Assembly: GCF_006874585.1 (NCBI RefSeq)
Contig: NZ_CP029762.1
Coordinates: 589,922-653,921 of the forward strand
Reading direction: 5' to 3'
Length of the DNA: 64,000 nucleotides
Source: Sphingomonas sp. IC081
GTDB lineage: Bacteria; Pseudomonadota; Alphaproteobacteria; Sphingomonadales; Sphingomonadaceae
The notes beneath the pieces were generated by a model. The model ran no database searches. It was not told where the DNA came from and saw only the letters and a program-made list of their open reading frames with translations. The position numbers were made by a program, and so were the translations under genes. Shown here piece after piece: positions 1-64,000 of the stretch; position 1 is the first letter of the stretch; each line of letters opens with the position of its first letter.

Positions 1-174
1 GATCCCGTCGCCGACGAACTGGCCGCGCGCGAGACGCCCTTCGCATTCGTCAGCGGTTACGACCGCTCGCACCTGCCAGCCGGGCACAGCACCCGGCCGA
101 TGCTGGGCAAGCCCTTCCTCGGCACCGAGGTCAATGCCATGGTCCTGCAACTGGCGGCCGAAGCGGCGCAGTAA
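1..174 (+). CDS. Response-regulator receiver domain, C-terminal fragment
   Basis: The reading frame is open from the first base and stops with TAA at 172-174, leaving 57 residues of a protein whose start lies outside the window. The visible part carries the end of a receiver fold: a hydrophobic strand PFAFVSGYD and then a GKPF motif, matching the conserved switch lysine and following helix of CheY-like domains. No output domain follows, so it is probably a stand-alone receiver or the last domain of a larger sensor. The phosphoacceptor aspartate is not in the window. The partner kinase cannot be identified from here. Confidence 0.6.
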   Translation, partial: DPVADELAARETPFAFVSGYDRSHLPAGHSTRPMLGKPFLGTEVNAMVLQLAAEAAQ

Positions 175-661
175 AGCGCCGCCCCCGCCCCTCCCTCAGA
201 GCAGTTCCTAGAGCGGCGTTCCCGCATCGGCCGGCACCTCGGCGGCGGGCGGATGTGGAGGCGGTTGAAGGTCTCCTCCCGCGCGAAGTATTCCTGGGAG
301 TGCGGCGGGCGCCCGTAAGGCTATTCCGGCTCGCGGCCGATGACCGTGACGGTTCCGGCAGAACCGTTCTGGCGCAGGGCAATGCCGTCCTGCGCACCGC
401 CCCGGCGAGAGCCTCACCCCGATTGCCGCCATCACCCCGAAGAAGAGCGATGCCGATCCGCCCCTCGGAATGCTCGTGCCGCTGGCGGGCATCGGCGTCC
501 CGATATTATTTCGCATGCTGAATTTTTGGTGCGCCAAGCGGCTGCCGGTCTGCCACAGCCGTGGTTCCGGTGCTTGCGAAGATCGCGAAGGCGACAAGGA
601 AGGCAGCGGCGAACCACCGGCAGCGCAGGAAATCCCGCCGACGCCGAACAGGGGAGAGGAC
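175..661. other. 487-base stretch without a confident gene
   Basis: No convincing gene lies here. A minus-strand open frame (208-663) starts inside the leader of the next gene, has no clear ribosome binding site and encodes a low-complexity Pro/Ala/Arg-rich product. Parts of its other frames resemble coding sequence (for instance a run reading HSQEYFAREETF on the minus strand), so a decayed gene is possible, but I recognise no family. The last bases before 662 contain the ribosome binding site GGGGAGAGGA of the next gene. Confidence 0.4.
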
Positions 662-2899
662 ATGAAAAGGACTTGCGGATTCGTCCGTCAGCGCGCGTTG
701 ACCGGAACCTCGGAAGGCGCACTCTTGCCGCTCGGCGCTTTGCCCCGCACGGGCGCGACGGGCGCGACCGGCACGCTCCTCCTCGGCCTGGCCGGGGCTG
801 CGGCGGCGCTTGCGGGGGCGATAACGCCGGTTCTGGCTGAAACCACGCCTGCACCGACGGCCTCGGCAGCAACCACGCCGGAACCAACCGCGCCCGCTGC
901 AGACCCGCTTTTCGCCGAGCCCTATGTCGATGTCGACGAATGGCGCGATGCACCGGTCCGCCACCGCTATGTCCATGGCGGCTTCAAGGGCACCGACACA
1001 CGCTTCTCGTTCTATTTTCCGCCCAAGTCGCAATACCAGGGCCGGTTCTTCCAGCACTTCACGCCGGCCCCGGACAACGAGAACCTGGCGCAGCACCCCA
1101 CATCCCCGGCCAACGACAAGATCGGTTTCTCGGTCGCCAGCGGCGGATATTTCGTGGAAACCAATGGCGGCGGGGCAGCCGTTGCCGGCTTCGGCTCCAA
1201 GGACCCGACCATCGGCGCCTACCGCGCCAATGCCGCCGCAGCCCGGTACTCGCGGGTCCTGGCCCTGCAAATGTACGGGGGCAAGCGCCCCTACGGCTAT
1301 GCCTATGGCGGCAGCGGCGGCGCCTATCGTACCGTCGGATCGATGGAGAACACCCGCGGCGTCTGGGACGGAGCGGTGCCCTATGTGCTGGGCTCCAGCA
1401 TGGCCATCCCCAACAGCTTCACCGTGCGCATGCACGCCATGCGCCTGCTCGACGGCAAGTTCCCGCAGATCGTCGATGCCGTCGAGCCGGGCGGCAGCGG
1501 CAATCCCTATGCGGGGTTGACCGGCGAACAGGCCGCCGCCCTGCGCGAAGTGACACGCATGGGTTTCCCCATCCAGTCCTGGTTCGGATGGAAGACGATG
1601 GGCATCCACGGGTTTGCCGCGCTCTACGGCGGAGTGGTGATGGCCGATCCCTCCTACTTCACCGAGTTCTGGACAAAACCCGGTTATTACGGGTTCGATC
1701 ACCCGGAGAGCTTCAGCGGCTACCGGATGCAGCACAAGGCGGCCATCGCCGCGCTGGTAACCGGCGCCGAGGCCCGGCGCCTGCATCTGGAAACGGGCGT
1801 TACCAACGGCAAGACCACCGGCAACGTCGATGACAGCTACGCCGCAATGCAGGACAAGGAGGCCAAGACCGTCGTCGCGGTGCGCCTGTCCTCGCCGCCG
1901 CCGTCGATCCCGTTCCTGGGCGGGGACCTCATCGTGCTGTCCGGCGCCGCAAAAGGCGCGCGGCTCACCCTGAGCAGGATCGAGGGCGACACGGCCATCT
2001 TCGGCATCGTCGATCCCATCGTCGCGGCCCGGCTCGCGGCGGGAGACGCGGTGCAGGTCGACAACAGCAACTTCCTCGCCGCCCAGACCTACCACCGCCA
2101 TCAGGTGCCCGCCGCCGAATTCCGGGTCTGGGACCAGTTCAGAGGGCCGGACGGCAAGCCGATCTACCCCCAGCGGCCGATGCTGCTGGGCCCGCTGTTC
2201 ACCAAAGCCACCGCTGGTTCGGTGCCGGAAGGCAATTTCGAAGGCAAGATGATCCTGGTGGAATCGCTGTGGGACCGCGAAGCCTACCCCTGGTCGGCCG
2301 ACTGGTATCGCGCGCGGGTGGAAAAGCATTTCGGCGCCGCTACCGACGATCACTTCCGGCTGTGGTTCACCGACCGGGCCCTGCATGGCGACAGCGATAC
2401 CCAGGAGGACCCGACCCGCACGGTCAGCTACGTGCCGGTACTGAACCAGGCGCTGCGCGACCTTGCCCTGTGGGTGGAGAAGGGAATCGCGCCCCCCGCC
2501 TCGACCCGCTATCGATACGAGGACGGGCAGATCGTGGTTCCCGCCGAGGCGACCGCGCGGCTCGGCATCCAGCCGGTGGTCACGCTCACGTCCAGTGGCC
2601 GCGACCGCGCGGACATCGCCGCTGGTCAAACGGTCACCTTCACGGGCACCATCGAGGTCCCGCCCGGTTCCGGCTCGATCGTTGCGGCGCAGTGGGACTT
2701 CGAAGGCGCCGGCACGTTCGCGGTCTCCTCACCGGTCAAGCCCGGCAGCAAGACCGCCACGGTCACCATCACCCACCGGTTCGACAGGCCCGGCACCTAT
2801 TTCCCGACCCTGCGCGGCGTCTCCCAGCGCGAGGGCAGTCGCACGACCGTATTTGGCCGGATCCAGAATCTTGGCCGGATGCGGGTCGTGGTGCAGTAG
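662..2899 (+). CDS. Secreted alpha/beta-hydrolase-like protein with C-terminal PKD-like domain
   Basis: A 745-residue exported protein. The ATG at 662 is preferred over upstream in-frame starts because a GGGGAGAGGA ribosome binding site lies just before it and a signal-like N-terminus follows (basic start, Ala/Leu/Gly-rich stretch to about residue 60, cleavage likely after VLA). Residues about 95-500 have hydrolase character, with a G-G-S218-G-G nucleophile-elbow-like motif. Residues about 630-745 look like a PKD/Ig-type beta domain (WDFEGAG, then HRFDRPGTY). Some secreted esterases share this plan, but I cannot assign a substrate. It is convergent with the LytTR gene 21 bases downstream. The fold call is moderate; catalytic Asp and His were not identified. 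Confidence 0.55.
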   Translation: MKRTCGFVRQRALTGTSEGALLPLGALPRTGATGATGTLLLGLAGAAAALAGAITPVLAETTPAPTASAATTPEPTAPAADPLFAEPYVDVDEWRDAPVRHRYVHGGFKGTDTRFSFYFPPKSQYQGRFFQHFTPAPDNENLAQHPTSPANDKIGFSVASGGYFVETNGGGAAVAGFGSKDPTIGAYRANAAAARYSRVLALQMYGGKRPYGYAYGGSGGAYRTVGSMENTRGVWDGAVPYVLGSSMAIPNSFTVRMHAMRLLDGKFPQIVDAVEPGGSGNPYAGLTGEQAAALREVTRMGFPIQSWFGWKTMGIHGFAALYGGVVMADPSYFTEFWTKPGYYGFDHPESFSGYRMQHKAAIAALVTGAEARRLHLETGVTNGKTTGNVDDSYAAMQDKEAKTVVAVRLSSPPPSIPFLGGDLIVLSGAAKGARLTLSRIEGDTAIFGIVDPIVAARLAAGDAVQVDNSNFLAAQTYHRHQVPAAEFRVWDQFRGPDGKPIYPQRPMLLGPLFTKATAGSVPEGNFEGKMILVESLWDREAYPWSADWYRARVEKHFGAATDDHFRLWFTDRALHGDSDTQEDPTRTVSYVPVLNQALRDLALWVEKGIAPPASTRYRYEDGQIVVPAEATARLGIQPVVTLTSSGRDRADIAAGQTVTFTGTIEVPPGSGSIVAAQWDFEGAGTFAVSSPVKPGSKTATVTITHRFDRPGTYFPTLRGVSQREGSRTTVFGRIQNLGRMRVVVQ

Positions 2900-2920
2900 C
2901 GGCGCGGCTGTCCGGCAGCG

Positions 2921-3757
2921 TTACCCGGTGCCGAGCGTGAGGAAATTCGCCCGTTCGAGACGGGCAACGGAATCGCGCGCCACCGGCGCCACCGCCCCGT
3001 TGACCAGGGTGAGGCTGCGATTGCGTCCGTCGGCCGCGATTCCGGCGATTGCGCTGCGGGTGATCCACCAGCTGCGATGAACCTGCTCCCCCGGCCAGTC
3101 GTCCATCTCGGCGATGGCATCGCGCAGCCGCATGAACACCAGTTCGGAACCGCGCACGCCGTGGACCCGCACGTAGTGGTCCTCGCTTTGCAACGCGATG
3201 ATCGGGCCGTGAAAACCGGGAGAAAGGCGCGCGGCAAGACGCGGTGGGGGGCGCGGTGCGGGGCCGGACGCAGGCTGAGCATCACCCGGCGGCGGCAGCG
3301 GTGCGCCACCTGCCGCCGCGATCGCCGGCACCTCGGCCTGATCCGGCTTGAGCATGGCCGCCAGCCGGTGATCGAGACGGCGCGCACGATCCACGATCGC
3401 CAGAACCCCGATCGCGCTCAAGACCGCAAAGGGCAAGATACCCGCGAAGCCTTCAAGCTGGTGGAAGAACGCCGTCGCGCTCCAGCGCCACAGGAGCGCC
3501 AGCGGAAAGCTCGACAGAAACACCCCCCAATAGACCAGCATCTGCCGGGGCAAGGAGGTCGCCTCGGCCACCCGGGTCCACAGCAGGATCGAGGGCCGCA
3601 CCAGCACGTAGGCGCCCATCAGGTGCATCCACCAGCGCCAGACCCGGCCCACGAAATCCCCCTCGAGATAGGTGCCGAAGGGGCCCAGGAAACCGATGAT
3701 CGCGGCGGCGATCGCCATGGCCCAGAATTCGATCAGGATCCGGCGCAGCCAGCGCAC
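2921..3757 (-). CDS. Membrane-anchored LytTR-family DNA-binding regulator
   Basis: A 278-residue protein with about four predicted membrane segments in its first 130 residues (including an AIAAAIIGFLGPFGTYL segment), a Pro/Ala-rich linker, and a C-terminal LytTR DNA-binding domain over roughly the last 100 residues (IALQSEDHYVRVHG, then QVHRSWWI). This is the known plan of membrane-bound LytTR regulators lacking a receiver domain. I chose the GTG at 3757 because GGGGAG precedes it by 7 bases; an in-frame ATG at 3772 is the alternative but lacks a ribosome site. It diverges from the hydroxylase gene across a 160-base gap, making that promoter a plausible target. The signal sensed is unknown. 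Confidence 0.8.
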   Translation of the reverse strand: MRWLRRILIEFWAMAIAAAIIGFLGPFGTYLEGDFVGRVWRWWMHLMGAYVLVRPSILLWTRVAEATSLPRQMLVYWGVFLSSFPLALLWRWSATAFFHQLEGFAGILPFAVLSAIGVLAIVDRARRLDHRLAAMLKPDQAEVPAIAAAGGAPLPPPGDAQPASGPAPRPPPRLAARLSPGFHGPIIALQSEDHYVRVHGVRGSELVFMRLRDAIAEMDDWPGEQVHRSWWITRSAIAGIAADGRNRSLTLVNGAVAPVARDSVARLERANFLTLGTG

Positions 3758-3863
3758 GCAGCATCTCCCCATTCACGATGCGCCAATTGGAAAATCGCCG
3801 CATTTCCGCCGACTTTGCGGCGTCCTTGCCAACGTAACGTAAAACCGATTGCCCGCCAATCGC

Positions 3864-3888
3864 GGCCTGTCACCTGAAACCCGACAGG
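3864..3888 (+). other. Short hairpin in the leader of the hydroxylase transcript
   Basis: GCCTGTC (3864-3870) and GACAGGC (3882-3888) form a perfect 7-base inverted repeat with an 11-base loop, in the divergent gap between the LytTR gene and the small ORF/hydroxylase pair. It could be an mRNA hairpin or a protein site; nothing distinguishes these. Confidence 0.3.
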
Positions 3889-3931
3889 CGGTACCTCCCG
3901 TTGGGGCCGCACGAGACTTCAGGAGATCGCC

Positions 3932-4021
3932 ATGCCCGCCATCCCGTATCGCCCGGTCCTTGTTGCCGGCATGCTTGCCGTGCTTGCCCATGCCATCGCC
4001 TTTGCCGTCGCGCTGGCCTGA
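3932..4021 (+). CDS. Possible 29-residue membrane peptide
   Basis: A short frame beginning ATG-CCC-GCC and ending TGA at 4019-4021. Its start is preceded by AGGAG (3921-3925), a much better ribosome site than the one before the next gene. Residues about 8-29 are almost entirely hydrophobic (VLVAGMLAVLAHAIAFAVALA), consistent with a single membrane helix. The hydroxylase gene begins 8 bases later, so the peptide could be a membrane partner or could serve to couple translation into that gene. It is too short to assign by family. Confidence 0.4.
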   Translation: MPAIPYRPVLVAGMLAVLAHAIAFAVALA

Positions 4022-4029
4022 GCGCCGCC

Positions 4030-4833
4030 ATGATCGAAACGCTTTTCACCGGTGAACAGGCGCTCACCGTCTGGCTCTGGGCCTTTGTCGCCACCGGCGT
4101 GGTTGCCGGTATCGTCAGCGGATTCTTCAAGGCCCGCAAGATCCAGCCGCGCGGGTTCAAGTGGAAGACACTGCGCAACGAAGCGATCGTCGCCGTGATC
4201 ACCCTGCTGATCTCGGGCAAGATCCTTGGCGCCGCTACTGGCTGGCTGAAGGCGCAGGGCTGGATCACCTTCCACAGCGGCCCTGCCCCCTGGTGGATGA
4301 TCGCGCTGGAGTTCGGCGCGTACTTTTTCCTGTTCGACACCTATTTCTACTGGCTCCATCGCTGGATGCACAAGGAGCCGTTCTATGGCTGGGTGCACAA
4401 GCTTCACCACAAGTCGACCTCGCCCAACCTGCTGACGACACTCTCCGTCAATCCGCTGGAATCGATCATCAACGGCGGCTTCGTGCCGCTGTTCCTGGCG
4501 ATCTTCACCGTTCATCCCGCCACGATGGCGCTGATCCTGCCGACCAACATCGTCATGGGTCTCTACGTGCACTCCGGATACGAGTTCCTGCCGCGCTGGT
4601 GGAACCGCACCTGGGCTACCAAGTGGTTCATCACCGCGACGTTCCACGACCAGCACCATCGCTACTTCACCGGCAATTACGGCGGCTACACGACGATCTG
4701 GGACCGTCTCTGCGGAACCATGCGCAAGCGATACGAAGCCGATTTCGACACGATCAAGGCGCGCACGGTGCCTGACCGCGGCCTCCCGGGATTGAACGCG
4801 GAAGGCGGCGAAGCCCAGGCGCTGAACTCATGA
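4030..4833 (+). CDS. Sterol desaturase / fatty acid hydroxylase family membrane protein
   Basis: A 267-residue integral membrane di-iron oxygenase-like protein. The histidine clusters of the family are visible: D103 followed by HRWMH (H110 to H114), then HKLHHKSTSPN, and near the C-terminus HDQHH. Hydrophobic segments flank these boxes. Known members hydroxylate or desaturate sterols, fatty acids or carotenoids; the substrate cannot be told from the sequence. It lies 8 bases after a small hydrophobic ORF and its stop overlaps the end of the convergent oxidoreductase gene by 6 bases. Confidence 0.85.
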   Translation: MIETLFTGEQALTVWLWAFVATGVVAGIVSGFFKARKIQPRGFKWKTLRNEAIVAVITLLISGKILGAATGWLKAQGWITFHSGPAPWWMIALEFGAYFFLFDTYFYWLHRWMHKEPFYGWVHKLHHKSTSPNLLTTLSVNPLESIINGGFVPLFLAIFTVHPATMALILPTNIVMGLYVHSGYEFLPRWWNRTWATKWFITATFHDQHHRYFTGNYGGYTTIWDRLCGTMRKRYEADFDTIKARTVPDRGLPGLNAEGGEAQALNS

Positions 4834-5982
4834 CCCGGGCGTAAACTCCAGCTGCGTCCATTTGCTGTCAGACCCGGCATTGGCGACCACGCTTTCGACA
4901 AATGCCATGGTCCGCAGTCCCGCCGCGATGGATGGGAATGCGTCGTCCGGGCCCGGCGCATCGCCCAGGATACGGGCGGCAAAGGCGCGGTAGAGGTTTG
5001 CGAAAGCCTCGATGTAGCCCTCGGGATGGCCCGCCGGGGTGCGCAGCCGCTGCAAGGTGGACGGCGCCAGCCCCGGACCGCCGGATCGCACGGTTTCCAT
5101 CGGCCGGTCCAGCCAGCGCAGCACCAGGCTGTTGGGTTCCATCTGCGACCACTCGAGACCGCCCGCCTCGCCGTGGATACGCAGCTTCAGGCCGTTCTCG
5201 TCCCCGGCCGCAACCTGGGTGGCCTTAAGCACGCCGCGCGCACCGTTATCGAGCCGCAGCAGCACGCTGACATCGTCATCCAGCTGGCGACCCGAAACGT
5301 GAGTCGCAAGGTCGGCACAGAGCTGCTCCACCCGGAGCCCCGATACGTGTTCGGCAAGGTGGAAGGCATGGGTGCCGATGTCGCCGAGACAGCCCCCCAG
5401 TCCGGCGCGCGCGGGATCGGTACGCCATTCGGCCTGCTTGTTGCCGTCCCGGTCGATCGGCTGGCTGAGCCAGCCTTGCGAATACTCGACCTGGACCAGC
5501 CGCACCTTGCCGAAATCGCCGCGCGCGACCCGCGCGCGCGCCTCCTCGATCAAGGGATAACCGCTATAAGTGAAGGCAAGCGCGAAGTGACGGCCGGAAC
5601 GCGCCGCAGCCTGCGCGATTTCCTGCGCTTCCGCAGTGCTCAGCGCCATGGGCTTTTCGCAGAAGACGTGAAAACCGGCGTCCAGCGCGGCAATCGCCAT
5701 CGGCGCGTGGAGGTGATTGGGCGTGACGATCGACACCGCATCCACCCGTTCCGCTTCGGGCAGAGCCGATTCCGCGGCAAGCATGGCCTCCAGCGACGCA
5801 TAAGTGCGCGCCGGCGCAATGCCCAGCATGTCGCCCGAGCGCCGGTTGCGCGCGGGATCGCTGCTGAAGGCCCCTGCGACCAGTCGCCAGTCCCCGTCGA
5901 GCGCCGCCGCCGCGCGGTGGATCGCGCCGATGAAGGCGCCCTCGCCTCCGCCCACCATGGCCAGTTGCAGGGTCCGTTTCAT
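4828..5982 (-). CDS. Gfo/Idh/MocA-family NAD(P)-dependent oxidoreductase
   Basis: A 384-residue protein with an N-terminal Rossmann segment (LAMVGGGEGAFIGAIH), the family motif CEKPMALS near residue 107, and a C-terminal alpha/beta domain. Relatives oxidise or reduce sugar hydroxyls and keto-sugars using NAD(P). The ATG at 5982 is preferred to the adjacent GTG at 5985 because AGGGAG precedes it by 7 bases. It is transcribed divergently from the cytochrome c/keto-sugar operon and shares a 110-base promoter region that contains the palindrome at 6049-6060. It probably interconverts sugar and 3-keto-sugar in the cytoplasm; the exact substrate is not determined. Confidence 0.85.
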   Translation of the reverse strand: MKRTLQLAMVGGGEGAFIGAIHRAAAALDGDWRLVAGAFSSDPARNRRSGDMLGIAPARTYASLEAMLAAESALPEAERVDAVSIVTPNHLHAPMAIAALDAGFHVFCEKPMALSTAEAQEIAQAAARSGRHFALAFTYSGYPLIEEARARVARGDFGKVRLVQVEYSQGWLSQPIDRDGNKQAEWRTDPARAGLGGCLGDIGTHAFHLAEHVSGLRVEQLCADLATHVSGRQLDDDVSVLLRLDNGARGVLKATQVAAGDENGLKLRIHGEAGGLEWSQMEPNSLVLRWLDRPMETVRSGGPGLAPSTLQRLRTPAGHPEGYIEAFANLYRAFAARILGDAPGPDDAFPSIAAGLRTMAFVESVVANAGSDSKWTQLEFTPGS

Positions 5983-6048
5983 CACCGCTCTCCCTTGTAT
6001 TTTTCAGAATACCATAAAGTCATGAATTTCAGCCTTGATCCGATATGA

Positions 6049-6060
6049 TTTACCGGTAAA
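6049..6060. promoter_or_regulatory. Perfect 12-base palindrome, candidate LacI-type operator
   Basis: TTTACCGGTAAA is a perfect palindrome with a central CCGG, 35 bases before the cytochrome c start and in the divergent gap to the Gfo/Idh/MocA gene. LacI-family operators are typically palindromes with a central CpG, and the E. coli GntR site is very similar. A LacI-type gene ends this same locus (13894-14943), making it the obvious candidate regulator. The half-site GATTTACCG recurs before the TonB receptor at 35836. Confidence 0.6.
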
Positions 6061-6095
6061 CATATGGCAATAAGAAATAAGACGGAGAGTCGAGG

Positions 6096-6497
6096 ATGCG
6101 CATGACAGCACCCCTCAGCCTGCCCCCCATGACCCCGCGCCCGAGAACCCTCGCCGCAGCAATGATGCTGGCCGCCCTGTTTACCGCCGGCAGCGCCGCG
6201 GCGCAGACCGCCCCCGCCGCCTTCAACGCGTGCCGCGCCTGTCACAGCGTGGACAAGGGCGGCAAGAACGGTGTCGGCCCCAACCTCAACGGCGTGGCCG
6301 GACGCCAGGCCGCCGCTGCCCCTGGCTTCAACTATTCGCCCGCGCTCAAGGGCTCGAAGCTGAGCTGGGACGACAAGACGCTCGACGCCTTCCTCGCCGC
6401 GCCGGCCAAAAAGGTGCCCGGCACCCGGATGCCGATCGCCACGCCCGATCCGGCCAAGCGCGCCGCGATCGTCGCCTATCTCAAGAGCCTGAAGTAA
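6096..6497 (+). CDS. Periplasmic class I cytochrome c
   Basis: A 133-residue protein with a signal peptide (cleavage likely after the SAAAQ region) and one haem site C46-R-A-C49-H50. The likely axial methionine is M112 in TRMPIATPD, followed by a C-terminal helix (AAIVAYLKSLK) typical of small mitochondrial-like cytochromes c. In this locus it is the probable electron acceptor for the GMC dehydrogenase encoded at 12143. That role is inferred from the known three-part glycoside 3-dehydrogenase complexes (large flavin subunit, Tat-exported small subunit, cytochrome c). It is the first gene after the divergent promoter. Confidence 0.88.
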   Translation: MRMTAPLSLPPMTPRPRTLAAAMMLAALFTAGSAAAQTAPAAFNACRACHSVDKGGKNGVGPNLNGVAGRQAAAAPGFNYSPALKGSKLSWDDKTLDAFLAAPAKKVPGTRMPIATPDPAKRAAIVAYLKSLK

Positions 6498-6511
6498 GGG
6501 GCACAAGCACG

Positions 6512-7555
6512 ATGCGTGGTCCGGCCATCTTTCTGGCGCAGTTCATGGGTGATGCCGCCCCGTTCGACAGCCTGGACAATGCCGCCCGGTGGATGGCGCA
6601 GGCCGGCTACAAGGGCATCCAGGTGCCCAGCAACGATCCGCGCTGCATGGACCTTGGGCTGGCGGCCGAAAGCCAGGACTATTGCGACGAACTGGCCGGG
6701 CGCTGCCGCGAGGCCGGGGTCGAGATCACCGAGCTGTCCACCCACCTGCAAGGCCAGCTGGTGGCGGTCCATCCCGCCTATGACGCCGCTTTCGATGCTT
6801 TCGCCCCGGCCGAGCTGCGCGGCAAGCCCGCGCAGAGGCAGGCATGGGCGGTGGATCAGCTCAAGCTTGCGGCAAAGGCCAGCCGCCGCCTGGGGCTGAC
6901 GGCCCACGCCACCTTCTCGGGCGCGCTTGCCTGGCCGTTCTTCTATCCCTGGCCGCAGCGCCCCGCCGGTCTGGTGGAGGAGGCCTTCGCGGAACTGGGG
7001 CGGCGCTGGCAGCCGATCCTCGACAGCTTCGACGAGGAAGGGGTCGACCTCTGCTTCGAACTCCATCCCGGTGAGGACCTGCACGACGGCCTGACCTTCG
7101 AGCGTTTCCTCGATGCCGTAGGCGGCCACCGGCGCGCCAACATTCTCTACGATCCCAGCCACTTCGTGTTGCAGGCGATGGACTACCTCCAGTTCATCGA
7201 CATCTATCACGAGCGCATCAGGATGTTCCACGTCAAGGACGCCGAACTCAATCCGACCGGGCGGGCGGGCGTCTATGGCGGCTATGCCGACTGGGTGGAT
7301 CGTCCCGGCCGTTTCCGCTCGCTGGGCGACGGGCAGGTCGACTTTACCGGCATCTTCTCGCGTCTAACCCAGTATGGCTACGAGGGCTGGGCGGTGCTCG
7401 AATGGGAGTGCTGCCTCAAGCACCCCGAGGACGGCGCGCGCGAGGGGGCACCCTTCATCGCGGCACACATGATCCGCCGTCCGGAGCGGGCATTCGACGA
7501 TTTCGCAGGGGGCGGAGATCCCGCCAACAACCGGCGCTGGCTGGGGCTGACCTGA
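6512..7555 (+). CDS. Sugar phosphate isomerase/epimerase family TIM-barrel protein
   Basis: A 347-residue cytoplasmic protein (no signal peptide) of the AP-endonuclease-2-like TIM-barrel family. The metal-site motifs are in order: CFELHPGED, ILYDPSHF, MFHVKDAE and VLEWE, which would supply Glu, Asp, His and Glu ligands. Members act on sugars, inosose and, in recent work, 3-keto-sugars. It starts 14 bases after the cytochrome gene with AAGGGG upstream, so it is in the same transcript. In this setting I infer a keto-sugar isomerase or cleavage role, without knowing which. Confidence 0.82.
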   Translation: MRGPAIFLAQFMGDAAPFDSLDNAARWMAQAGYKGIQVPSNDPRCMDLGLAAESQDYCDELAGRCREAGVEITELSTHLQGQLVAVHPAYDAAFDAFAPAELRGKPAQRQAWAVDQLKLAAKASRRLGLTAHATFSGALAWPFFYPWPQRPAGLVEEAFAELGRRWQPILDSFDEEGVDLCFELHPGEDLHDGLTFERFLDAVGGHRRANILYDPSHFVLQAMDYLQFIDIYHERIRMFHVKDAELNPTGRAGVYGGYADWVDRPGRFRSLGDGQVDFTGIFSRLTQYGYEGWAVLEWECCLKHPEDGAREGAPFIAAHMIRRPERAFDDFAGGGDPANNRRWLGLT

Positions 7556-7616
7556 CGGCACGGCAAACACGTCCCCGATAACAGACAACACGGGGCCCAT
7601 GGGTAGAGGATCGGGC

Positions 7617-8921
7617 ATGACGGACATAAACCGGCAAAGGCTATTCTGGCTGAGCGTCCTGGCGCTCTTCACCGCGTCGATGAGCGCGTCGCTGCGCGCG
7701 GCGGTCGCCAGCAGCCTGAAGGCGCAGTGGATCGACCCCGTCGCGCCGATTTCGGCGGGCGAAATGATCGGCGCCGCGCTCGGCTCGGCGTTCCTCGGCT
7801 TCTCGATCACCGTCTTTGTGGTCAGCGCGGTGCTGGACCGGATCGGCATCCGCCGCGTGCTGATCGGCTGCGGGATCGCCTTCCTCATCGGCACCACCCT
7901 GATCGTCGGGGCGGGCCTGTTCGCCAGCGGCATGGCGGTCTACCACCTCGTCTGGCTGGGCATGCTGCTGAGCGGCATCGGCTGGGGCTTTGCCGAGGCA
8001 TCGATCAATCCGCTGACCGCGCGGCTCTATCCCGAAGACACCACCCACCGGCTCAACGTGCTTCACGCCTGGTATCCGGGCGGGCTCATCGTCGGCGGGC
8101 TCGCCGGCGTGTTCCTGGCGCCGCTGCTGCCCTGGCAGGCGATCATGGCGCTGGTGTTCCTTCCCGCCGTGCTTGTCATCATGATCGCCGCCACGACCCG
8201 CTTCCCCGAGCCGCCCGCGGCGGCCGGCGAGCGGGCGATGAAGGACATGATGCTGGAAGTGGTGCGCCGTCCCAGCTTCTTCATCTGGTTCGGGGCGATG
8301 TTCCTCACCGCCTCTTCCGAGCTGGCGCCGGGCCAGTGGATCGACGTGGCGCTCAGCAACCGCGTCGGCATGCGCGGCATCCTGCTGCTGGTCTATGTCA
8401 GCGCGCTGATGTTCGTGTTCCGCCACTTCGCCGGACGGATCGCCGGCCGCCTGTCCAATCCGGGGCTGCTCTGGGTCTCCAGCCTGCTCGCCGCGATCGG
8501 CCTGTTCCTGCTTTCGCAGGCCCAGTCCCCGGTTTCCGCGATCCTGGCATCGACGGTCTGGGGCCTTGGCGTCTGCGCGATGTGGCCGACGATGCTGGCC
8601 TCGGTTGCCGAACGCTACCCGCGCGGCGATTCCTGGGCGCTCGGGCTGGTCGGTTCGGCCGGTGCGCTGGCGAGCTTCTTTGTGCTGCCGCGCCTTGGCG
8701 AGATGTTCGACGCGGCCAAGATCGAGCTTGCCGGCGGACCGGACGCCTTCACCAAGCTCACCGGCCCGGCGCTCACGGCGGTGGAAGATGCTGCCGCCTC
8801 GCAGTCTTTTGCCCGGCTGACCTTTGTCCCGCTGACGCTGCTGATCGTGTTCGGCGTGATCTGGCTGGCCGAGCGGCGCGCCGCCCGCAAAACCGGCGGT
8901 CTGGCGGAGGGCGCGGCATGA
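7617..8921 (+). CDS. MFS sugar-type transporter
   Basis: A 434-residue protein with about twelve hydrophobic segments in the two-half arrangement of the major facilitator superfamily. The ATG at 7617 (MTDINRQRLFWLSV) is chosen over 7599 because TAGAGGA lies 7 bases before it. A D-R-I-G-I-R-R loop between segments resembles the family signature. It overlaps the following isomerase gene by ATGA, placing it in the keto-sugar operon. The probable role is uptake of a sugar or keto-sugar across the inner membrane; the substrate is inferred only from context. Confidence 0.82.
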   Translation: MTDINRQRLFWLSVLALFTASMSASLRAAVASSLKAQWIDPVAPISAGEMIGAALGSAFLGFSITVFVVSAVLDRIGIRRVLIGCGIAFLIGTTLIVGAGLFASGMAVYHLVWLGMLLSGIGWGFAEASINPLTARLYPEDTTHRLNVLHAWYPGGLIVGGLAGVFLAPLLPWQAIMALVFLPAVLVIMIAATTRFPEPPAAAGERAMKDMMLEVVRRPSFFIWFGAMFLTASSELAPGQWIDVALSNRVGMRGILLLVYVSALMFVFRHFAGRIAGRLSNPGLLWVSSLLAAIGLFLLSQAQSPVSAILASTVWGLGVCAMWPTMLASVAERYPRGDSWALGLVGSAGALASFFVLPRLGEMFDAAKIELAGGPDAFTKLTGPALTAVEDAAASQSFARLTFVPLTLLIVFGVIWLAERRAARKTGGLAEGAA

Positions 8922-9844
8922 GCCTGACCCGGCGCACCGTGATCGCCACCGGGCTGGCCGCCGCTGCTGCACCGGCCCTTTCGGCAGGGGCGCATGCGGC
9001 TGCGGGCAAAGGCAGTTCCAACGCCGCCTATTTCTCGCTCGGCTATGCCCCGCACGAGGGCAGCTTTGCCAGTCGCGGCGCCTTGCTGGAGCAGATCGCC
9101 TTTGCCGCCGACCAGGGCTTTCGCGCCTGGGAGGACAACGAGGCCGCCAAGCGGCCCGTCGAACAGCAGGAGGCCATGGCCCGCGCCTTGTCGCAGCGCG
9201 GCATGACGATGGGCGTCTTTGTCGCCAGCATGCCGAAGTGGTCCGATTTCCGCCCCGTGCTGGGCAGCAACGACAACGGCGACCGGGAGGCGTTTCTGGC
9301 CGACATCCGCGCGTCGATCGCGGTCGCCAAACGGCTCGGCGCGCGGCACATGACGGTGGTCACCGGCTTCATGGACCGCAAGGTGCCCGAAGCGATCCAG
9401 ACCGGCCGCATCATCGACTGCATGCGCCGCGCGGGCGACATCGTCGCGCCACACGGGCTGACGCTGGTGATGGAGCCGCTCAACACCCGCACCAACCACC
9501 CCGGCGTGTTCATGCACTCCATCGCGCAGGGTTATGCGGTCGCGCGCGGCGCAAACGGTCCCGGCGTCAAGATCCTGGCGGATCTCTACCACGAGCAGAT
9601 CCAGTCCGGGAACCTGATCCCGACGCTCGAGAGCTGCTGGGCCGAGATCGGCTATATCCAGTTCGGCGACAATCCCGGCCGCAAGGAACCGGGAACCGGC
9701 GAGATCAACTACGCGACCATCACCCGGTGGCTGCGCGCCCGTGGCTATGACGGCGTGATCGGCATGGAGCACGGCAACTCCGTCCCCGGCCGCGAGGGCG
9801 AGGAGCGCCTGATCGCCGCCTACCGGGCCATCGACAAGACATGA
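8918..9844 (+). CDS. Tat-exported hydroxypyruvate isomerase-like TIM-barrel protein
   Basis: A 308-residue protein starting MSLTRRTVIATGL, a twin-arginine signal, then an Ala-rich segment to about residue 28, so it is likely periplasmic. The mature part is an AP-endonuclease-2-type TIM barrel with metal-site motifs LVMEPLNTR, LADLYHEQ, YIQFGDNPGR and IGMEHGNS, most like hydroxypyruvate isomerases. Starts and stops overlap both neighbours by ATGA (8918 and 9841), indicating tight co-expression. Export of this family is typical of keto-glycoside loci rather than of central metabolism. The reaction is not certain. Confidence 0.8.
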   Translation: MSLTRRTVIATGLAAAAAPALSAGAHAAAGKGSSNAAYFSLGYAPHEGSFASRGALLEQIAFAADQGFRAWEDNEAAKRPVEQQEAMARALSQRGMTMGVFVASMPKWSDFRPVLGSNDNGDREAFLADIRASIAVAKRLGARHMTVVTGFMDRKVPEAIQTGRIIDCMRRAGDIVAPHGLTLVMEPLNTRTNHPGVFMHSIAQGYAVARGANGPGVKILADLYHEQIQSGNLIPTLESCWAEIGYIQFGDNPGRKEPGTGEINYATITRWLRARGYDGVIGMEHGNSVPGREGEERLIAAYRAIDKT

Positions 9845-9858
9845 AAGGGAGCGAGTGG

Positions 9859-10698
9859 ATGCGACATGTCCCGATCGGCCTGGTGGTGGCAGGCTCCATC
9901 CTGACGGCCACGTGCGTGGAGGCGCAGGACAAGCCGGGGTTCAGGGATACGCCGATGCTGCCCGGCGGCACATGGCACGTCCACGATCCCGACCGGCCCG
10001 CGCCGGCCGAAGTCACCCCGGCCGCCGCTCCCGGCGCCCCGCCCTCCGATGCCATCGTCCTGTTCTCCGGCACCTCGCTCGATGCCTGGCACGGCGAGCG
10101 CGCGCCGTGGACGCTGGCCAACGGCGTCATGACGATCCCCTCGCGGGCGGCGAGCGGCGGCGAGAACAACCTCGTCTCGAACCAGGAATTTGGCGACGTC
10201 CAGCTGCATCTGGAATTCCGCTCACCCAACCCGCCCGAGAAGACCTCGCAGGACCGGGGCAACAGCGGCATCTGGTTCATGCAGCGCTATGAAGTCCAGA
10301 TCCTCGACGGTTACCGCAACCCGACTTATGCCGACGGCACCGTGGGCGCGGTCTATGCGTGGAAACCGCCGCTGGTGAACCCCTCGCGGCCGCCCGGCGA
10401 ATGGCAGAGCTACGACATCGTGTTCGAACGCCCGCGCTTCGACGCCGGCGGTGCGCTGCTGCGCCCGGCCTATGTCACCGTGCTGCTGAACGGCGTGCTA
10501 GTGCAGAACCACCAGGCCATGCTGGGCACCACCGTCTGGCGCAAGGTCGCGCAGTATCAGGCACACGCCGACAAGGCGCCGATCCAGTTGCAGGATCACA
10601 ATTCGCCGGTGTCTTTCCGCAACATCTGGGTCCGCCCGCTGCCGGAAGAGGCCATCGCTCAGGACCTCCAGCAGGACCTCAAGGGGGCAGCACGATAA
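9859..10698 (+). CDS. 3-keto-disaccharide hydrolase (DUF1080) family protein
   Basis: A 279-residue exported protein with the DUF1080 jelly-roll fold signature: VLFSGTSLDAWHG early, DRGNSGIWFMQRYEVQILD in the middle, and IQLQDHNSPVSFRNIWVRPL at the end. Family members hydrolyse 3-keto-O-glycosides. I prefer the ATG at 9859 because AAAGGGA lies 8 bases before it and a clean signal peptide follows (MRHVPIGLVVAGSILTATCVEA). The ATG at 9841, which overlaps the previous stop, is the alternative. It would act in the periplasm on glycosides oxidised by the GMC dehydrogenase complex encoded downstream. Confidence 0.85.
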   Translation: MRHVPIGLVVAGSILTATCVEAQDKPGFRDTPMLPGGTWHVHDPDRPAPAEVTPAAAPGAPPSDAIVLFSGTSLDAWHGERAPWTLANGVMTIPSRAASGGENNLVSNQEFGDVQLHLEFRSPNPPEKTSQDRGNSGIWFMQRYEVQILDGYRNPTYADGTVGAVYAWKPPLVNPSRPPGEWQSYDIVFERPRFDAGGALLRPAYVTVLLNGVLVQNHQAMLGTTVWRKVAQYQAHADKAPIQLQDHNSPVSFRNIWVRPLPEEAIAQDLQQDLKGAAR

Positions 10699-11276
10699 TG
10701 GATCGCAGAAACGCGCTTGCAGGCATGGTCGCCATGTTCGGCGCCCAGCTCTTTGCCCCCCTTGCCCGCGCAGCCGGGAGCGCCGCCGGGATCACCACCG
10801 GAGCCGCGATGCCGGTAATCGACGAGGGCGCGGCCAGCATCCAGGTGTTCACGCCCGGGCAGCGCGCGCTGATGACCGCGCTGTGCGAACGCATCGTGCC
10901 CACCACCGACACCCCCGGCGCCATTGCCGCAGGGGTTCCCGCCTATGTCGAGAAGCTGCTGGCGGATTGGGCGCTGCCGGAAGATCGCCTGCCGATCCTC
11001 TCCGGCCTGGCCGAAATCGACGCGCGCAGCCGTCAGGACTACAAGCTCCCCGCCGCCCAGGCCAGCCCCGAACAGCAGGACGCGCTGCTGACCCTGGCGA
11101 TGAACAACGCGTTTCCCGATGGCGAGGAGTTCTTCAAGGCGTTCCGGCAGATGGTTGTCGTCGGCTACTACACCTCCGAGATCGGCATCACCCAGGAACG
11201 CGAATACCTGCCCGTCCCCGGCGAATACAATGGCGCCTTCCCCTATTCCCAGGTCAACAAGGTCTATTCCGCATGA
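10698..11276 (+). CDS. Gluconate 2-dehydrogenase subunit 3-like small subunit (Tat signal)
   Basis: A 192-residue protein with a twin-arginine N-terminus (MDRRNALAGMVAMFG) and a helical mature part containing FTPGQRALMTALCERIVPT and a C-terminal GYYTSEIGITQEREYLPVPG, hallmarks of the small subunit that accompanies membrane or periplasmic GMC dehydrogenases. By family knowledge it carries the folded large subunit (12143-13825, which lacks a signal) through the Tat system. Its start overlaps the DUF1080 stop (TAATG) and its stop overlaps the next start. Confidence 0.85.
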   Translation: MDRRNALAGMVAMFGAQLFAPLARAAGSAAGITTGAAMPVIDEGAASIQVFTPGQRALMTALCERIVPTTDTPGAIAAGVPAYVEKLLADWALPEDRLPILSGLAEIDARSRQDYKLPAAQASPEQQDALLTLAMNNAFPDGEEFFKAFRQMVVVGYYTSEIGITQEREYLPVPGEYNGAFPYSQVNKVYSA

Positions 11277-12118
11277 TCATGAATCGTCGTTCCCTCATGC
11301 TGGGCGCCGGCGGCCTTGCCGCGCTTGCCAGCCAGCCCCTGCTTGCCGGCCTCGCCGGTGCCGCGCAGATCAAGAAGGTCGGCCTGCAGCTCTATACCGT
11401 GCGCGAGTTGTTCGCGGCCGATCCGGTCGCCACGCTCGAAAGCGTCGCGCGCATCGGCTACCGCGAAGTGGAATACGGCGGCGGCGGCTATGACACCATG
11501 GATCACGCGCGGCTGCGCAGCACCATGGACCGGCTGGGCCTCTCCTGCCCCTCCATCCACGTCGGCTACGATGCGCTGCTCGGCAACTTCGACGCCAGCG
11601 TGGCGATGGCGCGCACGCTGGGCGCGGACACCATCGTCCTGCCCTACATGGTCGACAAATACCGCAACGCCGAGGCCTGGGACGCGGCGCTGGTCAACAT
11701 CAACCGCTTCGGCGAGAAGCTGAAGGCCGCCGGTCTCGGCTTCGCCTACCACAATCACGACTTCGAGTTCACCGTGAAGCCGGACGGCGTCAGCCTCTAC
11801 GAGCGGATGCTGAAGGCGTGCAATCCTGCCTTCGTCCGCTTCGAACTGGACATCTACTGGGCCGTCCACGCCGGGGAAGATCCGCTGGCGCTGATCCGCC
11901 GTCTCGCCGGGCGCATCTACGCCTACCACGTCAAGGACATGCGGGCGGACCGCAGCATGACCGCAGTGGGCGCCGGCACGATCGACTTTGCCGGGATCTT
12001 CAAGCTCAACGGCCTTGCCGGCGCGCGGCACTTCTATGTCGAGAACGACCAGGCGCCCGCGCCCTTCCTGCCCGACATCACCAAGAGCTTCCAGACCCTC
12101 AGCGCCCTGCGCTTCTGA
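11273..12118 (+). CDS. Exported sugar isomerase/epimerase TIM-barrel protein
   Basis: A 281-residue protein with a basic, hydrophobic N-terminus (MNRRSLMLGAGGLAAL) that looks like a Tat signal, so probably periplasmic. The mature domain shows QLYTVRELF, AYHNHDFEF, FELDIYWAVHAG, YAYHVKDM and FYVENDQ, the standard order for AP-endonuclease-2/inosose-type TIM barrels. Start at 11273 overlaps the previous stop as ATGA; a second ATG lies at 11279. This is the third TIM-barrel sugar enzyme in the operon and differs clearly from the other two. A role as 3-keto-glycoside eliminase or isomerase is inferred from context. Confidence 0.83.
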   Translation: MIMNRRSLMLGAGGLAALASQPLLAGLAGAAQIKKVGLQLYTVRELFAADPVATLESVARIGYREVEYGGGGYDTMDHARLRSTMDRLGLSCPSIHVGYDALLGNFDASVAMARTLGADTIVLPYMVDKYRNAEAWDAALVNINRFGEKLKAAGLGFAYHNHDFEFTVKPDGVSLYERMLKACNPAFVRFELDIYWAVHAGEDPLALIRRLAGRIYAYHVKDMRADRSMTAVGAGTIDFAGIFKLNGLAGARHFYVENDQAPAPFLPDITKSFQTLSALRF

Positions 12119-12142
12119 CCTTCGATCCGGGAGAAGAACATC

Positions 12143-13825
12143 ATGGCGGCAACCGACAGGTTCGATGCGATCGTCATCGGCTCCGGCATCAGCGGCGGCT
12201 GGGCGGCAAAGGAACTGACCGAAAAGGGCCTGCGCGTGCTGATGCTCGACCGCGGCCACATGGTCGAGCATCTTGAGGACTACACCTACGACGGCAAGCC
12301 CGCCTACGAAGTCCCGGCGCGCAACATCATGCCCGAGGGCCTGCGCGAGAGCGACTACTTCATCGCCCAGCACGGCTACGTCGCCCCCAGCAACCGCGCC
12401 TTCTACAACAACGACCGGCTGAACCCCTACGACTTTGCGCAAGGCAGCAAGTTCTACTGGATCCGCCCCGGCGCGGTCGGCGGCAAGTCGCTGATCTGGG
12501 GCCGCTGGAGCTTCCGCTGGAGCGCCGCCGACTTCGAGGCCAACAAGCGCGAGGGCATCGGCAGCCACTGGCCGATCGGTTATGACGACCTCCTGCCCTG
12601 GTACGGCTACGTCGAGAAATATATCGGCGTCTCGGGCTCGCGGGAAAATCTCGACTACCTGCCGGACAGCGAGTTCCAGCCGCCGATGCCCATGAACATC
12701 GCCGAGAAGTGGATGAAGCAGCGGCTGGAAACCGCCTTCCCGGGCCGCAAGATGATCAATGCCCGCCTGTCCAACATGACCGAAGACAAGCCCGAGCAGA
12801 ACCGCACCCGCTGCCAGCTGCGCAACCAGTGCAGCAACGGCTGCTCGTTCGGCGCCTATTTCTCGACCCAGGCCGTCACCCTGCCCGCCGCCAGGGCAAC
12901 CGGTCGGCTGACGCTGCGCTCCGATGCGGTGGTCACCAGCCTCGAATACGATCCCGCCAGCCGGAAAGTCACCGGCGTGCGCTTCATCGATGCCAAGACC
13001 GGGCAGGCGGAAGTGGTGCGCGCCAGGATCGTCTTCCTCAATGCCTCGACGATGGGCTCGCTGCAGGTCCTGATGAACTCCCGCGCCGAGGGCACCGGGC
13101 GCAGCCATTTCAACAGCAGCGGCACGCTCGGCCGCTACGTGATGGACCATATCTTCCGCGTCGGCGTGCAGGGCGACATTCCGGGCATGGAGGAGTTCAT
13201 CGAATATGGCCGCCGCCCCGGCGCCATCTATGTCCCCCGCTTCCGCAACAACGGGCGGGACGAAGGCCTCGGCTTCCACCGCGGCTATGGCTACCAGGGC
13301 GCGGCCTACCGCGAACCGTCAAGGCCGGTCGGCTTCGGCGCCGCGATGAAAGAGGGCATGCGCCGCTACAGCGGCTGGAAATTCCAGATGGGCGCCTTTG
13401 GCGAATGCCTGCCCTACGAAGACAACCACGTCGCCCTGAGCGCGGACAAGGTGGACCGTTTCGGAGTGCCGCTGATGCAGTTCAACGTCACGTTCCGCGA
13501 CAACGAACTGAAGATGATGGCCGATGCGCGCGAGCAGGGCGAGAGGATGCTGCGCGGCGCCGGGCTGACCAACGTGGTGAGCAAGGTGAAGGAACATGTG
13601 CCCGGCGATGCCATCCACGAGATGGGCGGCGCGCGCATGGGCGACGATCCGCACAGCGCGGTGCTCAACAAGTGGAACCAGGCGCACGACGCCGCCAACC
13701 TGTTCGTCACCGACGGCGCGCAGATGGCCTCGGTCTCCTGCGTCAATCCCTCGCTGACCTTCATGGCGCTGACCGCGCGGGCAGTGGATCACGCTGTCGC
13801 CGCGATGAAGGCCGGGACGATCTGA
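12143..13825 (+). CDS. GMC-family flavoprotein dehydrogenase, large subunit (candidate glycoside 3-dehydrogenase)
   Basis: A 560-residue FAD enzyme with the dinucleotide motif IVIGSGISGG at residues 10-19 and the C-terminal GMC signature HEMGGARMG plus NPSLTFMALTARA, which provide the active-site His/Asn region. C224, C230 and C234 (CQLRNQCSNGC) resemble the cysteine cluster that binds an iron-sulfur centre in FAD glucose dehydrogenases. No signal peptide is present, consistent with Tat export together with the small subunit at 10698. With the cytochrome at 6096 this matches known lactose/glucoside 3-dehydrogenases, which oxidise the C3 hydroxyl of sugars. Substrate range is unknown. Confidence 0.85.
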   Translation: MAATDRFDAIVIGSGISGGWAAKELTEKGLRVLMLDRGHMVEHLEDYTYDGKPAYEVPARNIMPEGLRESDYFIAQHGYVAPSNRAFYNNDRLNPYDFAQGSKFYWIRPGAVGGKSLIWGRWSFRWSAADFEANKREGIGSHWPIGYDDLLPWYGYVEKYIGVSGSRENLDYLPDSEFQPPMPMNIAEKWMKQRLETAFPGRKMINARLSNMTEDKPEQNRTRCQLRNQCSNGCSFGAYFSTQAVTLPAARATGRLTLRSDAVVTSLEYDPASRKVTGVRFIDAKTGQAEVVRARIVFLNASTMGSLQVLMNSRAEGTGRSHFNSSGTLGRYVMDHIFRVGVQGDIPGMEEFIEYGRRPGAIYVPRFRNNGRDEGLGFHRGYGYQGAAYREPSRPVGFGAAMKEGMRRYSGWKFQMGAFGECLPYEDNHVALSADKVDRFGVPLMQFNVTFRDNELKMMADAREQGERMLRGAGLTNVVSKVKEHVPGDAIHEMGGARMGDDPHSAVLNKWNQAHDAANLFVTDGAQMASVSCVNPSLTFMALTARAVDHAVAAMKAGTI

Positions 13826-13893
13826 CTTTGCCGTTTCCGGCGCTGGCAAGGCGGCGGAAACACGCTATCGGAGGCTATGGAGACAATGACCTG

Positions 13894-14943
13894 ATGGCGC
13901 GGCGTAACGAGAACGGGGTGACGATCCGCGCCGTGGCACAGCGCGCCGGCGTATCCGCGATGACCGTGTCCAACGTCCTCAACGGCGCCGGCAGGGCCAG
14001 TGCCGCCACGGTGGAGACGGTCCGCGCGGCGATCGCGGAACTGGGCTATGTCCCCAACCTGGCGGCCCGGCGGCTGGCCAAGTCGCGCGCGACGACCGTG
14101 GGCCTGCTCTACAGCGACCGGCGCACGCCCTTTCTGGATGCCGTGCTGGTGGGCGCCCTGCGCGCGACCAACGCCCAGGGCCTGCAACTGCTGCTGCGCG
14201 ACGGTGAGGGCAGCAGCCGCGCGGAAGCCGAGCGCATGGCGCAGGACCTCGTGCGCTCGGGCGCCGATGCGCTGCTGCTGATCCCGCCCTTTGCCGAACA
14301 GCTCAGCGGATCGACGGTGCTGGAAGAACTCGGCGTCCCCCTCGCCGCCATCGCCACGGGTACGGCGCTGGCCGATGTCATCACCGTGCGGATCGACAAT
14401 CGCGGCGCCATGCGGGCGCTCACCCGGGACGTCATCGCCGCCGGCCACCGCCGCATCGCCTATGTCGCCGGGCCTGACCATTACAGCGTTGTCGGCGCCC
14501 GCCTCGAAGGCTTTCTCGAAGCCCTGCGCGCAGCCGGACTGGCGGAGGAGCCCGATCTCATCGTGCGGCACGGCGCGTTCGACTATGCCTCGGGCGAGAC
14601 GGCGGCACGGCAGCTCCTCGCCCTGCCCTCCCCGCCGAGCGCCATCATCTGCAGCAGTGACGACCTCGCCGCCGGGGTAGTCGCCGAAGCCAACCGGCAG
14701 GGCCTGCAATTGCCTGGCCAGCTGTCCGTCACCGGGTTCGACGACACCGTCCTCGCCTCCCGGCTCTGGCCGCCGCTGACGGTCGTTCGCCAGCCGGTCG
14801 AGGACATGGCCTACCGCGCCGCCCAGTGCCTGATCGCCGCGCTCGGCAAAACCGGAAGCGACGTCAGCGACGAGATCTTCGACCATACGATCGTGACACG
14901 GGCCTCGATCGCCCCGCACAGGACTTCGGAGCCTTTGTCATGA
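13894..14943 (+). CDS. LacI-family transcriptional regulator
   Basis: A 349-residue repressor with an N-terminal helix-turn-helix ([20 protein letters not shown]) and hinge helix [10 protein letters not shown], followed by a periplasmic-binding-protein-like sensor domain ending near [20 protein letters not shown] in type (here VTGFDDT). It lies 68 bases after the GMC dehydrogenase gene on the same strand, so it is likely the locus regulator. The best candidate operator is the palindrome at 6049-6060. The inducer is presumably a sugar or keto-sugar of this pathway; this is inference. Confidence 0.9.
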
Positions 14944-14983
14944 CCGCCGACACCGCCAACCTCGGAACAAGGACAACAAGACC

Positions 14984-15388
14984 ATGGATGCAAGCAGACG
15001 GGACGTCGCGGCCATGATCGCGCTGGGCGGCAGCGCCATGGCGCTCTCGGCGGCCGGGGCCGAAGCCGCCGCGACCCGGCCCGGGCTGGTCCACCACGTG
15101 TTCTTCTGGCTCAAGCGCCCCGGGTCACCGGAAGACCGCGACCAGTTGATGGCGGGCCTGCGCACCTTGTCAGCCATTCCCGTGATCCGGAACCTGCAGA
15201 TCGGCATTCCCGCCGACACCGAGGCGCGCGACGTCGTCGATGGCAGCTACGACGTCTCCGAACTGATGTTCTTCGATAGCGTCGAAGACCAGAAGGTCTA
15301 CCAGGACCACCCGATCCATCAGGCCTTCGTCAAGGCTTGCAGCCATCTGTGGGCAAGGGTCGTGGTCTACGACATGGCCCTGAGATGA
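14984..15388 (+). CDS. Dabb (stress-responsive A/B barrel) domain protein with Tat-like signal
   Basis: A 134-residue protein: residues 1-28 ([16 protein letters not shown]...) resemble a Tat signal, and the rest is a dimeric alpha/beta-barrel Dabb domain, with [11 protein letters not shown] at the first strand and a C-terminal [23 protein letters not shown]. Dabb proteins include small enzymes and stress-linked proteins, so the reaction is not known. It follows the LacI gene by 40 bases and converges on the receptor gene 15393-17561 with a 4-base gap. Its location suggests an accessory role in the keto-sugar pathway. Confidence 0.75.
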
Positions 15389-15392
15389 CCCT

Positions 15393-17561
15393 TCAGAACC
15401 GCGCGCGCAGGCCCAGCGTGCCGGTACGCGGGGCGCCGGGCTGGACCCATAGCGGCGAGTAACTGTTCGCATACCAATGCGCATCGAACAGGTTGGCAAC
15501 CGAGCCGAACAGTTCGAGCCGGTCCATCACCTCCACGCTGCCGAAAACCCGGAACAGGGTATGCGCGGGAAGCGTGAAGTCGCTGCCGGTCTCGCCGAGG
15601 CGCTTGCCCAGGTGCTGCATGCCGGCGCCGACCTGCGCCTGACGGTTCCCGATGGTGAAGGCCTTGGCAAGCTGCATGGCAAGGTTATGGCGGGGAATGT
15701 TGACCAGCGGATCGCCGGGATTGATCTGGAACTGAAAATTGGGATCCTGCATGCGTGAGCGTGCCTCGGCATCGAGGTAGGCATAGCTCACCAGCACCTC
15801 GATACCGCCCGGCAGGTGCCCGCCAAGATCGAATTCCACGCCCCGGCTGCGCGCCTTGCCGATCGCCAGCGAATAGCCCGGCGCATTGGGATCGGTGGCG
15901 AGCACGTTGGCCTTGGTCAGCTGGAACGCCGCGAGTGTCCCGCTCAGCGCCCCGCCCAGCACGGTGAACTTCAGTCCCGCCTCGATGGATTCGCTGGTTT
16001 CCGGATCAAAGATCGCTCCTGCCGCATCGGTGCCGACATTGGCACGGAAGCCTTGCCCGTAAGCGGCATAGGCCGTCAGCGGCGCACTCAACCGGTAGAC
16101 GAGACCGGCCTGCGGACTGAACCGGCTGCGCCGGCGGCGGCTGTCGACGCCGCTCAGGCGGTTGTCGGTCTCCAGCGTCAGGTGGTCGTAGCGGCCGCCG
16201 ATGCGAAGCTGGAGGCGCGCGTCGATCGTGATCTGGTCCTGGACATAGGCGCCGCTCGCGCGCTGCCGGTCGACGCGGTCGGTGATGACACTGGTCTGCG
16301 GCAGCGCGAAGCGCCCGTAGACCGGATCGAGGATGTCGATCACGTTGCCCTGCTCGTCGCTCGGGTCCGTGGTCAGGCTGGGCGGACGAAAGCGGCGGAA
16401 CACCTGATCGTAGGTGAACGCGTCATGATCCGCACCGATCAGCACGCGGTGGCGCAGGCCCCCCGTTTCGAACTCCCCGGCCAGCTCGGCGCGGATGACC
16501 TTGTGGCTTGCATCGTAGTAGCGCGTCCGGCGCTGGCGCGAAAGCGAGCGGCCATCGCCGTAGAGCGCCTGGCGCGAGGGAACCGTTTCGGCATCGGACG
16601 AGGAACCGATGAGCAAGGTATCGCGAAGGCTCCCGCCAAGCAGCAGGCTCCAGCGGTCGCTGAACTCGTGCTGGAGGCGCAGCTGGTGTCCACTGGCGCG
16701 GGCGGTGGTATCGCCGTCACCCGGCTCGCCCAGGAAGCGCGAACGCGGCACCGTGCGGAAATTTCCGTCAAGCACCACGATGCCGCGATCGAACGGCACG
16801 TCCACGCGGGTCTTCTCGAAATCATAGGTAAGCCGCGTATCGGGGCCGAGCGCGAGGCCGATCGAGGGCAGGAACCCCCAGCGCGACTGGTGGACATGAT
16901 CGCGGAACGTGTCGCCCTGCTCAGCATAACCGATCAGGCGCGCGGTGAGGCCGCCGGTCAGCTGGGCATTGACGTCACCGTCGCCGCGCAGGCGCCCCCA
17001 GCTCCCGTATTGCACCGAGGCGCTGCCGAAGCTGCGGCCGATCTCGGCCTGCTTGGTCACGAGGTTGACGGTGCCGCCCGGCTCGCCGCGCCCGATCAGC
17101 GCCGCCGCCGGGCCCTTGAGCACTTCGACCCGCTCGATCCCGGCGGTATCGCGCTGCCCGCCGAAGCCGCGCCCGCCGTTGAAGCCGTTCACCAGGTAGC
17201 CGCTCGGCAGGTTCTCGTCGCCGGTGAAGCCCCGGATCGCGAACGAGTCCCACAGCCCGCCCAGCGTGTTCTGCCGCACGACCGAGGCATTGAGGTCCAG
17301 CGCATCGGTCAGGCGCTGGATTCCGCTGCGCTCAAGGGTCTCGGCCGAGATCTCCCCGATCGACTGGGGAATTTCCGAAACCGCGAAATTGCCGCGATAG
17401 GCCTGGCGCACGCCGGTCACGGTGATCGCTTCGGCGCGCTCGTCACTCTCCCGCTGCGCTTCCTCGGCGGCGGCCTGATCGAACGGTGCGAACGGCGCCA
17501 GCGCGATGACAAGAGGCACGGTTCGCGCGAGCCGCCTGCGGTTTCCGGTAAATCGATGCAT
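15393..17561 (-). CDS. TonB-dependent siderophore receptor
   Basis: A 722-residue outer-membrane receptor. The N-terminus is signal-like, followed by a TonB-box-like EAITVTGVRQ and a plug domain with the siderophore-receptor sequence IPQSIGEISAETLERSG, SFAIRGFTGDENLP and VEVLKGPAAALIGRGEPGGTVN. The barrel ends GTLGLRARF with the expected terminal phenylalanine. No STN signalling domain is present, so it should not drive a FecR system directly. It is divergent from the receptor at 17969; the shared upstream region carries a 13-base direct repeat. The ligand is probably a ferric siderophore. Confidence 0.88.
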   Translation of the reverse strand: MHRFTGNRRRLARTVPLVIALAPFAPFDQAAAEEAQRESDERAEAITVTGVRQAYRGNFAVSEIPQSIGEISAETLERSGIQRLTDALDLNASVVRQNTLGGLWDSFAIRGFTGDENLPSGYLVNGFNGGRGFGGQRDTAGIERVEVLKGPAAALIGRGEPGGTVNLVTKQAEIGRSFGSASVQYGSWGRLRGDGDVNAQLTGGLTARLIGYAEQGDTFRDHVHQSRWGFLPSIGLALGPDTRLTYDFEKTRVDVPFDRGIVVLDGNFRTVPRSRFLGEPGDGDTTARASGHQLRLQHEFSDRWSLLLGGSLRDTLLIGSSSDAETVPSRQALYGDGRSLSRQRRTRYYDASHKVIRAELAGEFETGGLRHRVLIGADHDAFTYDQVFRRFRPPSLTTDPSDEQGNVIDILDPVYGRFALPQTSVITDRVDRQRASGAYVQDQITIDARLQLRIGGRYDHLTLETDNRLSGVDSRRRRSRFSPQAGLVYRLSAPLTAYAAYGQGFRANVGTDAAGAIFDPETSESIEAGLKFTVLGGALSGTLAAFQLTKANVLATDPNAPGYSLAIGKARSRGVEFDLGGHLPGGIEVLVSYAYLDAEARSRMQDPNFQFQINPGDPLVNIPRHNLAMQLAKAFTIGNRQAQVGAGMQHLGKRLGETGSDFTLPAHTLFRVFGSVEVMDRLELFGSVANLFDAHWYANSYSPLWVQPGAPRTGTLGLRARF

Positions 17562-17670
17562 GCAGCCCCCCTCGAGAATTTGCCCGGCAAAAGCGGCGCA
17601 CCGGCGCCGTGATCGGGCGGGCTTGTGTCAGGGCCGTGAGGTTCGGTCAATGTAATGTTGCATCATAACA

Positions 17671-17683
17671 TCGAAATATTCAC
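17671..17683. repeat. 13-base direct repeat, copy 1 (TCGAAATATTCAC)
   Basis: First of two identical copies in the divergent gap between two siderophore receptor genes; the second starts 46 bases further on. Each copy contains the imperfect dyad GAAATATTC. The pair may be operator half-sites for regulating the minus-strand receptor. Confidence 0.55.
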
Positions 17684-17716
17684 AGGAACCTGCCCACTGC
17701 AAAGGGACGACATCCT

Positions 17717-17729
17717 TCGAAATATTCAC
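17717..17729. repeat. 13-base direct repeat, copy 2 (TCGAAATATTCAC)
   Basis: Exact second copy of the repeat at 17671-17683. The 46-base spacing is between four and four and a half helical turns. An additional dyad, ATGTT-N7-AACAT, lies at 17655-17671 next to copy 1. Confidence 0.55.
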
Positions 17730-17893
17730 CAAAGCTTTTAGGGCCCGGCGTTCCCGCTCATCGCTTCACCCGACTGGCAGAGGGCCTTGCCGCAACGACG
17801 CATTACGCGTGCGCGGGATCACCGGCAGACCTCACGGACGCGATTCCCACTGCGCCATATCAAGCACTTAAATTTCACCGTAAGTATTGCGAT

Positions 17894-17908
17894 TGCGACT
17901 TATTCGCA
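17894..17908. promoter_or_regulatory. Candidate Fur box before siderophore receptor
   Basis: TGCGACTTATTCGCA is a dyad with TGCGA/TCGCA arms, close to the TGCGAAT-N-ATTCGCA form I associate with alphaproteobacterial Fur sites. It lies about 60 bases before the receptor start at 17969, a position where repression by ferric Fur would be effective. Assigned by resemblance only. Confidence 0.5.
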
Positions 17909-17968
17909 TTAATGACCCGCCCGCATAACGACGCCGGGAGGGCCGGCGGGGGGAACAGGGGGCATCGA

Positions 17969-20167
17969 ATGATCCGCATCACCACGCATTCTATTCGCTA
18001 TTGCGTCGCATCCGCATTGGCATTCGCGGCGATGGACGTCGCCTCCGCCAAGGCAGAAACCTTGGCGCCCGAAACCTTGGCTGCCGAAACATCAGCGGCC
18101 GAAACCGCGCCGGCCGATCCGGAAAACGATACGATCGTTGTCACCGGCGAGACCGAAACCACCGGCCTCAGCCTCTCCTCGCGCGAAACCCCGCAATCGG
18201 TCACCGTCGTCGACAGCCTGCGGATGGAGGAGCAGGGCCTTTACGACATCTCCGCGGTGATGGAGCAGATCGTCGGCGTGCAGTCCAACCGCTCGAGCGC
18301 GCTCGGCACCGACGGCACCAATTATACCGCCCGCGGTTTTGCCGTGCAGAACTACCTTGTCGACGGGGTTGCCCGCCCGACCAACCTCTACGGCTTCACC
18401 GAAGATACCGCCGACATGATCGCCTACGACCGGATCGAGGTGATCCGCGGTTCGGCGGGCATGATGACCGGCACCGGCCAGCCCTCCGCCGCGATCAACA
18501 TGGTCCGCAAGCGCGCCGCGGCCGACTTCAGCGCCAGCGCCGCCGCAACCGTCGGGTCCTGGGACATGGTCCGCATCGAAGGCGACGTGGGCGGCAAGGT
18601 GACCGCTGACGGGCGCATCCGTGCCCGCGTTGCCGGAGCCTGGCAGGACAACAAGACCTTCATCGACCGTGAACATGCCAAGCGCCAGGCGCTTTACGGC
18701 GTCGTCGAGGCGGACCTCACGCCCACCACGCTGCTGACCGCCGGTATCGAGTACCAGAACTTCACCAACACCGGTGCCTCGCGCGGGGGCGTGCCGCTGT
18801 TCTACACCGACGGCACGACGACCGACTTCGCGCGTTCGACCAACGGCGGCGCCGAATGGTCCGACTTCAACCGCAAGAGCGTCAACCTCTTCGCCTCGCT
18901 CACCCACGATTTCGACAAGAACTGGCAGCTGCGGATCGACGCCGAACACAAGGCCGGCTCCTATGACGAGACCATCGGCTACTTCTTCGGCCGGGCCATC
19001 GACAAGGACACCGGACTTGGCGGCACACTCTATTCCACCCGCTGGGCCTCCGACCTCACCCTCAACGCCGTCTACGCGAACCTGCGCGGCCGCTTCGAGG
19101 CGCTCGGCCAGGAACAGCACGTCGCGCTGACGCTGAGCCATGCGCAGTTCGACGACGACCAGACGCCCTATCCCGGCTGGTGGTCAGGCGGCGACTACAT
19201 GAAGTCGGTCAACGCCTTCGAATTCTTCGCGACCGGCGAGACGGCCCGGCCCGACCTTTCGCCCAGCGGCGGCTACGCGGGCAACCGCGTAAGGACCACC
19301 GCCGCCTCGGGCGTCGCGCGGCTGAAGCCGATCTCTCCGCTTTCGGTCATCGTGGGCGGGCGCCTCACCTGGTGGCGGCAGGACAGCTACACGCAGGATG
19401 CGTCCGGCCCCCGCAGCTGGACGCCGGGATCAAACGAAAAGGCGGTGCTGACGCCTTACGGCGGGCTTGTCCTGGACCTCACCCGCACCGTGTCGGCCTA
19501 TGTCAGCTATGCCAGCGTGTTCGAACCGCAGACCCAGCGCACCGTCGACGGCGACATGATCGCGCCGCTGGAAGGCAATACCTACGAGGCAGGCCTCAAG
19601 GCCGACTTGCTGGACGGTAGGCTGAGCGCCAGCGCCGCCCTATTCCGCATGAAGCAGGACAACTACGCGCTGGCGGACGGACCGGGCATCTTCGCGCCCG
19701 ACGGCAGTTCGGCCTATCACGCGGTATCCGGCATGAAATCGTCCGGCTTCGAGCTCGAGGTCAACGGCGAGATCCTGCCCGGCTGGCGCGTCGCCGGCGG
19801 CTTCGCCAATGCCCGTGCCGAGGACCGCGACGGGGTTCGCCAGCTCCCGCAGATCCCCAAGAACACCTTCAAGATGTTCACCGCCTACCGGCTGCCCGGC
19901 GCGCTCGAGGCGCTGATGGTGGGCGGCAATCTCAAGTGGCAGGGCAAGACGACGGCGGACGGCACCGGCCCCAACGGCGAAATCTACACGCAGGGCAGCC
20001 TCGCCACGCTGGACCTGCTGGCAAGCTACCGCATCTCGGAGCGCTTCTCGGTGACCGCCCACGTGGATAACGTCTTCGACAAGAAGTACTATTCGGGCCT
20101 CTACATCGGCAGTTCGCGCTATGCGACACCGCGCGCGGCCACGCTGACGCTGCGCGGCACGCTGTGA
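17969..20167 (+). CDS. TonB-dependent ferric-siderophore receptor
   Basis: A 732-residue receptor. I use the ATG at 17969 (MIRITTHSIRYCVASALAF), which gives a clean signal peptide ending near ASAKAE; an in-frame ATG at 17912 adds 19 residues without signal character. The TonB box is NDTIVVTGE, followed by plug motifs SSRETPQSVTVVDSL and VEVIRGSAGMMTGTGQPSAAINM typical of siderophore receptors. The barrel closes with PRAATLTLRGTL. It leads a co-directional run into tonB, fecI and fecR, and a Fur-like box precedes it. It lacks an STN domain. Confidence 0.9.
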   Translation: MIRITTHSIRYCVASALAFAAMDVASAKAETLAPETLAAETSAAETAPADPENDTIVVTGETETTGLSLSSRETPQSVTVVDSLRMEEQGLYDISAVMEQIVGVQSNRSSALGTDGTNYTARGFAVQNYLVDGVARPTNLYGFTEDTADMIAYDRIEVIRGSAGMMTGTGQPSAAINMVRKRAAADFSASAAATVGSWDMVRIEGDVGGKVTADGRIRARVAGAWQDNKTFIDREHAKRQALYGVVEADLTPTTLLTAGIEYQNFTNTGASRGGVPLFYTDGTTTDFARSTNGGAEWSDFNRKSVNLFASLTHDFDKNWQLRIDAEHKAGSYDETIGYFFGRAIDKDTGLGGTLYSTRWASDLTLNAVYANLRGRFEALGQEQHVALTLSHAQFDDDQTPYPGWWSGGDYMKSVNAFEFFATGETARPDLSPSGGYAGNRVRTTAASGVARLKPISPLSVIVGGRLTWWRQDSYTQDASGPRSWTPGSNEKAVLTPYGGLVLDLTRTVSAYVSYASVFEPQTQRTVDGDMIAPLEGNTYEAGLKADLLDGRLSASAALFRMKQDNYALADGPGIFAPDGSSAYHAVSGMKSSGFELEVNGEILPGWRVAGGFANARAEDRDGVRQLPQIPKNTFKMFTAYRLPGALEALMVGGNLKWQGKTTADGTGPNGEIYTQGSLATLDLLASYRISERFSVTAHVDNVFDKKYYSGLYIGSSRYATPRAATLTLRGTL

Positions 20168-20197
20168 CGCCCGGCGGGTAGGCCGGCACATCGCGCA

Positions 20198-20887
20198 ATG
20201 CCTGCGCCGCACCTCCCGTACCGGCTGCGCCGTCCGCCCCGACAAGGCGGGAACGGCGCGTCGGTGCGCGCCATGGCCCTTGCCGTCACCGCCGGGGTCC
20301 ACGTGGCGGCGGTCGCGGTGGCCGCGCTCGCGTTCGGCTGGCTGCAAGCAGGCGGGGCCGATCACCCGGCGCCGCCCACCTTGGTGACCTTCGATGTGCA
20401 CGCCCCCGATCCCGCCCGAAGGCAGCCCAGGGTCCCTGCGGCGCGCCCGCGGCAAGTTCCGGGCACGCCGCCAGCCGCTATGGCCCTGCCCCTGCCCGCG
20501 CACACCGCGGCACCGATCCGCCCCCCGGCCGGCGAGCAGCCCGCCCCTGCGGCAAACGGCGGCATGGCGGACGGTCTGCCCGACCTTGCCCTGTCCTATC
20601 GCCGCGCCCTGATGGCGCGGCTGGAAGGCCAGCGGCGCTATCCGGCGGCGGCGCTGCGCCAGCAGGCACAGGGGACAGGCTCGCTGCTGTTCCGTATCGA
20701 CCGCGAAGGACGCCTGCTCGGCGCGGCCATCGTCTCCGGCACCGGTCATGCCGCGCTTGACCAGGCGGCGCTGGACATCGTCTCGCGCGCCGCGCCGTTC
20801 CCGCCGATCCCGGCCGGGTTGCCGGACGAACTGGCGGTGACCCTGCCCCTCGCCTTCCTCATCGACGATGGGCAGGTCGTGCCATGA
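20198..20887 (+). CDS. TonB-family energy transducer
   Basis: A 229-residue protein with one membrane segment near residues 27-50 (MALAVTAGVHVAAVAVAALAF), a proline- and arginine-rich periplasmic spacer, and a C-terminal TonB domain (SYRRALMARLEGQRRYPAAALRQQAQGTGSL in pieces, then AAPFPPIP). It couples the proton-motive force, normally with ExbB/ExbD, to outer-membrane receptors. No exbB/exbD is in the window. The stop overlaps the sigma factor start by ATGA, so it is part of the siderophore operon and probably serves the neighbouring receptors. Confidence 0.85.
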   Translation: MPAPHLPYRLRRPPRQGGNGASVRAMALAVTAGVHVAAVAVAALAFGWLQAGGADHPAPPTLVTFDVHAPDPARRQPRVPAARPRQVPGTPPAAMALPLPAHTAAPIRPPAGEQPAPAANGGMADGLPDLALSYRRALMARLEGQRRYPAAALRQQAQGTGSLLFRIDREGRLLGAAIVSGTGHAALDQAALDIVSRAAPFPPIPAGLPDELAVTLPLAFLIDDGQVVP

Positions 20888-21393
20888 GCGGGGGCGACAC
20901 GGCCATCGTCGGTTGCCATCAGGCCGCCCTTTCCGCCTACGTCCGCTCGCTGGTGGATTCGCCTCCGGTCGCCGCCGACATCGTGCAGGAGACCTGGGCG
21001 CGGGCGATCCCCGCGCTGCGATCGGGGCGGGTCGAGAACCCACGCGCCTTCCTCTGCCGGGTCGCCCGCAATCTGGTCAACGACCGGGCGCGGGAGAGCG
21101 GCAAGTGGCGCCCCTGGCTGGCCGGCGAGGAAGCCGGCATCGCCGTAGCCGATGACAGCCCCGACGCCGAACGCCGCGTCCTTGCCGCGGACCGGCTGCG
21201 CATGGTGCGCGGCCTCGTCGCGGACCTGCCGCCGCGATGCCGGGAGGTGTTCACCTTGCGCAAGTTCGACGGGCTCGACCAGGCCGACATCGCCGATCGC
21301 CTCGGCATCACCCGGGGCGCGGTCGAAAAGCAGCTGCGCATCGCCCTGCTGACGCTGGCCAGCCGCCTCGGCGAAATCGAGGAGGAAGCATGA
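20884..21393 (+). CDS. FecI-type ECF RNA polymerase sigma factor
   Basis: A 169-residue ECF sigma factor. Region 2 is seen as DIVQETWARAIPAL and AFLCRVARNLVNDRARES; region 4 as LPPRCREVFTLRKFDGLDQADIADRLGITRGAVEKQL, a helix-turn-helix. ATGA overlaps with tonB upstream and with fecR downstream show strict translational coupling. By family knowledge it directs transcription of the receptor gene at 22466 when the FecR/receptor signal arrives. Confidence 0.9.
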   Translation: MSGGDTAIVGCHQAALSAYVRSLVDSPPVAADIVQETWARAIPALRSGRVENPRAFLCRVARNLVNDRARESGKWRPWLAGEEAGIAVADDSPDAERRVLAADRLRMVRGLVADLPPRCREVFTLRKFDGLDQADIADRLGITRGAVEKQLRIALLTLASRLGEIEEEA

Positions 21394-22346
21394 TTCCCGC
21401 CGCCGTCGCCGAAACCGCCGCCGACTGGATCGTGCGCCGGGACGCGGGACCTTTGCCTGCCGAGGATGAACGGGCCTTCCAGGACTGGCTGGCCGAGCCC
21501 GCCCATCGCCGCGCCTTCGAACAGCTGGCCGCGCTGTGGGGGCTGATGGACGCCGAACCGGCCCCATCACTGGCGCCGCTGCCCGCCGTGCGCCGGACCA
21601 TGCCCCGTCGCCCCCGCGTCCCCGCCGCCCCGCGTGCAGCGGGAACAAGGCGCTGGACCAGCGCGGCCGTCGCCGCATCCATCGTGCTGGCGGCCTTCGG
21701 CGCGCTCGGCGACTGGCCGGCCCGTTTGCGCGCGGACTTCGCCACCGGGGTCGGCGAACGCCGCGTGGTGACGCTGGAAGACGGCTCGCGCGTGACGCTG
21801 GGCAGCAGTTCGGCCATCGCGCACGACTTTTCCGGCAACGCACGCACGGTTACCCTGCTCGAAGGCAGCGCCTTCTTCGAGGTCGCGCCGGACCGCCGCC
21901 ACCCCTTCACGGTCGAGGCGGCGGGAGGCAGCGCCACCGCTCTGGGAACCGCCTTCGCCGTGCGCGAACGGGACGGGAGCGCCGAACTCGTGGTGACCCA
22001 GCACCGGGTCCGGGTCCGCGCGGGAGGACAATCCGGAGTTGTCGACGAAGGCCAGCGGGTCGATTTCGGCGCGCAGGCACTAGGGCCCGTCGAGGCCGCC
22101 GGCAACGGCGCCACGGCCTGGACCCAGGGCCGCCTCGTCGCGGTGAACCGGCCGCTCGGCGAGGTCGTTGCCGAGATTGCCCGCCACCGCCATGGCTATC
22201 TGTCGGTCGTCGGCGCAGCGGCCCAGCTGAAGGTCAGCGGGGTCTACGACCTCGACCACCCGCTCGCCGCCGTGGACAGCATCGAACGCAGCCTGAAGCT
22301 CAGGTCCTTCCGGCTTTCGGATCGACTGATCGTGCTGCACCGCTGA
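21390..22346 (+). CDS. FecR-family anti-sigma/sigma regulator
   Basis: A 318-residue inner-membrane regulator: an N-terminal cytoplasmic part with AADWIVRRDAGPLPAEDERAF, one membrane segment near residues 91-108, and a periplasmic FecR domain (GERRVVTLEDGSRVTLGSSS, then EVAPDRRHPFTV and a C-terminal STN-like segment). It holds or activates the sigma factor encoded by the overlapping upstream gene. The likely signalling receptor is encoded 119 bases downstream and carries the matching N-terminal STN domain. Confidence 0.9.
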   Translation: MIPAAVAETAADWIVRRDAGPLPAEDERAFQDWLAEPAHRRAFEQLAALWGLMDAEPAPSLAPLPAVRRTMPRRPRVPAAPRAAGTRRWTSAAVAASIVLAAFGALGDWPARLRADFATGVGERRVVTLEDGSRVTLGSSSAIAHDFSGNARTVTLLEGSAFFEVAPDRRHPFTVEAAGGSATALGTAFAVRERDGSAELVVTQHRVRVRAGGQSGVVDEGQRVDFGAQALGPVEAAGNGATAWTQGRLVAVNRPLGEVVAEIARHRHGYLSVVGAAAQLKVSGVYDLDHPLAAVDSIERSLKLRSFRLSDRLIVLHR

Positions 22347-22406
22347 CGTGCAAGATTTATTTTCCGCCCATGGTCGTCTTTTCCGGATCCGCCCCGTCTT
22401 CATTAT

Positions 22407-22421
22407 TGAGAATGCGTCGCA
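22407..22421. promoter_or_regulatory. Weak candidate Fur-like site before the STN receptor
   Basis: TGAGAATGCGTCGCA keeps 11 of 14 informative positions of a TGCGAAT-N-ATTCGCA dyad and lies 45 bases before the receptor start in the 119-base gap after fecR. The gap implies an own promoter here, which could be used by the FecI sigma factor and silenced by Fur. Assigned by resemblance only. Confidence 0.35.
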
Positions 22422-22465
22422 ACATCGTGATTGCGCCGCCTCGTGAACATCAGGGGGTCAATCCA

Positions 22466-24958
22466 ATGTACAAGAAAATCGGCCATGGCGGCGCGCGCCT
22501 GCTCGCCGCCGCGCTGCTGGCAGGCACCACCCTGGCAGGGGGCATGACCGCGTTTGCCGCCAATGCCGCCGCGCAGGACGTGAATGTCTATGCGATTCCC
22601 GCCGGATCGCTGAGCGATGCCCTGAACAGCTTTGCGCAGCAGAGCGGGCTGCAACTGAACTACGATGCCGCCTTGACCCAGGGACGCCGCTCGCCCGGCC
22701 TCAACGCCCGCCTGCCCTGGCGCGACGCACTGGCCCGGCTGCTGTCGGGCACCGGCCTTGTCGCCCGCACGAACGGCCCCGCCGCCGTGACCATCGCCCG
22801 CGCCACCACCGGGGCGATGACGCTCGACACGCTGCTTATCCCGGCCAGCGCGGAAAGTGCCGTCGCCGTCCCGTCCGGCGGGGACGAGAGCTTCGCTGCC
22901 GCAGACGAGGCGCGGCCGGACGGCTCGATCGTCGTGCTGGGCCAGACCGACACGATCGACGCGCGCTCGGCCTCCGGCCCATGGGGCGAAAAGCTGGTCA
23001 TCGACACGCCCTATGCGATCAGCGTGCTCTCGCAGGACCTCATCGAGAGTGTCGTCGCGGGCGACATGGACCAGCTGTTCAAGATGAACCCGGTCGTCCA
23101 GAACTCCGCGCCATCGACCGTCTACGGCACGCCTTACGTCACCATCCGCGGCTTCGATTCCCAGAAGGGCGTGGTGGACGGCGTGCGCCTGTCCTCCACG
23201 CTCACCGGCATCTCGATGGAGGAACTCGCCAATGTCGAGATCATGAACGGCCTGTCCGGCTTCCTGTACGGCGTCGGCAATCCGGGCGGGGTGACCAACT
23301 ATGTGCTCAAGCGGCCGACCTACAGCCCCACGCGCGACATCACCGTGGGCGATTATGGCAACCGGCAGTTCTTTGTCCACGCCGACCTCGGCGGCAGGAT
23401 CGACCGCGACGGGGTGTTCGCCTACCGCCTGAACCTGTCCTATCAGGATGGCGAGACGGCCAAGCAGAACCAGAACGTCGCCCGCAGCCTGTTCAGCGGC
23501 GCGGTGGACTGGAACGTGACGCCGGACCTGCTGCTGCAAGTGGAAGCGGCGCATACCTACTACCGGATCGACGGCATCGATTCGCGTTTCTACGCCTATG
23601 CCGATACGAGTTATGCCGCGCTCGACCACTGGATCGAACCGCTGGACTCCAGCAAGACCTGGACGCCGGACTGGACCTATCTCCAGGTCAAGACCGACCG
23701 CATCGGCACCAATGCACGGTGGAAGCTCAACGATACCTTCAGCCTGCGCGCCGCCTATCTCTACAAGCGGGACGCGCAGGAATCGATCAACGTCTATCCC
23801 GCCTATTTCGAGGACGTGGGCTGGAAAGTGGGCTGGGCCTCGCGCAGCGCCCCGTCCTACAACACCGCGCAGGGCGCCTATGCCTACCTCGACAGCGAAT
23901 TCGAGACGCTGGGCATCCACCACCGCCTGACGCTGGGCGCCTCGGGCGACGTGCTGCAGGTGCAGCGCCATGTCACCAACTCGGTCAGCGCCGGCTTCTC
24001 GCCCGCCTTCACCGACCCCGACGGCCTCAATACCTGGGCCATGCCCGATACGCTGAACACGTATTCCTGGGGCGCGCTCTACACGTCCAGCCGGTCGCGG
24101 AACACCAACGTGATCCTGGGTGACGACATCCGCTTCACCGAGCAGCTGAGCGCCATGGTGGGCGTCAACCGCAGCACCGTGAAGGCCCGCAACTTCGGCG
24201 CGACCGGCACGCGCACGTCGAGCTACAACGAAAGCGCCTATACGCCCACCGTCTCGCTGGTGTTCAAGCCCGCGCCGCGCGTGACCACTTACGCGACCTA
24301 CATGGAAGGGCTGGAACAGGGCTCGACGGTCCCCGACGATGCCACGCTCTACAACAACCCGGGCGAGATCATGAAGCCCTACGTCTCGAAACAGTACGAA
24401 GTCGGCGCCAAGTATGCGCCCATAGACGCGCTCATGATCACCGGTGCGCTCTACCGTATCGAAAAGGCCAATTCCTTCGACGAGACGGTGAACGGCAAGA
24501 TCACCCGCACCCAGGACGGCGTCGAGGTCCACCAGGGCGTCGAGTTTACCGTCACCGGCCATGTCACCCCGCGCCTCAACGTGATGCTGGGCGGCACCGT
24601 GATGGACCTCAAGGTGACGAAGACCAGCACCGCCGCGCTGCTGGGCAAGAAGCCCACCGGCGTCGCCGACACGCTGGCCAAGGTCTATGCCGATTACGAG
24701 ATCCCCGGCCTCGACGGTTTCTCGGTCAGCGGCGGCGTCTATCACGCCGGCAAGATGTACAAGGACAGCGCCAATCTCCAGAAGATGGACGGCTACACGA
24801 TCGTCGACCTCGGCATGCACTACAAGACCGAGATCGACGGTCATCCGATCCGTTTCGACCTCAACGTCGCGAACCTCGGCGGGCTCGATTACTGGGCAAC
24901 GTCCTATTCGCTGGGCAGCCCGCGCAGCGTGGCCTTCGCGGTCAAGTACGGGTTCTGA
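22466..24958 (+). CDS. TonB-dependent receptor with N-terminal STN signalling domain (FecA/FpvA type)
   Basis: An 830-residue transducing receptor. After a signal peptide (to about residue 38) comes the STN domain: VYAIPAGSLSDALNSFAQQS through LLSGTGLVARTNGPAAVTI, about residues 40-115. A linker leads to a TonB box (GSIVVLGQTD), plug (TPYAISVLSQDLIESV, ITIRGFDSQ-like TIRGF, GLSGFLYGVGNPGGVTNYV) and barrel ending VAFAVKYGF. The STN domain is what signals to FecR, matching the fecI-fecR pair directly upstream. The ligand is probably a ferric siderophore, judged from the plug sequence and the neighbours. Confidence 0.92.
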   Translation: MYKKIGHGGARLLAAALLAGTTLAGGMTAFAANAAAQDVNVYAIPAGSLSDALNSFAQQSGLQLNYDAALTQGRRSPGLNARLPWRDALARLLSGTGLVARTNGPAAVTIARATTGAMTLDTLLIPASAESAVAVPSGGDESFAAADEARPDGSIVVLGQTDTIDARSASGPWGEKLVIDTPYAISVLSQDLIESVVAGDMDQLFKMNPVVQNSAPSTVYGTPYVTIRGFDSQKGVVDGVRLSSTLTGISMEELANVEIMNGLSGFLYGVGNPGGVTNYVLKRPTYSPTRDITVGDYGNRQFFVHADLGGRIDRDGVFAYRLNLSYQDGETAKQNQNVARSLFSGAVDWNVTPDLLLQVEAAHTYYRIDGIDSRFYAYADTSYAALDHWIEPLDSSKTWTPDWTYLQVKTDRIGTNARWKLNDTFSLRAAYLYKRDAQESINVYPAYFEDVGWKVGWASRSAPSYNTAQGAYAYLDSEFETLGIHHRLTLGASGDVLQVQRHVTNSVSAGFSPAFTDPDGLNTWAMPDTLNTYSWGALYTSSRSRNTNVILGDDIRFTEQLSAMVGVNRSTVKARNFGATGTRTSSYNESAYTPTVSLVFKPAPRVTTYATYMEGLEQGSTVPDDATLYNNPGEIMKPYVSKQYEVGAKYAPIDALMITGALYRIEKANSFDETVNGKITRTQDGVEVHQGVEFTVTGHVTPRLNVMLGGTVMDLKVTKTSTAALLGKKPTGVADTLAKVYADYEIPGLDGFSVSGGVYHAGKMYKDSANLQKMDGYTIVDLGMHYKTEIDGHPIRFDLNVANLGGLDYWATSYSLGSPRSVAFAVKYGF

Positions 24959-24996
24959 GCGATGCGGTTCCCGCAACGGCGCGCAAGGAGCGCCTC

Positions 24997-26571
24997 ATGA
25001 AGCAGAGCCTGCGCCAGTCGATGGCATGGCTGCACACCTGGGCCGGACTGGTGCCGGGCTGGGTGCTCTACGTCATCTTCGTGTTCGGCACCGCCGCGTT
25101 TTTCCAGCACGAGATCGATGCCTGGATGCGCCCCGAACTGCCGGCCGAAACCCGCGTGACCCCGCGTGCCCTCGCCGCTGCCGATGCCCTGCTGCGGACC
25201 CGCGCGGCAGGCGCGGAAAGCTGGTCGGTCTCGCTGCCCGCCGCGCGCGGCGGCAGCGGGCTGGAGCTATCCTGGCAGATGCCCGGGGCTGACCGGGGCC
25301 ACGGCCGCCGCGAAGGCCCGCGCGTCACTCTCGATCCGGCAACCGGCGCCGAGATCCCGGTGCGCGAGACCCGGGGCGGCTTTTTCCTCTACCGCTTCCA
25401 CTTCGACCTGCATTTCATGTCGGTCATGTGGGCGCGCTATCTGGTCTGCGTGGCGGCGCTGGCGATGCTCGTGGCGATCCTGTCGGGCGTGGTGACGCAC
25501 AAGAAGATCTTCACCGACTTCTTCATGCTGCGCCTGCGCAAGGGCCAGCGCAGCTGGCTCGACGCGCACAACGCCGCCGCCGTTCTGGCCCTGCCGTTCC
25601 ACCTGATGATCACCTACACGGGGCTGGCGACCCTGCTGTTCACGCTGATGCCCTGGGCGATCTCCGCCAACTTCCCGGACCGGCAGGCCTTCTATGCCAC
25701 GACCTTCCCGCAGGGCCCCGAACGCGAAGCCAGCGGCGAGCCGGCGCCGGTTGCCCCGATCGGCCGGATGATCGCCGCCGCCCGCCAGCAATGGGGCGGC
25801 GCCTTGCCGACCTATATCTCGGTCACAAGCCCCGGCGACAGGGCCGGCGTGGCGACGCTCTACACCGCAAGGTCGCAATGGGGCGAAGGCCGGCCCGATT
25901 CCGTCTATCTCGACGCGGCGACGGCAACGCGGCTGCCGTCCACCCCGTCCCATCCCGGCGGCGCGACCGCGACACACCGGGTGATGGTGGACCTGCACAC
26001 CGGATGGTTCGCGGGTTACGGCCTGCGCTGGCTCTACTTCCTCTCCGGGCTCGGCGGCGTCGCCATGGCCGCGACCGGGCTGTGCCTGTGGTGCGTGAAA
26101 CGGCGAGCCAGGTTGCCCGATCCGGCCCGTCCGCATTTCGGCTTCCGCCTGGTCGAGCGGCTCAACATCGGCTTCATCAGCGGCGCACCGATCGGCATCG
26201 CCGCCTATTTCCTGGCCAACCGTCTGCTGCCCACCACCCTGCCCGGCCATGCCGACTGGGAAATCAACGCCCTGTTCATCGCCTGGGGTGGCACGCTGGT
26301 CTGGGCGTTCCTGCGCCCGGCACGGCGCGCATGGCTGGAGACACTGGCCGCGGCTACGGCCCTCTATGCGGCGATCCCGCTCGTCAATGCCGCGACCACC
26401 ACGCGCGGGGTCATCCCCAGCCTGCTGGCGGGCGACCGGACTTTCGCCGTGTTCGACCTGATGATGCTGGCGCTGGCCGCCGGTTTTGCCTTCACCGGCT
26501 GGACCCTGGCCCGCCACAAGCCCCGCGCGATGCCCGCCCGCAAGCGGCGGGACGAGGAGGCCATGGCATGA
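24997..26571 (+). CDS. PepSY-associated membrane protein (siderophore/iron reductase type)
   Basis: A 524-residue inner-membrane protein with the family N-terminus SMAWLHTWAGLVPGWVLYVIF, a periplasmic stretch, and several further membrane segments including CVAALAMLVAILSGVVTHKKIF, LYFLSGLGGVAMAATGLCLW and two near the C-terminus. Histidines at the membrane borders (HTWAG, RFHFDLHF, DAHNAAAVLALPFHL) suit haem or metal binding. Relatives encoded with siderophore receptors release iron by reduction. It follows the STN receptor by 38 bases and overlaps the DUF3325 gene by ATGA. Confidence 0.87.
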   Translation: MKQSLRQSMAWLHTWAGLVPGWVLYVIFVFGTAAFFQHEIDAWMRPELPAETRVTPRALAAADALLRTRAAGAESWSVSLPAARGGSGLELSWQMPGADRGHGRREGPRVTLDPATGAEIPVRETRGGFFLYRFHFDLHFMSVMWARYLVCVAALAMLVAILSGVVTHKKIFTDFFMLRLRKGQRSWLDAHNAAAVLALPFHLMITYTGLATLLFTLMPWAISANFPDRQAFYATTFPQGPEREASGEPAPVAPIGRMIAAARQQWGGALPTYISVTSPGDRAGVATLYTARSQWGEGRPDSVYLDAATATRLPSTPSHPGGATATHRVMVDLHTGWFAGYGLRWLYFLSGLGGVAMAATGLCLWCVKRRARLPDPARPHFGFRLVERLNIGFISGAPIGIAAYFLANRLLPTTLPGHADWEINALFIAWGGTLVWAFLRPARRAWLETLAAATALYAAIPLVNAATTTRGVIPSLLAGDRTFAVFDLMMLALAAGFAFTGWTLARHKPRAMPARKRRDEEAMA

Positions 26572-26891
26572 CCCATATCATCGTTGCGGGTCTCGCGCTG
26601 GCCGGCTTTGCGCTGCTGCTCCTGGCCATGCCCCGACACCAGCAGGACTGGCTGCGCCGCAAGCTGCCCGCCCGCACCAGTGGGCGGCTGCGGCTCGCCG
26701 GCTTCGCCCTGCTCGCCGGTGCCTTCCTGGCCGCAGGCACCGGCCTTGGCTGGGCCTATGGCACGGTTGCATGGTTCGGCTGGCTCTCGTTCGGCGCCGC
26801 CGTCACGCTCGCCGCCCAGACCAATCGCGAGGTTATCCTCGCCCGTCTCCGCCCCACAAAGCCGACAGCAAACCCGGACAACCGCGCATGA
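26568..26891 (+). CDS. DUF3325-like small membrane protein
   Basis: A 107-residue protein with three hydrophobic segments (IIVAGLALAGFALLLLAM, LAGFALLAGAFLAAG, WFGWLSFGAAVTLAAQ) and basic loops (RHQQDWLRRKL). Size, topology and position between a PepSY protein and a DUF3649 protein match DUF3325 proteins of siderophore-uptake operons. ATGA overlaps join it to both neighbours. Its molecular function is unknown; it may form a complex with the PepSY reductase. Confidence 0.75.
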   Translation: MTHIIVAGLALAGFALLLLAMPRHQQDWLRRKLPARTSGRLRLAGFALLAGAFLAAGTGLGWAYGTVAWFGWLSFGAAVTLAAQTNREVILARLRPTKPTANPDNRA

Positions 26892-27199
26892 CCAAGCCCC
26901 TCCCCGACCCCTCGCCGGCGCGCCGCCGCTGGACGGTCGCTTCGCGCACTTTGGCCGGCACGCTCGGCGCCTACGGCGTGACCGCAATCGGCACCGCGGC
27001 GCTCTCGCTTGTCCTCGCCGCGCTTGGCATGGACCGGGCCGAAGCGGTCACGGCCGCGACGCTGGCGAGCTACGCGGTGTTCGCGGTGATCGCCATCGCG
27101 GTGTTCCATGCCGCCAGCCCCGCCCGCGCCTGGGGCGGGCTGCTCGCTGCCGCCGCGCCGCTCGGCCTGATCTGCTGGCTGCTGGCGACCCCGCGATGA
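26888..27199 (+). CDS. DUF3649-like small membrane protein
   Basis: A 103-residue protein with a basic N-terminus (SPARRRWTVASRTLAGTLGAYG) and three hydrophobic helices (VTAIGTAALSLVLAAL, AATLASYAVFAVIAIAVFHA, GLLAAAAPLGLICWLLA). This fits DUF3649, which recurs beside PepSY, DUF3325 and TonB-receptor genes. Both ends overlap neighbours by ATGA. Function unknown; association with siderophore-iron handling is by context. Confidence 0.75.
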   Translation: MTKPLPDPSPARRRWTVASRTLAGTLGAYGVTAIGTAALSLVLAALGMDRAEAVTAATLASYAVFAVIAIAVFHAASPARAWGGLLAAAAPLGLICWLLATPR

Positions 27200-29259
27200 C
27201 CCCGCTTTCCCTGCTTCTCGCCGGTGCCGCGGCCATGGCATCCGGCACCTCCGGCGACGAACCGCAGAGCGGCGATCCGGTGCCCGCAAACGCGGCCCAC
27301 GCCCTTGCCCCCAGCGGGCCAGACCCGGTTTACCCGGCCGAGTTCTACAAGCCCTTCCAGCCCCAGACCGCGCTGGACATGCTGGAGCGCACGCCGGGTT
27401 TCCTCCTCACCGAGGGCTCCTCGGTGCGCGGTTTCGGCGGCGCTGCGGGCAATGTCCTGATCGACGGCCAGCGCCCGACCGTGAAAGGCGGCGGGATCAC
27501 CGAAGTCCTTCGGCGGATCGGCGCCTCGCGGGTCGAGCGGGTGGTGCTGCTGCGTGGCAGTGACGCCGCCGAGGCGCAGGGCCAGACGCTGGTCGCCAAC
27601 CTGATCCTGCGCGCGGATGCGGGCGGTTCCGGCAATGCCTCGCTGGCACTGGCGCATACCGCCGACGGCCATGTCTCGCCCGATGCCCGCATCAGCTACG
27701 CGCGGCGGGTCGCAGGCTGGCAGACCAATGTCGAGCTTTCCGCCCAGACCGTGCGCTACCCCACCCACGCCGTCTATCTGGAGCGCGATGCCGCCGCCGC
27801 CCTCACCCGCACGCGCCGCGAGCGGATCTCGGCCAATGCCCCGCAATATGGCCTTGCCCTCTCGACCTCGGGCGCCCTTGGCGGGGGGACGCTGACGGTG
27901 AACCTGCGGCTCGGCAAGGACAGTTACGCCTCGCACACCGGCTACGACATCTTCGACGGCGCCGAAGACGCAGTGCCCGATTCCGTCCGCACCATCGCCT
28001 ACCGCGAAAGCAGCCGCAGCGGCGAACTCGGCGCCGACTGGACCCGCCACCTCGGCAACGACTGGAGCACCAAGCTGGTCGCGCTGGGCACGCTCGAACG
28101 CTACGTCACCGCGGACGATCTGGTCGAACCGGGCTATCGCGGCGTGTCCAGCCAGCGCGAGAAACCGGTCGAACTGGTCGGCCGCCTGACCCTGACCCGC
28201 GAGGGTGACCATGCGTTCCGGCCCGAATTCGGCGCGGAAGCGGCCTACAACCGCCTGACCAGCAGGCTCGACTATGCCCAGGACAGCGGCGCCGGCCTTG
28301 TGCCCATAGCGCTCAGCAACGCCGACACCCGCGTGTCCGAACAGCGCGCGGAGGCCTTTGCCAACCTCACCGTACGGCTGGCCCGCCGCGTCTCGCTGGA
28401 AGCGGGCATGGCGGCCGAATTCTCGAAGATCACGGTGAGCGGCGAGGCCGCCAGCGCGCAGAGCCTGTCCTACCTCAAGCCTTCGGCGGCCCTCGTCTGG
28501 TCGCCATCGGCCGAAACGCAGCTGCGCCTCGCCATGCGCCGCACGGTCGACCAGCTGGACTTCAGCGACTTCGCCGCCTCGGTCAACCAGACCGACGGGC
28601 GCCCGCTCGGCGGCAATTCGCGGCTGCGCCCCGCCCGCGTGACCCGCGCGCTGGCCCGGCTCGACCACCGCTGGGGCAAGGGCGGGGCCCTCGCCCTCGA
28701 AGGCTGGCACCAGTGGCACACCGGCCTGCTCGGCTATGTCCTGCTGCCCAGCGGCGAGGAGGCGCTGGGGACGATCGGCAACGCCCGCCAATGGGGCGTG
28801 ACGGCGCAGGGCACGCTGCCGCTGGAGGCCGTGCTGCGCGGCGCCCGGCTGACCGTGGACGCCGCCTTGCGCCGTTCGCGCATGCGCGATCCGGTGACCG
28901 GCGAGGATCGCCGCATGGACGACGTGCTGCCGCGCAGCATCACCGCGGAGCTGCGCCATGACCTCCCCGCGCTCAGGTCCTCCTGGGGGGTGACCTACAC
29001 CGCCGCCGAATATGCCGATGTGTTCTACACCGCCGAACGGCTGCGCTGGCGCGATGGCCAGAGCTGGGGCGGCTATGTCGAGACGACCGCGCTCCCCGGC
29101 TTCAAGACCACGCTCGCCGTCTCCGCGCTGGGCGGGCAGGACTTCTACCGGATGCGCCGTTTCTATTCCCCCAGCCGCGCGGGCACGCCGACCGGCAGCG
29201 AGGAACGACGTCGGCGGCAAGGCGCCTCGGTGACGCTGACGCTGGCCAGGGCGCTGTGA
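27196..29259 (+). CDS. Plug-domain outer-membrane receptor-like protein
   Basis: A 687-residue protein with a short signal-like start (MTPLSLLLAGAAAMASG), then a plug-like segment: TALDMLERTPGFLLTEGSSVRGFGGAAGNVLIDGQRP and VERVVLLRGSDAAEAQGQTLVANLIL. The remainder alternates aromatic and polar residues as in 20-odd barrel strands and ends GASVTLTLARAL. A clear TonB box is not seen, and the plug is short, so it may be a reduced receptor. It is the last gene of the siderophore operon (ATGA overlap with DUF3649) and is followed by a 254-base gap. The ligand is unknown. Confidence 0.78.
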   Translation: MTPLSLLLAGAAAMASGTSGDEPQSGDPVPANAAHALAPSGPDPVYPAEFYKPFQPQTALDMLERTPGFLLTEGSSVRGFGGAAGNVLIDGQRPTVKGGGITEVLRRIGASRVERVVLLRGSDAAEAQGQTLVANLILRADAGGSGNASLALAHTADGHVSPDARISYARRVAGWQTNVELSAQTVRYPTHAVYLERDAAAALTRTRRERISANAPQYGLALSTSGALGGGTLTVNLRLGKDSYASHTGYDIFDGAEDAVPDSVRTIAYRESSRSGELGADWTRHLGNDWSTKLVALGTLERYVTADDLVEPGYRGVSSQREKPVELVGRLTLTREGDHAFRPEFGAEAAYNRLTSRLDYAQDSGAGLVPIALSNADTRVSEQRAEAFANLTVRLARRVSLEAGMAAEFSKITVSGEAASAQSLSYLKPSAALVWSPSAETQLRLAMRRTVDQLDFSDFAASVNQTDGRPLGGNSRLRPARVTRALARLDHRWGKGGALALEGWHQWHTGLLGYVLLPSGEEALGTIGNARQWGVTAQGTLPLEAVLRGARLTVDAALRRSRMRDPVTGEDRRMDDVLPRSITAELRHDLPALRSSWGVTYTAAEYADVFYTAERLRWRDGQSWGGYVETTALPGFKTTLAVSALGGQDFYRMRRFYSPSRAGTPTGSEERRRRQGASVTLTLARAL

Positions 29260-29425
29260 GAGAGGTCGGACAAAGCCTCTTTCTGCGCTGGTGACGCGGG
29301 CGGGGAACGGAACAGCGCCATCGCGGCCAGTCCCCGCCTCCCAGTCCCCGCCGTCCGCGTCAGGGGTTCCCGCTCCCGCTGCCATCCAGTTTGTGATTCC
29401 CTTTTCGATGCGCTCCATCAAGGCG

Positions 29426-29454
29426 TTGACAACAGCCCCGACCGGATCATAAAA
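29426..29454 (+). promoter_or_regulatory. Candidate sigma-70 promoter of the CGD-like pair
   Basis: TTGACA at 29426-29431 is a perfect -35 box, with CATAAA at 29448-29453 as a -10-like hexamer 16 bases later. It is 60-90 bases before the start at 29514. Immediately after it lies the dyad AGAATTgtAATTCT (29456-29469), well placed for repression. Confidence 0.5.
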
Positions 29455-29455
29455 C

Positions 29456-29469
29456 AGAATTGTAATTCT
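29456..29469. promoter_or_regulatory. Dyad AGAATT-GT-AATTCT, candidate operator
   Basis: Two perfect 6-base arms separated by GT lie directly downstream of the candidate -10 box, 45 bases before the first gene of the CGD-like pair. AT-rich dyads stand out in this GC-rich genome. It does not match the TTTACCGGTAAA palindrome at 6049, so it would be read by a different regulator. Confidence 0.5.
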
Positions 29470-29513
29470 AATAATGGTGCGCCGTCACGGCCCGCCCGGG
29501 AGAAGCCGTTTCC

Positions 29514-30518
29514 ATGTCCAAGATCCAGCGGGGCGTCAGCCTCTACAGCTTTCAGGAAGAGATGTTCCTGGGCCAGATGAGCGTGGAGGACTGCGTCGCC
29601 TTCGCCGCCTCCATCGGCGCGAAGGGCATCGAGATCCTGCCCGAACAGAACATGCCGCGCTTTCCGAACATCGACGACGGCGAAGTGGCCCGCTGGCAGG
29701 ACATGCTGGCCCGCCACGGCGCCCACTTCACCTGCTACGACATGTTCCTCGACACCAAGCTGCGCAAGGGCGAGACGATGTCGGACGAGGAGCAGGTCGA
29801 GAGCATCCGCCGCGATCTGGTGCTGTGCAACCGCCTCGGCATCCGCAACATGCGCGTGCTGGTCTTCGTGCGGCCCGACATCCTCGAGAAGTGCGTGCCC
29901 TATGCCGAGCAGCTCGACGTCCACATGGGCGTGGAAGTCCATGCCCCCTGGCATCTCGAACATGCCTGGATCCTGCGCACGATCGAGGTCGCCGACCGGC
30001 TGGGCACGCAGCATCTCGGCATCCTGCCCGACATGGGCATCTTCATGAAGCACTACCCGCCCGAATTCCGCGCCCGCTTCGAGCGACAGGGGGCACGGCC
30101 GGAAGTGGCGCAGTTCATCGTCGACCAGCACGAGGCGAAGATCATGTGCGAATACACGATCTACGAAGTCGCGGTGAAGATGGGCGGCAACAAGGCCGAG
30201 ATCGCCATGGCCGAAACCCTGCGCCACGCGCCTTTCGCCAACCCCCGGCGGATCAAGGACTACGCCCCCTACTTCCGCCACATCCAGGCCAAGTTCTACG
30301 GCATGACGGAAGACTGTACCGACCCCACCATCGCCTATGACGAAGTGATCCCCGAACTGGTGAAGTGCGGCTGGGAAGGCACGCTTTCCAGCGAATACGA
30401 AGGCAATCGCTGGGTGCAGGACGTCATGCCGGTCGACAGCCGCGAGCAGGTGCGCCGCCAGCACGTCCTATTCGAAAACCTCATTGCCAGGGCCGAGGGC
30501 CAGCGGGAGATCGCCTGA
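29514..30518 (+). CDS. TIM-barrel sugar isomerase family protein, candidate C-glycoside deglycosidase alpha subunit
   Basis: A 334-residue cytoplasmic TIM barrel of the AP-endonuclease-2 superfamily. Likely metal ligands by position are E141 (GVEVHAPWH), D173 (ILPDMGIF), H206 (DQHEAKI) and E294 (SSEYEGNR). It is followed with a TGATG overlap by a small protein resembling the beta subunit of C-glycoside deglycosidases. In characterised CGD enzymes this large TIM-barrel subunit and a small partner cleave the C-C bond of 3-keto-C-glycosides with a divalent metal. Pairing is the strongest evidence; by itself the barrel could be any sugar isomerase. Confidence 0.72.
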   Translation: MSKIQRGVSLYSFQEEMFLGQMSVEDCVAFAASIGAKGIEILPEQNMPRFPNIDDGEVARWQDMLARHGAHFTCYDMFLDTKLRKGETMSDEEQVESIRRDLVLCNRLGIRNMRVLVFVRPDILEKCVPYAEQLDVHMGVEVHAPWHLEHAWILRTIEVADRLGTQHLGILPDMGIFMKHYPPEFRARFERQGARPEVAQFIVDQHEAKIMCEYTIYEVAVKMGGNKAEIAMAETLRHAPFANPRRIKDYAPYFRHIQAKFYGMTEDCTDPTIAYDEVIPELVKCGWEGTLSSEYEGNRWVQDVMPVDSREQVRRQHVLFENLIARAEGQREIA

Positions 30519-30910
30519 TGTTCGACAAGTACCTGATCGACGCCGCCTCGCTGCGCAACACCGGCCCCGAGGGGGCCCCCACCGGTTTCGCGTTCGAGGC
30601 CAAACTCGGCTATTATCGCGGCCTCGGCCTCTCGATGATCGAGAAACTGGACGTGTCCATCGATGGCGAGACCCTGCCCCGCGACGCGGTGCGCTTCGAC
30701 GAGGGCGAAGGCGCCCTGTCGCTCGACGAGATGGAAACCGCCTACGAGCGCCGCTGGCCTTTCGGAGCTGCCGCCACGATCCTGGTGGCGCATCCCGGCG
30801 GCTTCCCTCAGGGCGAGCACGAGCTGGGCATGCTGCAGCAACTGCGGGTTTCCTACTTGCCGTTTCCGGCGGTCAACACCGATACCAAGACAGTCTCGGT
30901 GAGCCGGTAG
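30518..30910 (+). CDS. Candidate C-glycoside deglycosidase beta subunit (DUF6379-like)
   Basis: A 130-residue soluble protein beginning MFDKYLIDAASLRN and containing AKLGYYRGLGLSMIEKLDVSIDGE, LSLDEMETAYERRWPFG, HPGGFPQGEHELGM and RVSYLPF. From memory these features (YYRG-L-LS-I-E, W-FG, GG-L-GEH, R-SY-PF) match the beta subunit of C-glycoside deglycosidases, a jelly-roll-like partner of a TIM-barrel alpha subunit. Its start overlaps the alpha gene stop by one base (TGATG), as expected for a fixed-ratio complex. No alignment was run, so the family call needs confirming; substrate (flavone C-glycoside or other) is unknown. Confidence 0.65.
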   Translation: MFDKYLIDAASLRNTGPEGAPTGFAFEAKLGYYRGLGLSMIEKLDVSIDGETLPRDAVRFDEGEGALSLDEMETAYERRWPFGAAATILVAHPGGFPQGEHELGMLQQLRVSYLPFPAVNTDTKTVSVSR

Positions 30911-30926
30911 GCTTGAGGCGCGGCGA

Positions 30927-30979
30927 GGCGGGGCGGGGCGGGGTGGGGCGCGACCAGCGCGCACAGGCCCCGCCCCGCC
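30927..30979 (+). other. GC-rich inverted repeat after the CGD-like pair
   Basis: GGCGGGGCGGGGC (30927-30939) and GCCCCGCCCCGCC (30967-30979) are perfect 13-base arms with a 27-base loop, 16 bases after the beta-subunit stop. It could stabilise the 3' end of the transcript. There is no following T-run, so I do not call it an intrinsic terminator. Confidence 0.4.
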
Positions 30980-31043
30980 ATATCACCGCGCCCTGGTTGC
31001 ATGCGGGCGCACGGTCATTGCAGTATAATCAATACTTTGAAAT

Positions 31044-31058
31044 ACAAGGACTCCTTGT
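31044..31058. promoter_or_regulatory. 15-base dyad ACAAGGA-C-TCCTTGT upstream of tad-like genes
   Basis: Perfect 7-base arms around one C, 66 bases before the start at 31125 and just after a TATAAT hexamer (31024-31029). Its position suits an operator or a leader hairpin. Confidence 0.45.
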
Positions 31059-31124
31059 TGCAATAGGGGAAACACTGTAGCGCCAGCGCCCGCAATGCCT
31101 GTGCTCGTCAGCTAACTTTTCGGG

Positions 31125-33212
31125 ATGCCCCTCCCCCTTCCGCCCCTCCTCACGGCGAGGTGCCGCGAGGCGCTCGCCGCGCTGCTCTGGGGCGGCAGGC
31201 GACTGCAGCGGGAGACCCTTGGCGGTGTCTCCACCCTGGTGGCGCTGTCGCTGCCGCTGGTGATCGGGGCGGTCGGTCTCGGCTACGATTTCAACCGCGG
31301 CTACAACCAGCGCCTGTTCAACCAGCGCGTGGCGGACATGGCCGCGCTCGGCGCCGCGCTCGAATACCGCGCCAGCGAAAGCGCCGACATCGATGCCGCC
31401 GCCCGCTCGATCTCGGTGGCCAACGGCCTGTCGGACGCCACCATCCGGACCGAACTGCTAACCGACTTTCCCAATGCCGGCGACACCTCGGTACGCGTCA
31501 CCGTCACCCGTGCGGTGCCGTTCACGCTGGCTGCCGTGCTGGGCTTTTCCGGCAACTATTCGGTCGCCGCCGATGCCGCCGCGATCGTCAGCAGCGAGGC
31601 GCCTTATGCGGCGCCCTGTTTCCTGGCGCTGAGCAACGGCGCGGACGCCCTGCAAGTCCAGGGCGGGGCCTCGATCGTCGCCTCGGATTGCTCGGTCGCC
31701 GCGGCCGGGGACGTGTCCAACAAGGGCACGCTGATCAAGGCCAGCGACATCATCTCGGGCAGCGGCAGCATCTCGCTCGACTATGGCACCCTGACCGCCA
31801 ATTCGCTGCGTTACGCCAACGGCCTCAACGTGCCGGCATGGAACACCAACCTGCCGCCTGCCAAGGACCGCCACAACGTCGCCACGGCGCTGTCGGACCC
31901 CTGGGCGAACAGCAGCGAACTGCAGGGCGCCATCGCCCAGATCGGCAATCATGCGCCCTTGCCCGCGCTGTCCGACCCGGTCACGCCCGCGGGCAGCGAA
32001 TGGAACCTGTCGTGGAGCCCGAGCGCGGCCGTCACCGCCTACCGCACCGGGCCCTATACCGGCGAATACGTGATCCCCAAGGGCAACTACACGATCGGTG
32101 CCTTCATCGTCGGCGGCGGCATCAAGGTGACCTTCGCCTCCGGCTCGAACATCACCATCGCCAATGGGGTGAACATCGGCGGCGGCTCCACGGTGAACTT
32201 CGGCGACAGCAACATCTGGGTGAACGGCGGCTTCAACAGCGGCTCGAACGGGGTCACGATCGGCAACGGCACCTTGTGGATCGGCAGCGGCACCGTGACG
32301 TTCAGCGGCACCAACAGGAAGGGAAGCGGCGATGTCACCATCAACGCGCCGGTATCGCTGGGCGGCGGCATCTATCTCGACATGGGCGCGGGCAACCATG
32401 CCTTCCGTTCACTGACCCTCTCGGGCGGCGGCAGTTCGGCGCTGGGCAACGGCGACTTCTCGGTGCTGTCCGGCGTCAGTGTCGGCGGCGGCAGCGAACT
32501 CGTCATCGGCAATGGCAATATCGTCATCGGTGCGGGCAGTTCCGGCAATGCGATCACCCTGTCGGGATCGGCCAAGCTGCTGATGGGCGACGGGCCGTTC
32601 TCGGCGATCGGCAATGTCGCGACCGAAGGCGGCAGCCGCATCGTCTTCGGCCAGACCCCCAACCACACCATCGCCGGCAACATGACCATTGCCGGCTCCG
32701 CCTATTTCGGCGCCGGGCGCTATACCGTGGCGGGCAGCTTCACCAACGGCACCGGCGGCACCACCTGGCCCTATACCTCGCCGCGCACCGGCCTGACCTA
32801 CGGCGCCAACGGTTCGGGCTACGACATGGTGGGCTATGACGTGTCCTTCGTGCTGTCGGGCGCGCTCAACCTTTCCGGCGGCGCCAAGACCAAACTTTCC
32901 GCCCCTGCCAGTTCCGTGTCCGGCGGTGCCATCGGCGGCCTGCTGGTGCACACCAATACCTCCAGCGCGATCAACTGGGGCGGCGGCTCGAGCAATGTCT
33001 TTGGCGGCGTGGTCCACGTGCCCAATGCCACCGTGACGATGAGCGGCGGCAACTCGACCGGGGATTCCGGCAATTCCGGCACCTGCTTCATGCTGATCGC
33101 CAACAAGATCAACGCCTCGGGCGGCACCACCACCGGGTCGGCCTGCAAGTCGAACATTGACGGCGCCAGCGGCAGCGACACCACCGCTCCGCAGATCCGG
33201 CTGGTGAAGTAG
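31125..33212 (+). CDS. TadG-like protein with a long glycine/serine-rich repeat region
   Basis: A 695-residue protein. Residues about 28-65 (ETLGGVSTLVALSLPLVIGAVGLGYDFNRGYNQRLFNQRVADMAA, here quoted in overlapping parts) form the Tad/pilin-like N-terminal helix. Residues about 155-640 are rich in G, S, N and V in short periods (for example TIANGVNIGGGSTVNFGDSN, then IGNGTLWIGSGTVTFSG), suggesting stacked beta strands or a beta-helix instead of the von Willebrand domain common in TadG. Several cysteines (CFLALS, DCSVAA, CFMLIA, ACKSN) could pair. It precedes two TadE-like genes. No tad ATPase or secretin is in the window. A surface or pilus-associated role is inferred. Confidence 0.7.
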   Translation: MPLPLPPLLTARCREALAALLWGGRRLQRETLGGVSTLVALSLPLVIGAVGLGYDFNRGYNQRLFNQRVADMAALGAALEYRASESADIDAAARSISVANGLSDATIRTELLTDFPNAGDTSVRVTVTRAVPFTLAAVLGFSGNYSVAADAAAIVSSEAPYAAPCFLALSNGADALQVQGGASIVASDCSVAAAGDVSNKGTLIKASDIISGSGSISLDYGTLTANSLRYANGLNVPAWNTNLPPAKDRHNVATALSDPWANSSELQGAIAQIGNHAPLPALSDPVTPAGSEWNLSWSPSAAVTAYRTGPYTGEYVIPKGNYTIGAFIVGGGIKVTFASGSNITIANGVNIGGGSTVNFGDSNIWVNGGFNSGSNGVTIGNGTLWIGSGTVTFSGTNRKGSGDVTINAPVSLGGGIYLDMGAGNHAFRSLTLSGGGSSALGNGDFSVLSGVSVGGGSELVIGNGNIVIGAGSSGNAITLSGSAKLLMGDGPFSAIGNVATEGGSRIVFGQTPNHTIAGNMTIAGSAYFGAGRYTVAGSFTNGTGGTTWPYTSPRTGLTYGANGSGYDMVGYDVSFVLSGALNLSGGAKTKLSAPASSVSGGAIGGLLVHTNTSSAINWGGGSSNVFGGVVHVPNATVTMSGGNSTGDSGNSGTCFMLIANKINASGGTTTGSACKSNIDGASGSDTTAPQIRLVK

Positions 33213-33213
33213 C

Positions 33214-33696
33214 ATGGCCAGAGGCGCCCTGCTGGCCGACGAGCGCGGCGTCGTCGCGGTCGAATTCGCGCTGTGGAGCACGCTGCTGTTCCTGGTGATT
33301 TCCATCGGGCTCGACTTCGCGCTCTACTACATCCAGCGCTCCAAGGTGGACGAGGCGCTCTCGGCCACCGCGATCAGCGCCTTCAACGCGCGTCTCAGCG
33401 TGCCCTACGCCGAGCTTCCCGCCACCATGCGCGCCTTGTCCGAGACCCCCGCGCTGGACGTCGGCCTCAGCTGCAACGGGCAGGCCAATGCCTGCAGCAA
33501 CACCGCGCGCGAATGTGCCTGCCTGCAGGCGGACGGCACCTATCACGCCCAGGCCTGCGCCTCCGCATGCTCGGGCATGACCACCACCGCCGGCTATTAC
33601 CTGACGATCCGCGCCCGCGCGGGATACACCCCGTTCATGGTGCCGCGCTCGCTGACCAGCGACATCGTGCGGCAGACGACGGTGCGCCTGCAATGA
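33214..33696 (+). CDS. TadE-like pilus assembly protein
   Basis: A 160-residue protein with the TadE/TadG N-terminal motif: DERGVVAVEFALWSTLLFLVISIGLDFALYY, a glycine before a glutamate-containing membrane helix. Residues beyond 45 are periplasmic and contain six or more cysteines (SCNGQANACS, ECACLQ, ACASACSG), suggesting disulfides. It starts 2 bases after the upstream gene and overlaps the next gene (ATGA at 33693). Minor pilin or assembly role inferred from family. Confidence 0.8.
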   Translation: MARGALLADERGVVAVEFALWSTLLFLVISIGLDFALYYIQRSKVDEALSATAISAFNARLSVPYAELPATMRALSETPALDVGLSCNGQANACSNTARECACLQADGTYHAQACASACSGMTTTAGYYLTIRARAGYTPFMVPRSLTSDIVRQTTVRLQ

Positions 33697-34112
33697 TCGC
33701 CCGCCGCCTCCGGCGCGACACCCGCGGCGCCACCCTGATCGAGTTCGCGATCGTCGGCCCGGTGCTGATCTTCATGCTGATCGGCCTGATCGAGACCGGG
33801 CGGTTCCTGTGGAGCCAGCATGTGCTCAAGGACGTCGCCTACGCGACCGTGCGCTGCATGAGCGTCTCGTCCGATTGCGCCACCAGCCAGACCCGGCTTG
33901 CCTATGCCGCCAACTGCGCCGCGAACGAGGGGCTGAGGGTCGCCTCCAGCAACGTGACGATCGCCGAGAACACCGCCTGCAAGGGGCTGACCGGCGCCAA
34001 CCGGGTCGCCATCACGATCCCCTACAGTTCCGCGCTGACCGGTTTCGTCCCCGGCGCGCCCACCACGCTTTCCGCCGAGGCCTGCTTCCCGGTCCTTCCA
34101 AGCGAAGATTAA
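33693..34112 (+). CDS. TadE-family minor pilin-like protein
   Basis: A 139-residue protein with DTRGATLIEFAIVGPVLIFMLIGLIETGRFLWSQ, the classic TadE helix with the Glu five residues after the Gly. The periplasmic part holds paired cysteines (RCMSVSSDCATS, NCAANE, ACKGLT, CFPVLP). The start overlaps the previous stop as ATGA; the stop overlaps the convergent gene at 34109. Third member of a TadG-TadE-TadE set. Confidence 0.82.
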   Translation: MIARRLRRDTRGATLIEFAIVGPVLIFMLIGLIETGRFLWSQHVLKDVAYATVRCMSVSSDCATSQTRLAYAANCAANEGLRVASSNVTIAENTACKGLTGANRVAITIPYSSALTGFVPGAPTTLSAEACFPVLPSED

Positions 34113-34540
34113 GCGGCCTCGCGGTAGTGCGCGACATCGAACGCGAACGCGGATGAACTCGGGACGTTCGCCGAAATTCCCGCAAACAGCACCGCCAGCG
34201 CATCGAACTGGCCGCGCGAGAAACCCGCCATGCGGAACCGCTGGAACGGCTCGGCGGCGATGCGGCCTTCGCGCAGCAGGATCGCCGTCACCCGCAGCAC
34301 TTCCAGCCGGTCGTTCGCCAGGCAGAAGTTGAATGGCGCCCCGAACACCAGCGCCCGCCATCCACGCCGCCGGCGCTTGTCGAAGGCGATCGAAGCCAGC
34401 GGATCACGCGCGGCCAATGCCAGTACGCTGCGCTCCTGTTCATCGAACAGGGCCAGCGGCGAAGCGGCAACGGCCACCTCGGGCGCCTCGTTCCTGGCCG
34501 CGACCACTTTCATCCCCGCGTGTTTTTTGTCTTGCGTCAT
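34109..34540 (-). CDS. Hypothetical protein
   Basis: A 143-residue soluble protein with no recognised domain. It has an acidic/basic middle (RRRRGWRALVFGAPFNFCLANDRLEVLRVTAILL, seen in parts) and a C-terminal helix-rich end. I use the ATG at 34540 (MTQDKKHAG); a GTG at 34546 is also in frame. It is convergent with the TadE gene, overlapping its stop by 4 bases. High lysine/arginine content allows a nucleic-acid role, but nothing specific supports it. Confidence 0.6.
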   Translation of the reverse strand: MTQDKKHAGMKVVAARNEAPEVAVAASPLALFDEQERSVLALAARDPLASIAFDKRRRRGWRALVFGAPFNFCLANDRLEVLRVTAILLREGRIAAEPFQRFRMAGFSRGQFDALAVLFAGISANVPSSSAFAFDVAHYREAA

Positions 34541-34705
34541 GGACACCGCCGTACCGCGCGGCGCCAGACGCGGTTAGTCCCGCTGCGGACGACAAATTGT
34601 TGCCACAGCGGATACAATCGCCAGACATCGTCAAGCGGAAATGGCCATGAGTGTGAGCGGATTTGCCCGCAATCACCGGCACGTCAAGCCTGCTAGATCA
34701 ATGCC

Positions 34706-34837
34706 ATGAGCACGATCGAAAACGCCCTCGCCCTGCCTTTGCAGCGCAACGTCAACCTGGTGCAGCTGGCCGCCGGCAGCACCGTCGCCGCCACCGGCGC
34801 CCTGCTGGCGCTGGGACAGCTATTCGCCCATTTCTGA
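34706..34837 (+). CDS. Possible 43-residue hydrophobic peptide
   Basis: A short frame MSTIENALALPLQ... with a hydrophobic run (LVQLAAGSTVAATGALLALGQLF) and a TGA at 34835-34837. It ends 18 bases inside the 3' end of the opposite-strand gene (34820-35527). No ribosome binding site is visible before the ATG, so translation is doubtful. Included because its composition looks like a small membrane protein. Confidence 0.3.
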   Translation: MSTIENALALPLQRNVNLVQLAAGSTVAATGALLALGQLFAHF

Positions 34838-35527
34838 GCCGCCGCGCACGCGCCGGAACTGCATTTCCCCTTCGGCGCGATGCAAGGTGAGCACGTCGCC
34901 CGCTACTTCGGCATAGCTGCCGGTCATGTCAACGACGCCGAAATCGTTTGGTATCAGCAGGAAGATCGCCACCGTCCCGTCCTTGGGATCGAGCGGAAGC
35001 GGCGGCGACTGCAGACGGACGGGCGCCATGCTGAAAGTCACGGAACGGGCGATGTGCGCTTCATCGCCCGGCACGACCCAGGGCCCGCCCGCCATGTAGG
35101 AAACCAGCGGATCGCCCTTGTCATAGTCAATCCGCAGATCGACCCCCGGCATGTCGTGGCCGTCAGGCGTCAGCAGGCGCAGGGAAAACGGCTCTCCCGG
35201 CGCGCTTTCCACTTTTCCTGCGGTGATCGTGGGCGCCACCGGACGCGGGTCGCTTTCGAATTCGATCCGGTTGCCGACCCATCGCCAGCGCCCCTGCGCC
35301 GTCTCGTCCAGCGCGCCGACGGTGAGGCCGTAGAGAAACCTGCCGTCCGCCTGCAGGCGGATCCCGGCAACAAGCTCCATCTCCGAATGGGAATAGTCGC
35401 CCGCGACAGAGGGCTGGTCCTGGTCCTGGTCCTGGTCCTGGTCCTGCGTCTGGGCCAGCACCGGCGTGCACGCCGTCCACAGCCCCACTGCGCAAGCAAG
35501 CACGCGCCCCCTGTGCAACCATGCCAT
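34820..35527 (-). CDS. Exported protein of unknown function with N-terminal DQ repeat
   Basis: A 235-residue protein. The ATG at 35527 has GGGAG about 9 bases upstream and gives a good signal peptide (MAWLHRGRVLACAVGLWTA...LAQ). Right after it, an uninterrupted Gln-Asp alternation is encoded by five perfect copies of a 6-base unit (35414-35443). The mature part is beta-rich: GDYSHSEMELVAGIRLQADGRFLYGLTVGALDETAQGRWRWVGN. This resembles small beta-barrel lipid- or ligand-binding proteins in pattern, but no family was recognised. Confidence 0.65.
   Translation of the reverse strand: MAWLHRGRVLACAVGLWTACTPVLAQTQDQDQDQDQDQPSVAGDYSHSEMELVAGIRLQADGRFLYGLTVGALDETAQGRWRWVGNRIEFESDPRPVAPTITAGKVESAPGEPFSLRLLTPDGHDMPGVDLRIDYDKGDPLVSYMAGGPWVVPGDEAHIARSVTFSMAPVRLQSPPLPLDPKDGTVAIFLLIPNDFGVVDMTGSYAEVAGDVLTLHRAEGEMQFRRVRGGSEMGE
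35414..35443 (-). repeat. Five tandem copies of a 6-base unit (CTGGTC) inside a coding region
   Basis: Five perfect CTGGTC units, read on the minus strand as GACCAG and translated as Asp-Gln repeats just after the signal peptide of the gene at 34820-35527. Because the unit is six bases, slippage would change repeat number without shifting the frame. Confidence 0.85.
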
Positions 35528-35755
35528 TGGCGCCGTCTCCCATGTCCCAAACCCCGGCACTCTAGGCGGCGTGGACAAAGGGCACAATCCGACGCCGCGA
35601 AATCCCGTTTCGGTCGTCCGCGCGCGGTACCCTGACGCCCCGGGCTCAAGGCACATTCAGCACCGATCAGACCCGCTTCCGCGCCTTTTCCGTACCTGAC
35701 AGCGCCGATGCATTCCGAGTGCGCTTTGCCCAAACGATTGAAACGCCACTGCTAC

Positions 35756-35795
35756 TTGACATTCATATATCCGTAATATGGTATACGATTTACCG
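35756..35795 (+). promoter_or_regulatory. Candidate promoter and operator of the large TonB receptor
   Basis: TTGACA (35756-35761) is a perfect -35 box; TGGTAT (35779-35784) is 17 bases later and TATACG (35782-35787) overlaps it. Overlapping the -10 region is an imperfect dyad GGTATACGATTTACC (35780-35794). Its GATTTACCG half-site (35787-35795) is identical to half of the palindrome at 6047-6055. The rest of the 308-base gap before the receptor shows nothing else. Confidence 0.5.
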
Positions 35796-35835
35796 TAGAC
35801 TCGGACGTCGGCGGTCAAACAGGGAGCAGATTGTT

Positions 35836-38772
35836 ATGAAGTCCAGGGGAACGTCCCGGGCAGTGTTTCGCAGCGCCTTGCTGCTGAGCTGCCTCAGCCT
35901 GTCTACCACCGCGCTTGCGCAGGACCTGCCCGATGACGCCTCTGCGAGCGGCGACGGCACCGCGCAGGCGAACGACATCGTCATCACCGGTTCGCGCATC
36001 CGCCGCGCCGCCGCCGACAGTCCCTCGCCGATCGCCGTCGTCGATGCCGACCAGATCAAGGCCGCCGGCACCCAGAACATCGTCGATGTCGTCAACCAGT
36101 TGCCCGCGCTGGCGGTCACCCAGACCAACCAGACCAGCAACCTGGCCGGCAACGCCGGCATCAACGCCCTGGACCTTCGCGGCATGGGCACGCAGCGCAC
36201 GCTCGTGCTGGTAGACGGCCGCCGTCAGGTCGCGGCGATCCCCGGCACGTCCGCGGTCGACCTCAGCAACATTCCCTCCAGCCTTGTCCAGCGCGTGGAA
36301 GTGATCACCGGCGGTGCCTCGGCGCTCTACGGCGCCGACGCCGTCGCGGGCGTCGCCAACTTCATCCTCAAGAAGGACTTCTCGGGGATCGAGGCCAATA
36401 CCCGCTACAGCGCCTCGACCCGCGGCGACATGGACACTTACGGGTTCGACATGCTGGCCGGCGCCAACTTCGCCGACCATCGCGGCAACGTCACGCTCTA
36501 CGGTTTCTACGAAAACACCCCCGGCACCGTCAGCGGTTCCGACCGCCCGTGGACGGCGGATGGCTATCCGATCTACTCGCGCTCCAGCCGCGACAATCCC
36601 TATGTCGTGCAGGACCACGTCCGCAACATCAACACCTCGGATTCGGCCCAGGTCGTGCTGGGCGGCAAGCTCTATGCGATCGACCGCACGACCGGCGCGC
36701 TGCGCGATCCGATCCTCGGCCCCGGCGGCTTCGTCAATGCCGTCCCGGTCAACCTCGACACCGCCACCGATCCGCTCGGCACCCTGCTGACCGACGGCGG
36801 CGAGTACAACGGGCGCTACGACGGCTGGTATCTCTCGGTCCCCTCGCAGCGCATCAACACCCGCGCCTCGGTCAGCTTCGAGGCCAGCGACGCGCTCAAG
36901 CTCTTTGCCAACGCCACCTTCGCGCACAACAAGTCCGAGGCCGGCTACCTGCAGATGACGGCGTTCGGCACCGATGTGGTCCCCGCCGACAGCCCCTACA
37001 TCACCGATGCGATCAAGGCGGCCAGCGGCGGCACCGTACCCGCCGGCGGCGTCCAGTTCGCGCGGCGCTTCATGGAACTGCCCGCCCCCACCACCGAATA
37101 CGACCGCACCCTGTTCCAGGCCGTGGCCGGCGCCGAGGGTGACTTCACCCTGTTCTCGAAGCCCTGGACCTATTCGACCTACTACTCCTACGGCAAGACC
37201 ACCCAGAAGGTCCGCGACGTCAACTCCACCGCCTACGACCGCTGGTACAACGGCCTCGACAGCACCACCGACGCCAACGGCAACGCCATCTGCCGCAGCA
37301 CCCTCACCGATCCCGGCAACGGCTGCGTGCCGATCAACCCGCTGGTCACCCTGACCCCGGAGATGATCGACTACATCACCTACACCTCGCACTGGTCGAA
37401 ATCGACGCTGACCCAGCAGGTGCTTTCGGGTTATGTCACCGGCGGCCTGTTCGACCTGCCGGGCGGCGCGGTGCAGGTCGTGCTCGGCGGCGAATACCGC
37501 AAGGAACGCAACGACATCGGCGCGATACCCGAGTACAACCCGGACAGCCCGCTCTACGATCCCACGATCGGCACCACCGCCAGCACGCTGGTCGGCAAGT
37601 ATTCGGTCAAGGAAGTCTACGGCGAACTCCACGTGCCGATCCTGAAGGCGGTGCCGTTCTTCGAGACGCTGTCCCTCGACGGCGCACTGCGCCTCTCGGA
37701 CTACAGCACCGCGGGTTCCACCACGACCTGGAAGGTCGGCGGCGAATGGGCACCGATCCGCGACATCCGCTTCCGCGCGACCTACGGCCAGGCGGTACGC
37801 GCCCCCAACATCGGCGAACTCTACACCGCCAACAGCGTCTCGGGGCTGTGGATCACCGACCCGTGCAACACCTACAATCTGGCGAACCGCTCCACCCGGA
37901 CCCAGTACACCGCGGCCAACTGCGCGGCGATCAACCCGGCCGACACCGCCAGCTACTGGCTCTACCGCGACATCATCGCCAGCGGCAATCTCGACCTCAA
38001 GCCCGAGACCGCCAAGACGCTGACGATCGGCGCCGTGCTGCAGCCGCGCTTCGTGCCCGGCCTGTCGTTCACGGTCGACTACTACAACATCGACCTGCGC
38101 AACGCGATCGACGCCTTCGGCGCGCAGACCCTGATCGAGAAGTGCGTGGACCAGCCCACGCTCGACAACATCTTCTGCCCGCTGATCCAGCGCGATGCCA
38201 ACGGCAACCTGGAATCGGTCAAGACCCAGAAGCTCAACCTCGCGCAGTACCTGACGCGCGGCATCGACTTCGGCCTGGCCTATTCGCTGCCGCTGGAGCG
38301 GATCGGGCTCGGCGCCAATGCCGGCACGCTGTCGCTGGACGCCAACTACACGCGCCTGCTCAACCGCCGCTACACGCTCGACCCCGCCGATCCCAACTCG
38401 ATCACCGAATATGCCGGGATCTTCGGTTCGCCCAAGTGGAAGGGCGTGGTGCGTACCAGCTACAACCGTGAAGGCTTCAACTTCACCTGGACGCTACGCC
38501 ACTTCTCGCCGATGAAGAGCAGCACTTCGATCACCTCTGCACAGTACAACAAGGTCTGGACGCCGGACGTCTTCTACAACGACTTCTCGGCATCGGTTCC
38601 GCTGACGGACTTCATCGAACTCTCGGGCGGCCTCAACAATGCCTTCGACCGCAAGCCGCCGCGGATCCCCGGCGCCGAAGCGGGCGGCGCCAACTTCGAA
38701 CTGAGCTACCAGTCGGGCGTCTACGACGTCATCGGCCGGACGTTCTTCCTCTCGCTGCGGTTCCACCGCTAA
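35836..38772 (+). CDS. TonB-dependent receptor, large sphingomonad type
   Basis: A 978-residue receptor starting at the ATG 35836 with a signal peptide ending near TTALAQD. The TonB box region reads NDIVITGSRIRRAAADSPSP, then plug motifs NQLPALAVTQ, LDLRGMGTQRTLVLVDGRRQ and VEVITGGASALYGADAVAGVANFI. The barrel ends TFFLSLRFHR. This subclass (GSRI box, VLVDGRR, ALYG) in sphingomonads usually imports carbohydrates, aromatic glycosides or peptides rather than siderophores. A strong intrinsic terminator follows at 38786. A promoter half-site shared with the keto-sugar locus hints at a common regulator. Confidence 0.9.
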   Translation: MKSRGTSRAVFRSALLLSCLSLSTTALAQDLPDDASASGDGTAQANDIVITGSRIRRAAADSPSPIAVVDADQIKAAGTQNIVDVVNQLPALAVTQTNQTSNLAGNAGINALDLRGMGTQRTLVLVDGRRQVAAIPGTSAVDLSNIPSSLVQRVEVITGGASALYGADAVAGVANFILKKDFSGIEANTRYSASTRGDMDTYGFDMLAGANFADHRGNVTLYGFYENTPGTVSGSDRPWTADGYPIYSRSSRDNPYVVQDHVRNINTSDSAQVVLGGKLYAIDRTTGALRDPILGPGGFVNAVPVNLDTATDPLGTLLTDGGEYNGRYDGWYLSVPSQRINTRASVSFEASDALKLFANATFAHNKSEAGYLQMTAFGTDVVPADSPYITDAIKAASGGTVPAGGVQFARRFMELPAPTTEYDRTLFQAVAGAEGDFTLFSKPWTYSTYYSYGKTTQKVRDVNSTAYDRWYNGLDSTTDANGNAICRSTLTDPGNGCVPINPLVTLTPEMIDYITYTSHWSKSTLTQQVLSGYVTGGLFDLPGGAVQVVLGGEYRKERNDIGAIPEYNPDSPLYDPTIGTTASTLVGKYSVKEVYGELHVPILKAVPFFETLSLDGALRLSDYSTAGSTTTWKVGGEWAPIRDIRFRATYGQAVRAPNIGELYTANSVSGLWITDPCNTYNLANRSTRTQYTAANCAAINPADTASYWLYRDIIASGNLDLKPETAKTLTIGAVLQPRFVPGLSFTVDYYNIDLRNAIDAFGAQTLIEKCVDQPTLDNIFCPLIQRDANGNLESVKTQKLNLAQYLTRGIDFGLAYSLPLERIGLGANAGTLSLDANYTRLLNRRYTLDPADPNSITEYAGIFGSPKWKGVVRTSYNREGFNFTWTLRHFSPMKSSTSITSAQYNKVWTPDVFYNDFSASVPLTDFIELSGGLNNAFDRKPPRIPGAEAGGANFELSYQSGVYDVIGRTFFLSLRFHR

Positions 38773-38785
38773 GAGAGGCCGGTTC

Positions 38786-38825
38786 CGCTCCGGGAGCACA
38801 CACGCTCCCGGAGCGCCCCCTTTTT
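38786..38825 (+). terminator. Intrinsic terminator after the large TonB receptor
   Basis: A perfect 12-base stem (38786-38797 with 38804-38815), loop ACACAC, then CCCCC and a T-run (38821-38825). It begins 14 bases after the receptor stop. The stem is GC-rich and the following gene at 38847 must therefore be read by partial readthrough or its own start site. Confidence 0.85.
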
Positions 38826-38846
38826 CCTTCCTTCCAGACAAGAGCT

Positions 38847-39740
38847 ATGCCCCACCCATTCCCGCGCGGCCTGCTGGCCCTTTCGCTTTGGTCGGCGCTG
38901 GCCGCCGCCTCGCCGGGCACCACCGGGGCGGGCGCCGCAGTCGCCCCGCCGCCGGCCTCGCTCGGCCTCGATCCCTTCTACGCCAAGTATCTCGATGCCG
39001 CCGGGATCCCGGTCGTCTCGTCCGCGAAGGTTCCCGACGAGGCCCTGAGGGTAGCGCGGGACATCGTGCTGGCCGAAACCGCCAGGCGCCCCGACATCCG
39101 GGCGGAACTGGTACGCAGCGGCGCGCGCGTCGGCGTCATGGCGATCGACGAGGGCACCATGGACCTGCCCGAACAGCGCGACTGGAAAAAACCCGCCGCC
39201 GACGATCCGCGCCTGACACCGTGCGAACGGGCCAACTACGCCACCGGGATCGCGGCGATGACCGATGCCCAGTACTGGAACGCCCGCGCGCGCGGCATGG
39301 GCGGCCTCTACACCACCGGCGCCGCCGAGAACCTGCTCGCGGTGCCGGGCACGCGCTATTACGGCGAGAACATCCTCGTCCACGAATTCTCGCACAACAT
39401 CCTCTCGGCGGTGGAGCGCATCGACCCGGCGCTCTACGGCCGCGTCGAGCAGGCCTACCGCCACGCCCTCGACCAGGGCCTGTGGAAAGGGGACTATGCC
39501 TCGGTGACGATCCAGGAATACTGGGCGGAAGGTACCCAGTTCTGGTTCAATTCCAACATGGCCTTCCGTCATGACGGTACAGTGCTGCTGTCCGACCGCG
39601 ACCTGCGCGCCTACGACCCGATGCTCCATGCGGTTCTCGCCGAAGTCTACGCGCCCGGCCACCACATCGCCGCGGACGCGTTCTACAACCACCCTGCCCG
39701 CCTGACGCCGCCCAGACCGCGCAAGGCAAGCGCCTGCTGA
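38847..39740 (+). CDS. Exported zincin-like protein with HEFSH motif
   Basis: A 297-residue protein with a signal peptide (MPHPFPRGLLALSLWSALAAAS). The mature part has NILVHEFSHNILSAVER around residue 180, an HExxH zinc-metallopeptidase motif, and further on IQEYWAEGTQFWFNSN, whose glutamate could be the third zinc ligand. Two cysteines only. It is not a standard protease length or architecture that I recognise. It is the gene after the large TonB receptor (beyond a terminator), so it may process that receptor's substrate. Confidence 0.65.
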   Translation: MPHPFPRGLLALSLWSALAAASPGTTGAGAAVAPPPASLGLDPFYAKYLDAAGIPVVSSAKVPDEALRVARDIVLAETARRPDIRAELVRSGARVGVMAIDEGTMDLPEQRDWKKPAADDPRLTPCERANYATGIAAMTDAQYWNARARGMGGLYTTGAAENLLAVPGTRYYGENILVHEFSHNILSAVERIDPALYGRVEQAYRHALDQGLWKGDYASVTIQEYWAEGTQFWFNSNMAFRHDGTVLLSDRDLRAYDPMLHAVLAEVYAPGHHIAADAFYNHPARLTPPRPRKASAC

Positions 39741-39837
39741 CGCCGGTTCGTCCGCCCGGCAACGCTCCTCGCGGTCCATCGTCTGGCGGCAGGCACGGGG
39801 CGGCATGGAGCCGTCCGGTGCCTGCCGGGAAAACGCT

Positions 39838-41100
39838 CTAGCGTTTACGAAGCGTCACGGAATCCAGATCCTCACCTGTCGCGGTATAGGCATGGTAGGT
39901 CAGCGCGTCCGGGCTGACGTCGATTACCTGAAACGCCTGGGTGCGCGAGGCCGACTTGCGCGCCCAGGGCAGCGCGCCGACATCGTACATCTTGGGCCCC
40001 GCCACCGAGACGGCGTAAGTCGCCCCTTGCCCATCGGCCACGGGACCGTCGATGCCGATCGCTCCGCGGGCATATCCATGGTCATGCCCCTGCAGGACAA
40101 GGTCGACATGGTACTTGTCGATCAGCGGTTTCAGCGCCGCCCGCACCTTGGGATTGTCCCGGTCGGGATCGCTGGAAAACAGCGGGAAGTGCAGGAACAT
40201 GACCGTCCAGCGGTTCGGATTGTCGGCCAGCAGGCCCTCGAGCCAGGTCACGATCGCCTTGCGGGCGCTCTCGTCGCGGTCCACCTGCATGGAATCGATC
40301 GAGATCAGGCGCAGCCCCTGGTAATCGGTGTACCAGTTGGTTTCCCGCCCGGCCGGCACGTCCGCCGGGCCATCGTCCGGCAGCGTGAACTGGCGGCGCC
40401 ACTGCCCGGTGATCGAGGAGCCGGCCCGCGCGGTTTCATCCTTCACATATTCATGGTTTCCCGGCGTCGGCATCTGCGGCGTCTGGGCATAGAGGAACCC
40501 GCCCGACGCGAACCATTCGCCCCATTCGGCATCGCTGTCGTGCCGGTTGACCAGATCGCCGGCGTGGATCACGAAAGCCGCATCGCCCGCCTGCCGGAAC
40601 GCCATGCGCAAGGTGCGCGAGGCTTCGGACAGAATGTTGTTCTGCATGTCCCCCATGTAGATGAAGCGGAACGGCGCCGCCTCTTTCTTCGCGGTGCGGA
40701 ACTGGAACCACTCGGACCAGTGTGCGCCGTCTCCCACGCGGTAGGCATAGACGGTGTCGGGATCGAGCCCCTTCAGGACCGCCGAATGATAGGCGGCGCG
40801 AAAGGCAGGATCCTCGCGCACGGGCAGGGTGGCGTCATCGGTCGTTGCCGCCTGTGTTTTCGGCGTCTTCACATAGTCGGGGCCGCTGGTCGCCCGGGCA
40901 TATTGCACCAGTCCGGCCGATCCCGGAGCGGAACGCCAGGTCACCGCCATCTCGGTGGCCGACCGGGCGGTGAGATTGAGCACGATACGCTCGGGCGCGA
41001 TGGTTGCCGCGGCGAGCGGAACCGGCGTCTCCTGTGCGTGCAGGGCGGCGGGAACAGCGGCGCCCAGAAGCAGGGCACCGGCAAGGATGCGAACGGTCAT
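39838..41100 (-). CDS. Exported metallophosphoesterase (purple acid phosphatase type)
   Basis: A 420-residue protein with a signal peptide (MTVRILAGALLLGAAVPAALHAQ) from the ATG at 41100; longer in-frame starts lack it. An N-terminal fibronectin-III-like domain (ERIVLNLTARSATEMAVTWRS) precedes the phosphoesterase core, with GDMQNN, HAGDLVNR, PGNHEY, FLHFPLF and GHDHGYARG supplying the usual metal ligands. It begins 11 bases after the receptor stop on the same strand, so it is co-transcribed with the STN receptor and fecI-fecR. It probably releases phosphate from an organic ester in the periplasm. Confidence 0.87.
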   Translation of the reverse strand: MTVRILAGALLLGAAVPAALHAQETPVPLAAATIAPERIVLNLTARSATEMAVTWRSAPGSAGLVQYARATSGPDYVKTPKTQAATTDDATLPVREDPAFRAAYHSAVLKGLDPDTVYAYRVGDGAHWSEWFQFRTAKKEAAPFRFIYMGDMQNNILSEASRTLRMAFRQAGDAAFVIHAGDLVNRHDSDAEWGEWFASGGFLYAQTPQMPTPGNHEYVKDETARAGSSITGQWRRQFTLPDDGPADVPAGRETNWYTDYQGLRLISIDSMQVDRDESARKAIVTWLEGLLADNPNRWTVMFLHFPLFSSDPDRDNPKVRAALKPLIDKYHVDLVLQGHDHGYARGAIGIDGPVADGQGATYAVSVAGPKMYDVGALPWARKSASRTQAFQVIDVSPDALTYHAYTATGEDLDSVTLRKR

Positions 41101-41111
41101 TGTCGATACCT

Positions 41112-44100
41112 TCAGAAGATCAGATTGAAGCCGAGCGAGATCGTGCGCCCGTTCTTGATGTAGGCGCGGCTCGCCCCGGTTCCGGACGATACGGTTTCCC
41201 AATAGGTATGCGCATCGAAGAGGTTCTGGACCTGAAGCTGCACCGAGGACTTCTTCAGGAAGGTCTTGCGCAAGGTCAGGTCCACGAAGCTATAGGCCTG
41301 TTCATAAGGGTTGTTGCCGAAGTCCTGGATGCCGCCCATGAACTTCGACTGGTAGTTCCATGCGCCGTAGACTTCCCAACCCTTGCGTTCCCAGAACAGC
41401 TGGAGGTTGGCGATGGTATCGGGTGTCTCCATCAGCGGCAGCGTATAGCCTTCCGGGTGCCACGACAGGCCGGTCACCGCCTTCGAGCGTTGCAGGGTCA
41501 GGTTGCCGCCGACGCCCAGCGAACTCAGCACGCCCGGCAGCCAGTGCAGCAATTGCTGGGCACTGAATTCAACGCCGTAGACTTCGGCCCACTTGCCATT
41601 GTTCGGCATGGAGATCGCCACGCCTTCAGGATTGACGTTCTCGCCCAGGGTTCCGTTGCGGATGTTGCTGGACGAGGAACGGAACAGGAAATTGGTGATG
41701 TGCTTGTAGTAGAGCGCCACCGAATAGGCTCCGGTCCGGCCCGCATAGTGCTCCAGCGACATGTCGAGGTTCAGCGAGCGCATCGGCTTCAGGTTCGGGT
41801 TGCCCTGCGAAATCGACGTCAGGATCCATTGCGAGATCGGGTTCTGTTCGCCGTCGCCATCGGGATCGGTGTCATAGCCATATTCACGCGCCGAGCTCAT
41901 GCGGGCGATGTCCGGGCGCGCGAAGCTGGTCCAGACCGCGCCGCGCAGCTTGGTCTTGCCGTCCAGATCGTAGTTGACGTGGACCGAAGGCAGCAGGTTG
42001 GAGAAGCTGGAACTGTCGGTGGTGTAGCGCCGGCCCTGCACCTGGTCGAGGTTGTAGGCCTCGATCCGGTTGCGGGTGGCTTCGAGGCGCAGGCCGGCGA
42101 TCACTTGCGCCTTGCCGAAGCGTGCAGTGGCCATGGCATAACCGGCGATCACGCGCTCGTTGAAGCGGAAGCTGTCCTCGTCGGAAATCTCGGCATTGGC
42201 GGGATCAACGGCGAAACCTTCGAAGATAGAGCTTTCACCCTTTTCCGCGCGCTGGAGTTCGGCCAGCATGCTGGAATTGTCGATCGTCGTACCCAGCCGA
42301 TAGAGGCCGCTATAGGCGCCGCCGAACAGGCTGGTGACTTCCTTGCCGTAGAAATCGGAAAAGTCCGCCATGGTGCCGTCGGCTTCCAGTTCGAGGAACG
42401 ATCCGGAAAACGTGTGACGGCGGGAATCGTAGAACTTGCCGCCCGCCTTGATCGATTCCAGCCAGGAAATGTCGGGCTTCCATTCGAGGTTGAGCTGGGC
42501 CTGCCAAAGCTTCTCGCGGCTGCCCCCCACTTCGCCTTCAAGACTGCTGAAAGCATATTGCGATGGATCCTGCACCGCCTCCATGCCGGCGGCATTCAGC
42601 AGCCACTTGGGGAAACGGGCATCGTCGGAACTGCTGAACAGCACCCCGGTGTTGCTCAGCCAGCCGTATTTGTCGCTGCGGAATTCGAGCGTATAGCCGT
42701 CGTCCAGATTGTCCTGCGACTGCGAATAGGACACATCGTAGTCGAGCGTCACCGTGCCGAACCGGGAAACGCCGCCAACGTTTGCGGTTGCAAGGTTGCC
42801 GCTCTCGTTGGTGGCTTCCCAGAACCGGCGCAGACGGAAACCTTGCGGGTCCCAGGTGCCCGATCCCCCGTAGAGACTGTAGAACGACTTGCTCTTGCGG
42901 TCGGCATCGGTGATCAGGCCGTCTCCATCCTGATCGACGATCTGCGCGGTGGTATAACCGTAGATGCGGCCCAGCTTGTCGTCATAGCCGACGACGGTGT
43001 CGTCCGGCTGGGCAAGCCCGGCATTGGCGGAATCGACCTGCACCAGCCGGGTCGAATTCTTGCCGGTATCGTTGCGAAAGTTCAGCCGGTTGAGGAATTC
43101 CTTCTTCTGGTACTTGTTGTACTGGCCGCGAACGTGGAAATCGTGGTGATCCGAGCGATAGTCGATGCTGGTGTTGAAGCCCCAGCGCCGCACGTCGGTT
43201 TCCCCGAAGCCCAGGTCCATGCCGCGCATCACGAAGCGGTTGGGATCCCAGCCCAGCGTCTCGCTGTCCGAATACCAGGTGTCCGGCTGGTTGTCGCCGT
43301 CGACCCCGTTCTGCTCGAACTGCGACTTGCGGTGGCTCCAGTTGCCCGAAACATAGACGCCGAAATTGTCGCTGAACTGGCGGGCGACGGCGCCCGAAAC
43401 CTGCCCGTACTTGCGGTGATCGTACTTGTCGAGCATGCCTCCTTCGGCGGAAAGACGCACATACCGGGGATCCTGATCGAAGGCGGTGGGGGTGGAGATG
43501 TCCACCGATCCGCCCAGCGCATCGCCGTCGCGGTCCGGCGTCAGCGTCTTGTAGACGGTGATCTGCTTGATCCCGTCCGGCGGCAGCACCGAGAGGCGCA
43601 CGCCGCGGTAGAAGTTGTTGTCCCGCGAACCGGCGCCGCCAAGGCGCACGCCGTTGATGGAGTAGTTGTTCAGTTCGGTCGACAGCCCGCGTACGGTGAT
43701 GCGGTCGCCCTCACCGGTAGTGGCATCGCGCACGGCATTGACCCCGGGCATGCGCGCCAGCGCTTCGGAGACGTTGTTGGCGGGCAGCTTGCCCATGTCG
43801 TCCGCGGTGATCGTGTCGGACACCGTATCGTTGTTCCGTTTGGTCTCCAGCGACCGCTCGACGGCCTCGATATAGCCGGTCACCACGATGTCCTCGCTGG
43901 CCGGTTCCACCGGTGCAAGCTGGGCCCCGGCAGGCCCGAACGTCGCCGCACGACGGGCCGGCGATGCCACCGCCGCAGGGGTGACGGCAACCGGCAGCGG
44001 CTTGACGATGATCGTGCCGCCGCGGCGCTGGGCGGCGACATGGGCGCCATCGATCAGGCGCGCCAGTGCCGCTTGCGCCGACATGGTGCCCGCAATCGCC

Positions 44101-44327
44101 TGGCTGCGACGCCCCCGCAGCGCATCGGGCGAGGCGGCCACCGGCGTTCCGGTCACCCGCGAAAATTCCTGCAGGGCCCGCGCCAGGTCCTGCGAGGGAA
44201 TCGCGAAAGCATACAGATGGGCATCCGCGGCCTGCACTTGCGGTGCAACGGCCAAACTGGCCGCCAGACCACCCATGGTCAAGGCAAGCGAAGACACCCC
44301 GGCAAAGCGCCCAGTGAAACGAAACAT
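41112..44327 (-). CDS. TonB-dependent receptor with STN domain
   Basis: A 1071-residue transducing receptor. Signal peptide to about residue 33 (QVQA), then STN domain YAFAIPSQDLARALQEFSRV to RRGGTIIVKPLPV. The TonB box is EDIVVTGYIEAVERSLETKR, followed by plug motifs ADDMGKLPANNVSEALARMPG and VRGLSTELNNYSINGVRLG and a long barrel ending GRTISLGFNLIF. The plug start (ITADDMGKLP) is typical of the large carbohydrate/unknown-substrate receptors of this group. It is encoded directly after a fecI-fecR pair and before a phosphatase, suggesting regulated uptake of a phosphorylated compound. Confidence 0.9.
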   Translation of the reverse strand: MFRFTGRFAGVSSLALTMGGLAASLAVAPQVQAADAHLYAFAIPSQDLARALQEFSRVTGTPVAASPDALRGRRSQAIAGTMSAQAALARLIDGAHVAAQRRGGTIIVKPLPVAVTPAAVASPARRAATFGPAGAQLAPVEPASEDIVVTGYIEAVERSLETKRNNDTVSDTITADDMGKLPANNVSEALARMPGVNAVRDATTGEGDRITVRGLSTELNNYSINGVRLGGAGSRDNNFYRGVRLSVLPPDGIKQITVYKTLTPDRDGDALGGSVDISTPTAFDQDPRYVRLSAEGGMLDKYDHRKYGQVSGAVARQFSDNFGVYVSGNWSHRKSQFEQNGVDGDNQPDTWYSDSETLGWDPNRFVMRGMDLGFGETDVRRWGFNTSIDYRSDHHDFHVRGQYNKYQKKEFLNRLNFRNDTGKNSTRLVQVDSANAGLAQPDDTVVGYDDKLGRIYGYTTAQIVDQDGDGLITDADRKSKSFYSLYGGSGTWDPQGFRLRRFWEATNESGNLATANVGGVSRFGTVTLDYDVSYSQSQDNLDDGYTLEFRSDKYGWLSNTGVLFSSSDDARFPKWLLNAAGMEAVQDPSQYAFSSLEGEVGGSREKLWQAQLNLEWKPDISWLESIKAGGKFYDSRRHTFSGSFLELEADGTMADFSDFYGKEVTSLFGGAYSGLYRLGTTIDNSSMLAELQRAEKGESSIFEGFAVDPANAEISDEDSFRFNERVIAGYAMATARFGKAQVIAGLRLEATRNRIEAYNLDQVQGRRYTTDSSSFSNLLPSVHVNYDLDGKTKLRGAVWTSFARPDIARMSSAREYGYDTDPDGDGEQNPISQWILTSISQGNPNLKPMRSLNLDMSLEHYAGRTGAYSVALYYKHITNFLFRSSSSNIRNGTLGENVNPEGVAISMPNNGKWAEVYGVEFSAQQLLHWLPGVLSSLGVGGNLTLQRSKAVTGLSWHPEGYTLPLMETPDTIANLQLFWERKGWEVYGAWNYQSKFMGGIQDFGNNPYEQAYSFVDLTLRKTFLKKSSVQLQVQNLFDAHTYWETVSSGTGASRAYIKNGRTISLGFNLIF

Positions 44328-44410
44328 CGAAGAAAACCCCCTGTCAGTACAAACTGTTCAACCGGCAGACGGACCAGCACGAACAAACCCGACAAAATAA
44401 TTTTCTTACA

Positions 44411-44433
44411 TTTTCATGGCTTTACTATGAAAA
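44411..44433. promoter_or_regulatory. AT-rich dyad between fecR and the STN receptor
   Basis: TTTTCAT (44411-44417) and ATGAAAA (44427-44433) form perfect 7-base arms with a 9-base loop, in the 126-base gap upstream of the receptor at 44327. It could be an operator at the FecI-dependent receptor promoter or a transcript hairpin separating regulator from receptor expression. Confidence 0.4.
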
Positions 44434-44453
44434 AACGATGACACGGCAGTATC

Positions 44454-45419
44454 TCACCGGCGCACCACATAGCGATCCGCCATGCGCTGCCAGTGAAGAT
44501 CGTGCAGCGCGCCGATCGCTTCCAGCACTTCTTCCGGCCGCTCGGTGCGGAAGCGGCCGGTCACCTGCAATTCGCCAAGTCCAGCATCGGCCAGCACGAT
44601 CGGATGCGAGGCATTGCGGTTCACGTGCTGGATCAGTTGCCAGATCGGCGTGTCGTTGGCTTCGTACCAGCCATCGGTCCAGGCCGGGCGCACGCCGGTG
44701 ACGTCACGCAGGCTGCGCACGCGGTGCCCGATCAGCTCCAGTCCGGTGCCCGCCGGCAACCGCCATTCCCGTCCGGCGCCGGCTTCGACACTGACCAGGC
44801 CGCGATAGACCTGGATCACGTGCGTCGCCGCATCGACCCGGTCCACGTCGAAGGCGGTGCCCAGCACGGAAATCCGCGCCGTGCCCATGTCCACCGTGAA
44901 GCTGCGCCAGCCTTCATGCGCCACGTCGAAAAAGGCCTCTCCCCGCGCAAGCGCGACCTGCCGGGACCATGGCGTGATGCGGACATGGATCCGGGTATCG
45001 CCATCGAGGCGAACGCGCGATCCATCGGCCAGCGCCACGTCCCGGGTCACCCCGCGCGGCGTGGAGAAGCTGGTCTCGCGCACCAGCATCGCCGGCATGA
45101 GCATCGCCGCCAGGGCCGCGCAGCCCGCCATCGCCAGAAACGCGGCGATCCTCGTGGTGCCGGGCGTAATCCAGTGCGCCGATGGCGCTTCGTCTTCTTC
45201 GACAGCCATTTCGGCCTCGCCTGCCGCGCATGTCATGCCCTGAGCCAGCCCCTCGGAGTGCCACAAGGCGCTCAGCCGGGCATAGCTGTCGCAATGGCGC
45301 GGATCGGCCAGGATCCACCGATCGAACGCGGCGGCATCGGCAGCGTCGAGCACCGGACTGTTCATGCGGTCGACCCACCGTGCGGCCTGAAGTTCGATCA
45401 CGTTGCCCTCGCCCGCCAT
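44454..45419 (-). CDS. FecR-family regulator
   Basis: A 321-residue protein: N-terminal ARWVDRMNSPVLDAADAAAFDRWILADP (FecR N-domain), one membrane helix near residues 93-113, and periplasmic FecR core TPRGVTRDVALADGSRVRLDG and ISVLGTAFDVDRVDA, with an STN-like tail (ELQVTGRFRTERPEEVLEAI). The ATG at 45419 has GGGAG seven bases upstream and overlaps the sigma stop by one base; a GTG at 45422 is the alternative. It links the receptor at 41112 to the sigma factor. Confidence 0.9.
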   Translation of the reverse strand: MAGEGNVIELQAARWVDRMNSPVLDAADAAAFDRWILADPRHCDSYARLSALWHSEGLAQGMTCAAGEAEMAVEEDEAPSAHWITPGTTRIAAFLAMAGCAALAAMLMPAMLVRETSFSTPRGVTRDVALADGSRVRLDGDTRIHVRITPWSRQVALARGEAFFDVAHEGWRSFTVDMGTARISVLGTAFDVDRVDAATHVIQVYRGLVSVEAGAGREWRLPAGTGLELIGHRVRSLRDVTGVRPAWTDGWYEANDTPIWQLIQHVNRNASHPIVLADAGLGELQVTGRFRTERPEEVLEAIGALHDLHWQRMADRYVVRR

Positions 45420-45982
45420 CACGCCTCTCCCCCCAGGTCGATCCCGGCTTTTTCCAGAGCCTTGCGCAGATCGACCATCCCGCGGGTAATATGCTTTTCA
45501 ACGGCCTTGGCGCTCATCGACAAGTCATCGCCGATGGCCCTGCAACTTTCCTGATTGACCCGGCGGCGCACCAGCACTTCTCGCCGCAAGGCGGGCATCC
45601 GCCGCAGGCAGCGATGGAACACCTCGATGGCACGGCGGGAATCGAGCACACGTTCGAGCGAGGGCTCCTCGCTCCGCCAATCATCGTCCACTTCTTCCGA
45701 TAGCCGGCTGTCGCGGCGATAGACATCGACCAGAAGATTGTCCGCGATCCGGAAGGCCAGCGCAAAAATGCTGCCGACCTGCTCCGCCCGCAGGATGTCG
45801 ATGAGCCGCGTCACGGTCTCCTGCGCGATGTCCTCGGCAACGTCGGGCCGCGCGCCCCGGCCGCGCACGAACCGCAGCACCGCGGCGCGAATGGCATCCC
45901 AGTCGCGCCCTTCGGCGTCCCCATCACGCCTGTCGGCGGCGGGCTCGTGCTCGCCTGACACCTCCTTGATCGAAACCAGCAC
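45419..45982 (-). CDS. FecI-type ECF sigma factor
   Basis: A 187-residue ECF sigma factor from a GTG start (45982). Region 2 contains DVAEDIAQETVTRLIDILRAEQVGS-type sequence and RIADNLLVDVYRRD; region 4 contains MPALRREVLVRRRVNQESCRAIGDDLSMSAKAVEKH. It heads the minus-strand unit sigma, FecR, receptor, phosphatase. Its overlap with fecR indicates coupled translation. Confidence 0.88.
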   Translation of the reverse strand: MLVSIKEVSGEHEPAADRRDGDAEGRDWDAIRAAVLRFVRGRGARPDVAEDIAQETVTRLIDILRAEQVGSIFALAFRIADNLLVDVYRRDSRLSEEVDDDWRSEEPSLERVLDSRRAIEVFHRCLRRMPALRREVLVRRRVNQESCRAIGDDLSMSAKAVEKHITRGMVDLRKALEKAGIDLGGEA

Positions 45983-46063
45983 CGGCAGCCCCCCGTTCGC
46001 AAAGCGATGCCGTTAGCCAAAGAGCATGACAGTTTGAGTATGCACCGCGCGACGCGGCGGGTC

Positions 46064-47563
46064 TTACGCGGCGCTGGCCGTCGGGACTGCCCCCGCATGG
46101 ACCGCCGCGCCGCCCTCTCCCGGCAGCGCCCGGTCGACGGTAACCGGATCGTCCCCCTGCACGAGGGCCACGGCTTCCGCCTTGGTTTCCACGGCCGGCG
46201 GCGATCCGCGCAGCGGCATCCCGGCGGTCTCTTTCACCGTCAGCATGGTGACAAGACCGATCGCCGCGGCGCCCATCAGGTAATAGGCCGGCATCAGCGG
46301 ATCGCCGGTCCGCTCGACCAGCCAGGCGGTGATCAGCGGCGTCGTACCGCCGAACAGCGAGACCGAGACATTGAACGCGATCGACAGCGCGCTGTAGCGC
46401 ACGGGCGTATAGAACAGCGCCGGCAGCGTCGCCGGCATGGAACTGGTGAAGCAGACCAGCGCCAGGCCCAGCAGCATCAGGCCCAGGAAGATCAGCCCGT
46501 CGTTGCCCGTGCCGATCAGCAGCATGCAGGGGATCGACAGGACGATCAGCGCGGCGCAGGCGCCGATGATCATCGGACGGCGCCCGAGCCGGTCGCTGAA
46601 GAGGCCGCCCACCACGTTGAGCGGCATCATCACCGCCATCACCAGGATGATCAGCAGCAAGCCCTTGCTCTGCGCATAGCCCATGGTGACGCTGAGATAG
46701 TTGGGCATGTAGGTCAGCAGCATGTAGTCGGTGACGTTGAAGACGAGAACCAGCCCCATGCACTTGAGCAGCTGCGTCCGGTGTACGCGGAACAGGTCGC
46801 CCAGCTTCGGACGCCCTGCCTCGCGCTTGTCCACTTCGTCGGCATAGGCCTGGAACGCCGGCGTTTCCTCCAGCTTGAGCCGCATGTAGAGGCCCAGCAG
46901 GCCAAGCGGCCCCGCGATCAGGAACGGAATGCGCCAGCCCCACGCCAGCATATCCGCGGGCGTGAGCGTCATCTGGAGAGCGGTGACCGTACCGGCGCCG
47001 GCGATGTATCCGCCAAGCGTGCCGAATTCCAGCCAGCTGCCCATCTGCCCCCGGCGGCGGTCCGTCGAATATTCGGCGATGAACGTCGCCGCGCCGCCGT
47101 ATTCGCCCCCGGTCGAGAAGCCTTGCAGCAAGCGTGCGGCCAGCAGCAGGAGGGGCGCCGCCATGCCGATCTGCGCGTAGGGCGGAATAAGGCCGATGGC
47201 AAACGTGCCCGCCGCCATCAGGATCATCGTCAGCGCCAGGATCTTGTGGCGACCGTAACGGTCCCCCAGCGGTCCGAACACCAGCCCCCCCAATGGGCGG
47301 ACAAGGAAGGCGGCCGTGAACGTCGCCAGAGTGGCGATCAACTGTGCAGTCGGGCTGCCGGAAGGGAAAAACACCTGCCCCAGCGTGATCGCAATGTAGC
47401 CGTAAACGCCGAAATCGAACCACTCCATCGCATTGCCAAGCGCAGCGGCGCCGACGGCACGGTTGAGAGTGGATCGGTCGACGACGGTGATGTCGGCGAT
47501 GTGCAATTCGCTGCTACGTTTGAACCAGCCGAATTTGGCGCTGTGCGCCGGTCTGTCGGACAT
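46064..47563 (-). CDS. MFS transporter, metabolite:H+ symporter (ProP-like) type
   Basis: A 499-residue permease with twelve predicted helices. Family marks: NAMEWFDFGVYGYIAITLG in helix 1, GDRYGRHKILALTMILMA after helix 2, and LLQGFSTGGEYGGAATFIAEYS in helix 5, all typical of the MHS subgroup that takes up osmolytes, citrate or dicarboxylates. The ATG at 47563 follows GGAGA; an upstream in-frame start at 47641 lacks one. Last ~45 residues form an Ala/Val-rich tail after the final helix. No catabolic neighbour reveals the substrate. Confidence 0.87.
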   Translation of the reverse strand: MSDRPAHSAKFGWFKRSSELHIADITVVDRSTLNRAVGAAALGNAMEWFDFGVYGYIAITLGQVFFPSGSPTAQLIATLATFTAAFLVRPLGGLVFGPLGDRYGRHKILALTMILMAAGTFAIGLIPPYAQIGMAAPLLLLAARLLQGFSTGGEYGGAATFIAEYSTDRRRGQMGSWLEFGTLGGYIAGAGTVTALQMTLTPADMLAWGWRIPFLIAGPLGLLGLYMRLKLEETPAFQAYADEVDKREAGRPKLGDLFRVHRTQLLKCMGLVLVFNVTDYMLLTYMPNYLSVTMGYAQSKGLLLIILVMAVMMPLNVVGGLFSDRLGRRPMIIGACAALIVLSIPCMLLIGTGNDGLIFLGLMLLGLALVCFTSSMPATLPALFYTPVRYSALSIAFNVSVSLFGGTTPLITAWLVERTGDPLMPAYYLMGAAAIGLVTMLTVKETAGMPLRGSPPAVETKAEAVALVQGDDPVTVDRALPGEGGAAVHAGAVPTASAA

Positions 47564-47875
47564 GTTTTTCTCCGTTCCCGCCGAAAGCGGGCGCGAAAGG
47601 ACGCACCCGGCACATGGCGGATGAGGCCGATGTTCGACCATGGATCTGAAGCGACGCCGGGAAGCGGCATCTAGCGGGTCCGGGCGCCTCTAGACGGGTA
47701 ATCGCATGCATGGGGACGTTGATGGACGAGCCGTGCGGCAGCCGGGGCAGGACGATCCCGCCCTTCATCGCGAAGCGGCGGGCGCTCCGGCATGCCACTT
47801 CGTCCCACTGCCCTGCACGGCATGTTCGAGGCGGCGAAAGTGGCATGCCGGGTTCGGGGCTTTCAGCTCGGCCTT
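47564..47875. other. 312-base gap upstream of the MHS transporter
   Basis: No gene or recognised RNA was found between the transporter start and the foldback element. It should hold the transporter promoter; no clear -35/-10 pair was seen. Confidence 0.4.
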
Positions 47876-48031
47876 AGAGCCCGTTTGGAAATTCGCGAAA
47901 CGCGAATTTTGCGGCACCGGCCCGCTCCCCCACCCTACCACCCATTGGTAGTATCCTGCGGGTGGTAGGGTGGGGGAGCGGGCCGGTGCCGCCTAAAAAA
48001 TGCCCTTAAAGGCATTTTTCAAACGGGCTCT
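47876..48031. mobile_element. Cloverleaf-like foldback element (MITE-like) with three nested perfect hairpins
   Basis: The outer arms AGAGCCCGTTTG (47876-47887) and CAAACGGGCTCT (48020-48031) are perfect complements. Inside lie, with almost no spacer, a 9-base hairpin AAATTCGCG-aaa-CGCGAATTT (47889-47909), a perfect 33-base inverted repeat (47911-47943 with 47960-47992, 16-base loop) and a 9-base hairpin AAAAATGCC-cttaaa-GGCATTTTT (47996-48019). TTA stands on both outer sides of the 11-base core arms (47874-47876 and 48031-48033), as a target duplication would. The right TTA is exactly the stop codon of the fecR gene at 48031. It has no coding capacity. Alternatives are a structured RNA or a transcription terminator. 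Confidence 0.75.
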
Positions 48032-49053
48032 TACCGGCCCCGATAGCCGATCTCTATCCTGTCCGCCTTCACGCGAGACACCCGCACGGGCAGAAATTGC
48101 GCGATCGTGCGGGCAAACCGCATGGGATCGTCGAGCCGGAACTGGCCGGTGATGCGCAAGGCCCCCGCGCGCGGATCGACGATCACCAGTTGGACGACAT
48201 TGAGCGCATTGAACCGCTTGACCGCTTCCGACAGCGCCACATCCTCGAACTCGGCCAGCCCGCCGTGCGCGGCGGGAGCACCGACGGTGCCGATATCCGA
48301 GACGGTGTCCGGCATTCCGGTCCGGGCGACGAGCTGTTTGCCGGGAACCAGCATCGTCGGCGGATTGCCATTGCCCGCGACCTGCACGGAACCTTCGAAC
48401 AGTGCCACGCGCAGTTCGTCACCGGCAATTCCGATCTCGAACCGGGTGCCGAAATCGACAACCGACCAGCGCCCGGCCATGACCTTGAAACGGTGCCGCG
48501 CATCGTGCGTCACCGAAAAGCGCGCCTGCCCCCGATCGAGAAACACCCGCCGTTCGCCCCCGGCAAAGGCCACGCGCGCCGCGCTGCCCCTGGCTAGCGT
48601 CATCTGCGTACCGTCCGCCAGGGCGAACGTCCTGCTCGCTTCGGGCGCGGTGTAGCGCTGGCCGCTTTCTTCCCCGGCCAGCATGTCCGGTCCGGCCGGC
48701 GCCCAGTCGCTCCGCCCGAAGAACAGGACCGCGCCCGCGACCAGCCCCAGCACCAGACAGGCGGCAAGTGCATGTTTCCATAGCCCGCCCGCGTTCCGCA
48801 CACCGTCCTGCGGGCCTGCGGCCAATGCCTCGCGCCGGAGTTCGGCGAACAGCGGATCGTCGGCGTCCTCGAACAGCGACCAGGCCGAACCGAGCCGCTC
48901 CCATGCCGCCGCATTGGCCGCATCGGCAGCCAGCCATTCATCGAACAGGCCCGCCTCGACCGGACTCCCGGTGTCGCGCTGCACCTGCCACAGCGCGGCC
49001 GCCTCACCGGGCGAAAGCCGCGCCAGTTCGGCCCTGGTGATCCTGACCGTCAT
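48031..49053 (-). CDS. FecR-family regulator
   Basis: A 340-residue protein with N-domain ALWQVQRDTGSPVEAGLFDEWLAAD, a membrane helix near residues 93-111 (HALAACLVLGLVAGAVLFFG) and periplasmic FecR core RTFALADGTQMTLARGSAARVAF and WSVVDFGTRFEIGIAGDELRVALFEGS (in parts), ending in an STN-like region (ALRITGQFRLDDPMRFARTI). The start overlaps the sigma stop by 4 bases. Its TAA stop coincides with the right edge of the foldback element. Confidence 0.9.
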   Translation of the reverse strand: MTVRITRAELARLSPGEAAALWQVQRDTGSPVEAGLFDEWLAADAANAAAWERLGSAWSLFEDADDPLFAELRREALAAGPQDGVRNAGGLWKHALAACLVLGLVAGAVLFFGRSDWAPAGPDMLAGEESGQRYTAPEASRTFALADGTQMTLARGSAARVAFAGGERRVFLDRGQARFSVTHDARHRFKVMAGRWSVVDFGTRFEIGIAGDELRVALFEGSVQVAGNGNPPTMLVPGKQLVARTGMPDTVSDIGTVGAPAAHGGLAEFEDVALSEAVKRFNALNVVQLVIVDPRAGALRITGQFRLDDPMRFARTIAQFLPVRVSRVKADRIEIGYRGR

Positions 49054-49604
49054 GGCCGCTCTCCAAACCCGGCAAGCCGCTCGGCCGCCCGCACCATGTG
49101 CTTTTCGACGGCGCTGACCGAAAGGTCGAGCTGCCTGGCGATCTCCTTGTAGGACATGTGCTCCAGCCTGCGCAGCACGAAGACCGTGCGCGTTCGTTCC
49201 GGCATCTGCGCGACCAGCGCCATCAATGCCCGCAGTTCCTCGCGCCCGGCAACAATCCGTTCGGGGCCGATCTCGGTCGGGGCGGACCGGGTCGGATCGA
49301 ACTCGACATGGGCGTCATGATGGCGAACGGCGCACCGCCGGTTACGGTCGACCAGGACACTGGCCGCCACCTGGAACGCATAGCTGCGCAGGTTTTCGAT
49401 ATCCCCCGGCTGCACTCGCCCAAGGACCCGCACGAAGACATCCTGCACGAGGTCGGGAATGTCCTCCGTCTCCTTCACCCGCCACCGAAAGAAGCGCTGG
49501 AGACCGGTCCGCAGTTCCTGAACCTGGGCCGGGGTCAGACCTTCCTTTCCGGACGGGATGTCAGACGGAATCTCATCATCGGCCATGACGCGCGTTTGCG
49601 CCAT
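49050..49604 (-). CDS. FecI-type ECF sigma factor
   Basis: A 184-residue sigma factor if started at the ATG 49604 (MAQTRVMADDE); 49637 and 49586 are alternative in-frame starts and none has a strong ribosome site. Region 2: DIPDLVQDVFVRVLGRVQPG and RSYAFQVAASVLVDRNRR; region 4: MPERTRTVFVLRRLEHMSYKEIARQLDLSVSAVEKHM. It overlaps fecR by ATGA. The most likely target is the STN receptor at 50151-53225 on the same strand, although a small plus-strand ORF lies between them. Confidence 0.88.
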   Translation of the reverse strand: MAQTRVMADDEIPSDIPSGKEGLTPAQVQELRTGLQRFFRWRVKETEDIPDLVQDVFVRVLGRVQPGDIENLRSYAFQVAASVLVDRNRRCAVRHHDAHVEFDPTRSAPTEIGPERIVAGREELRALMALVAQMPERTRTVFVLRRLEHMSYKEIARQLDLSVSAVEKHMVRAAERLAGFGERP

Positions 49605-49806
49605 CTCAAGCTCGAAATCCAGCCCTGCCCGGCACATGCGCGATTACGTCCATCCATAGAATTTCAGGGGCTTGCGGAACAAGGGACGCACCCGGACCGG
49701 CGATCCACATCGCCAGGCGCAATTATTTTCGTCCTGCCGTGCGGATTTGCGTTTTGTCTGCGTCCCTTCTTGTCGATGTCGAGATTTCATCCCTGGAGAG
49801 CAGAAC

Positions 49807-50082
49807 GTGCCTGAACCGGCTGGACCTACTGGCGAGACGCACGGGCAAGCCTGCGTTCTCGACCCGCCCCTGCCATGCGAGGACACGGCGGACCTGATAA
49901 CCCGCCTGCGCGGGCCGGTGACGAGCCTCTTGTTCATCGCCGGCGCGTGCAAGCGCTGGGTCGATCGCCAGGAACCGGACATCGAAGAGGTGCGCAGCCT
50001 GCTCAGGCTGCTGGATAGCTGCGGCAGCAGTATTGCGCAGATCATCCGCTCGGCAGAACAGGAAAGCCGGGAGACCGCTTGA
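49807..50082 (+). CDS. Small helical protein of unknown function
   Basis: A 91-residue product from GTG at 49807, chosen because GGAGAG lies 6 bases upstream. The second half is helical and amphipathic (DLITRLRGPVTSLLFIAGACKRWVDRQ, seen in parts, then EVRSLLRLLDSCGSSIAQIIRSAEQE). No domain was recognised. It is flanked by minus-strand genes on both sides. Its TGA stop (50080-50082) falls inside the inverted-repeat element at 50071-50115. Confidence 0.55.
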   Translation: MPEPAGPTGETHGQACVLDPPLPCEDTADLITRLRGPVTSLLFIAGACKRWVDRQEPDIEEVRSLLRLLDSCGSSIAQIIRSAEQESRETA

Positions 50083-50115
50083 AAATGCGCGAATGGCGAA
50101 TTTCCAAACGCTCTC
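50071..50115. repeat. Second, short copy of the foldback element arm
   Basis: The 20 bases at 50096-50115, read on the minus strand, are GAGAGCGTTTGGAAATTCGC and match 18 of 20 bases of the left end of the foldback element (47877-47896). The left side (50071-50090) is an imperfect complement, so the whole 45 bases form a hairpin. It lacks the long central inverted repeat. It spans the stop codon of the small gene at 49807. Confidence 0.6.
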
Positions 50116-50150
50116 TCGGACCTCGACGCAGGCATCCATGTGCCGACGCA

Positions 50151-53100
50151 CTATATCCCCATGGCGACGGTCAGTTCGAACCGGCGGCGCAGCGGATTGG
50201 CGTAATAGCTGTAACTTCCCTCGGCGGTGACGACGGTGGCAGGCTTGTGGTCGAAAAGGTCGAGCACGCCGAGGCGCACATCCATGAAACGCGGCCGCGA
50301 AGCATGGCCCTGCAGTTCCACCCGGTACGCCAGCGCAAGGTCGAAAATCGCTTGCGCGGCGATCCATTCCCGCCCCTGGGCAGCCAGGACTGAGGCTTTC
50401 AGGGAAGGCGCCGCGTCCGAGGGAATGGGGCGATAGCGGCCATAGAACTGTCCGTTGAAGGACAAGCTCATCGGCCCGTCCGTCCAGTCGATACCCCCAT
50501 TGCCGCGCCACTCCAGCGCGCCATCGGCATAGTCCACATAGTTTACGGTTGGACTTCCCGCCGTGAGCAACCGGGTAAATCGCGGCTGCCAGGTCACGTT
50601 GGCGCGCAAGGTGAAGGCACCCAGCGCCGCCGTGCGGACAGGATAGCGCGCGCGCGCATCGACGGCATCGATGATCGTCCAGCCGAGATCGAGAAACGAC
50701 GTGTCGATGCGGGTGATGACGCCGCCCGTATAGCCGCGCGCCGCATCTTCGGCCGTCAGCGGCAGACGCGTCACCCGGCCGGGGTAGTCATCCTCGTGGT
50801 ACAGGAAATAGCCGGCATTGCCGATGAAGCGCCCGTCCACTTCACGGCTGCGGCGCAAGTGCGTGTAGTCGATGCTGAAGGAGGGGCCGTCCTGGCGGAA
50901 CGGCGTGAACACCACGCCCGCGGACAGGGCCCGTGCCCTTTCCGGCGTGATCTTGCCGCCTGAGAACATCACCAGATCGTAAGGTGCCTGGATGACCGTG
51001 TTGCCCCGCCTGGGATCCGGACCGTTCTCGCCGATGACATAAGCACCGGTCAGTTCATGGATCGGCGGGGTCTGTTCGCCGGTGGCGATGCTGGCGCGCA
51101 GGAGGACGCCGGGAACCACGATGCCCCTGGCACCGAAAGTATAGGTCATCGCGGCCCGGCCGGCCTTGTCGAAAGCATCGGCCGCGCCGGTCCGGTCCTG
51201 GAGATAACCCGGTTGCAGCCTGACCTGCGTGGCATCCCGCCGTACCGCCAGTTGCAGTTCCAGCCCCCGGCCTTGCCCTGCGCGGCTCATGTTGCCCAGG
51301 ATCGGCGCGCGCAGTTCGAGATAGGCCGAGCGGATGCGTTCGGAATAGCCCGGAACCGTGTCGCCGTTCGGGATGCCGTAGGGCGAAATCAGTTCGTCAT
51401 AGCGGCTCTGCGCGACCTTTTCCTTGCGCTGTTCCAGCAGGATCGTCGCAGTGACCGGCCCCGCCCCGAAGTCGGCCAGCGGTCCGGCGAACCGCGCGGC
51501 GCCATCGGTCATCCGGTTGACCTGCCTGAAATCATAGCCTGCGGGGACCGCGTAAGCGCCCATGGCGGCCCCGAAATCCGCGGCATCCGCAAAGGGATCT
51601 ATCGCGGGATAACCGGCCAGCGGAATGCCGTACAAGGCATAAAGCGCGTTCAATCCGTATGTCGTGCCGCTGAAGGCCGTCCGCTGGCGGACCGAACCCA
51701 CGCTATAATCGATGTTGGATCGCCAGCCTTCGGGAAGTTCGACGATCGCGCCCGCACTCAGGCGGGTGGTCAATGTCCGCGTACCGCCGCTGGTGCCGAT
51801 ACCGGGCACTGCGCGAACGACCTCTATGTCCTGATCGAAAGGATTGCGGGGATCGCCCGCACTCAACTGCTGGTAGATCCCGCCTTGTGCGTACGCGATC
51901 CGCCCGCGATTGCCGAGCCGGACAAGATCGACGTAAGCCTCAAGCCCGGGAGCGAATGTGTGCCGCACGTTGAACAGCACCATGCTGGAGCGCTGCCCGG
52001 CGACCAGACTGCTCTCCCGGCCGCTCCTGCCATCCGGCAGGGACAGGTCGAGACGGCCGGCATGGGCGTTCAAGGCGGCGCCGACGCCGCCGGCCGAACG
52101 GGCATCCTGCGGCGACAGGTAGGTGATGTTGCTGCCGAGGGACTGGCCGCCGTAAGCCTCTTTCAGGATCAGCGCGCGCCCATCGAGACTGGCGACATTG
52201 GCCGAGTTCGACAACGGCAACTCGCTCCAGGAATAGGGCACGCCGCTCGCGTGGCGCAGCTTGCGCTCGTTCTCGGCGAAGCCGCGATCCCCGTTCGTCA
52301 GTCCATCGCCCCGCGCGCCGCTGTAGGTTATCTGGACATCGGTGGCGCCATCGTCGGGCGTGAAGCCCAGCCGCGCATCGACGCGCCGGTACAGGCCATC
52401 CCCGCGCGACGTCAGCCCGCTGGTCGCGGCAACCTCCGCCCCGCGATAGTCGCGGCGCAGGACCAGATTGACCACGCCGCCGATGGCGCCGGGACCATAG
52501 ATGCCGCCCGCCGTGGACGTCAGGACTTCGGCGCGCTCGATCGCCTCGGGCGACAGCGCGTTCACGTCCGGCTGGCCGAGAACAAAACCCTGCCCCGGCA
52601 CGCGCGGCATCGGCCGTCCGTCGACCAGAACCAGCGTGTCCTCGCCTCCGAGCCCGCGCAGGTTGAAATTGGAACGCGGCGCCCCGGCCGACGATAGGGG
52701 CTGCTGCGCCAACGTAAGCCCCAGGGCGTCCTGCGAGGAATACTTGCCCAGCAGTTCTTCCAGCGTTCGGGTGTGACTGGAGCGCACCAGTTCCCGCGTC
52801 AGCACCTGATAGGGCTGCACATCGTTCGAACGGCGCTGGATGTCGGTATTCTGCGTCCGCTTGCCGACGACCAGAATGTCCGGGACGGGAGGCGGTGCCG
52901 GAGGCCCGGCGATCTCGGCCGGCGCGATGACAAAACCCGCCTCGACCGATCCCTTCAGTTCCAGCCCCGATCCGGCCAGCAGCGCCTGCAGGGCCTGCTC
53001 GGCGGTGAAGTCCCCCGAGATTGCCGGGGCATCGCGCCCTGCCACGACATCGTTCGAAAACAGCAGTTCGATCCCGTAGCGCCGCGCCACGTCCTGGAGC

Positions 53101-53225
53101 GCCGCCTTGAGCGGCTGCGCGCGCACGCTGACGCGCTGCGTCGTCGCCGTCCGGGCAAGCGAGGGAGAAGACACAAGGGGCGCCAGCACGAACGAAGCGG
53201 TGAGGACGGTAGCGAGATGGCGCAT
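50151..53225 (-). CDS. TonB-dependent receptor with STN domain
   Basis: A 1024-residue receptor from ATG 53225 (a GTG directly before it is possible). After the signal peptide, the STN domain reads VSVRAQPLKAALQDVARRYG to LLAGSGLELKGSVEAGFVIAP. The TonB box is PDILVVGKRTQ. The plug has SSQDALGLTLAQQPLSSAGA, FNLRGLGGEDTLVLVDGRPM and AEVLTSTAGGIYGPGAIGGVVNLV. The barrel ends RRRFELTVAMGI, lacking the usual final phenylalanine. Its STN domain pairs it with the fecI-fecR pair at 48031-49604. The ligand is unknown. Confidence 0.9.
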   Translation of the reverse strand: MRHLATVLTASFVLAPLVSSPSLARTATTQRVSVRAQPLKAALQDVARRYGIELLFSNDVVAGRDAPAISGDFTAEQALQALLAGSGLELKGSVEAGFVIAPAEIAGPPAPPPVPDILVVGKRTQNTDIQRRSNDVQPYQVLTRELVRSSHTRTLEELLGKYSSQDALGLTLAQQPLSSAGAPRSNFNLRGLGGEDTLVLVDGRPMPRVPGQGFVLGQPDVNALSPEAIERAEVLTSTAGGIYGPGAIGGVVNLVLRRDYRGAEVAATSGLTSRGDGLYRRVDARLGFTPDDGATDVQITYSGARGDGLTNGDRGFAENERKLRHASGVPYSWSELPLSNSANVASLDGRALILKEAYGGQSLGSNITYLSPQDARSAGGVGAALNAHAGRLDLSLPDGRSGRESSLVAGQRSSMVLFNVRHTFAPGLEAYVDLVRLGNRGRIAYAQGGIYQQLSAGDPRNPFDQDIEVVRAVPGIGTSGGTRTLTTRLSAGAIVELPEGWRSNIDYSVGSVRQRTAFSGTTYGLNALYALYGIPLAGYPAIDPFADAADFGAAMGAYAVPAGYDFRQVNRMTDGAARFAGPLADFGAGPVTATILLEQRKEKVAQSRYDELISPYGIPNGDTVPGYSERIRSAYLELRAPILGNMSRAGQGRGLELQLAVRRDATQVRLQPGYLQDRTGAADAFDKAGRAAMTYTFGARGIVVPGVLLRASIATGEQTPPIHELTGAYVIGENGPDPRRGNTVIQAPYDLVMFSGGKITPERARALSAGVVFTPFRQDGPSFSIDYTHLRRSREVDGRFIGNAGYFLYHEDDYPGRVTRLPLTAEDAARGYTGGVITRIDTSFLDLGWTIIDAVDARARYPVRTAALGAFTLRANVTWQPRFTRLLTAGSPTVNYVDYADGALEWRGNGGIDWTDGPMSLSFNGQFYGRYRPIPSDAAPSLKASVLAAQGREWIAAQAIFDLALAYRVELQGHASRPRFMDVRLGVLDLFDHKPATVVTAEGSYSYYANPLRRRFELTVAMGI

Positions 53226-53309
53226 CACCGCGCCTATCCCACATTTCGCACGTGCAACAAAGTGGCTACGGCCCTGCGAAAACCCCGCAATACCCGGATT
53301 TCGCAGGGC

Positions 53310-53990
53310 TCATGCGACGCTGGATTTGTCGGGCATTTCCGCCACGATCGCACGCAGCGCCCGTTCAAAAGCCTCCGGAGGCTGGCCGCCGCTGATCAGG
53401 TACTTGTCATTGACGATGACCGCGGGAACACTGCTGATACCCCGCGAGCGCCAAAGCTCTTGCGCGCTGCGCACCTCCTCGGCGAATTCGGTGCCGTCAA
53501 GGATGTGCGCCGCGCGTTCGGAGTCCAGACCGGCATCCTTGACGGCGGCCAGCAGGACATCGCGATCCGAAACGTTCGATCCATGCGTGAAGTAGGCCTC
53601 GAACAGCGCCAGCTTGAGCGCCAGTTCAAGCGGCTCGCGGCCGCCTTCCAGCCCCGCCCAATACAACAGCCGGTGCGCATCGAAGGTATTGTAGATCCGG
53701 CTGTCCGCCGACATGGCAATGGTAAAGCCCACGTCATCGGCGCGTTCCCGGATCATCGCCCGGGTCGCGGCCGACTGCTCCGGGGTCGAGCCGTATTTTC
53801 GGGCGATATGCTCCCCGATATTCTCGCCTTCGGGCACCATCTGCGGGTTCAGTTCAAAGGGCTGGAAATGGATCTGCGCCGCGACTTCGCCCTCGAGCCG
53901 CGTCAGGGCCGCCTGCAATCCCTTGAGGCCGATCACGCACCACGGGCACACCACGTCCGAGACAAAATCGATTTTCAGGTCTTGTGCCAC
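53310..53990 (-). CDS. DsbA-family (FrnE-like) oxidoreductase
   Basis: A 226-residue cytoplasmic protein from GTG 53990 with AAGGA 8 bases upstream. Near the N-terminus is the thioredoxin-fold active site DVVCPWCVIG (C-P-W-C), and later GISSVPAVIVNDKYLISGGQ with the cis-proline loop (V-P). This is the FrnE/2-hydroxychromene-2-carboxylate isomerase-like branch, linked to thiol redox and oxidative stress. It is a single gene upstream of the receptor with an 84-base gap. Confidence 0.88.
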   Translation of the reverse strand: MAQDLKIDFVSDVVCPWCVIGLKGLQAALTRLEGEVAAQIHFQPFELNPQMVPEGENIGEHIARKYGSTPEQSAATRAMIRERADDVGFTIAMSADSRIYNTFDAHRLLYWAGLEGGREPLELALKLALFEAYFTHGSNVSDRDVLLAAVKDAGLDSERAAHILDGTEFAEEVRSAQELWRSRGISSVPAVIVNDKYLISGGQPPEAFERALRAIVAEMPDKSSVA

Positions 53991-54011
53991 GCCGTCATTC
54001 CTTCAACTTGA

Positions 54012-54155
54012 ATGTCCGCCACCTCGGGCAGATGCCCCGCTCACATAGGAACACGGCAAGCCTTCGAGGAGGGGCTGCGTGAAATTCCGCTGGATAGCGC
54101 CAGCCTGCTGGAAGCCTGGATCGTCGAGACCGAACGCCGTTCCGGGTTCCTCTAG
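54012..54155 (+). pseudogene. Possible gene remnant (47-residue frame)
   Basis: The frame ATG 54012 to TAG 54155 ends FEEGLREIPLDSASLLEAWIVETERRSGFL when read in overlapping pieces, which has the look of a genuine protein C-terminus, while its first 16 residues do not. There is no ribosome binding site and it sits in a 335-base gap that otherwise holds nothing recognised apart from a possible repeat arm at 54253. I interpret it as the tail of a decayed gene, but cannot name the family. Confidence 0.25.
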
Positions 54156-54325
54156 CAAGCAGCCGCCCGGCCACGCGGCGGGCTTCCCCCAACCAGCGTA
54201 TAGTTACGGCGGGTTCTCCGCTCTGGCATAGGGTTGCACCATGACGTTATGAGAGCCTGTTCGGAATGTGCCCGCCCGCGCATTTCAAGGGCGGCACCCG
54301 CCCTGCGGCCTTGCCGGACGTAGCG

Positions 54326-56008
54326 ATGGATCGAACGGGAGGGTATTGTGCCGGGATCACAACGAAATTGAAGGGCAAACCACTCTTTCGATCGGACCGA
54401 TCGATCGGCCTGACCGCACTGGTCTCCGCACTGGTCGTGCTGTCGCTCGACATCGCCAGCCCCCTTCAGGGCGCGGTGGCCGTGCTCTACACCTCGACGG
54501 TGCTCATTGCCTCATGGTCGAACCGTCCGGCGGCGACACTTCTGGCGGGCGCTTCGTGCAGCCTGCTGGCGATGCTCGGCTTCTGGTACAGCCATTGGGA
54601 CGAGCCCTTCGGCTCGCCCGCCATGCGGCTCGGCGTCGCTCTCTTTGCGATCGGCATGATCACGATGCTTTCGATCCGGCATCGCTCCGCGCGCGATACG
54701 CTGTCCGAACAGGCCAGGATGCTGGAACTGACCCACGATACCGTCGTGGTGCGCGGGATGGACGACACCATCCGCTACTGGAACGAAGGCGCCGAACGGC
54801 TCTACGGCTGGACCCGCGCGGAAGCCGTCGCCCGCCGCCGTTCCGAAGAACGCTACCACACCATATTCCATGCCGCCGGCCTTCCGATGATGGAAATCGA
54901 CCTGTCCGCCGCCAAGACGACGATGGAGCAGGCCGAAACCCTCGACCTCGACGGGATCAACCGTGTCGCGGCCCGTTCCCTCGTCAGGGATGCCAACGCA
55001 GCGGCAATCCAGCTTTTCGGCGTTTCCGCGCCGGACAAGCTGATCGGTCATTCCCTCCTGCGATTTCATACCCCGGCCGCGGAGCGATCGCTCGGCCGCC
55101 TGCTCGGCGCGCTGGCAGCCGGTCAGCGCGACATCGAGGAAGAGGCGCAATTCCTTACCGAAACCGGCGCCATCGTCGATGTCGTCCTGCGCCTCACGGT
55201 GCTGGAGGATGACAACAACTGGAGCCGCCTGCTGATACTGGCGATCGACGTGACCGAGCGCTACCGCATGCAGCGGCGCCTCGCGCAGGCACAAAGCGAA
55301 CTGACCGAAGTCAACCGCGCCACGACGCTGGGGCAGGTCGCGGCATTCATCGCGCACGAGATCAACCAGCCGCTGACCGCGATCTCGGCCTTTGCCAGTT
55401 CCGGCAAGCGCTGGCTGGCCCGCGAAGCGCCGGACGCGGCCGAGGTGGCCGACTGCCTCGAGAAGATCGCGCTCAGCGGCGCCCGCGCGGCCGACGTGGT
55501 CGCCCGCGTCCGCCGCCTCTTCCGCAAGGGCGAGGCCGAGCAGAGCGAACTCGATCTGGCCTCGCTCATCCGCGAAACCGCATCCCTGCTCGACCGCGAA
55601 CTGCGCGAGAGTGCGGTTACCCTGCATCTAGACCTGCCGCCCGACCTGCCCCCGGTGACGGGCGACCGGATCCTGTTGCAGCAAGTGCTGGTGAACCTCA
55701 TCCTCAACGCCGGCAAGGCCATGACCATGGTCCCGGACGGCCCTCGCGACCTGCGGATCGACGCCTTCCGGACCGCGGACAGCATCGCCGTAGACGTCGC
55801 CGACAGCGGCACCGGCATTCTCAGCGACCCGCAGACCATCTTCGAACCCTTCTTCAGCAGCCGCGAGGACGGCATGGGCATCGGCCTGTCCATCAGCCGG
55901 TCCATCGTCGAGCAGCACGGCGGTGCCATCTCGGCCGCCAACCGGGAGGAAGGAGGCGCGCGTTTCCGCTTTTCCATACCGATCACACCAGCCCATGAAC
56001 CTGCCTGA
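54326..56008 (+). CDS. PAS-domain sensor histidine kinase
   Basis: A 560-residue kinase. Residues about 30-110 contain three or four hydrophobic helices; residues about 135-315 hold PAS sequence (LELTHDTVVVRGMDDTIRYWNEGAERLYGW and a second copy from EERYHTIFHAAG). The H-box is AAFIAHEINQPLTAI with phospho-acceptor H344, followed by N-box LVNLILNAGKAM, G1 DSGTGIL and G2 GMGIGLSISRSIVEQHGG. The first PAS stops after its GWTRAEAV motif and runs straight into the second, as if its second half was deleted. The ATG at 54326 is the likeliest start but has no strong ribosome site. It overlaps the receiver gene by 14 bases. Confidence 0.87.
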   Translation: MDRTGGYCAGITTKLKGKPLFRSDRSIGLTALVSALVVLSLDIASPLQGAVAVLYTSTVLIASWSNRPAATLLAGASCSLLAMLGFWYSHWDEPFGSPAMRLGVALFAIGMITMLSIRHRSARDTLSEQARMLELTHDTVVVRGMDDTIRYWNEGAERLYGWTRAEAVARRRSEERYHTIFHAAGLPMMEIDLSAAKTTMEQAETLDLDGINRVAARSLVRDANAAAIQLFGVSAPDKLIGHSLLRFHTPAAERSLGRLLGALAAGQRDIEEEAQFLTETGAIVDVVLRLTVLEDDNNWSRLLILAIDVTERYRMQRRLAQAQSELTEVNRATTLGQVAAFIAHEINQPLTAISAFASSGKRWLAREAPDAAEVADCLEKIALSGARAADVVARVRRLFRKGEAEQSELDLASLIRETASLLDRELRESAVTLHLDLPPDLPPVTGDRILLQQVLVNLILNAGKAMTMVPDGPRDLRIDAFRTADSIAVDVADSGTGILSDPQTIFEPFFSSREDGMGIGLSISRSIVEQHGGAISAANREEGGARFRFSIPITPAHEPA

Positions 56009-56459
56009 GCCCCATGAAGATGCCCTCCCCCCCCTTTTTCCGGACAATGCCCTTGCGTCCGAGCCCTTCCCTCGAGATCGGGAGCGCATCGTGCCGGTTC
56101 CCCGCCTGATCGCCATCGTCGACGACGATCCGCTGGTTCGCGAATCCATCGACAGCCTCGTGCGCTCCGAAGGGCTGGCGACGGCGATGTTCGCAGGCGG
56201 CCGCCAATTGCTGGCATTCGAGCGGAGCGATGAAGTCGGCTGCGTGGTCACCGATCTCAACATGCCGGGCATGACCGGGCTGGAACTGCAAAGGAGGATC
56301 GCTCGGCAGGGCTGGCAGGTGCCGATCATCTTCATGACCGCGTTCCCCACCCCGGAAGCCGAGGCGCAGGCCCTGGCGGCCGGCGCGATGATGTTCCTGA
56401 CCAAACCGGTCGATCCCGATGAACTGCTGGATGCGATCGCCAGGGCCATCGCCCCATGA
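55995..56459 (+). CDS. Single-domain response regulator
   Basis: A 154-residue protein: about 40 residues of Pro-rich leader, then a receiver domain IAIVDDDPLVRESIDSLVRSEG with phosphoacceptor D87 (VVTDLNMPGMTG), the T in IIFMTAF and the K in FLTKPVD. No output domain. The ATG 55995 lies inside the kinase gene (14-base overlap) and its stop overlaps the next regulator as ATGA. It may be a phosphate sink or a competitor for the downstream FixJ-like regulator. Confidence 0.87.
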   Translation: MNLPEPHEDALPPLFPDNALASEPFPRDRERIVPVPRLIAIVDDDPLVRESIDSLVRSEGLATAMFAGGRQLLAFERSDEVGCVVTDLNMPGMTGLELQRRIARQGWQVPIIFMTAFPTPEAEAQALAAGAMMFLTKPVDPDELLDAIARAIAP

Positions 56460-57184
56460 GCCTTGCCTTCCCTTTCGAAATACGGGAGATCCCCCGTGAC
56501 CGGGACAGCACGCAAAAGCACCCTCTCTACGGAGTCCATGGCATGAACGCGTGCAGTGGCGCGGCCGATACCGAAGCCGGCCTCGTGATCATTCTCGACG
56601 ATGACCAACTGGTTCGCGAAGCCATCGACAGCCTGCTGCGGTCGGTCGGCCTGAAGACCCTGTGCTTCGGCACCGCGCAGGACGTGCTCGACGCCGCGCT
56701 TCCCGATGTCACCAGCTGCCTCGTCGTCGATGTCCGCATGCCGCAGATCGGCGGCTTCGAATTCAAATCCCGGCTGGTCGAGCGCGGCGACGACATTCCG
56801 GTCATATTCGTCACCGGCTATGGCGACATTCCGATGAGCGTGATGGCCATGAAGTCCGGCGCCGTCGACTTCCTGCCCAAGCCCTATCGCGATCAGGATC
56901 TGCTCGACGCCGTGACCACCGCCCTGAACCGGGACCGCGAACGCCGCTCGGACCGGCTCGAGGCGCAGGCCGGCCAGCAGCTTTACGACCGCCTGACCCC
57001 GCGTGAAAAGGAAGTGATGGCCGGGGTTTGCCGGGGCCTGCTCAACAAGCAGGTGGCGGGCGAACTGGGCATCTCGGAAATCACCGTCAAGCTGCATCGA
57101 TCCAGCCTGATGAAGAAGCTGGGAGCGAAAACGTTCGCGCAGCTCATCCGGATCCACGATTTCCTGGCCCGCCAGAAGGCGTGA
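56456..57184 (+). CDS. FixJ-family response regulator (receiver plus LuxR HTH)
   Basis: A 242-residue regulator. Receiver: VIILDDDQLVREAIDSLLRS with D92 (VVDVRMPQIGG), the FVTGYGDIPMSVMAMKSGAVDFLPKPY signature (in parts) of FixJ. Output: DRLTPREKEVMAGVCRGLLNKQVAGELGISEITVKLHRSSLMKKL, a LuxR-type helix-turn-helix. The ATG at 56456 overlaps the previous stop; a second ATG at 56543 would remove the leader. It forms one unit with the kinase and receiver and is their likely transcription output. Confidence 0.92.
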   Translation: MSLAFPFEIREIPRDRDSTQKHPLYGVHGMNACSGAADTEAGLVIILDDDQLVREAIDSLLRSVGLKTLCFGTAQDVLDAALPDVTSCLVVDVRMPQIGGFEFKSRLVERGDDIPVIFVTGYGDIPMSVMAMKSGAVDFLPKPYRDQDLLDAVTTALNRDRERRSDRLEAQAGQQLYDRLTPREKEVMAGVCRGLLNKQVAGELGISEITVKLHRSSLMKKLGAKTFAQLIRIHDFLARQKA

Positions 57185-57527
57185 TTGATGGGTTCCCGAG
57201 CCTATTGCCCGGCGCCTGCCCTGGGATGAGGCCGGCCCGGACCGGCGGCGCGCAGACGGGAAAAATTACATAGCGGCAACAAGGCCGGGGCCGGGGCGGC
57301 GGTTCATCCCGGAAAAGTATACCAATACAGCGGGATAATGCCCGGACACCGGCAACAACACCGCGCTTGCCGGGCCAGACCACCGTGCCCGGAGCGCGCG
57401 CAAAAGTCGGAATTTGCTGTGTTTGCGGACCATACCACCCATCGGCCGCCTATAACGTTTGCATAGCCTCCCCCGGCCCCACCGTCAGCGGCCTCGTCCA
57501 GCCCGCTGCCTCTGGATATGCACAACC
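57185..57527. other. 343-base gap between FixJ-like regulator and chemoreceptor
   Basis: No gene was found. It holds the chemoreceptor upstream region, including a GGGATAATG-like -10 near 57340 and TATAAC at 57451-57456, but no -35 partner at good spacing. A GC-rich run at about 57280-57300 follows the regulator gene without a T-run. Confidence 0.4.
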
Positions 57528-59243
57528 ATGACCTCCTTGCGCACCTTCCTTGCCCGACAGCACCTGTCTACCAAAGTCACGCTGATGACCGTCAGCGCGC
57601 TGGCCCTGCTGGCCGGCACCCTGTTCATCAGCACCCGCGTGATGCTGATGAGCTCGGCCCGTGAACAGGGCGCGACCCAGCTCGACACCAACATGCGCGT
57701 CGCCTGGAGCGTGCTGGAAACGCAGGGCAAGGGCTACAGCCTGCGCGACGGCGTGCTGCACGTCGGCAATACCCGCCTCGACGGCGACGATGCCGCGGTC
57801 GACCGGATCAAGGCGCTGGTCGGCGGCAATGCCACGATCTTCAGCGGCGCCACCCGCGTTGCCACCAACATCAAGAAGGACGACGGCACCCGCGCGGTCG
57901 GCACGCCGCTCGATCCCGGCCCGGCGCGCGACGCCGTGCTTGGCAAGGGCCAGCCCTACCGGGGCGAGACCCGCATCCTCAACAAGCCCTATTTCGCCGC
58001 CTACGACCCGATCCGCGACGACAGCGGCAAAGTGATCGGCATTCTCTACGTCGGCGTGCCCAAGGACAGCTTCTATGCGCACGTGACCCGGCTCGGCTGG
58101 CAGATCCTGATCATCGCGCTGGTGCTCACCGCGCTTTGCGCCGCGGTCTGCATGCGCGCGGCGAGGCGCCTGTTCCAGCCGCTGCAGTCGGCCACCGAGA
58201 CGATGGCCAGCCTGTCGCAGGGCCATAACCACATCGAGATCGCCGATACCGCGCGCCCCGACGAGATCGGCGACATCGCCCGCGCCCTGCTGGTGTTCCG
58301 CGATGCGGCGATCACCAAGGAAGAGGCCGACCGCCAGCAGCGCGACGTCGTCGAGACCCTCGCCGCGCGGCTCGAACAGCTCTCCTCGGGCGATCTCACC
58401 GCCGCGATCGAACGCGCCTTCCCCGGTTCCTACGAGGAACTGCGCCTCAACTACAACTCGGCGCTGTCGGGCCTGCGCGAACTGATCGGCGCGACCACCG
58501 CCAGCACCCATGCGATCCGCGGCGGCTCTTCCGAAATCGCCCAGGCCTCCGAAGACCTTGCCCGCCGCACCGAAGCCAACGCGGCCAACCTCGAACAGAG
58601 CTCGGCCGCGCTGGTCGAGATCGACCAGCGCCTGCGCACCGGCACCGCTTCGGCCACGGCCACCGTCGCCCGCGCCGACCAGGCCATGACCACCGTCGAC
58701 CAAGGCCGCACGATTGCCGCCCGCGCCGTCGACGCCATGCGCCAGGTGGCCGACAGCACCCGCGACATCGACAACGTGATCGAAGGGCTCGACAAGATCG
58801 CCTTCCAGACCCGCGTGCTGGCGATGAACGCGGCGGTCGAGGCCGGGCAGGCCGGCGATGCCGGGCGCGGCTTCGCGGTTGTCGCCGATCTCGTCTCGGC
58901 GCTGGCGATCCGTTCGGAGGAAGAGGCCCGCAGCGCCCGCGAGCAGCTCACCCTCACCCGCACCGGCATCCTGACGGCCGTGGGCGCGGTGGAGCAGGTG
59001 GACGAGGCCTTCACCGGCATCGCCCAGGACATGGGACAGGTCCATGCCCTGCTCGGCGGCGTCGCCGGCGACAATGCCGCCGCCTCGGAAACGGTCAGCG
59101 AGATCACCACCGCCATCGGCGCGATGAACCTCGCCACCCAGCAGAACGCCGCGATGGTGGAACAGACCTCCGCCGCCGCGCGCAGCCTGACCTCCGAAGT
59201 CGACCGCCTGGCCGCCCAGGCAAGCACCTTCAAGGTCGCGTAA
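57528..59243 (+). CDS. Methyl-accepting chemotaxis protein with single Cache-like sensor
   Basis: A 571-residue receptor: membrane helix near residues 15-38, a periplasmic sensor with NATIFSGATRVATNIKKDDG and PYFAAYDPIRDDSGKVIGILYVG (sCache_2/Cache_3 style), a second helix near 195-215, HAMP (FQPLQSATETMASLSQG), and a cytoplasmic signalling coiled coil. The tip reads LDKIAFQTRVLAMNAAVEAG, GQAGDAGRGFAVVADLVSAL. It departs from the usual tip: AARAGE is AGQAGD and the EVR triplet is L455-V456-S457. No che genes are in the window. The sensor type usually binds small organic acids. Confidence 0.88.
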   Translation: MTSLRTFLARQHLSTKVTLMTVSALALLAGTLFISTRVMLMSSAREQGATQLDTNMRVAWSVLETQGKGYSLRDGVLHVGNTRLDGDDAAVDRIKALVGGNATIFSGATRVATNIKKDDGTRAVGTPLDPGPARDAVLGKGQPYRGETRILNKPYFAAYDPIRDDSGKVIGILYVGVPKDSFYAHVTRLGWQILIIALVLTALCAAVCMRAARRLFQPLQSATETMASLSQGHNHIEIADTARPDEIGDIARALLVFRDAAITKEEADRQQRDVVETLAARLEQLSSGDLTAAIERAFPGSYEELRLNYNSALSGLRELIGATTASTHAIRGGSSEIAQASEDLARRTEANAANLEQSSAALVEIDQRLRTGTASATATVARADQAMTTVDQGRTIAARAVDAMRQVADSTRDIDNVIEGLDKIAFQTRVLAMNAAVEAGQAGDAGRGFAVVADLVSALAIRSEEEARSAREQLTLTRTGILTAVGAVEQVDEAFTGIAQDMGQVHALLGGVAGDNAAASETVSEITTAIGAMNLATQQNAAMVEQTSAAARSLTSEVDRLAAQASTFKVA

Positions 59244-59344
59244 AAGCGCCCTTTCCCATCACCTCGAAAAATATTTGCGCATTCCCGGAAGGAAATCCTC
59301 GCCCCCGGTCTCTTACGTGGCACAACGGGAATTGAACCCGGCAT

Positions 59345-59950
59345 GTGAGGGAGGGCGATACGCCAGGGGAGGCACAACAGGAACTCGCGCGCAGGCGCCG
59401 GATCGCGATCTGGACCGCGCGCGAGATCGTGCCCCACGAGGCGCGGGTCCGGCGCTGGCTGGCCCGTTCGCGCCTCTCGCCGGAGGATATCGACGAGGTG
59501 ATGCAGGAAGCCTATTGCCGCATAGCGATGCTGCCCTCGGTCGAGCACATCGACCGGCCGCTCTCCTACATCTTCGCGATCGCCCGCAACCTCCTGCTGC
59601 GGCGGATGAAGCGCCAGCAGGTCGTGGTGCTGGAAGCCTTCAGCGAGATCGAGAACTGGTATGACGAGGATGCCCCCACCCCGGAGGAGCAGGCCGCCAG
59701 CCGGATGAGCTACGAGCGCGTGCTCGCCGTCATCGCCCGCCTGCCCGAACGCTGCCGCCGGGTGGTGGAACTGCGCAAGATCGAGGGCTGGTCGCAGAAG
59801 GAAATCGCCGCCCACCTCGGCATGACCGAGAAGGCGGTGGAAAAGCAGGTGTGGAACGGCGTGCGCGCGATCCGTGCCGCCTTTGCCGCCTGCGAAGCCG
59901 AGAACGAACAGCGCCTCACGGATGGCCCGCGCCGGGAGGTCCGGCGATGA
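59345..59950 (+). CDS. FecI-type ECF sigma factor
   Basis: A 201-residue sigma factor starting GTG at 59345 (weak ribosome site). Region 2: DIDEVMQEAYCRIAMLPSVE and PLSYIFAIARNLLLRRMKRQ; region 4: LPERCRRVVELRKIEGWSQKEIAAHLGMTEKAVEKQV. It overlaps fecR by ATGA. First gene of a fecI-fecR-receptor unit that continues beyond the window. Confidence 0.88.
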   Translation: MREGDTPGEAQQELARRRRIAIWTAREIVPHEARVRRWLARSRLSPEDIDEVMQEAYCRIAMLPSVEHIDRPLSYIFAIARNLLLRRMKRQQVVVLEAFSEIENWYDEDAPTPEEQAASRMSYERVLAVIARLPERCRRVVELRKIEGWSQKEIAAHLGMTEKAVEKQVWNGVRAIRAAFAACEAENEQRLTDGPRREVRR

Positions 59951-60954
59951 CCGGCGCCGATGATCGCGCCGCCGCCTTTGTCGCGCGCATGGACGGCGCG
60001 GCATGGAGCGAGGCGGACGAGGCCGAACTCCAGGCCTGGCTGGCCGAGGATCCGCTGCGTCAGGGGCTGCTGCTGCAAGTGCAGGCGCAGTGGTATGCGC
60101 TGTCTGCCGCGCCCGCCGAAGAAACCGCTGCGCTCATGCAGGACAACGGGGAAGCGGCCCCCGCCAGGCCCGCCCGCTTCGCGCGGCGCGGGCTGCTGGG
60201 CGGGATCGCGGCTTCGGCGGCGCTCGTCATGACCGGCCTGCACTGGCGCGGCGGGCCGTCCGTCTACGCAACGAAACTCGGCGAGATCCGCCGCCTGCCG
60301 CTGCCTGACGGTTCGGTGATGACGATGAATTCGGGCAGCGAACTGGCGGTCACGATGGCCCCGCGCAGCCGCGAGATCGAACTTGCGCAAGGCGAGGCCT
60401 GGTTCGAAGTGGCCAAGGATGCCAGCCGCCCCTTCGTGGTGGCGGCGGGCGACGTCCGGGTGCGCGCGGTCGGCACCGCCTTTTCGGTGCGGCGCCGCGA
60501 AACCGGCGTGGAAGTGCTGGTCACCGAAGGCGTGGTCGAGACCTGGAGCACCGCGCCCGCGGGCGGGCCGGACCTGCACTTGCGCCTCGAGGCGGGCGAC
60601 CGCGCGACGCTCAGCGCCCATGCGGTGATCGATTACGAAGCCGGCATTCCCACGTCGGTGGACCGCTCGCTGGCCTGGCGCGGCGGCATGATCGATCTCG
60701 ACGGGCGCACGCTCTACGAAGCCGCAAACGAGTTCAACCGCTACAACCCCCGCCAGATCGTCATCGCCGACCCGCGCGTCGCGCGCGAGCAGTTCGACGG
60801 GCTGTTCCGCATCAACGACCCGGAAGGTTTTGCCGAGGCGGTGAAAGCCAGCCTTGGCGTGGCGCTGGACACCAGCAATCCCGAGGTCATCCGTATTTTC
60901 CTCGATACCGCCGAAGAAAATGCATTTTCCGGGAAGGATTTTTCGGCGGAGTGA
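59947..60954 (+). CDS. FecR-family regulator
   Basis: A 335-residue regulator: N-domain AAFVARMDGAAWSEADEAELQAWLAED, a membrane or Tat-like segment near residues 77-97 (RFARRGLLGGIAASAALVMTG), and periplasmic core EIRRLPLPDGSVMTMNSGSELAV and VRVRAVGTAFSVRRRETGVEV, ending with an STN-like region (REQFDGLFRINDPEGFAEAV). The RRGLLGG context could direct Tat insertion. Its receptor is the next gene. Confidence 0.9.
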   Translation: MTGADDRAAAFVARMDGAAWSEADEAELQAWLAEDPLRQGLLLQVQAQWYALSAAPAEETAALMQDNGEAAPARPARFARRGLLGGIAASAALVMTGLHWRGGPSVYATKLGEIRRLPLPDGSVMTMNSGSELAVTMAPRSREIELAQGEAWFEVAKDASRPFVVAAGDVRVRAVGTAFSVRRRETGVEVLVTEGVVETWSTAPAGGPDLHLRLEAGDRATLSAHAVIDYEAGIPTSVDRSLAWRGGMIDLDGRTLYEAANEFNRYNPRQIVIADPRVAREQFDGLFRINDPEGFAEAVKASLGVALDTSNPEVIRIFLDTAEENAFSGKDFSAE

Positions 60955-60967
60955 CTCTTGAATAGTA

Positions 60968-60985
60968 CGGACTCGAAGAAGTCCG
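60968..60985 (+). other. Hairpin between fecR and the last receptor
   Basis: CGGACT (60968-60973) and AGTCCG (60980-60985) are perfect arms with a 6-base loop, 14 bases after the fecR stop and followed by CAAAATCAATTTTT. It resembles a weak intrinsic terminator or attenuator that would separate regulator and receptor expression. Confidence 0.45.
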
Positions 60986-61012
60986 CAAAATCAATTTTTG
61001 GGGCGGATAATA

Positions 61013-64000
61013 ATGTATAACAACAAGGTGCGTCACGCACTGTTCTCGACTGCGGCCATCGTCTACGCCGTAGCCTCTCCGGTCCAGGCGGCAGCCCAGA
61101 CCCGCGAATTCGCCATCGATGCCCAGAGCGCCGAGACGGCAATCACCCAGCTGGGCCGCCAGGGGGACATCCAGATCATCGCCGCGCGGCGGCTGACCCG
61201 CGACGTGCGCACCAATGCCGTGCGCGGCGAAATGAGCGTCGACCAGGCACTGGCGCGGCTGCTGGCGGGCACCGGACTGGCCGCGCGGCGCACCGGCCCG
61301 GCCTCCTATGCGATTGTCGGCAGCGCCAATGGCAATGGCCGCGCTCCCGCCAGTCCGGTCCGCGCGGCTGCTGTCACCGTTCCGGTCGCGCTGGCGGCCG
61401 CGCCCGCCGCTGCCCCACAGCCGGTCGCGGCGGCCGAACCTGCATCTGCCGATCCGCAAGCGCCGGTCACCAGTGAGGACATCATCGTCACCGGCTTTCG
61501 CGGCAGCCTGATCCGCGCGCAGGACGTCAAGCGCCAGTCGATCAACGTGGTCGAGAGCATCATGGCCGAGGACATGGCCAAGATGCCCGACCTCAACCTG
61601 TCGGAATCGATCCAGCGCCTGCCCGGCGTCACCATCTCGCGCGAGGGCGGCGAAGGGCGCAACATCACGCTGCGCGGCTTCTCGCCCGACTTCACCCGCA
61701 CCACGCTCAACGGCATGGAAGTGCCCGCCAGCAGCGACGGCCTCGATTCCGGCGGCTTCACGCTCAACGCCGGCCGCGCCTTCGACTTCCACGTCTTTGC
61801 CTCCGAACTGTTCAACCGCATCGACGTGCAGAAGACCCAGCGCGCCTCGATCGAGGAAGGCGGCATCGCCGGCACCGTCGACCTCTATTCGGCCAAGCCC
61901 TTCGACCATCCCGGCTTCCACGTCGTCGCCTCGGGCCAGGGCGGCTACAATACCGTCTCGCGCAAGATCGACCCGCGCGCCACGGTCATGGTCTCGGACA
62001 CCTTTGCCGACGACACCATCGGCGTGCTGTTCTCCGCCGCCTATTCCAAGCGCACCGTCTATCAGGAAGGCTTCTCCAGCGTCCGCTGGACCTCGCCCTT
62101 CGTCAACGGCGACAGCTGGGCCGATACCGACCCCGAGGTCACCGGCACCCCCGAGAACTGCGGCGCCGCCGACAGCCTCGACTGCCTCTGGGCGCCGCGC
62201 CTGCCGCGCGCCGACTTCTTCGGCAACGACCAGAAGCGCCTCGGCCTCTCGGGCTCGATCCAGGCGCGCCCGCTCGACGGGCTGAAACTGACGTTCGACG
62301 CGCTCTATTCGCAGCTCGACAACGACCGTTACAGCTACAACTCGATGGAGTGGCTGCTCACGCATGGCCCGGCGGGCAATTATGTCGGCCAGACCCCGCT
62401 TTCCTTCACCGTCGCGCCGGACGGCAAGCAGCTCGTCGCCGCCGCCTTCGACGATGTCACCTCGTGGTACGAAAGCCGCCACCAGACCTCGACCTCGAAG
62501 TTCAGCCAGTTCGTGTTCTCCGGCGAATACGAGGCCAGCACGAACCTGACCTTCGACGGCATGATCGGCAAGGCGCGCGACAGCGCCGACCGCAGCGAAC
62601 TGCGCTTCTACGCCCGCTCGGTGCCGCACTACTATGCCTATGACTATACCGGCAGCCGCGATGTGGCGTCGGTCGATTACGGCGACTACGATCCCAACGA
62701 TCCCGAAAACTACATCAACGCGCTGACCGCGGCCAACCGGCTCAACAAGGTGGTGAAGGACAACTTCACCGCCAAGGCCAATGCCAGGTTCCAGCAGAGC
62801 CGCTTCACCGCGCTGGCGGGGCTTGCCTATAGCCGCCGCATGGTGCGCTATTCCGAAGCACAGGGCGCGCTGCCCAGCTTCGCGCCGCAGGACTACATGA
62901 CCGCCTTCCCGATCAGCCACTTCGGCGACGGCGTGGTCTCGGGCGGGTTGCCGACCTTCGCGGTGATCGACTTCGATGCCATCGCTGGCTCGGGCATGTT
63001 CGACGACGGCTACACCGCCAATGTCGCTGCGGGGTGGAAAGTGGTCGAGAAGACCACCGGCGGCTACGGCGAAGTCATGGGCGACATGGACATCGGCACG
63101 ATGATCCTGCGCCTCGACGCAGGCCTGCGCTATGTGCGCACCGACGTGGAATCGAGCGCGGTCATCGCCGGATCGCCGGTGGAGGTGAAACGCCACTACG
63201 ACAACCTGCTGCCTTCGTTCAACGCCGCGCTCAACGTCACGCCGCAAGTGGTTGCCCGCTTTGCCTATGCCCGTTCGATGACGCGCCCGGGCCTCGCTTC
63301 GCTCAACATCGCCAGCCCGGTCTTCGAATATACCACCCGCACGGTCAGCAACCTCGGCAGTCCGGATCTCAAGCCCTACCTCTCGGACGACTTCGATCTC
63401 GGCCTCGAATGGTACTTCTCTAAGAGCGGTCTCTTTGCCGTGGGGCTGTTCCAGAAGAACATCATCCGCTCGCTCAAGACCTCGGTGGTCGAGCAGATGG
63501 TGCCGCAGGAATACTGGGCGGCGATCTACGCCGATCCGCGCTACGACGCCTCCTACAATGCCGATCCGGCCTCAGTGCCCTACACCTTCTACAAGGCGGT
63601 CAATTCGTCGGACGGCGACAAGGTGAAAGGCGTCGAGGTGACGCTCAACCTGCCCTTCACGTTCCTGCCGGGGATCTTCTCCAACTTCGGCATCGCGTCG
63701 AACTACACCCATGTCGAAGCGCACGATTCCACCGGGCTTTCGCCCAATTCGTACAACTTCACGGGTTATTTCGACACCGGCAAGATGGGCCTGCGCCTCT
63801 CGGTCAACAAGCGCGACGACTACCTGCTCAGCGAACCGGGCGGCAACGGCCACGTGCAGGAACGCAAGTACGGCCCGACGCAAGTGGATCTCTCGGCCTA
63901 CTACAACCTGACCGAACGCCTCAGCTTCAACATCCAGGGCATCAACATCACCAACGAGCGCGAGCGGATCTACGGCACCGGCGACGGCACACAGTACCTC
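61013..64000 (+). CDS. TonB-dependent receptor with STN domain, 3' end outside the window
   Basis: An open frame of 996 codons from ATG 61013 that runs off the end without a stop. Signal peptide MYNNKVRHALFSTAAIVYAV, STN domain REFAIDAQSAETAITQLGRQG to LLAGTGLAARRTGPASYAIV, Ala/Pro-rich linker, TonB box EDIIVTGFRGSLIRAQDVKR, plug MAEDMAKMPDLNLSESIQRLPG and ITLRGFSPDFTRTTLNGMEV. The FRGSL box with K-R-S-I-N and the DMAKMPDLN plug are typical of large sphingomonad/xanthomonad receptors thought to import glycans or amino acids. The end of the window (NIQGINITNERERIYGTGDG) is close to the C-terminus. It is the signalling receptor for the adjacent fecI-fecR. Confidence 0.9.
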   Translation, partial: MYNNKVRHALFSTAAIVYAVASPVQAAAQTREFAIDAQSAETAITQLGRQGDIQIIAARRLTRDVRTNAVRGEMSVDQALARLLAGTGLAARRTGPASYAIVGSANGNGRAPASPVRAAAVTVPVALAAAPAAAPQPVAAAEPASADPQAPVTSEDIIVTGFRGSLIRAQDVKRQSINVVESIMAEDMAKMPDLNLSESIQRLPGVTISREGGEGRNITLRGFSPDFTRTTLNGMEVPASSDGLDSGGFTLNAGRAFDFHVFASELFNRIDVQKTQRASIEEGGIAGTVDLYSAKPFDHPGFHVVASGQGGYNTVSRKIDPRATVMVSDTFADDTIGVLFSAAYSKRTVYQEGFSSVRWTSPFVNGDSWADTDPEVTGTPENCGAADSLDCLWAPRLPRADFFGNDQKRLGLSGSIQARPLDGLKLTFDALYSQLDNDRYSYNSMEWLLTHGPAGNYVGQTPLSFTVAPDGKQLVAAAFDDVTSWYESRHQTSTSKFSQFVFSGEYEASTNLTFDGMIGKARDSADRSELRFYARSVPHYYAYDYTGSRDVASVDYGDYDPNDPENYINALTAANRLNKVVKDNFTAKANARFQQSRFTALAGLAYSRRMVRYSEAQGALPSFAPQDYMTAFPISHFGDGVVSGGLPTFAVIDFDAIAGSGMFDDGYTANVAAGWKVVEKTTGGYGEVMGDMDIGTMILRLDAGLRYVRTDVESSAVIAGSPVEVKRHYDNLLPSFNAALNVTPQVVARFAYARSMTRPGLASLNIASPVFEYTTRTVSNLGSPDLKPYLSDDFDLGLEWYFSKSGLFAVGLFQKNIIRSLKTSVVEQMVPQEYWAAIYADPRYDASYNADPASVPYTFYKAVNSSDGDKVKGVEVTLNLPFTFLPGIFSNFGIASNYTHVEAHDSTGLSPNSYNFTGYFDTGKMGLRLSVNKRDDYLLSEPGGNGHVQERKYGPTQVDLSAYYNLTERLSFNIQGINITNERERIYGTGDGTQYL

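Follow-up and report, generated by a model that had tools for sequence, protein, structure and literature searches.

A C-glycoside deglycosidase-family gene pair of Sphingomonas sp. IC081 from a clade with glutamine at a metal-ligand position

Known C-glycoside deglycosidases and the pair in Sphingomonas

The enzymes known as C-glycoside deglycosidases (CGDs) act on an inert C-C bond. Their metal site had been described as well conserved and essential. According to the accessible text of Mori et al. (2021; PMC8563793), AgCGD2, PuCGD (DgpB-C) and EuCGD hold the metal in the alpha subunit, with the active site at the subunit interface, and their metal site is built from one His, two Glu, one Asp and one Lys. 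In AgCGD2 these ligands are Glu147, Asp179, His269, Lys271 and Glu305, with His149 as the base, and exchange of ligands for Ala in PuCGD and MiCGD dramatically lowered C-glycoside cleavage (PMC8563793). CGD homologues in Proteobacteria are already reported there, so a sphingomonad CGD as such falls within the known range of the family.

Our study examined 64,000 nucleotides of the Sphingomonas sp. IC081 genome (the window, meaning the whole of this stretch), which contain a genuine CGD-family alpha-beta pair (Table 1). The two genes lie side by side with open frames, and the stop of alpha and the ATG of beta share one base, the A of TGATG; this one-base overlap and the 130-residue beta were as the initial annotation had described them, and the beta motifs that it quoted are present. 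Beta matches the Pfam family CGDB (PF19906) over the whole profile (positions 1-112 of 112; E-value 3e-36; score 124.1 bits, cut-off 27.6), and in alpha the AP_endonuc_2 domain is recognised. By sequence, the best solved relatives are 8qvc_A for alpha (6e-105), with other CGD alphas next, and 8qvc_B for beta (2e-22). An alpha model built from a 24-row alignment (mean pLDDT 93.5) had as its best fold match the same structure, the C-glucosyl deglycosidase of Deinococcus aerius (Foldseek TM 0.94, Z 45.6), and the first non-CGD chain reached Z 26.5 compared to 33.0 for the lowest CGD among the matches listed. In the tree, alpha was placed among alphas that have a beta partner. The family had been proposed from the letters alone, and the profile and structure searches proposed with it agree for both proteins; neither an unrelated family for the small protein nor a position of alpha among partnerless isomerases was seen.

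Table 1. Positions of the CGD pair and of the 3-keto-glycoside locus in the window
Feature	Position	Strand	Remarks
Gfo/Idh/MocA oxidoreductase	4828..5982	-	Relatives near CGD pairs elsewhere; possible 3-keto-glucose reductase
AtHYD-like protein (2-hydroxy-3-keto-glucal hydratase homologue)	6512..7555	+	Would hydrate the elimination product
MFS transporter, 3-keto-glycoside locus	7617..8921	+	
Xylose-isomerase-like TIM barrel protein, 3-keto-glycoside locus	8918..9844	+	
3-keto-disaccharide hydrolase family protein	9859..10698	+	PF06439
Gluconate 2-dehydrogenase subunit 3-like small subunit	10725..11276	+	
Second xylose-isomerase-like TIM barrel protein, 3-keto-glycoside locus	11273..12118	+	
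GMC oxidoreductase	12143..13825	+	Candidate glycoside 3-dehydrogenase that would supply the 3-keto substrate
LacI-type regulator, end of 3-keto-glycoside locus	13894..14943	+	
CGD alpha	29514..30518	+	334 aa, xylose-isomerase-like TIM barrel; open reading frame, AP_endonuc_2 and CGD matches
Gln258 codon CAG	30285..30287	+	Position of AgCGD2 ligand His269, from alignments
CGD beta	30518..30910	+	130 aa, PF19906

Aligning the AgCGD2 ligands and base with alpha revealed E141, D173, Q258, K260 and E294, together with H143 at the position of the catalytic His149; four of the five ligands are therefore present, and His269 is replaced by Gln258. For Glu147, His149, Asp179, His269 and Lys271, the 7dnm_A chain numbering used for this comparison is consistent with the published AgCGD2 numbers. 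Alpha is about 25 % identical to AgCGD2, PuCGD and EuCGD, which differ from it in having His where it has Gln. The D. aerius TR0125 enzyme (8qvc, 8qvd and 8umc) is closer, as it shares the alpha-beta make-up, is 50 % identical to the window alpha over the fold alignment and has identical residues at the Glu, catalytic His, Asp, Lys and Glu positions, whereas it reads HVHAK where the window reads HIQAK and has His at the position of Tyr75. Because the His ligand position is occupied by Gln258, we term the window pair a CGD variant rather than an ordinary CGD. On the beta side, Y33 corresponds to Tyr39beta of PuCGE and was invariant in 122 of 122 beta rows, from which matches of fewer than 90 residues were left out; Tyr39 in 7bvr_B is the second Tyr of YYR, as taken from an alignment with a related beta, and the numbering of 7bvr_B runs 6 ahead of the window beta at either end of their alignment, which leads to Y33.

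Extent of the glutamine clade

A contig scan with patterns made from one alignment (A1) yielded 289 loci, and HIQAK was present in 63 of the best 80 of these, at 77-97 % identity and in Sphingomonadales except for two Ideonella; the remaining 17 of the best 80 were 47-52 % identical and had His. Residue 258 was Gln in 68/68 clade rows compared to His in 31/31 related rows, and E141, D173, K260, E294 and the catalytic H143 were each retained in 68/68 clade rows. The Gln rows represent the 63 scan loci, the window and four further loci (66 distinct sequences, as L003 equals L053 and L006 equals L074), and the His rows represent 18 loci from L087-L106 (minus L091 and L104), 8qvc and 12 sphingomonad loci. 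Not counted were the short L025, the more distant L018 and L020-L024, which have His, and 15 additional alphas at loci already represented, of which five (L035_1, L038_1, L039_1, L041_1 and L100_1) have Gln. Further alphas from four genomes of the genus had Gln in the close sequences (L124-L134, L141) and His in lineages of 25-35 % identity (L135-L140).

Gln also occurs, as FIQAK, in a second CGD-like alpha family of about 30 % identity, found at five loci (L035, L038, L039, L041 and L100) with an adjoining beta match. Phylogenetic inference with 64 rows resolved the two Gln groups as separate clades, each supported at 100/100, with the His rows outside both; the placement of the second clade is less sure because of its long branches. 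The two Ideonella pairs (L061 and L064) were nested within the sphingomonad clade, and this nesting suggests horizontal transfer. As judged from these alignments, the fixed Gln is what sets the clade of the window pair apart from known CGDs.

The initial annotation had placed the metal site at E141, D173, H206 and E294. Three of these residues align with AgCGD2 ligands, but H206 was rejected as a homologous ligand, as this residue is Trp in AgCGD2 and, across the 31 His-type rows, Tyr 26 times, His 4 times and Phe once; the ligand position is that of Gln258. His occupies position 206 in 68/68 Gln-clade rows. Lying between the Asp strand and that of residue 258, it might take over as a metal ligand in the main clade; the second Gln clade has a gap at this position. 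In Escherichia coli YgbM, a Gln serves as metal ligand. A literature search for this YgbM ligand found nothing, and neither did one for a study of a sphingomonad CGD, which was weak as most subscription journals lay outside its reach. The 3-keto-glucal hydratase was likewise missed, yet the PDB contains its structure, and a lack of hits in the literature searched is therefore of little significance. Within the accessible parts of the CGD literature examined, no mention of Gln at the ligand position was found.

In the 63 Gln-type loci among the best 80 of 289, a beta match always followed alpha in the same orientation; for more distant alphas such as L018 and L020-L024, it lay upstream. An alpha/beta-hydrolase (esterase-like) gene occupied the approximately 900 bases between alpha and beta in 14/63 of the Gln-type loci (L026, L036, L043, L044, L045, L046, L049, L052, L053, L056, L072, L082, L085 and L091). 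Some CGD pairs deviated in form. In another genome of the same species, a CGD beta and a CGD alpha were apparently fused into one protein of 483 residues with HICNVHGKF at the ligand site (L135, 10110-11561); in one genome the beta beside a Gln-type alpha matched in two pieces in different frames (L028; G1084:C56:90646-90980), by frameshift or sequencing error; and L055 also had two beta matches.

The CGD family is sparse at the scale of the phylum and class: PF19906 matched in 4 of 398 genomes of a phylum sample (3 above the cut-off) and alpha in 3 of 385 genomes of a class sample, the own genome being included in both. Within the genus, an alpha homologue (E of 1e-30 or better) was detected in 69 of 195 genomes, so CGD homologues are not rare at this level; the initial annotation had described such pairs as best known from gut and soil Gram-positives and a few proteobacteria. 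Large plasmids of Novosphingobium, Croceicoccus and Sphingobium carry five homologues (H1-H5) of 80-90 % identity, among 23 plasmid records with a match.

Genomic surroundings and the putative C-glycoside route

A dehydrogenase locus upstream of the pair had been noted before, and it lies at 4828-14943, with homologues of several of its genes found within 10 kb of CGD pairs elsewhere. Its AtHYD-like protein matched AtHYD of Agrobacterium tumefaciens (8ro4) over 345 residues (618 bits, 3e-185) and shared 68-77 % of its residues with 22 proteins encoded at CGD loci; AtHYD acts as the next enzyme in the pathway and is no equivalent of the pair. The GMC oxidoreductase was 43-49 % identical (18 matches) and the Gfo/Idh/MocA protein 46-55 % identical (30 matches) to their equivalents at CGD loci.

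The pair itself is isolated in the window between TonB-receptor and Tad-like genes, with the end of the 3-keto-glycoside locus approximately 15 kb away, which counts against the reading set out below. Upstream (15393-29259) lie TonB receptor, TonB-like, FecR and PepSY genes; downstream, a gene whose Tad match falls short of the cut-off (31125-33212) precedes a TadE-like gene (33214-33696). The initial annotation had noted iron-uptake genes beside the pair. The window's TonB, FecR and PepSY genes are also present in another genome of the same species, but were absent from all recurring neighbour clusters of CGD loci. For this reason the link to iron uptake looks incidental, and the locus was not assigned a function in it. 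TonB receptors of other kinds were found repeatedly next to Gln-type pairs, with clusters in 16/63 and 13/63 loci, so that one close to the pair might nonetheless handle its substrate.

Neighbourhoods were compared across the 63 Gln-type loci, using flanks of up to 10 kb that were often shortened by contig ends and neighbour families named from one representative each. An FAD monooxygenase was present in 28/63, an extradiol dioxygenase-like protein in 15/63, an FrsA-like hydrolase and a cyclase in 16/63 each, a Gfo protein in 20/63 and an AtHYD-like protein in 15/63. At least one aromatic class (monooxygenase, dioxygenase, FrsA-like, cyclase, FAA hydrolase, luciferase-like or Rieske) occurred in 42/63 loci, at least one 3-keto class (Gfo, AtHYD-like, either GMC or Gluconate_2-dh3) in 30/63, and both in 17. 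Among the 17 His-type loci, a monooxygenase was found in 2 and a dioxygenase or cyclase in none.

Our own genome carries a corresponding module at C2:545999-550950, where genes for an FAA hydrolase, cyclase, FrsA-like hydrolase, dioxygenase and monooxygenase stand in a row. Their order is identical to that beside the pair of N. panipatense (L030), and the identities are 77 % for the FAA hydrolase, 93 % for the cyclase, 96 % for the FrsA-like hydrolase, 87 % for the dioxygenase and 80 % for the FAD monooxygenase. An FAD monooxygenase followed by an extradiol dioxygenase-like enzyme is an arrangement that the module presumably shares with naringenin degradation (FdeE) in Herbaspirillum seropedicae, a likeness by protein family only. 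FdeE acts on many flavonoids, according to the accessible part of a published account (PMC11303751).

Co-occurrence within the genus follows the same pattern. The module dioxygenase was detected in 63/69 genomes with alpha compared to 18/126 without (Fisher p 2e-27), and the AtHYD-like hydratase in 63/69 compared to 30/126 (Fisher p 6e-21), both tests ignoring kinship. Genomes assigned to the Gln type by a match of at least 77 % identity, and not by residue 258, had the dioxygenase in 39/42 cases and the AtHYD-like protein in 38/42; the 39 with the dioxygenase include 29 in which it shares a contig with the pair, in 25 of them within 25 kb. The 27 genomes with other alphas alone had them in 24 and 25 cases, respectively, which indicates that the co-occurrence concerns CGDs in general and not the Gln type alone.

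Taken together, the window pair is probably a two-subunit, Gln-type 3-keto-C-glycoside beta-eliminase, of a kind found mostly in Sphingomonadales, for aryl and probably flavonoid C-glycosides. The AtHYD-like protein of the window and the aromatic module of the genome support non-hydrolytic C-glycoside catabolism, and the window holds a candidate for each step of the sugar-side route. A dehydrogenase such as the GMC pair (10725-13825) would first oxidise C3 of the sugar of an aryl C-glycoside. By analogy with characterised relatives, the alpha-beta enzyme would then hold the 3-keto sugar at a divalent metal via E141, D173, Q258, K260 and E294, H143 would abstract the C2 proton, and Tyr33 of beta would help to activate the aglycone, so that the C-C bond is broken. 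The resulting 2-hydroxy-3-keto-glucal may be hydrated by the AtHYD-like protein (6512-7555) and the hydration product reduced by the Gfo/Idh/MocA enzyme, while the aglycone, probably a flavonoid, may undergo hydroxylation and ring cleavage by the monooxygenase, dioxygenase-like and hydrolase proteins of the module.

Several observations count against this reading. The module lies approximately 70 kb from the pair, the oxidase-type GMC that accompanies other Gln-type pairs has a best relative of just 37 % in our own genome, and the dioxygenase and hydratase also occur in some of the CGD-free genomes counted above. With its own PF06439 protein, the 3-keto-glycoside locus of the window may alternatively serve O-glycosides. 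A further objection is the exchange of the metal-ligand His for Gln; replacing this His with Ala left PuCGD and MiCGD dramatically less active (PMC8563793).

Meaning of the altered metal site

The alternative that survives best, although we regard it as unlikely, is that the Gln-type pair has shifted to another 3-keto-sugar reaction, either elimination from 3-keto O-glycosides or cleavage of another class of C-glycoside, of which the altered metal site would be a sign. Fixation of Gln throughout the clade would be in keeping with such a change, as would the clade-specific residues that accompany it (Y75, T156, F254, D270 and W287) and the close proximity of Gln-type and His-type pairs in some relatives, as if substrates were divided between them. 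PuCGE is reported, in the accessible part of PMC13273386, to eliminate a 3-keto O-glucoside as well. However, on plasmid pP6W1 of Novosphingobium sp. P6W, where the neighbour classes form one run together with glycosidases and a TonB receptor, a Gln-type pair belongs to an otherwise complete pathway, and that genome (G1082, matched to P6W by its coordinates) has no other PF19906. A single place for PF19906 was found in 12 of 20 genomes examined, including our own and that of P6W; the 20 were drawn from 23 genomes with a single Gln-type match, leaving out G1133, G1150 and G1201.

Decay or inactivation of a CGD through loss of one metal ligand is an improbable explanation of the pair. The replaced residue and the distance of our own pair from the pathway genes could be taken in this way, but Gln is invariant in 68/68 rows at 77-97 % identity and recurs in two separate clades, the frames in the window are open, and the two-piece beta belongs to a relative (L028) and not to the window. 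Least credible of all is an ordinary sugar isomerase or epimerase with beta as an accessory protein, to which the general AP_endonuc_2 domain of alpha and the resemblance of HIQAK to HLQIA of E. coli hydroxypyruvate isomerase would lend themselves, as solved CGD alphas rank first by sequence and by fold, and the beta partner and catalytic H143 are retained. When profiles were compared, with one side consisting of just one sequence, the match to hydroxypyruvate isomerase had a probability of 2 % and was not convincing.

Returning to the preferred reading of a Gln-type beta-eliminase, a bolder and more tentative extension is possible. The exchange of His for Gln, fixed in one clade and present independently in a second, might mark CGDs that differ in their metal, its coordination or the leaving group; C-C cleavage would then proceed without a His ligand that was thought essential, and sphingomonads would possess a complete pathway for flavonoid C-glycosides, at times on large plasmids.

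In summary, an entire clade that lacks the His ligand offers a direct test of what this residue does in CGDs. From the gene clusters one would further expect sphingomonads to degrade plant C-glycosides aerobically all the way, from oxidation of the sugar to cleavage of the aglycone ring.
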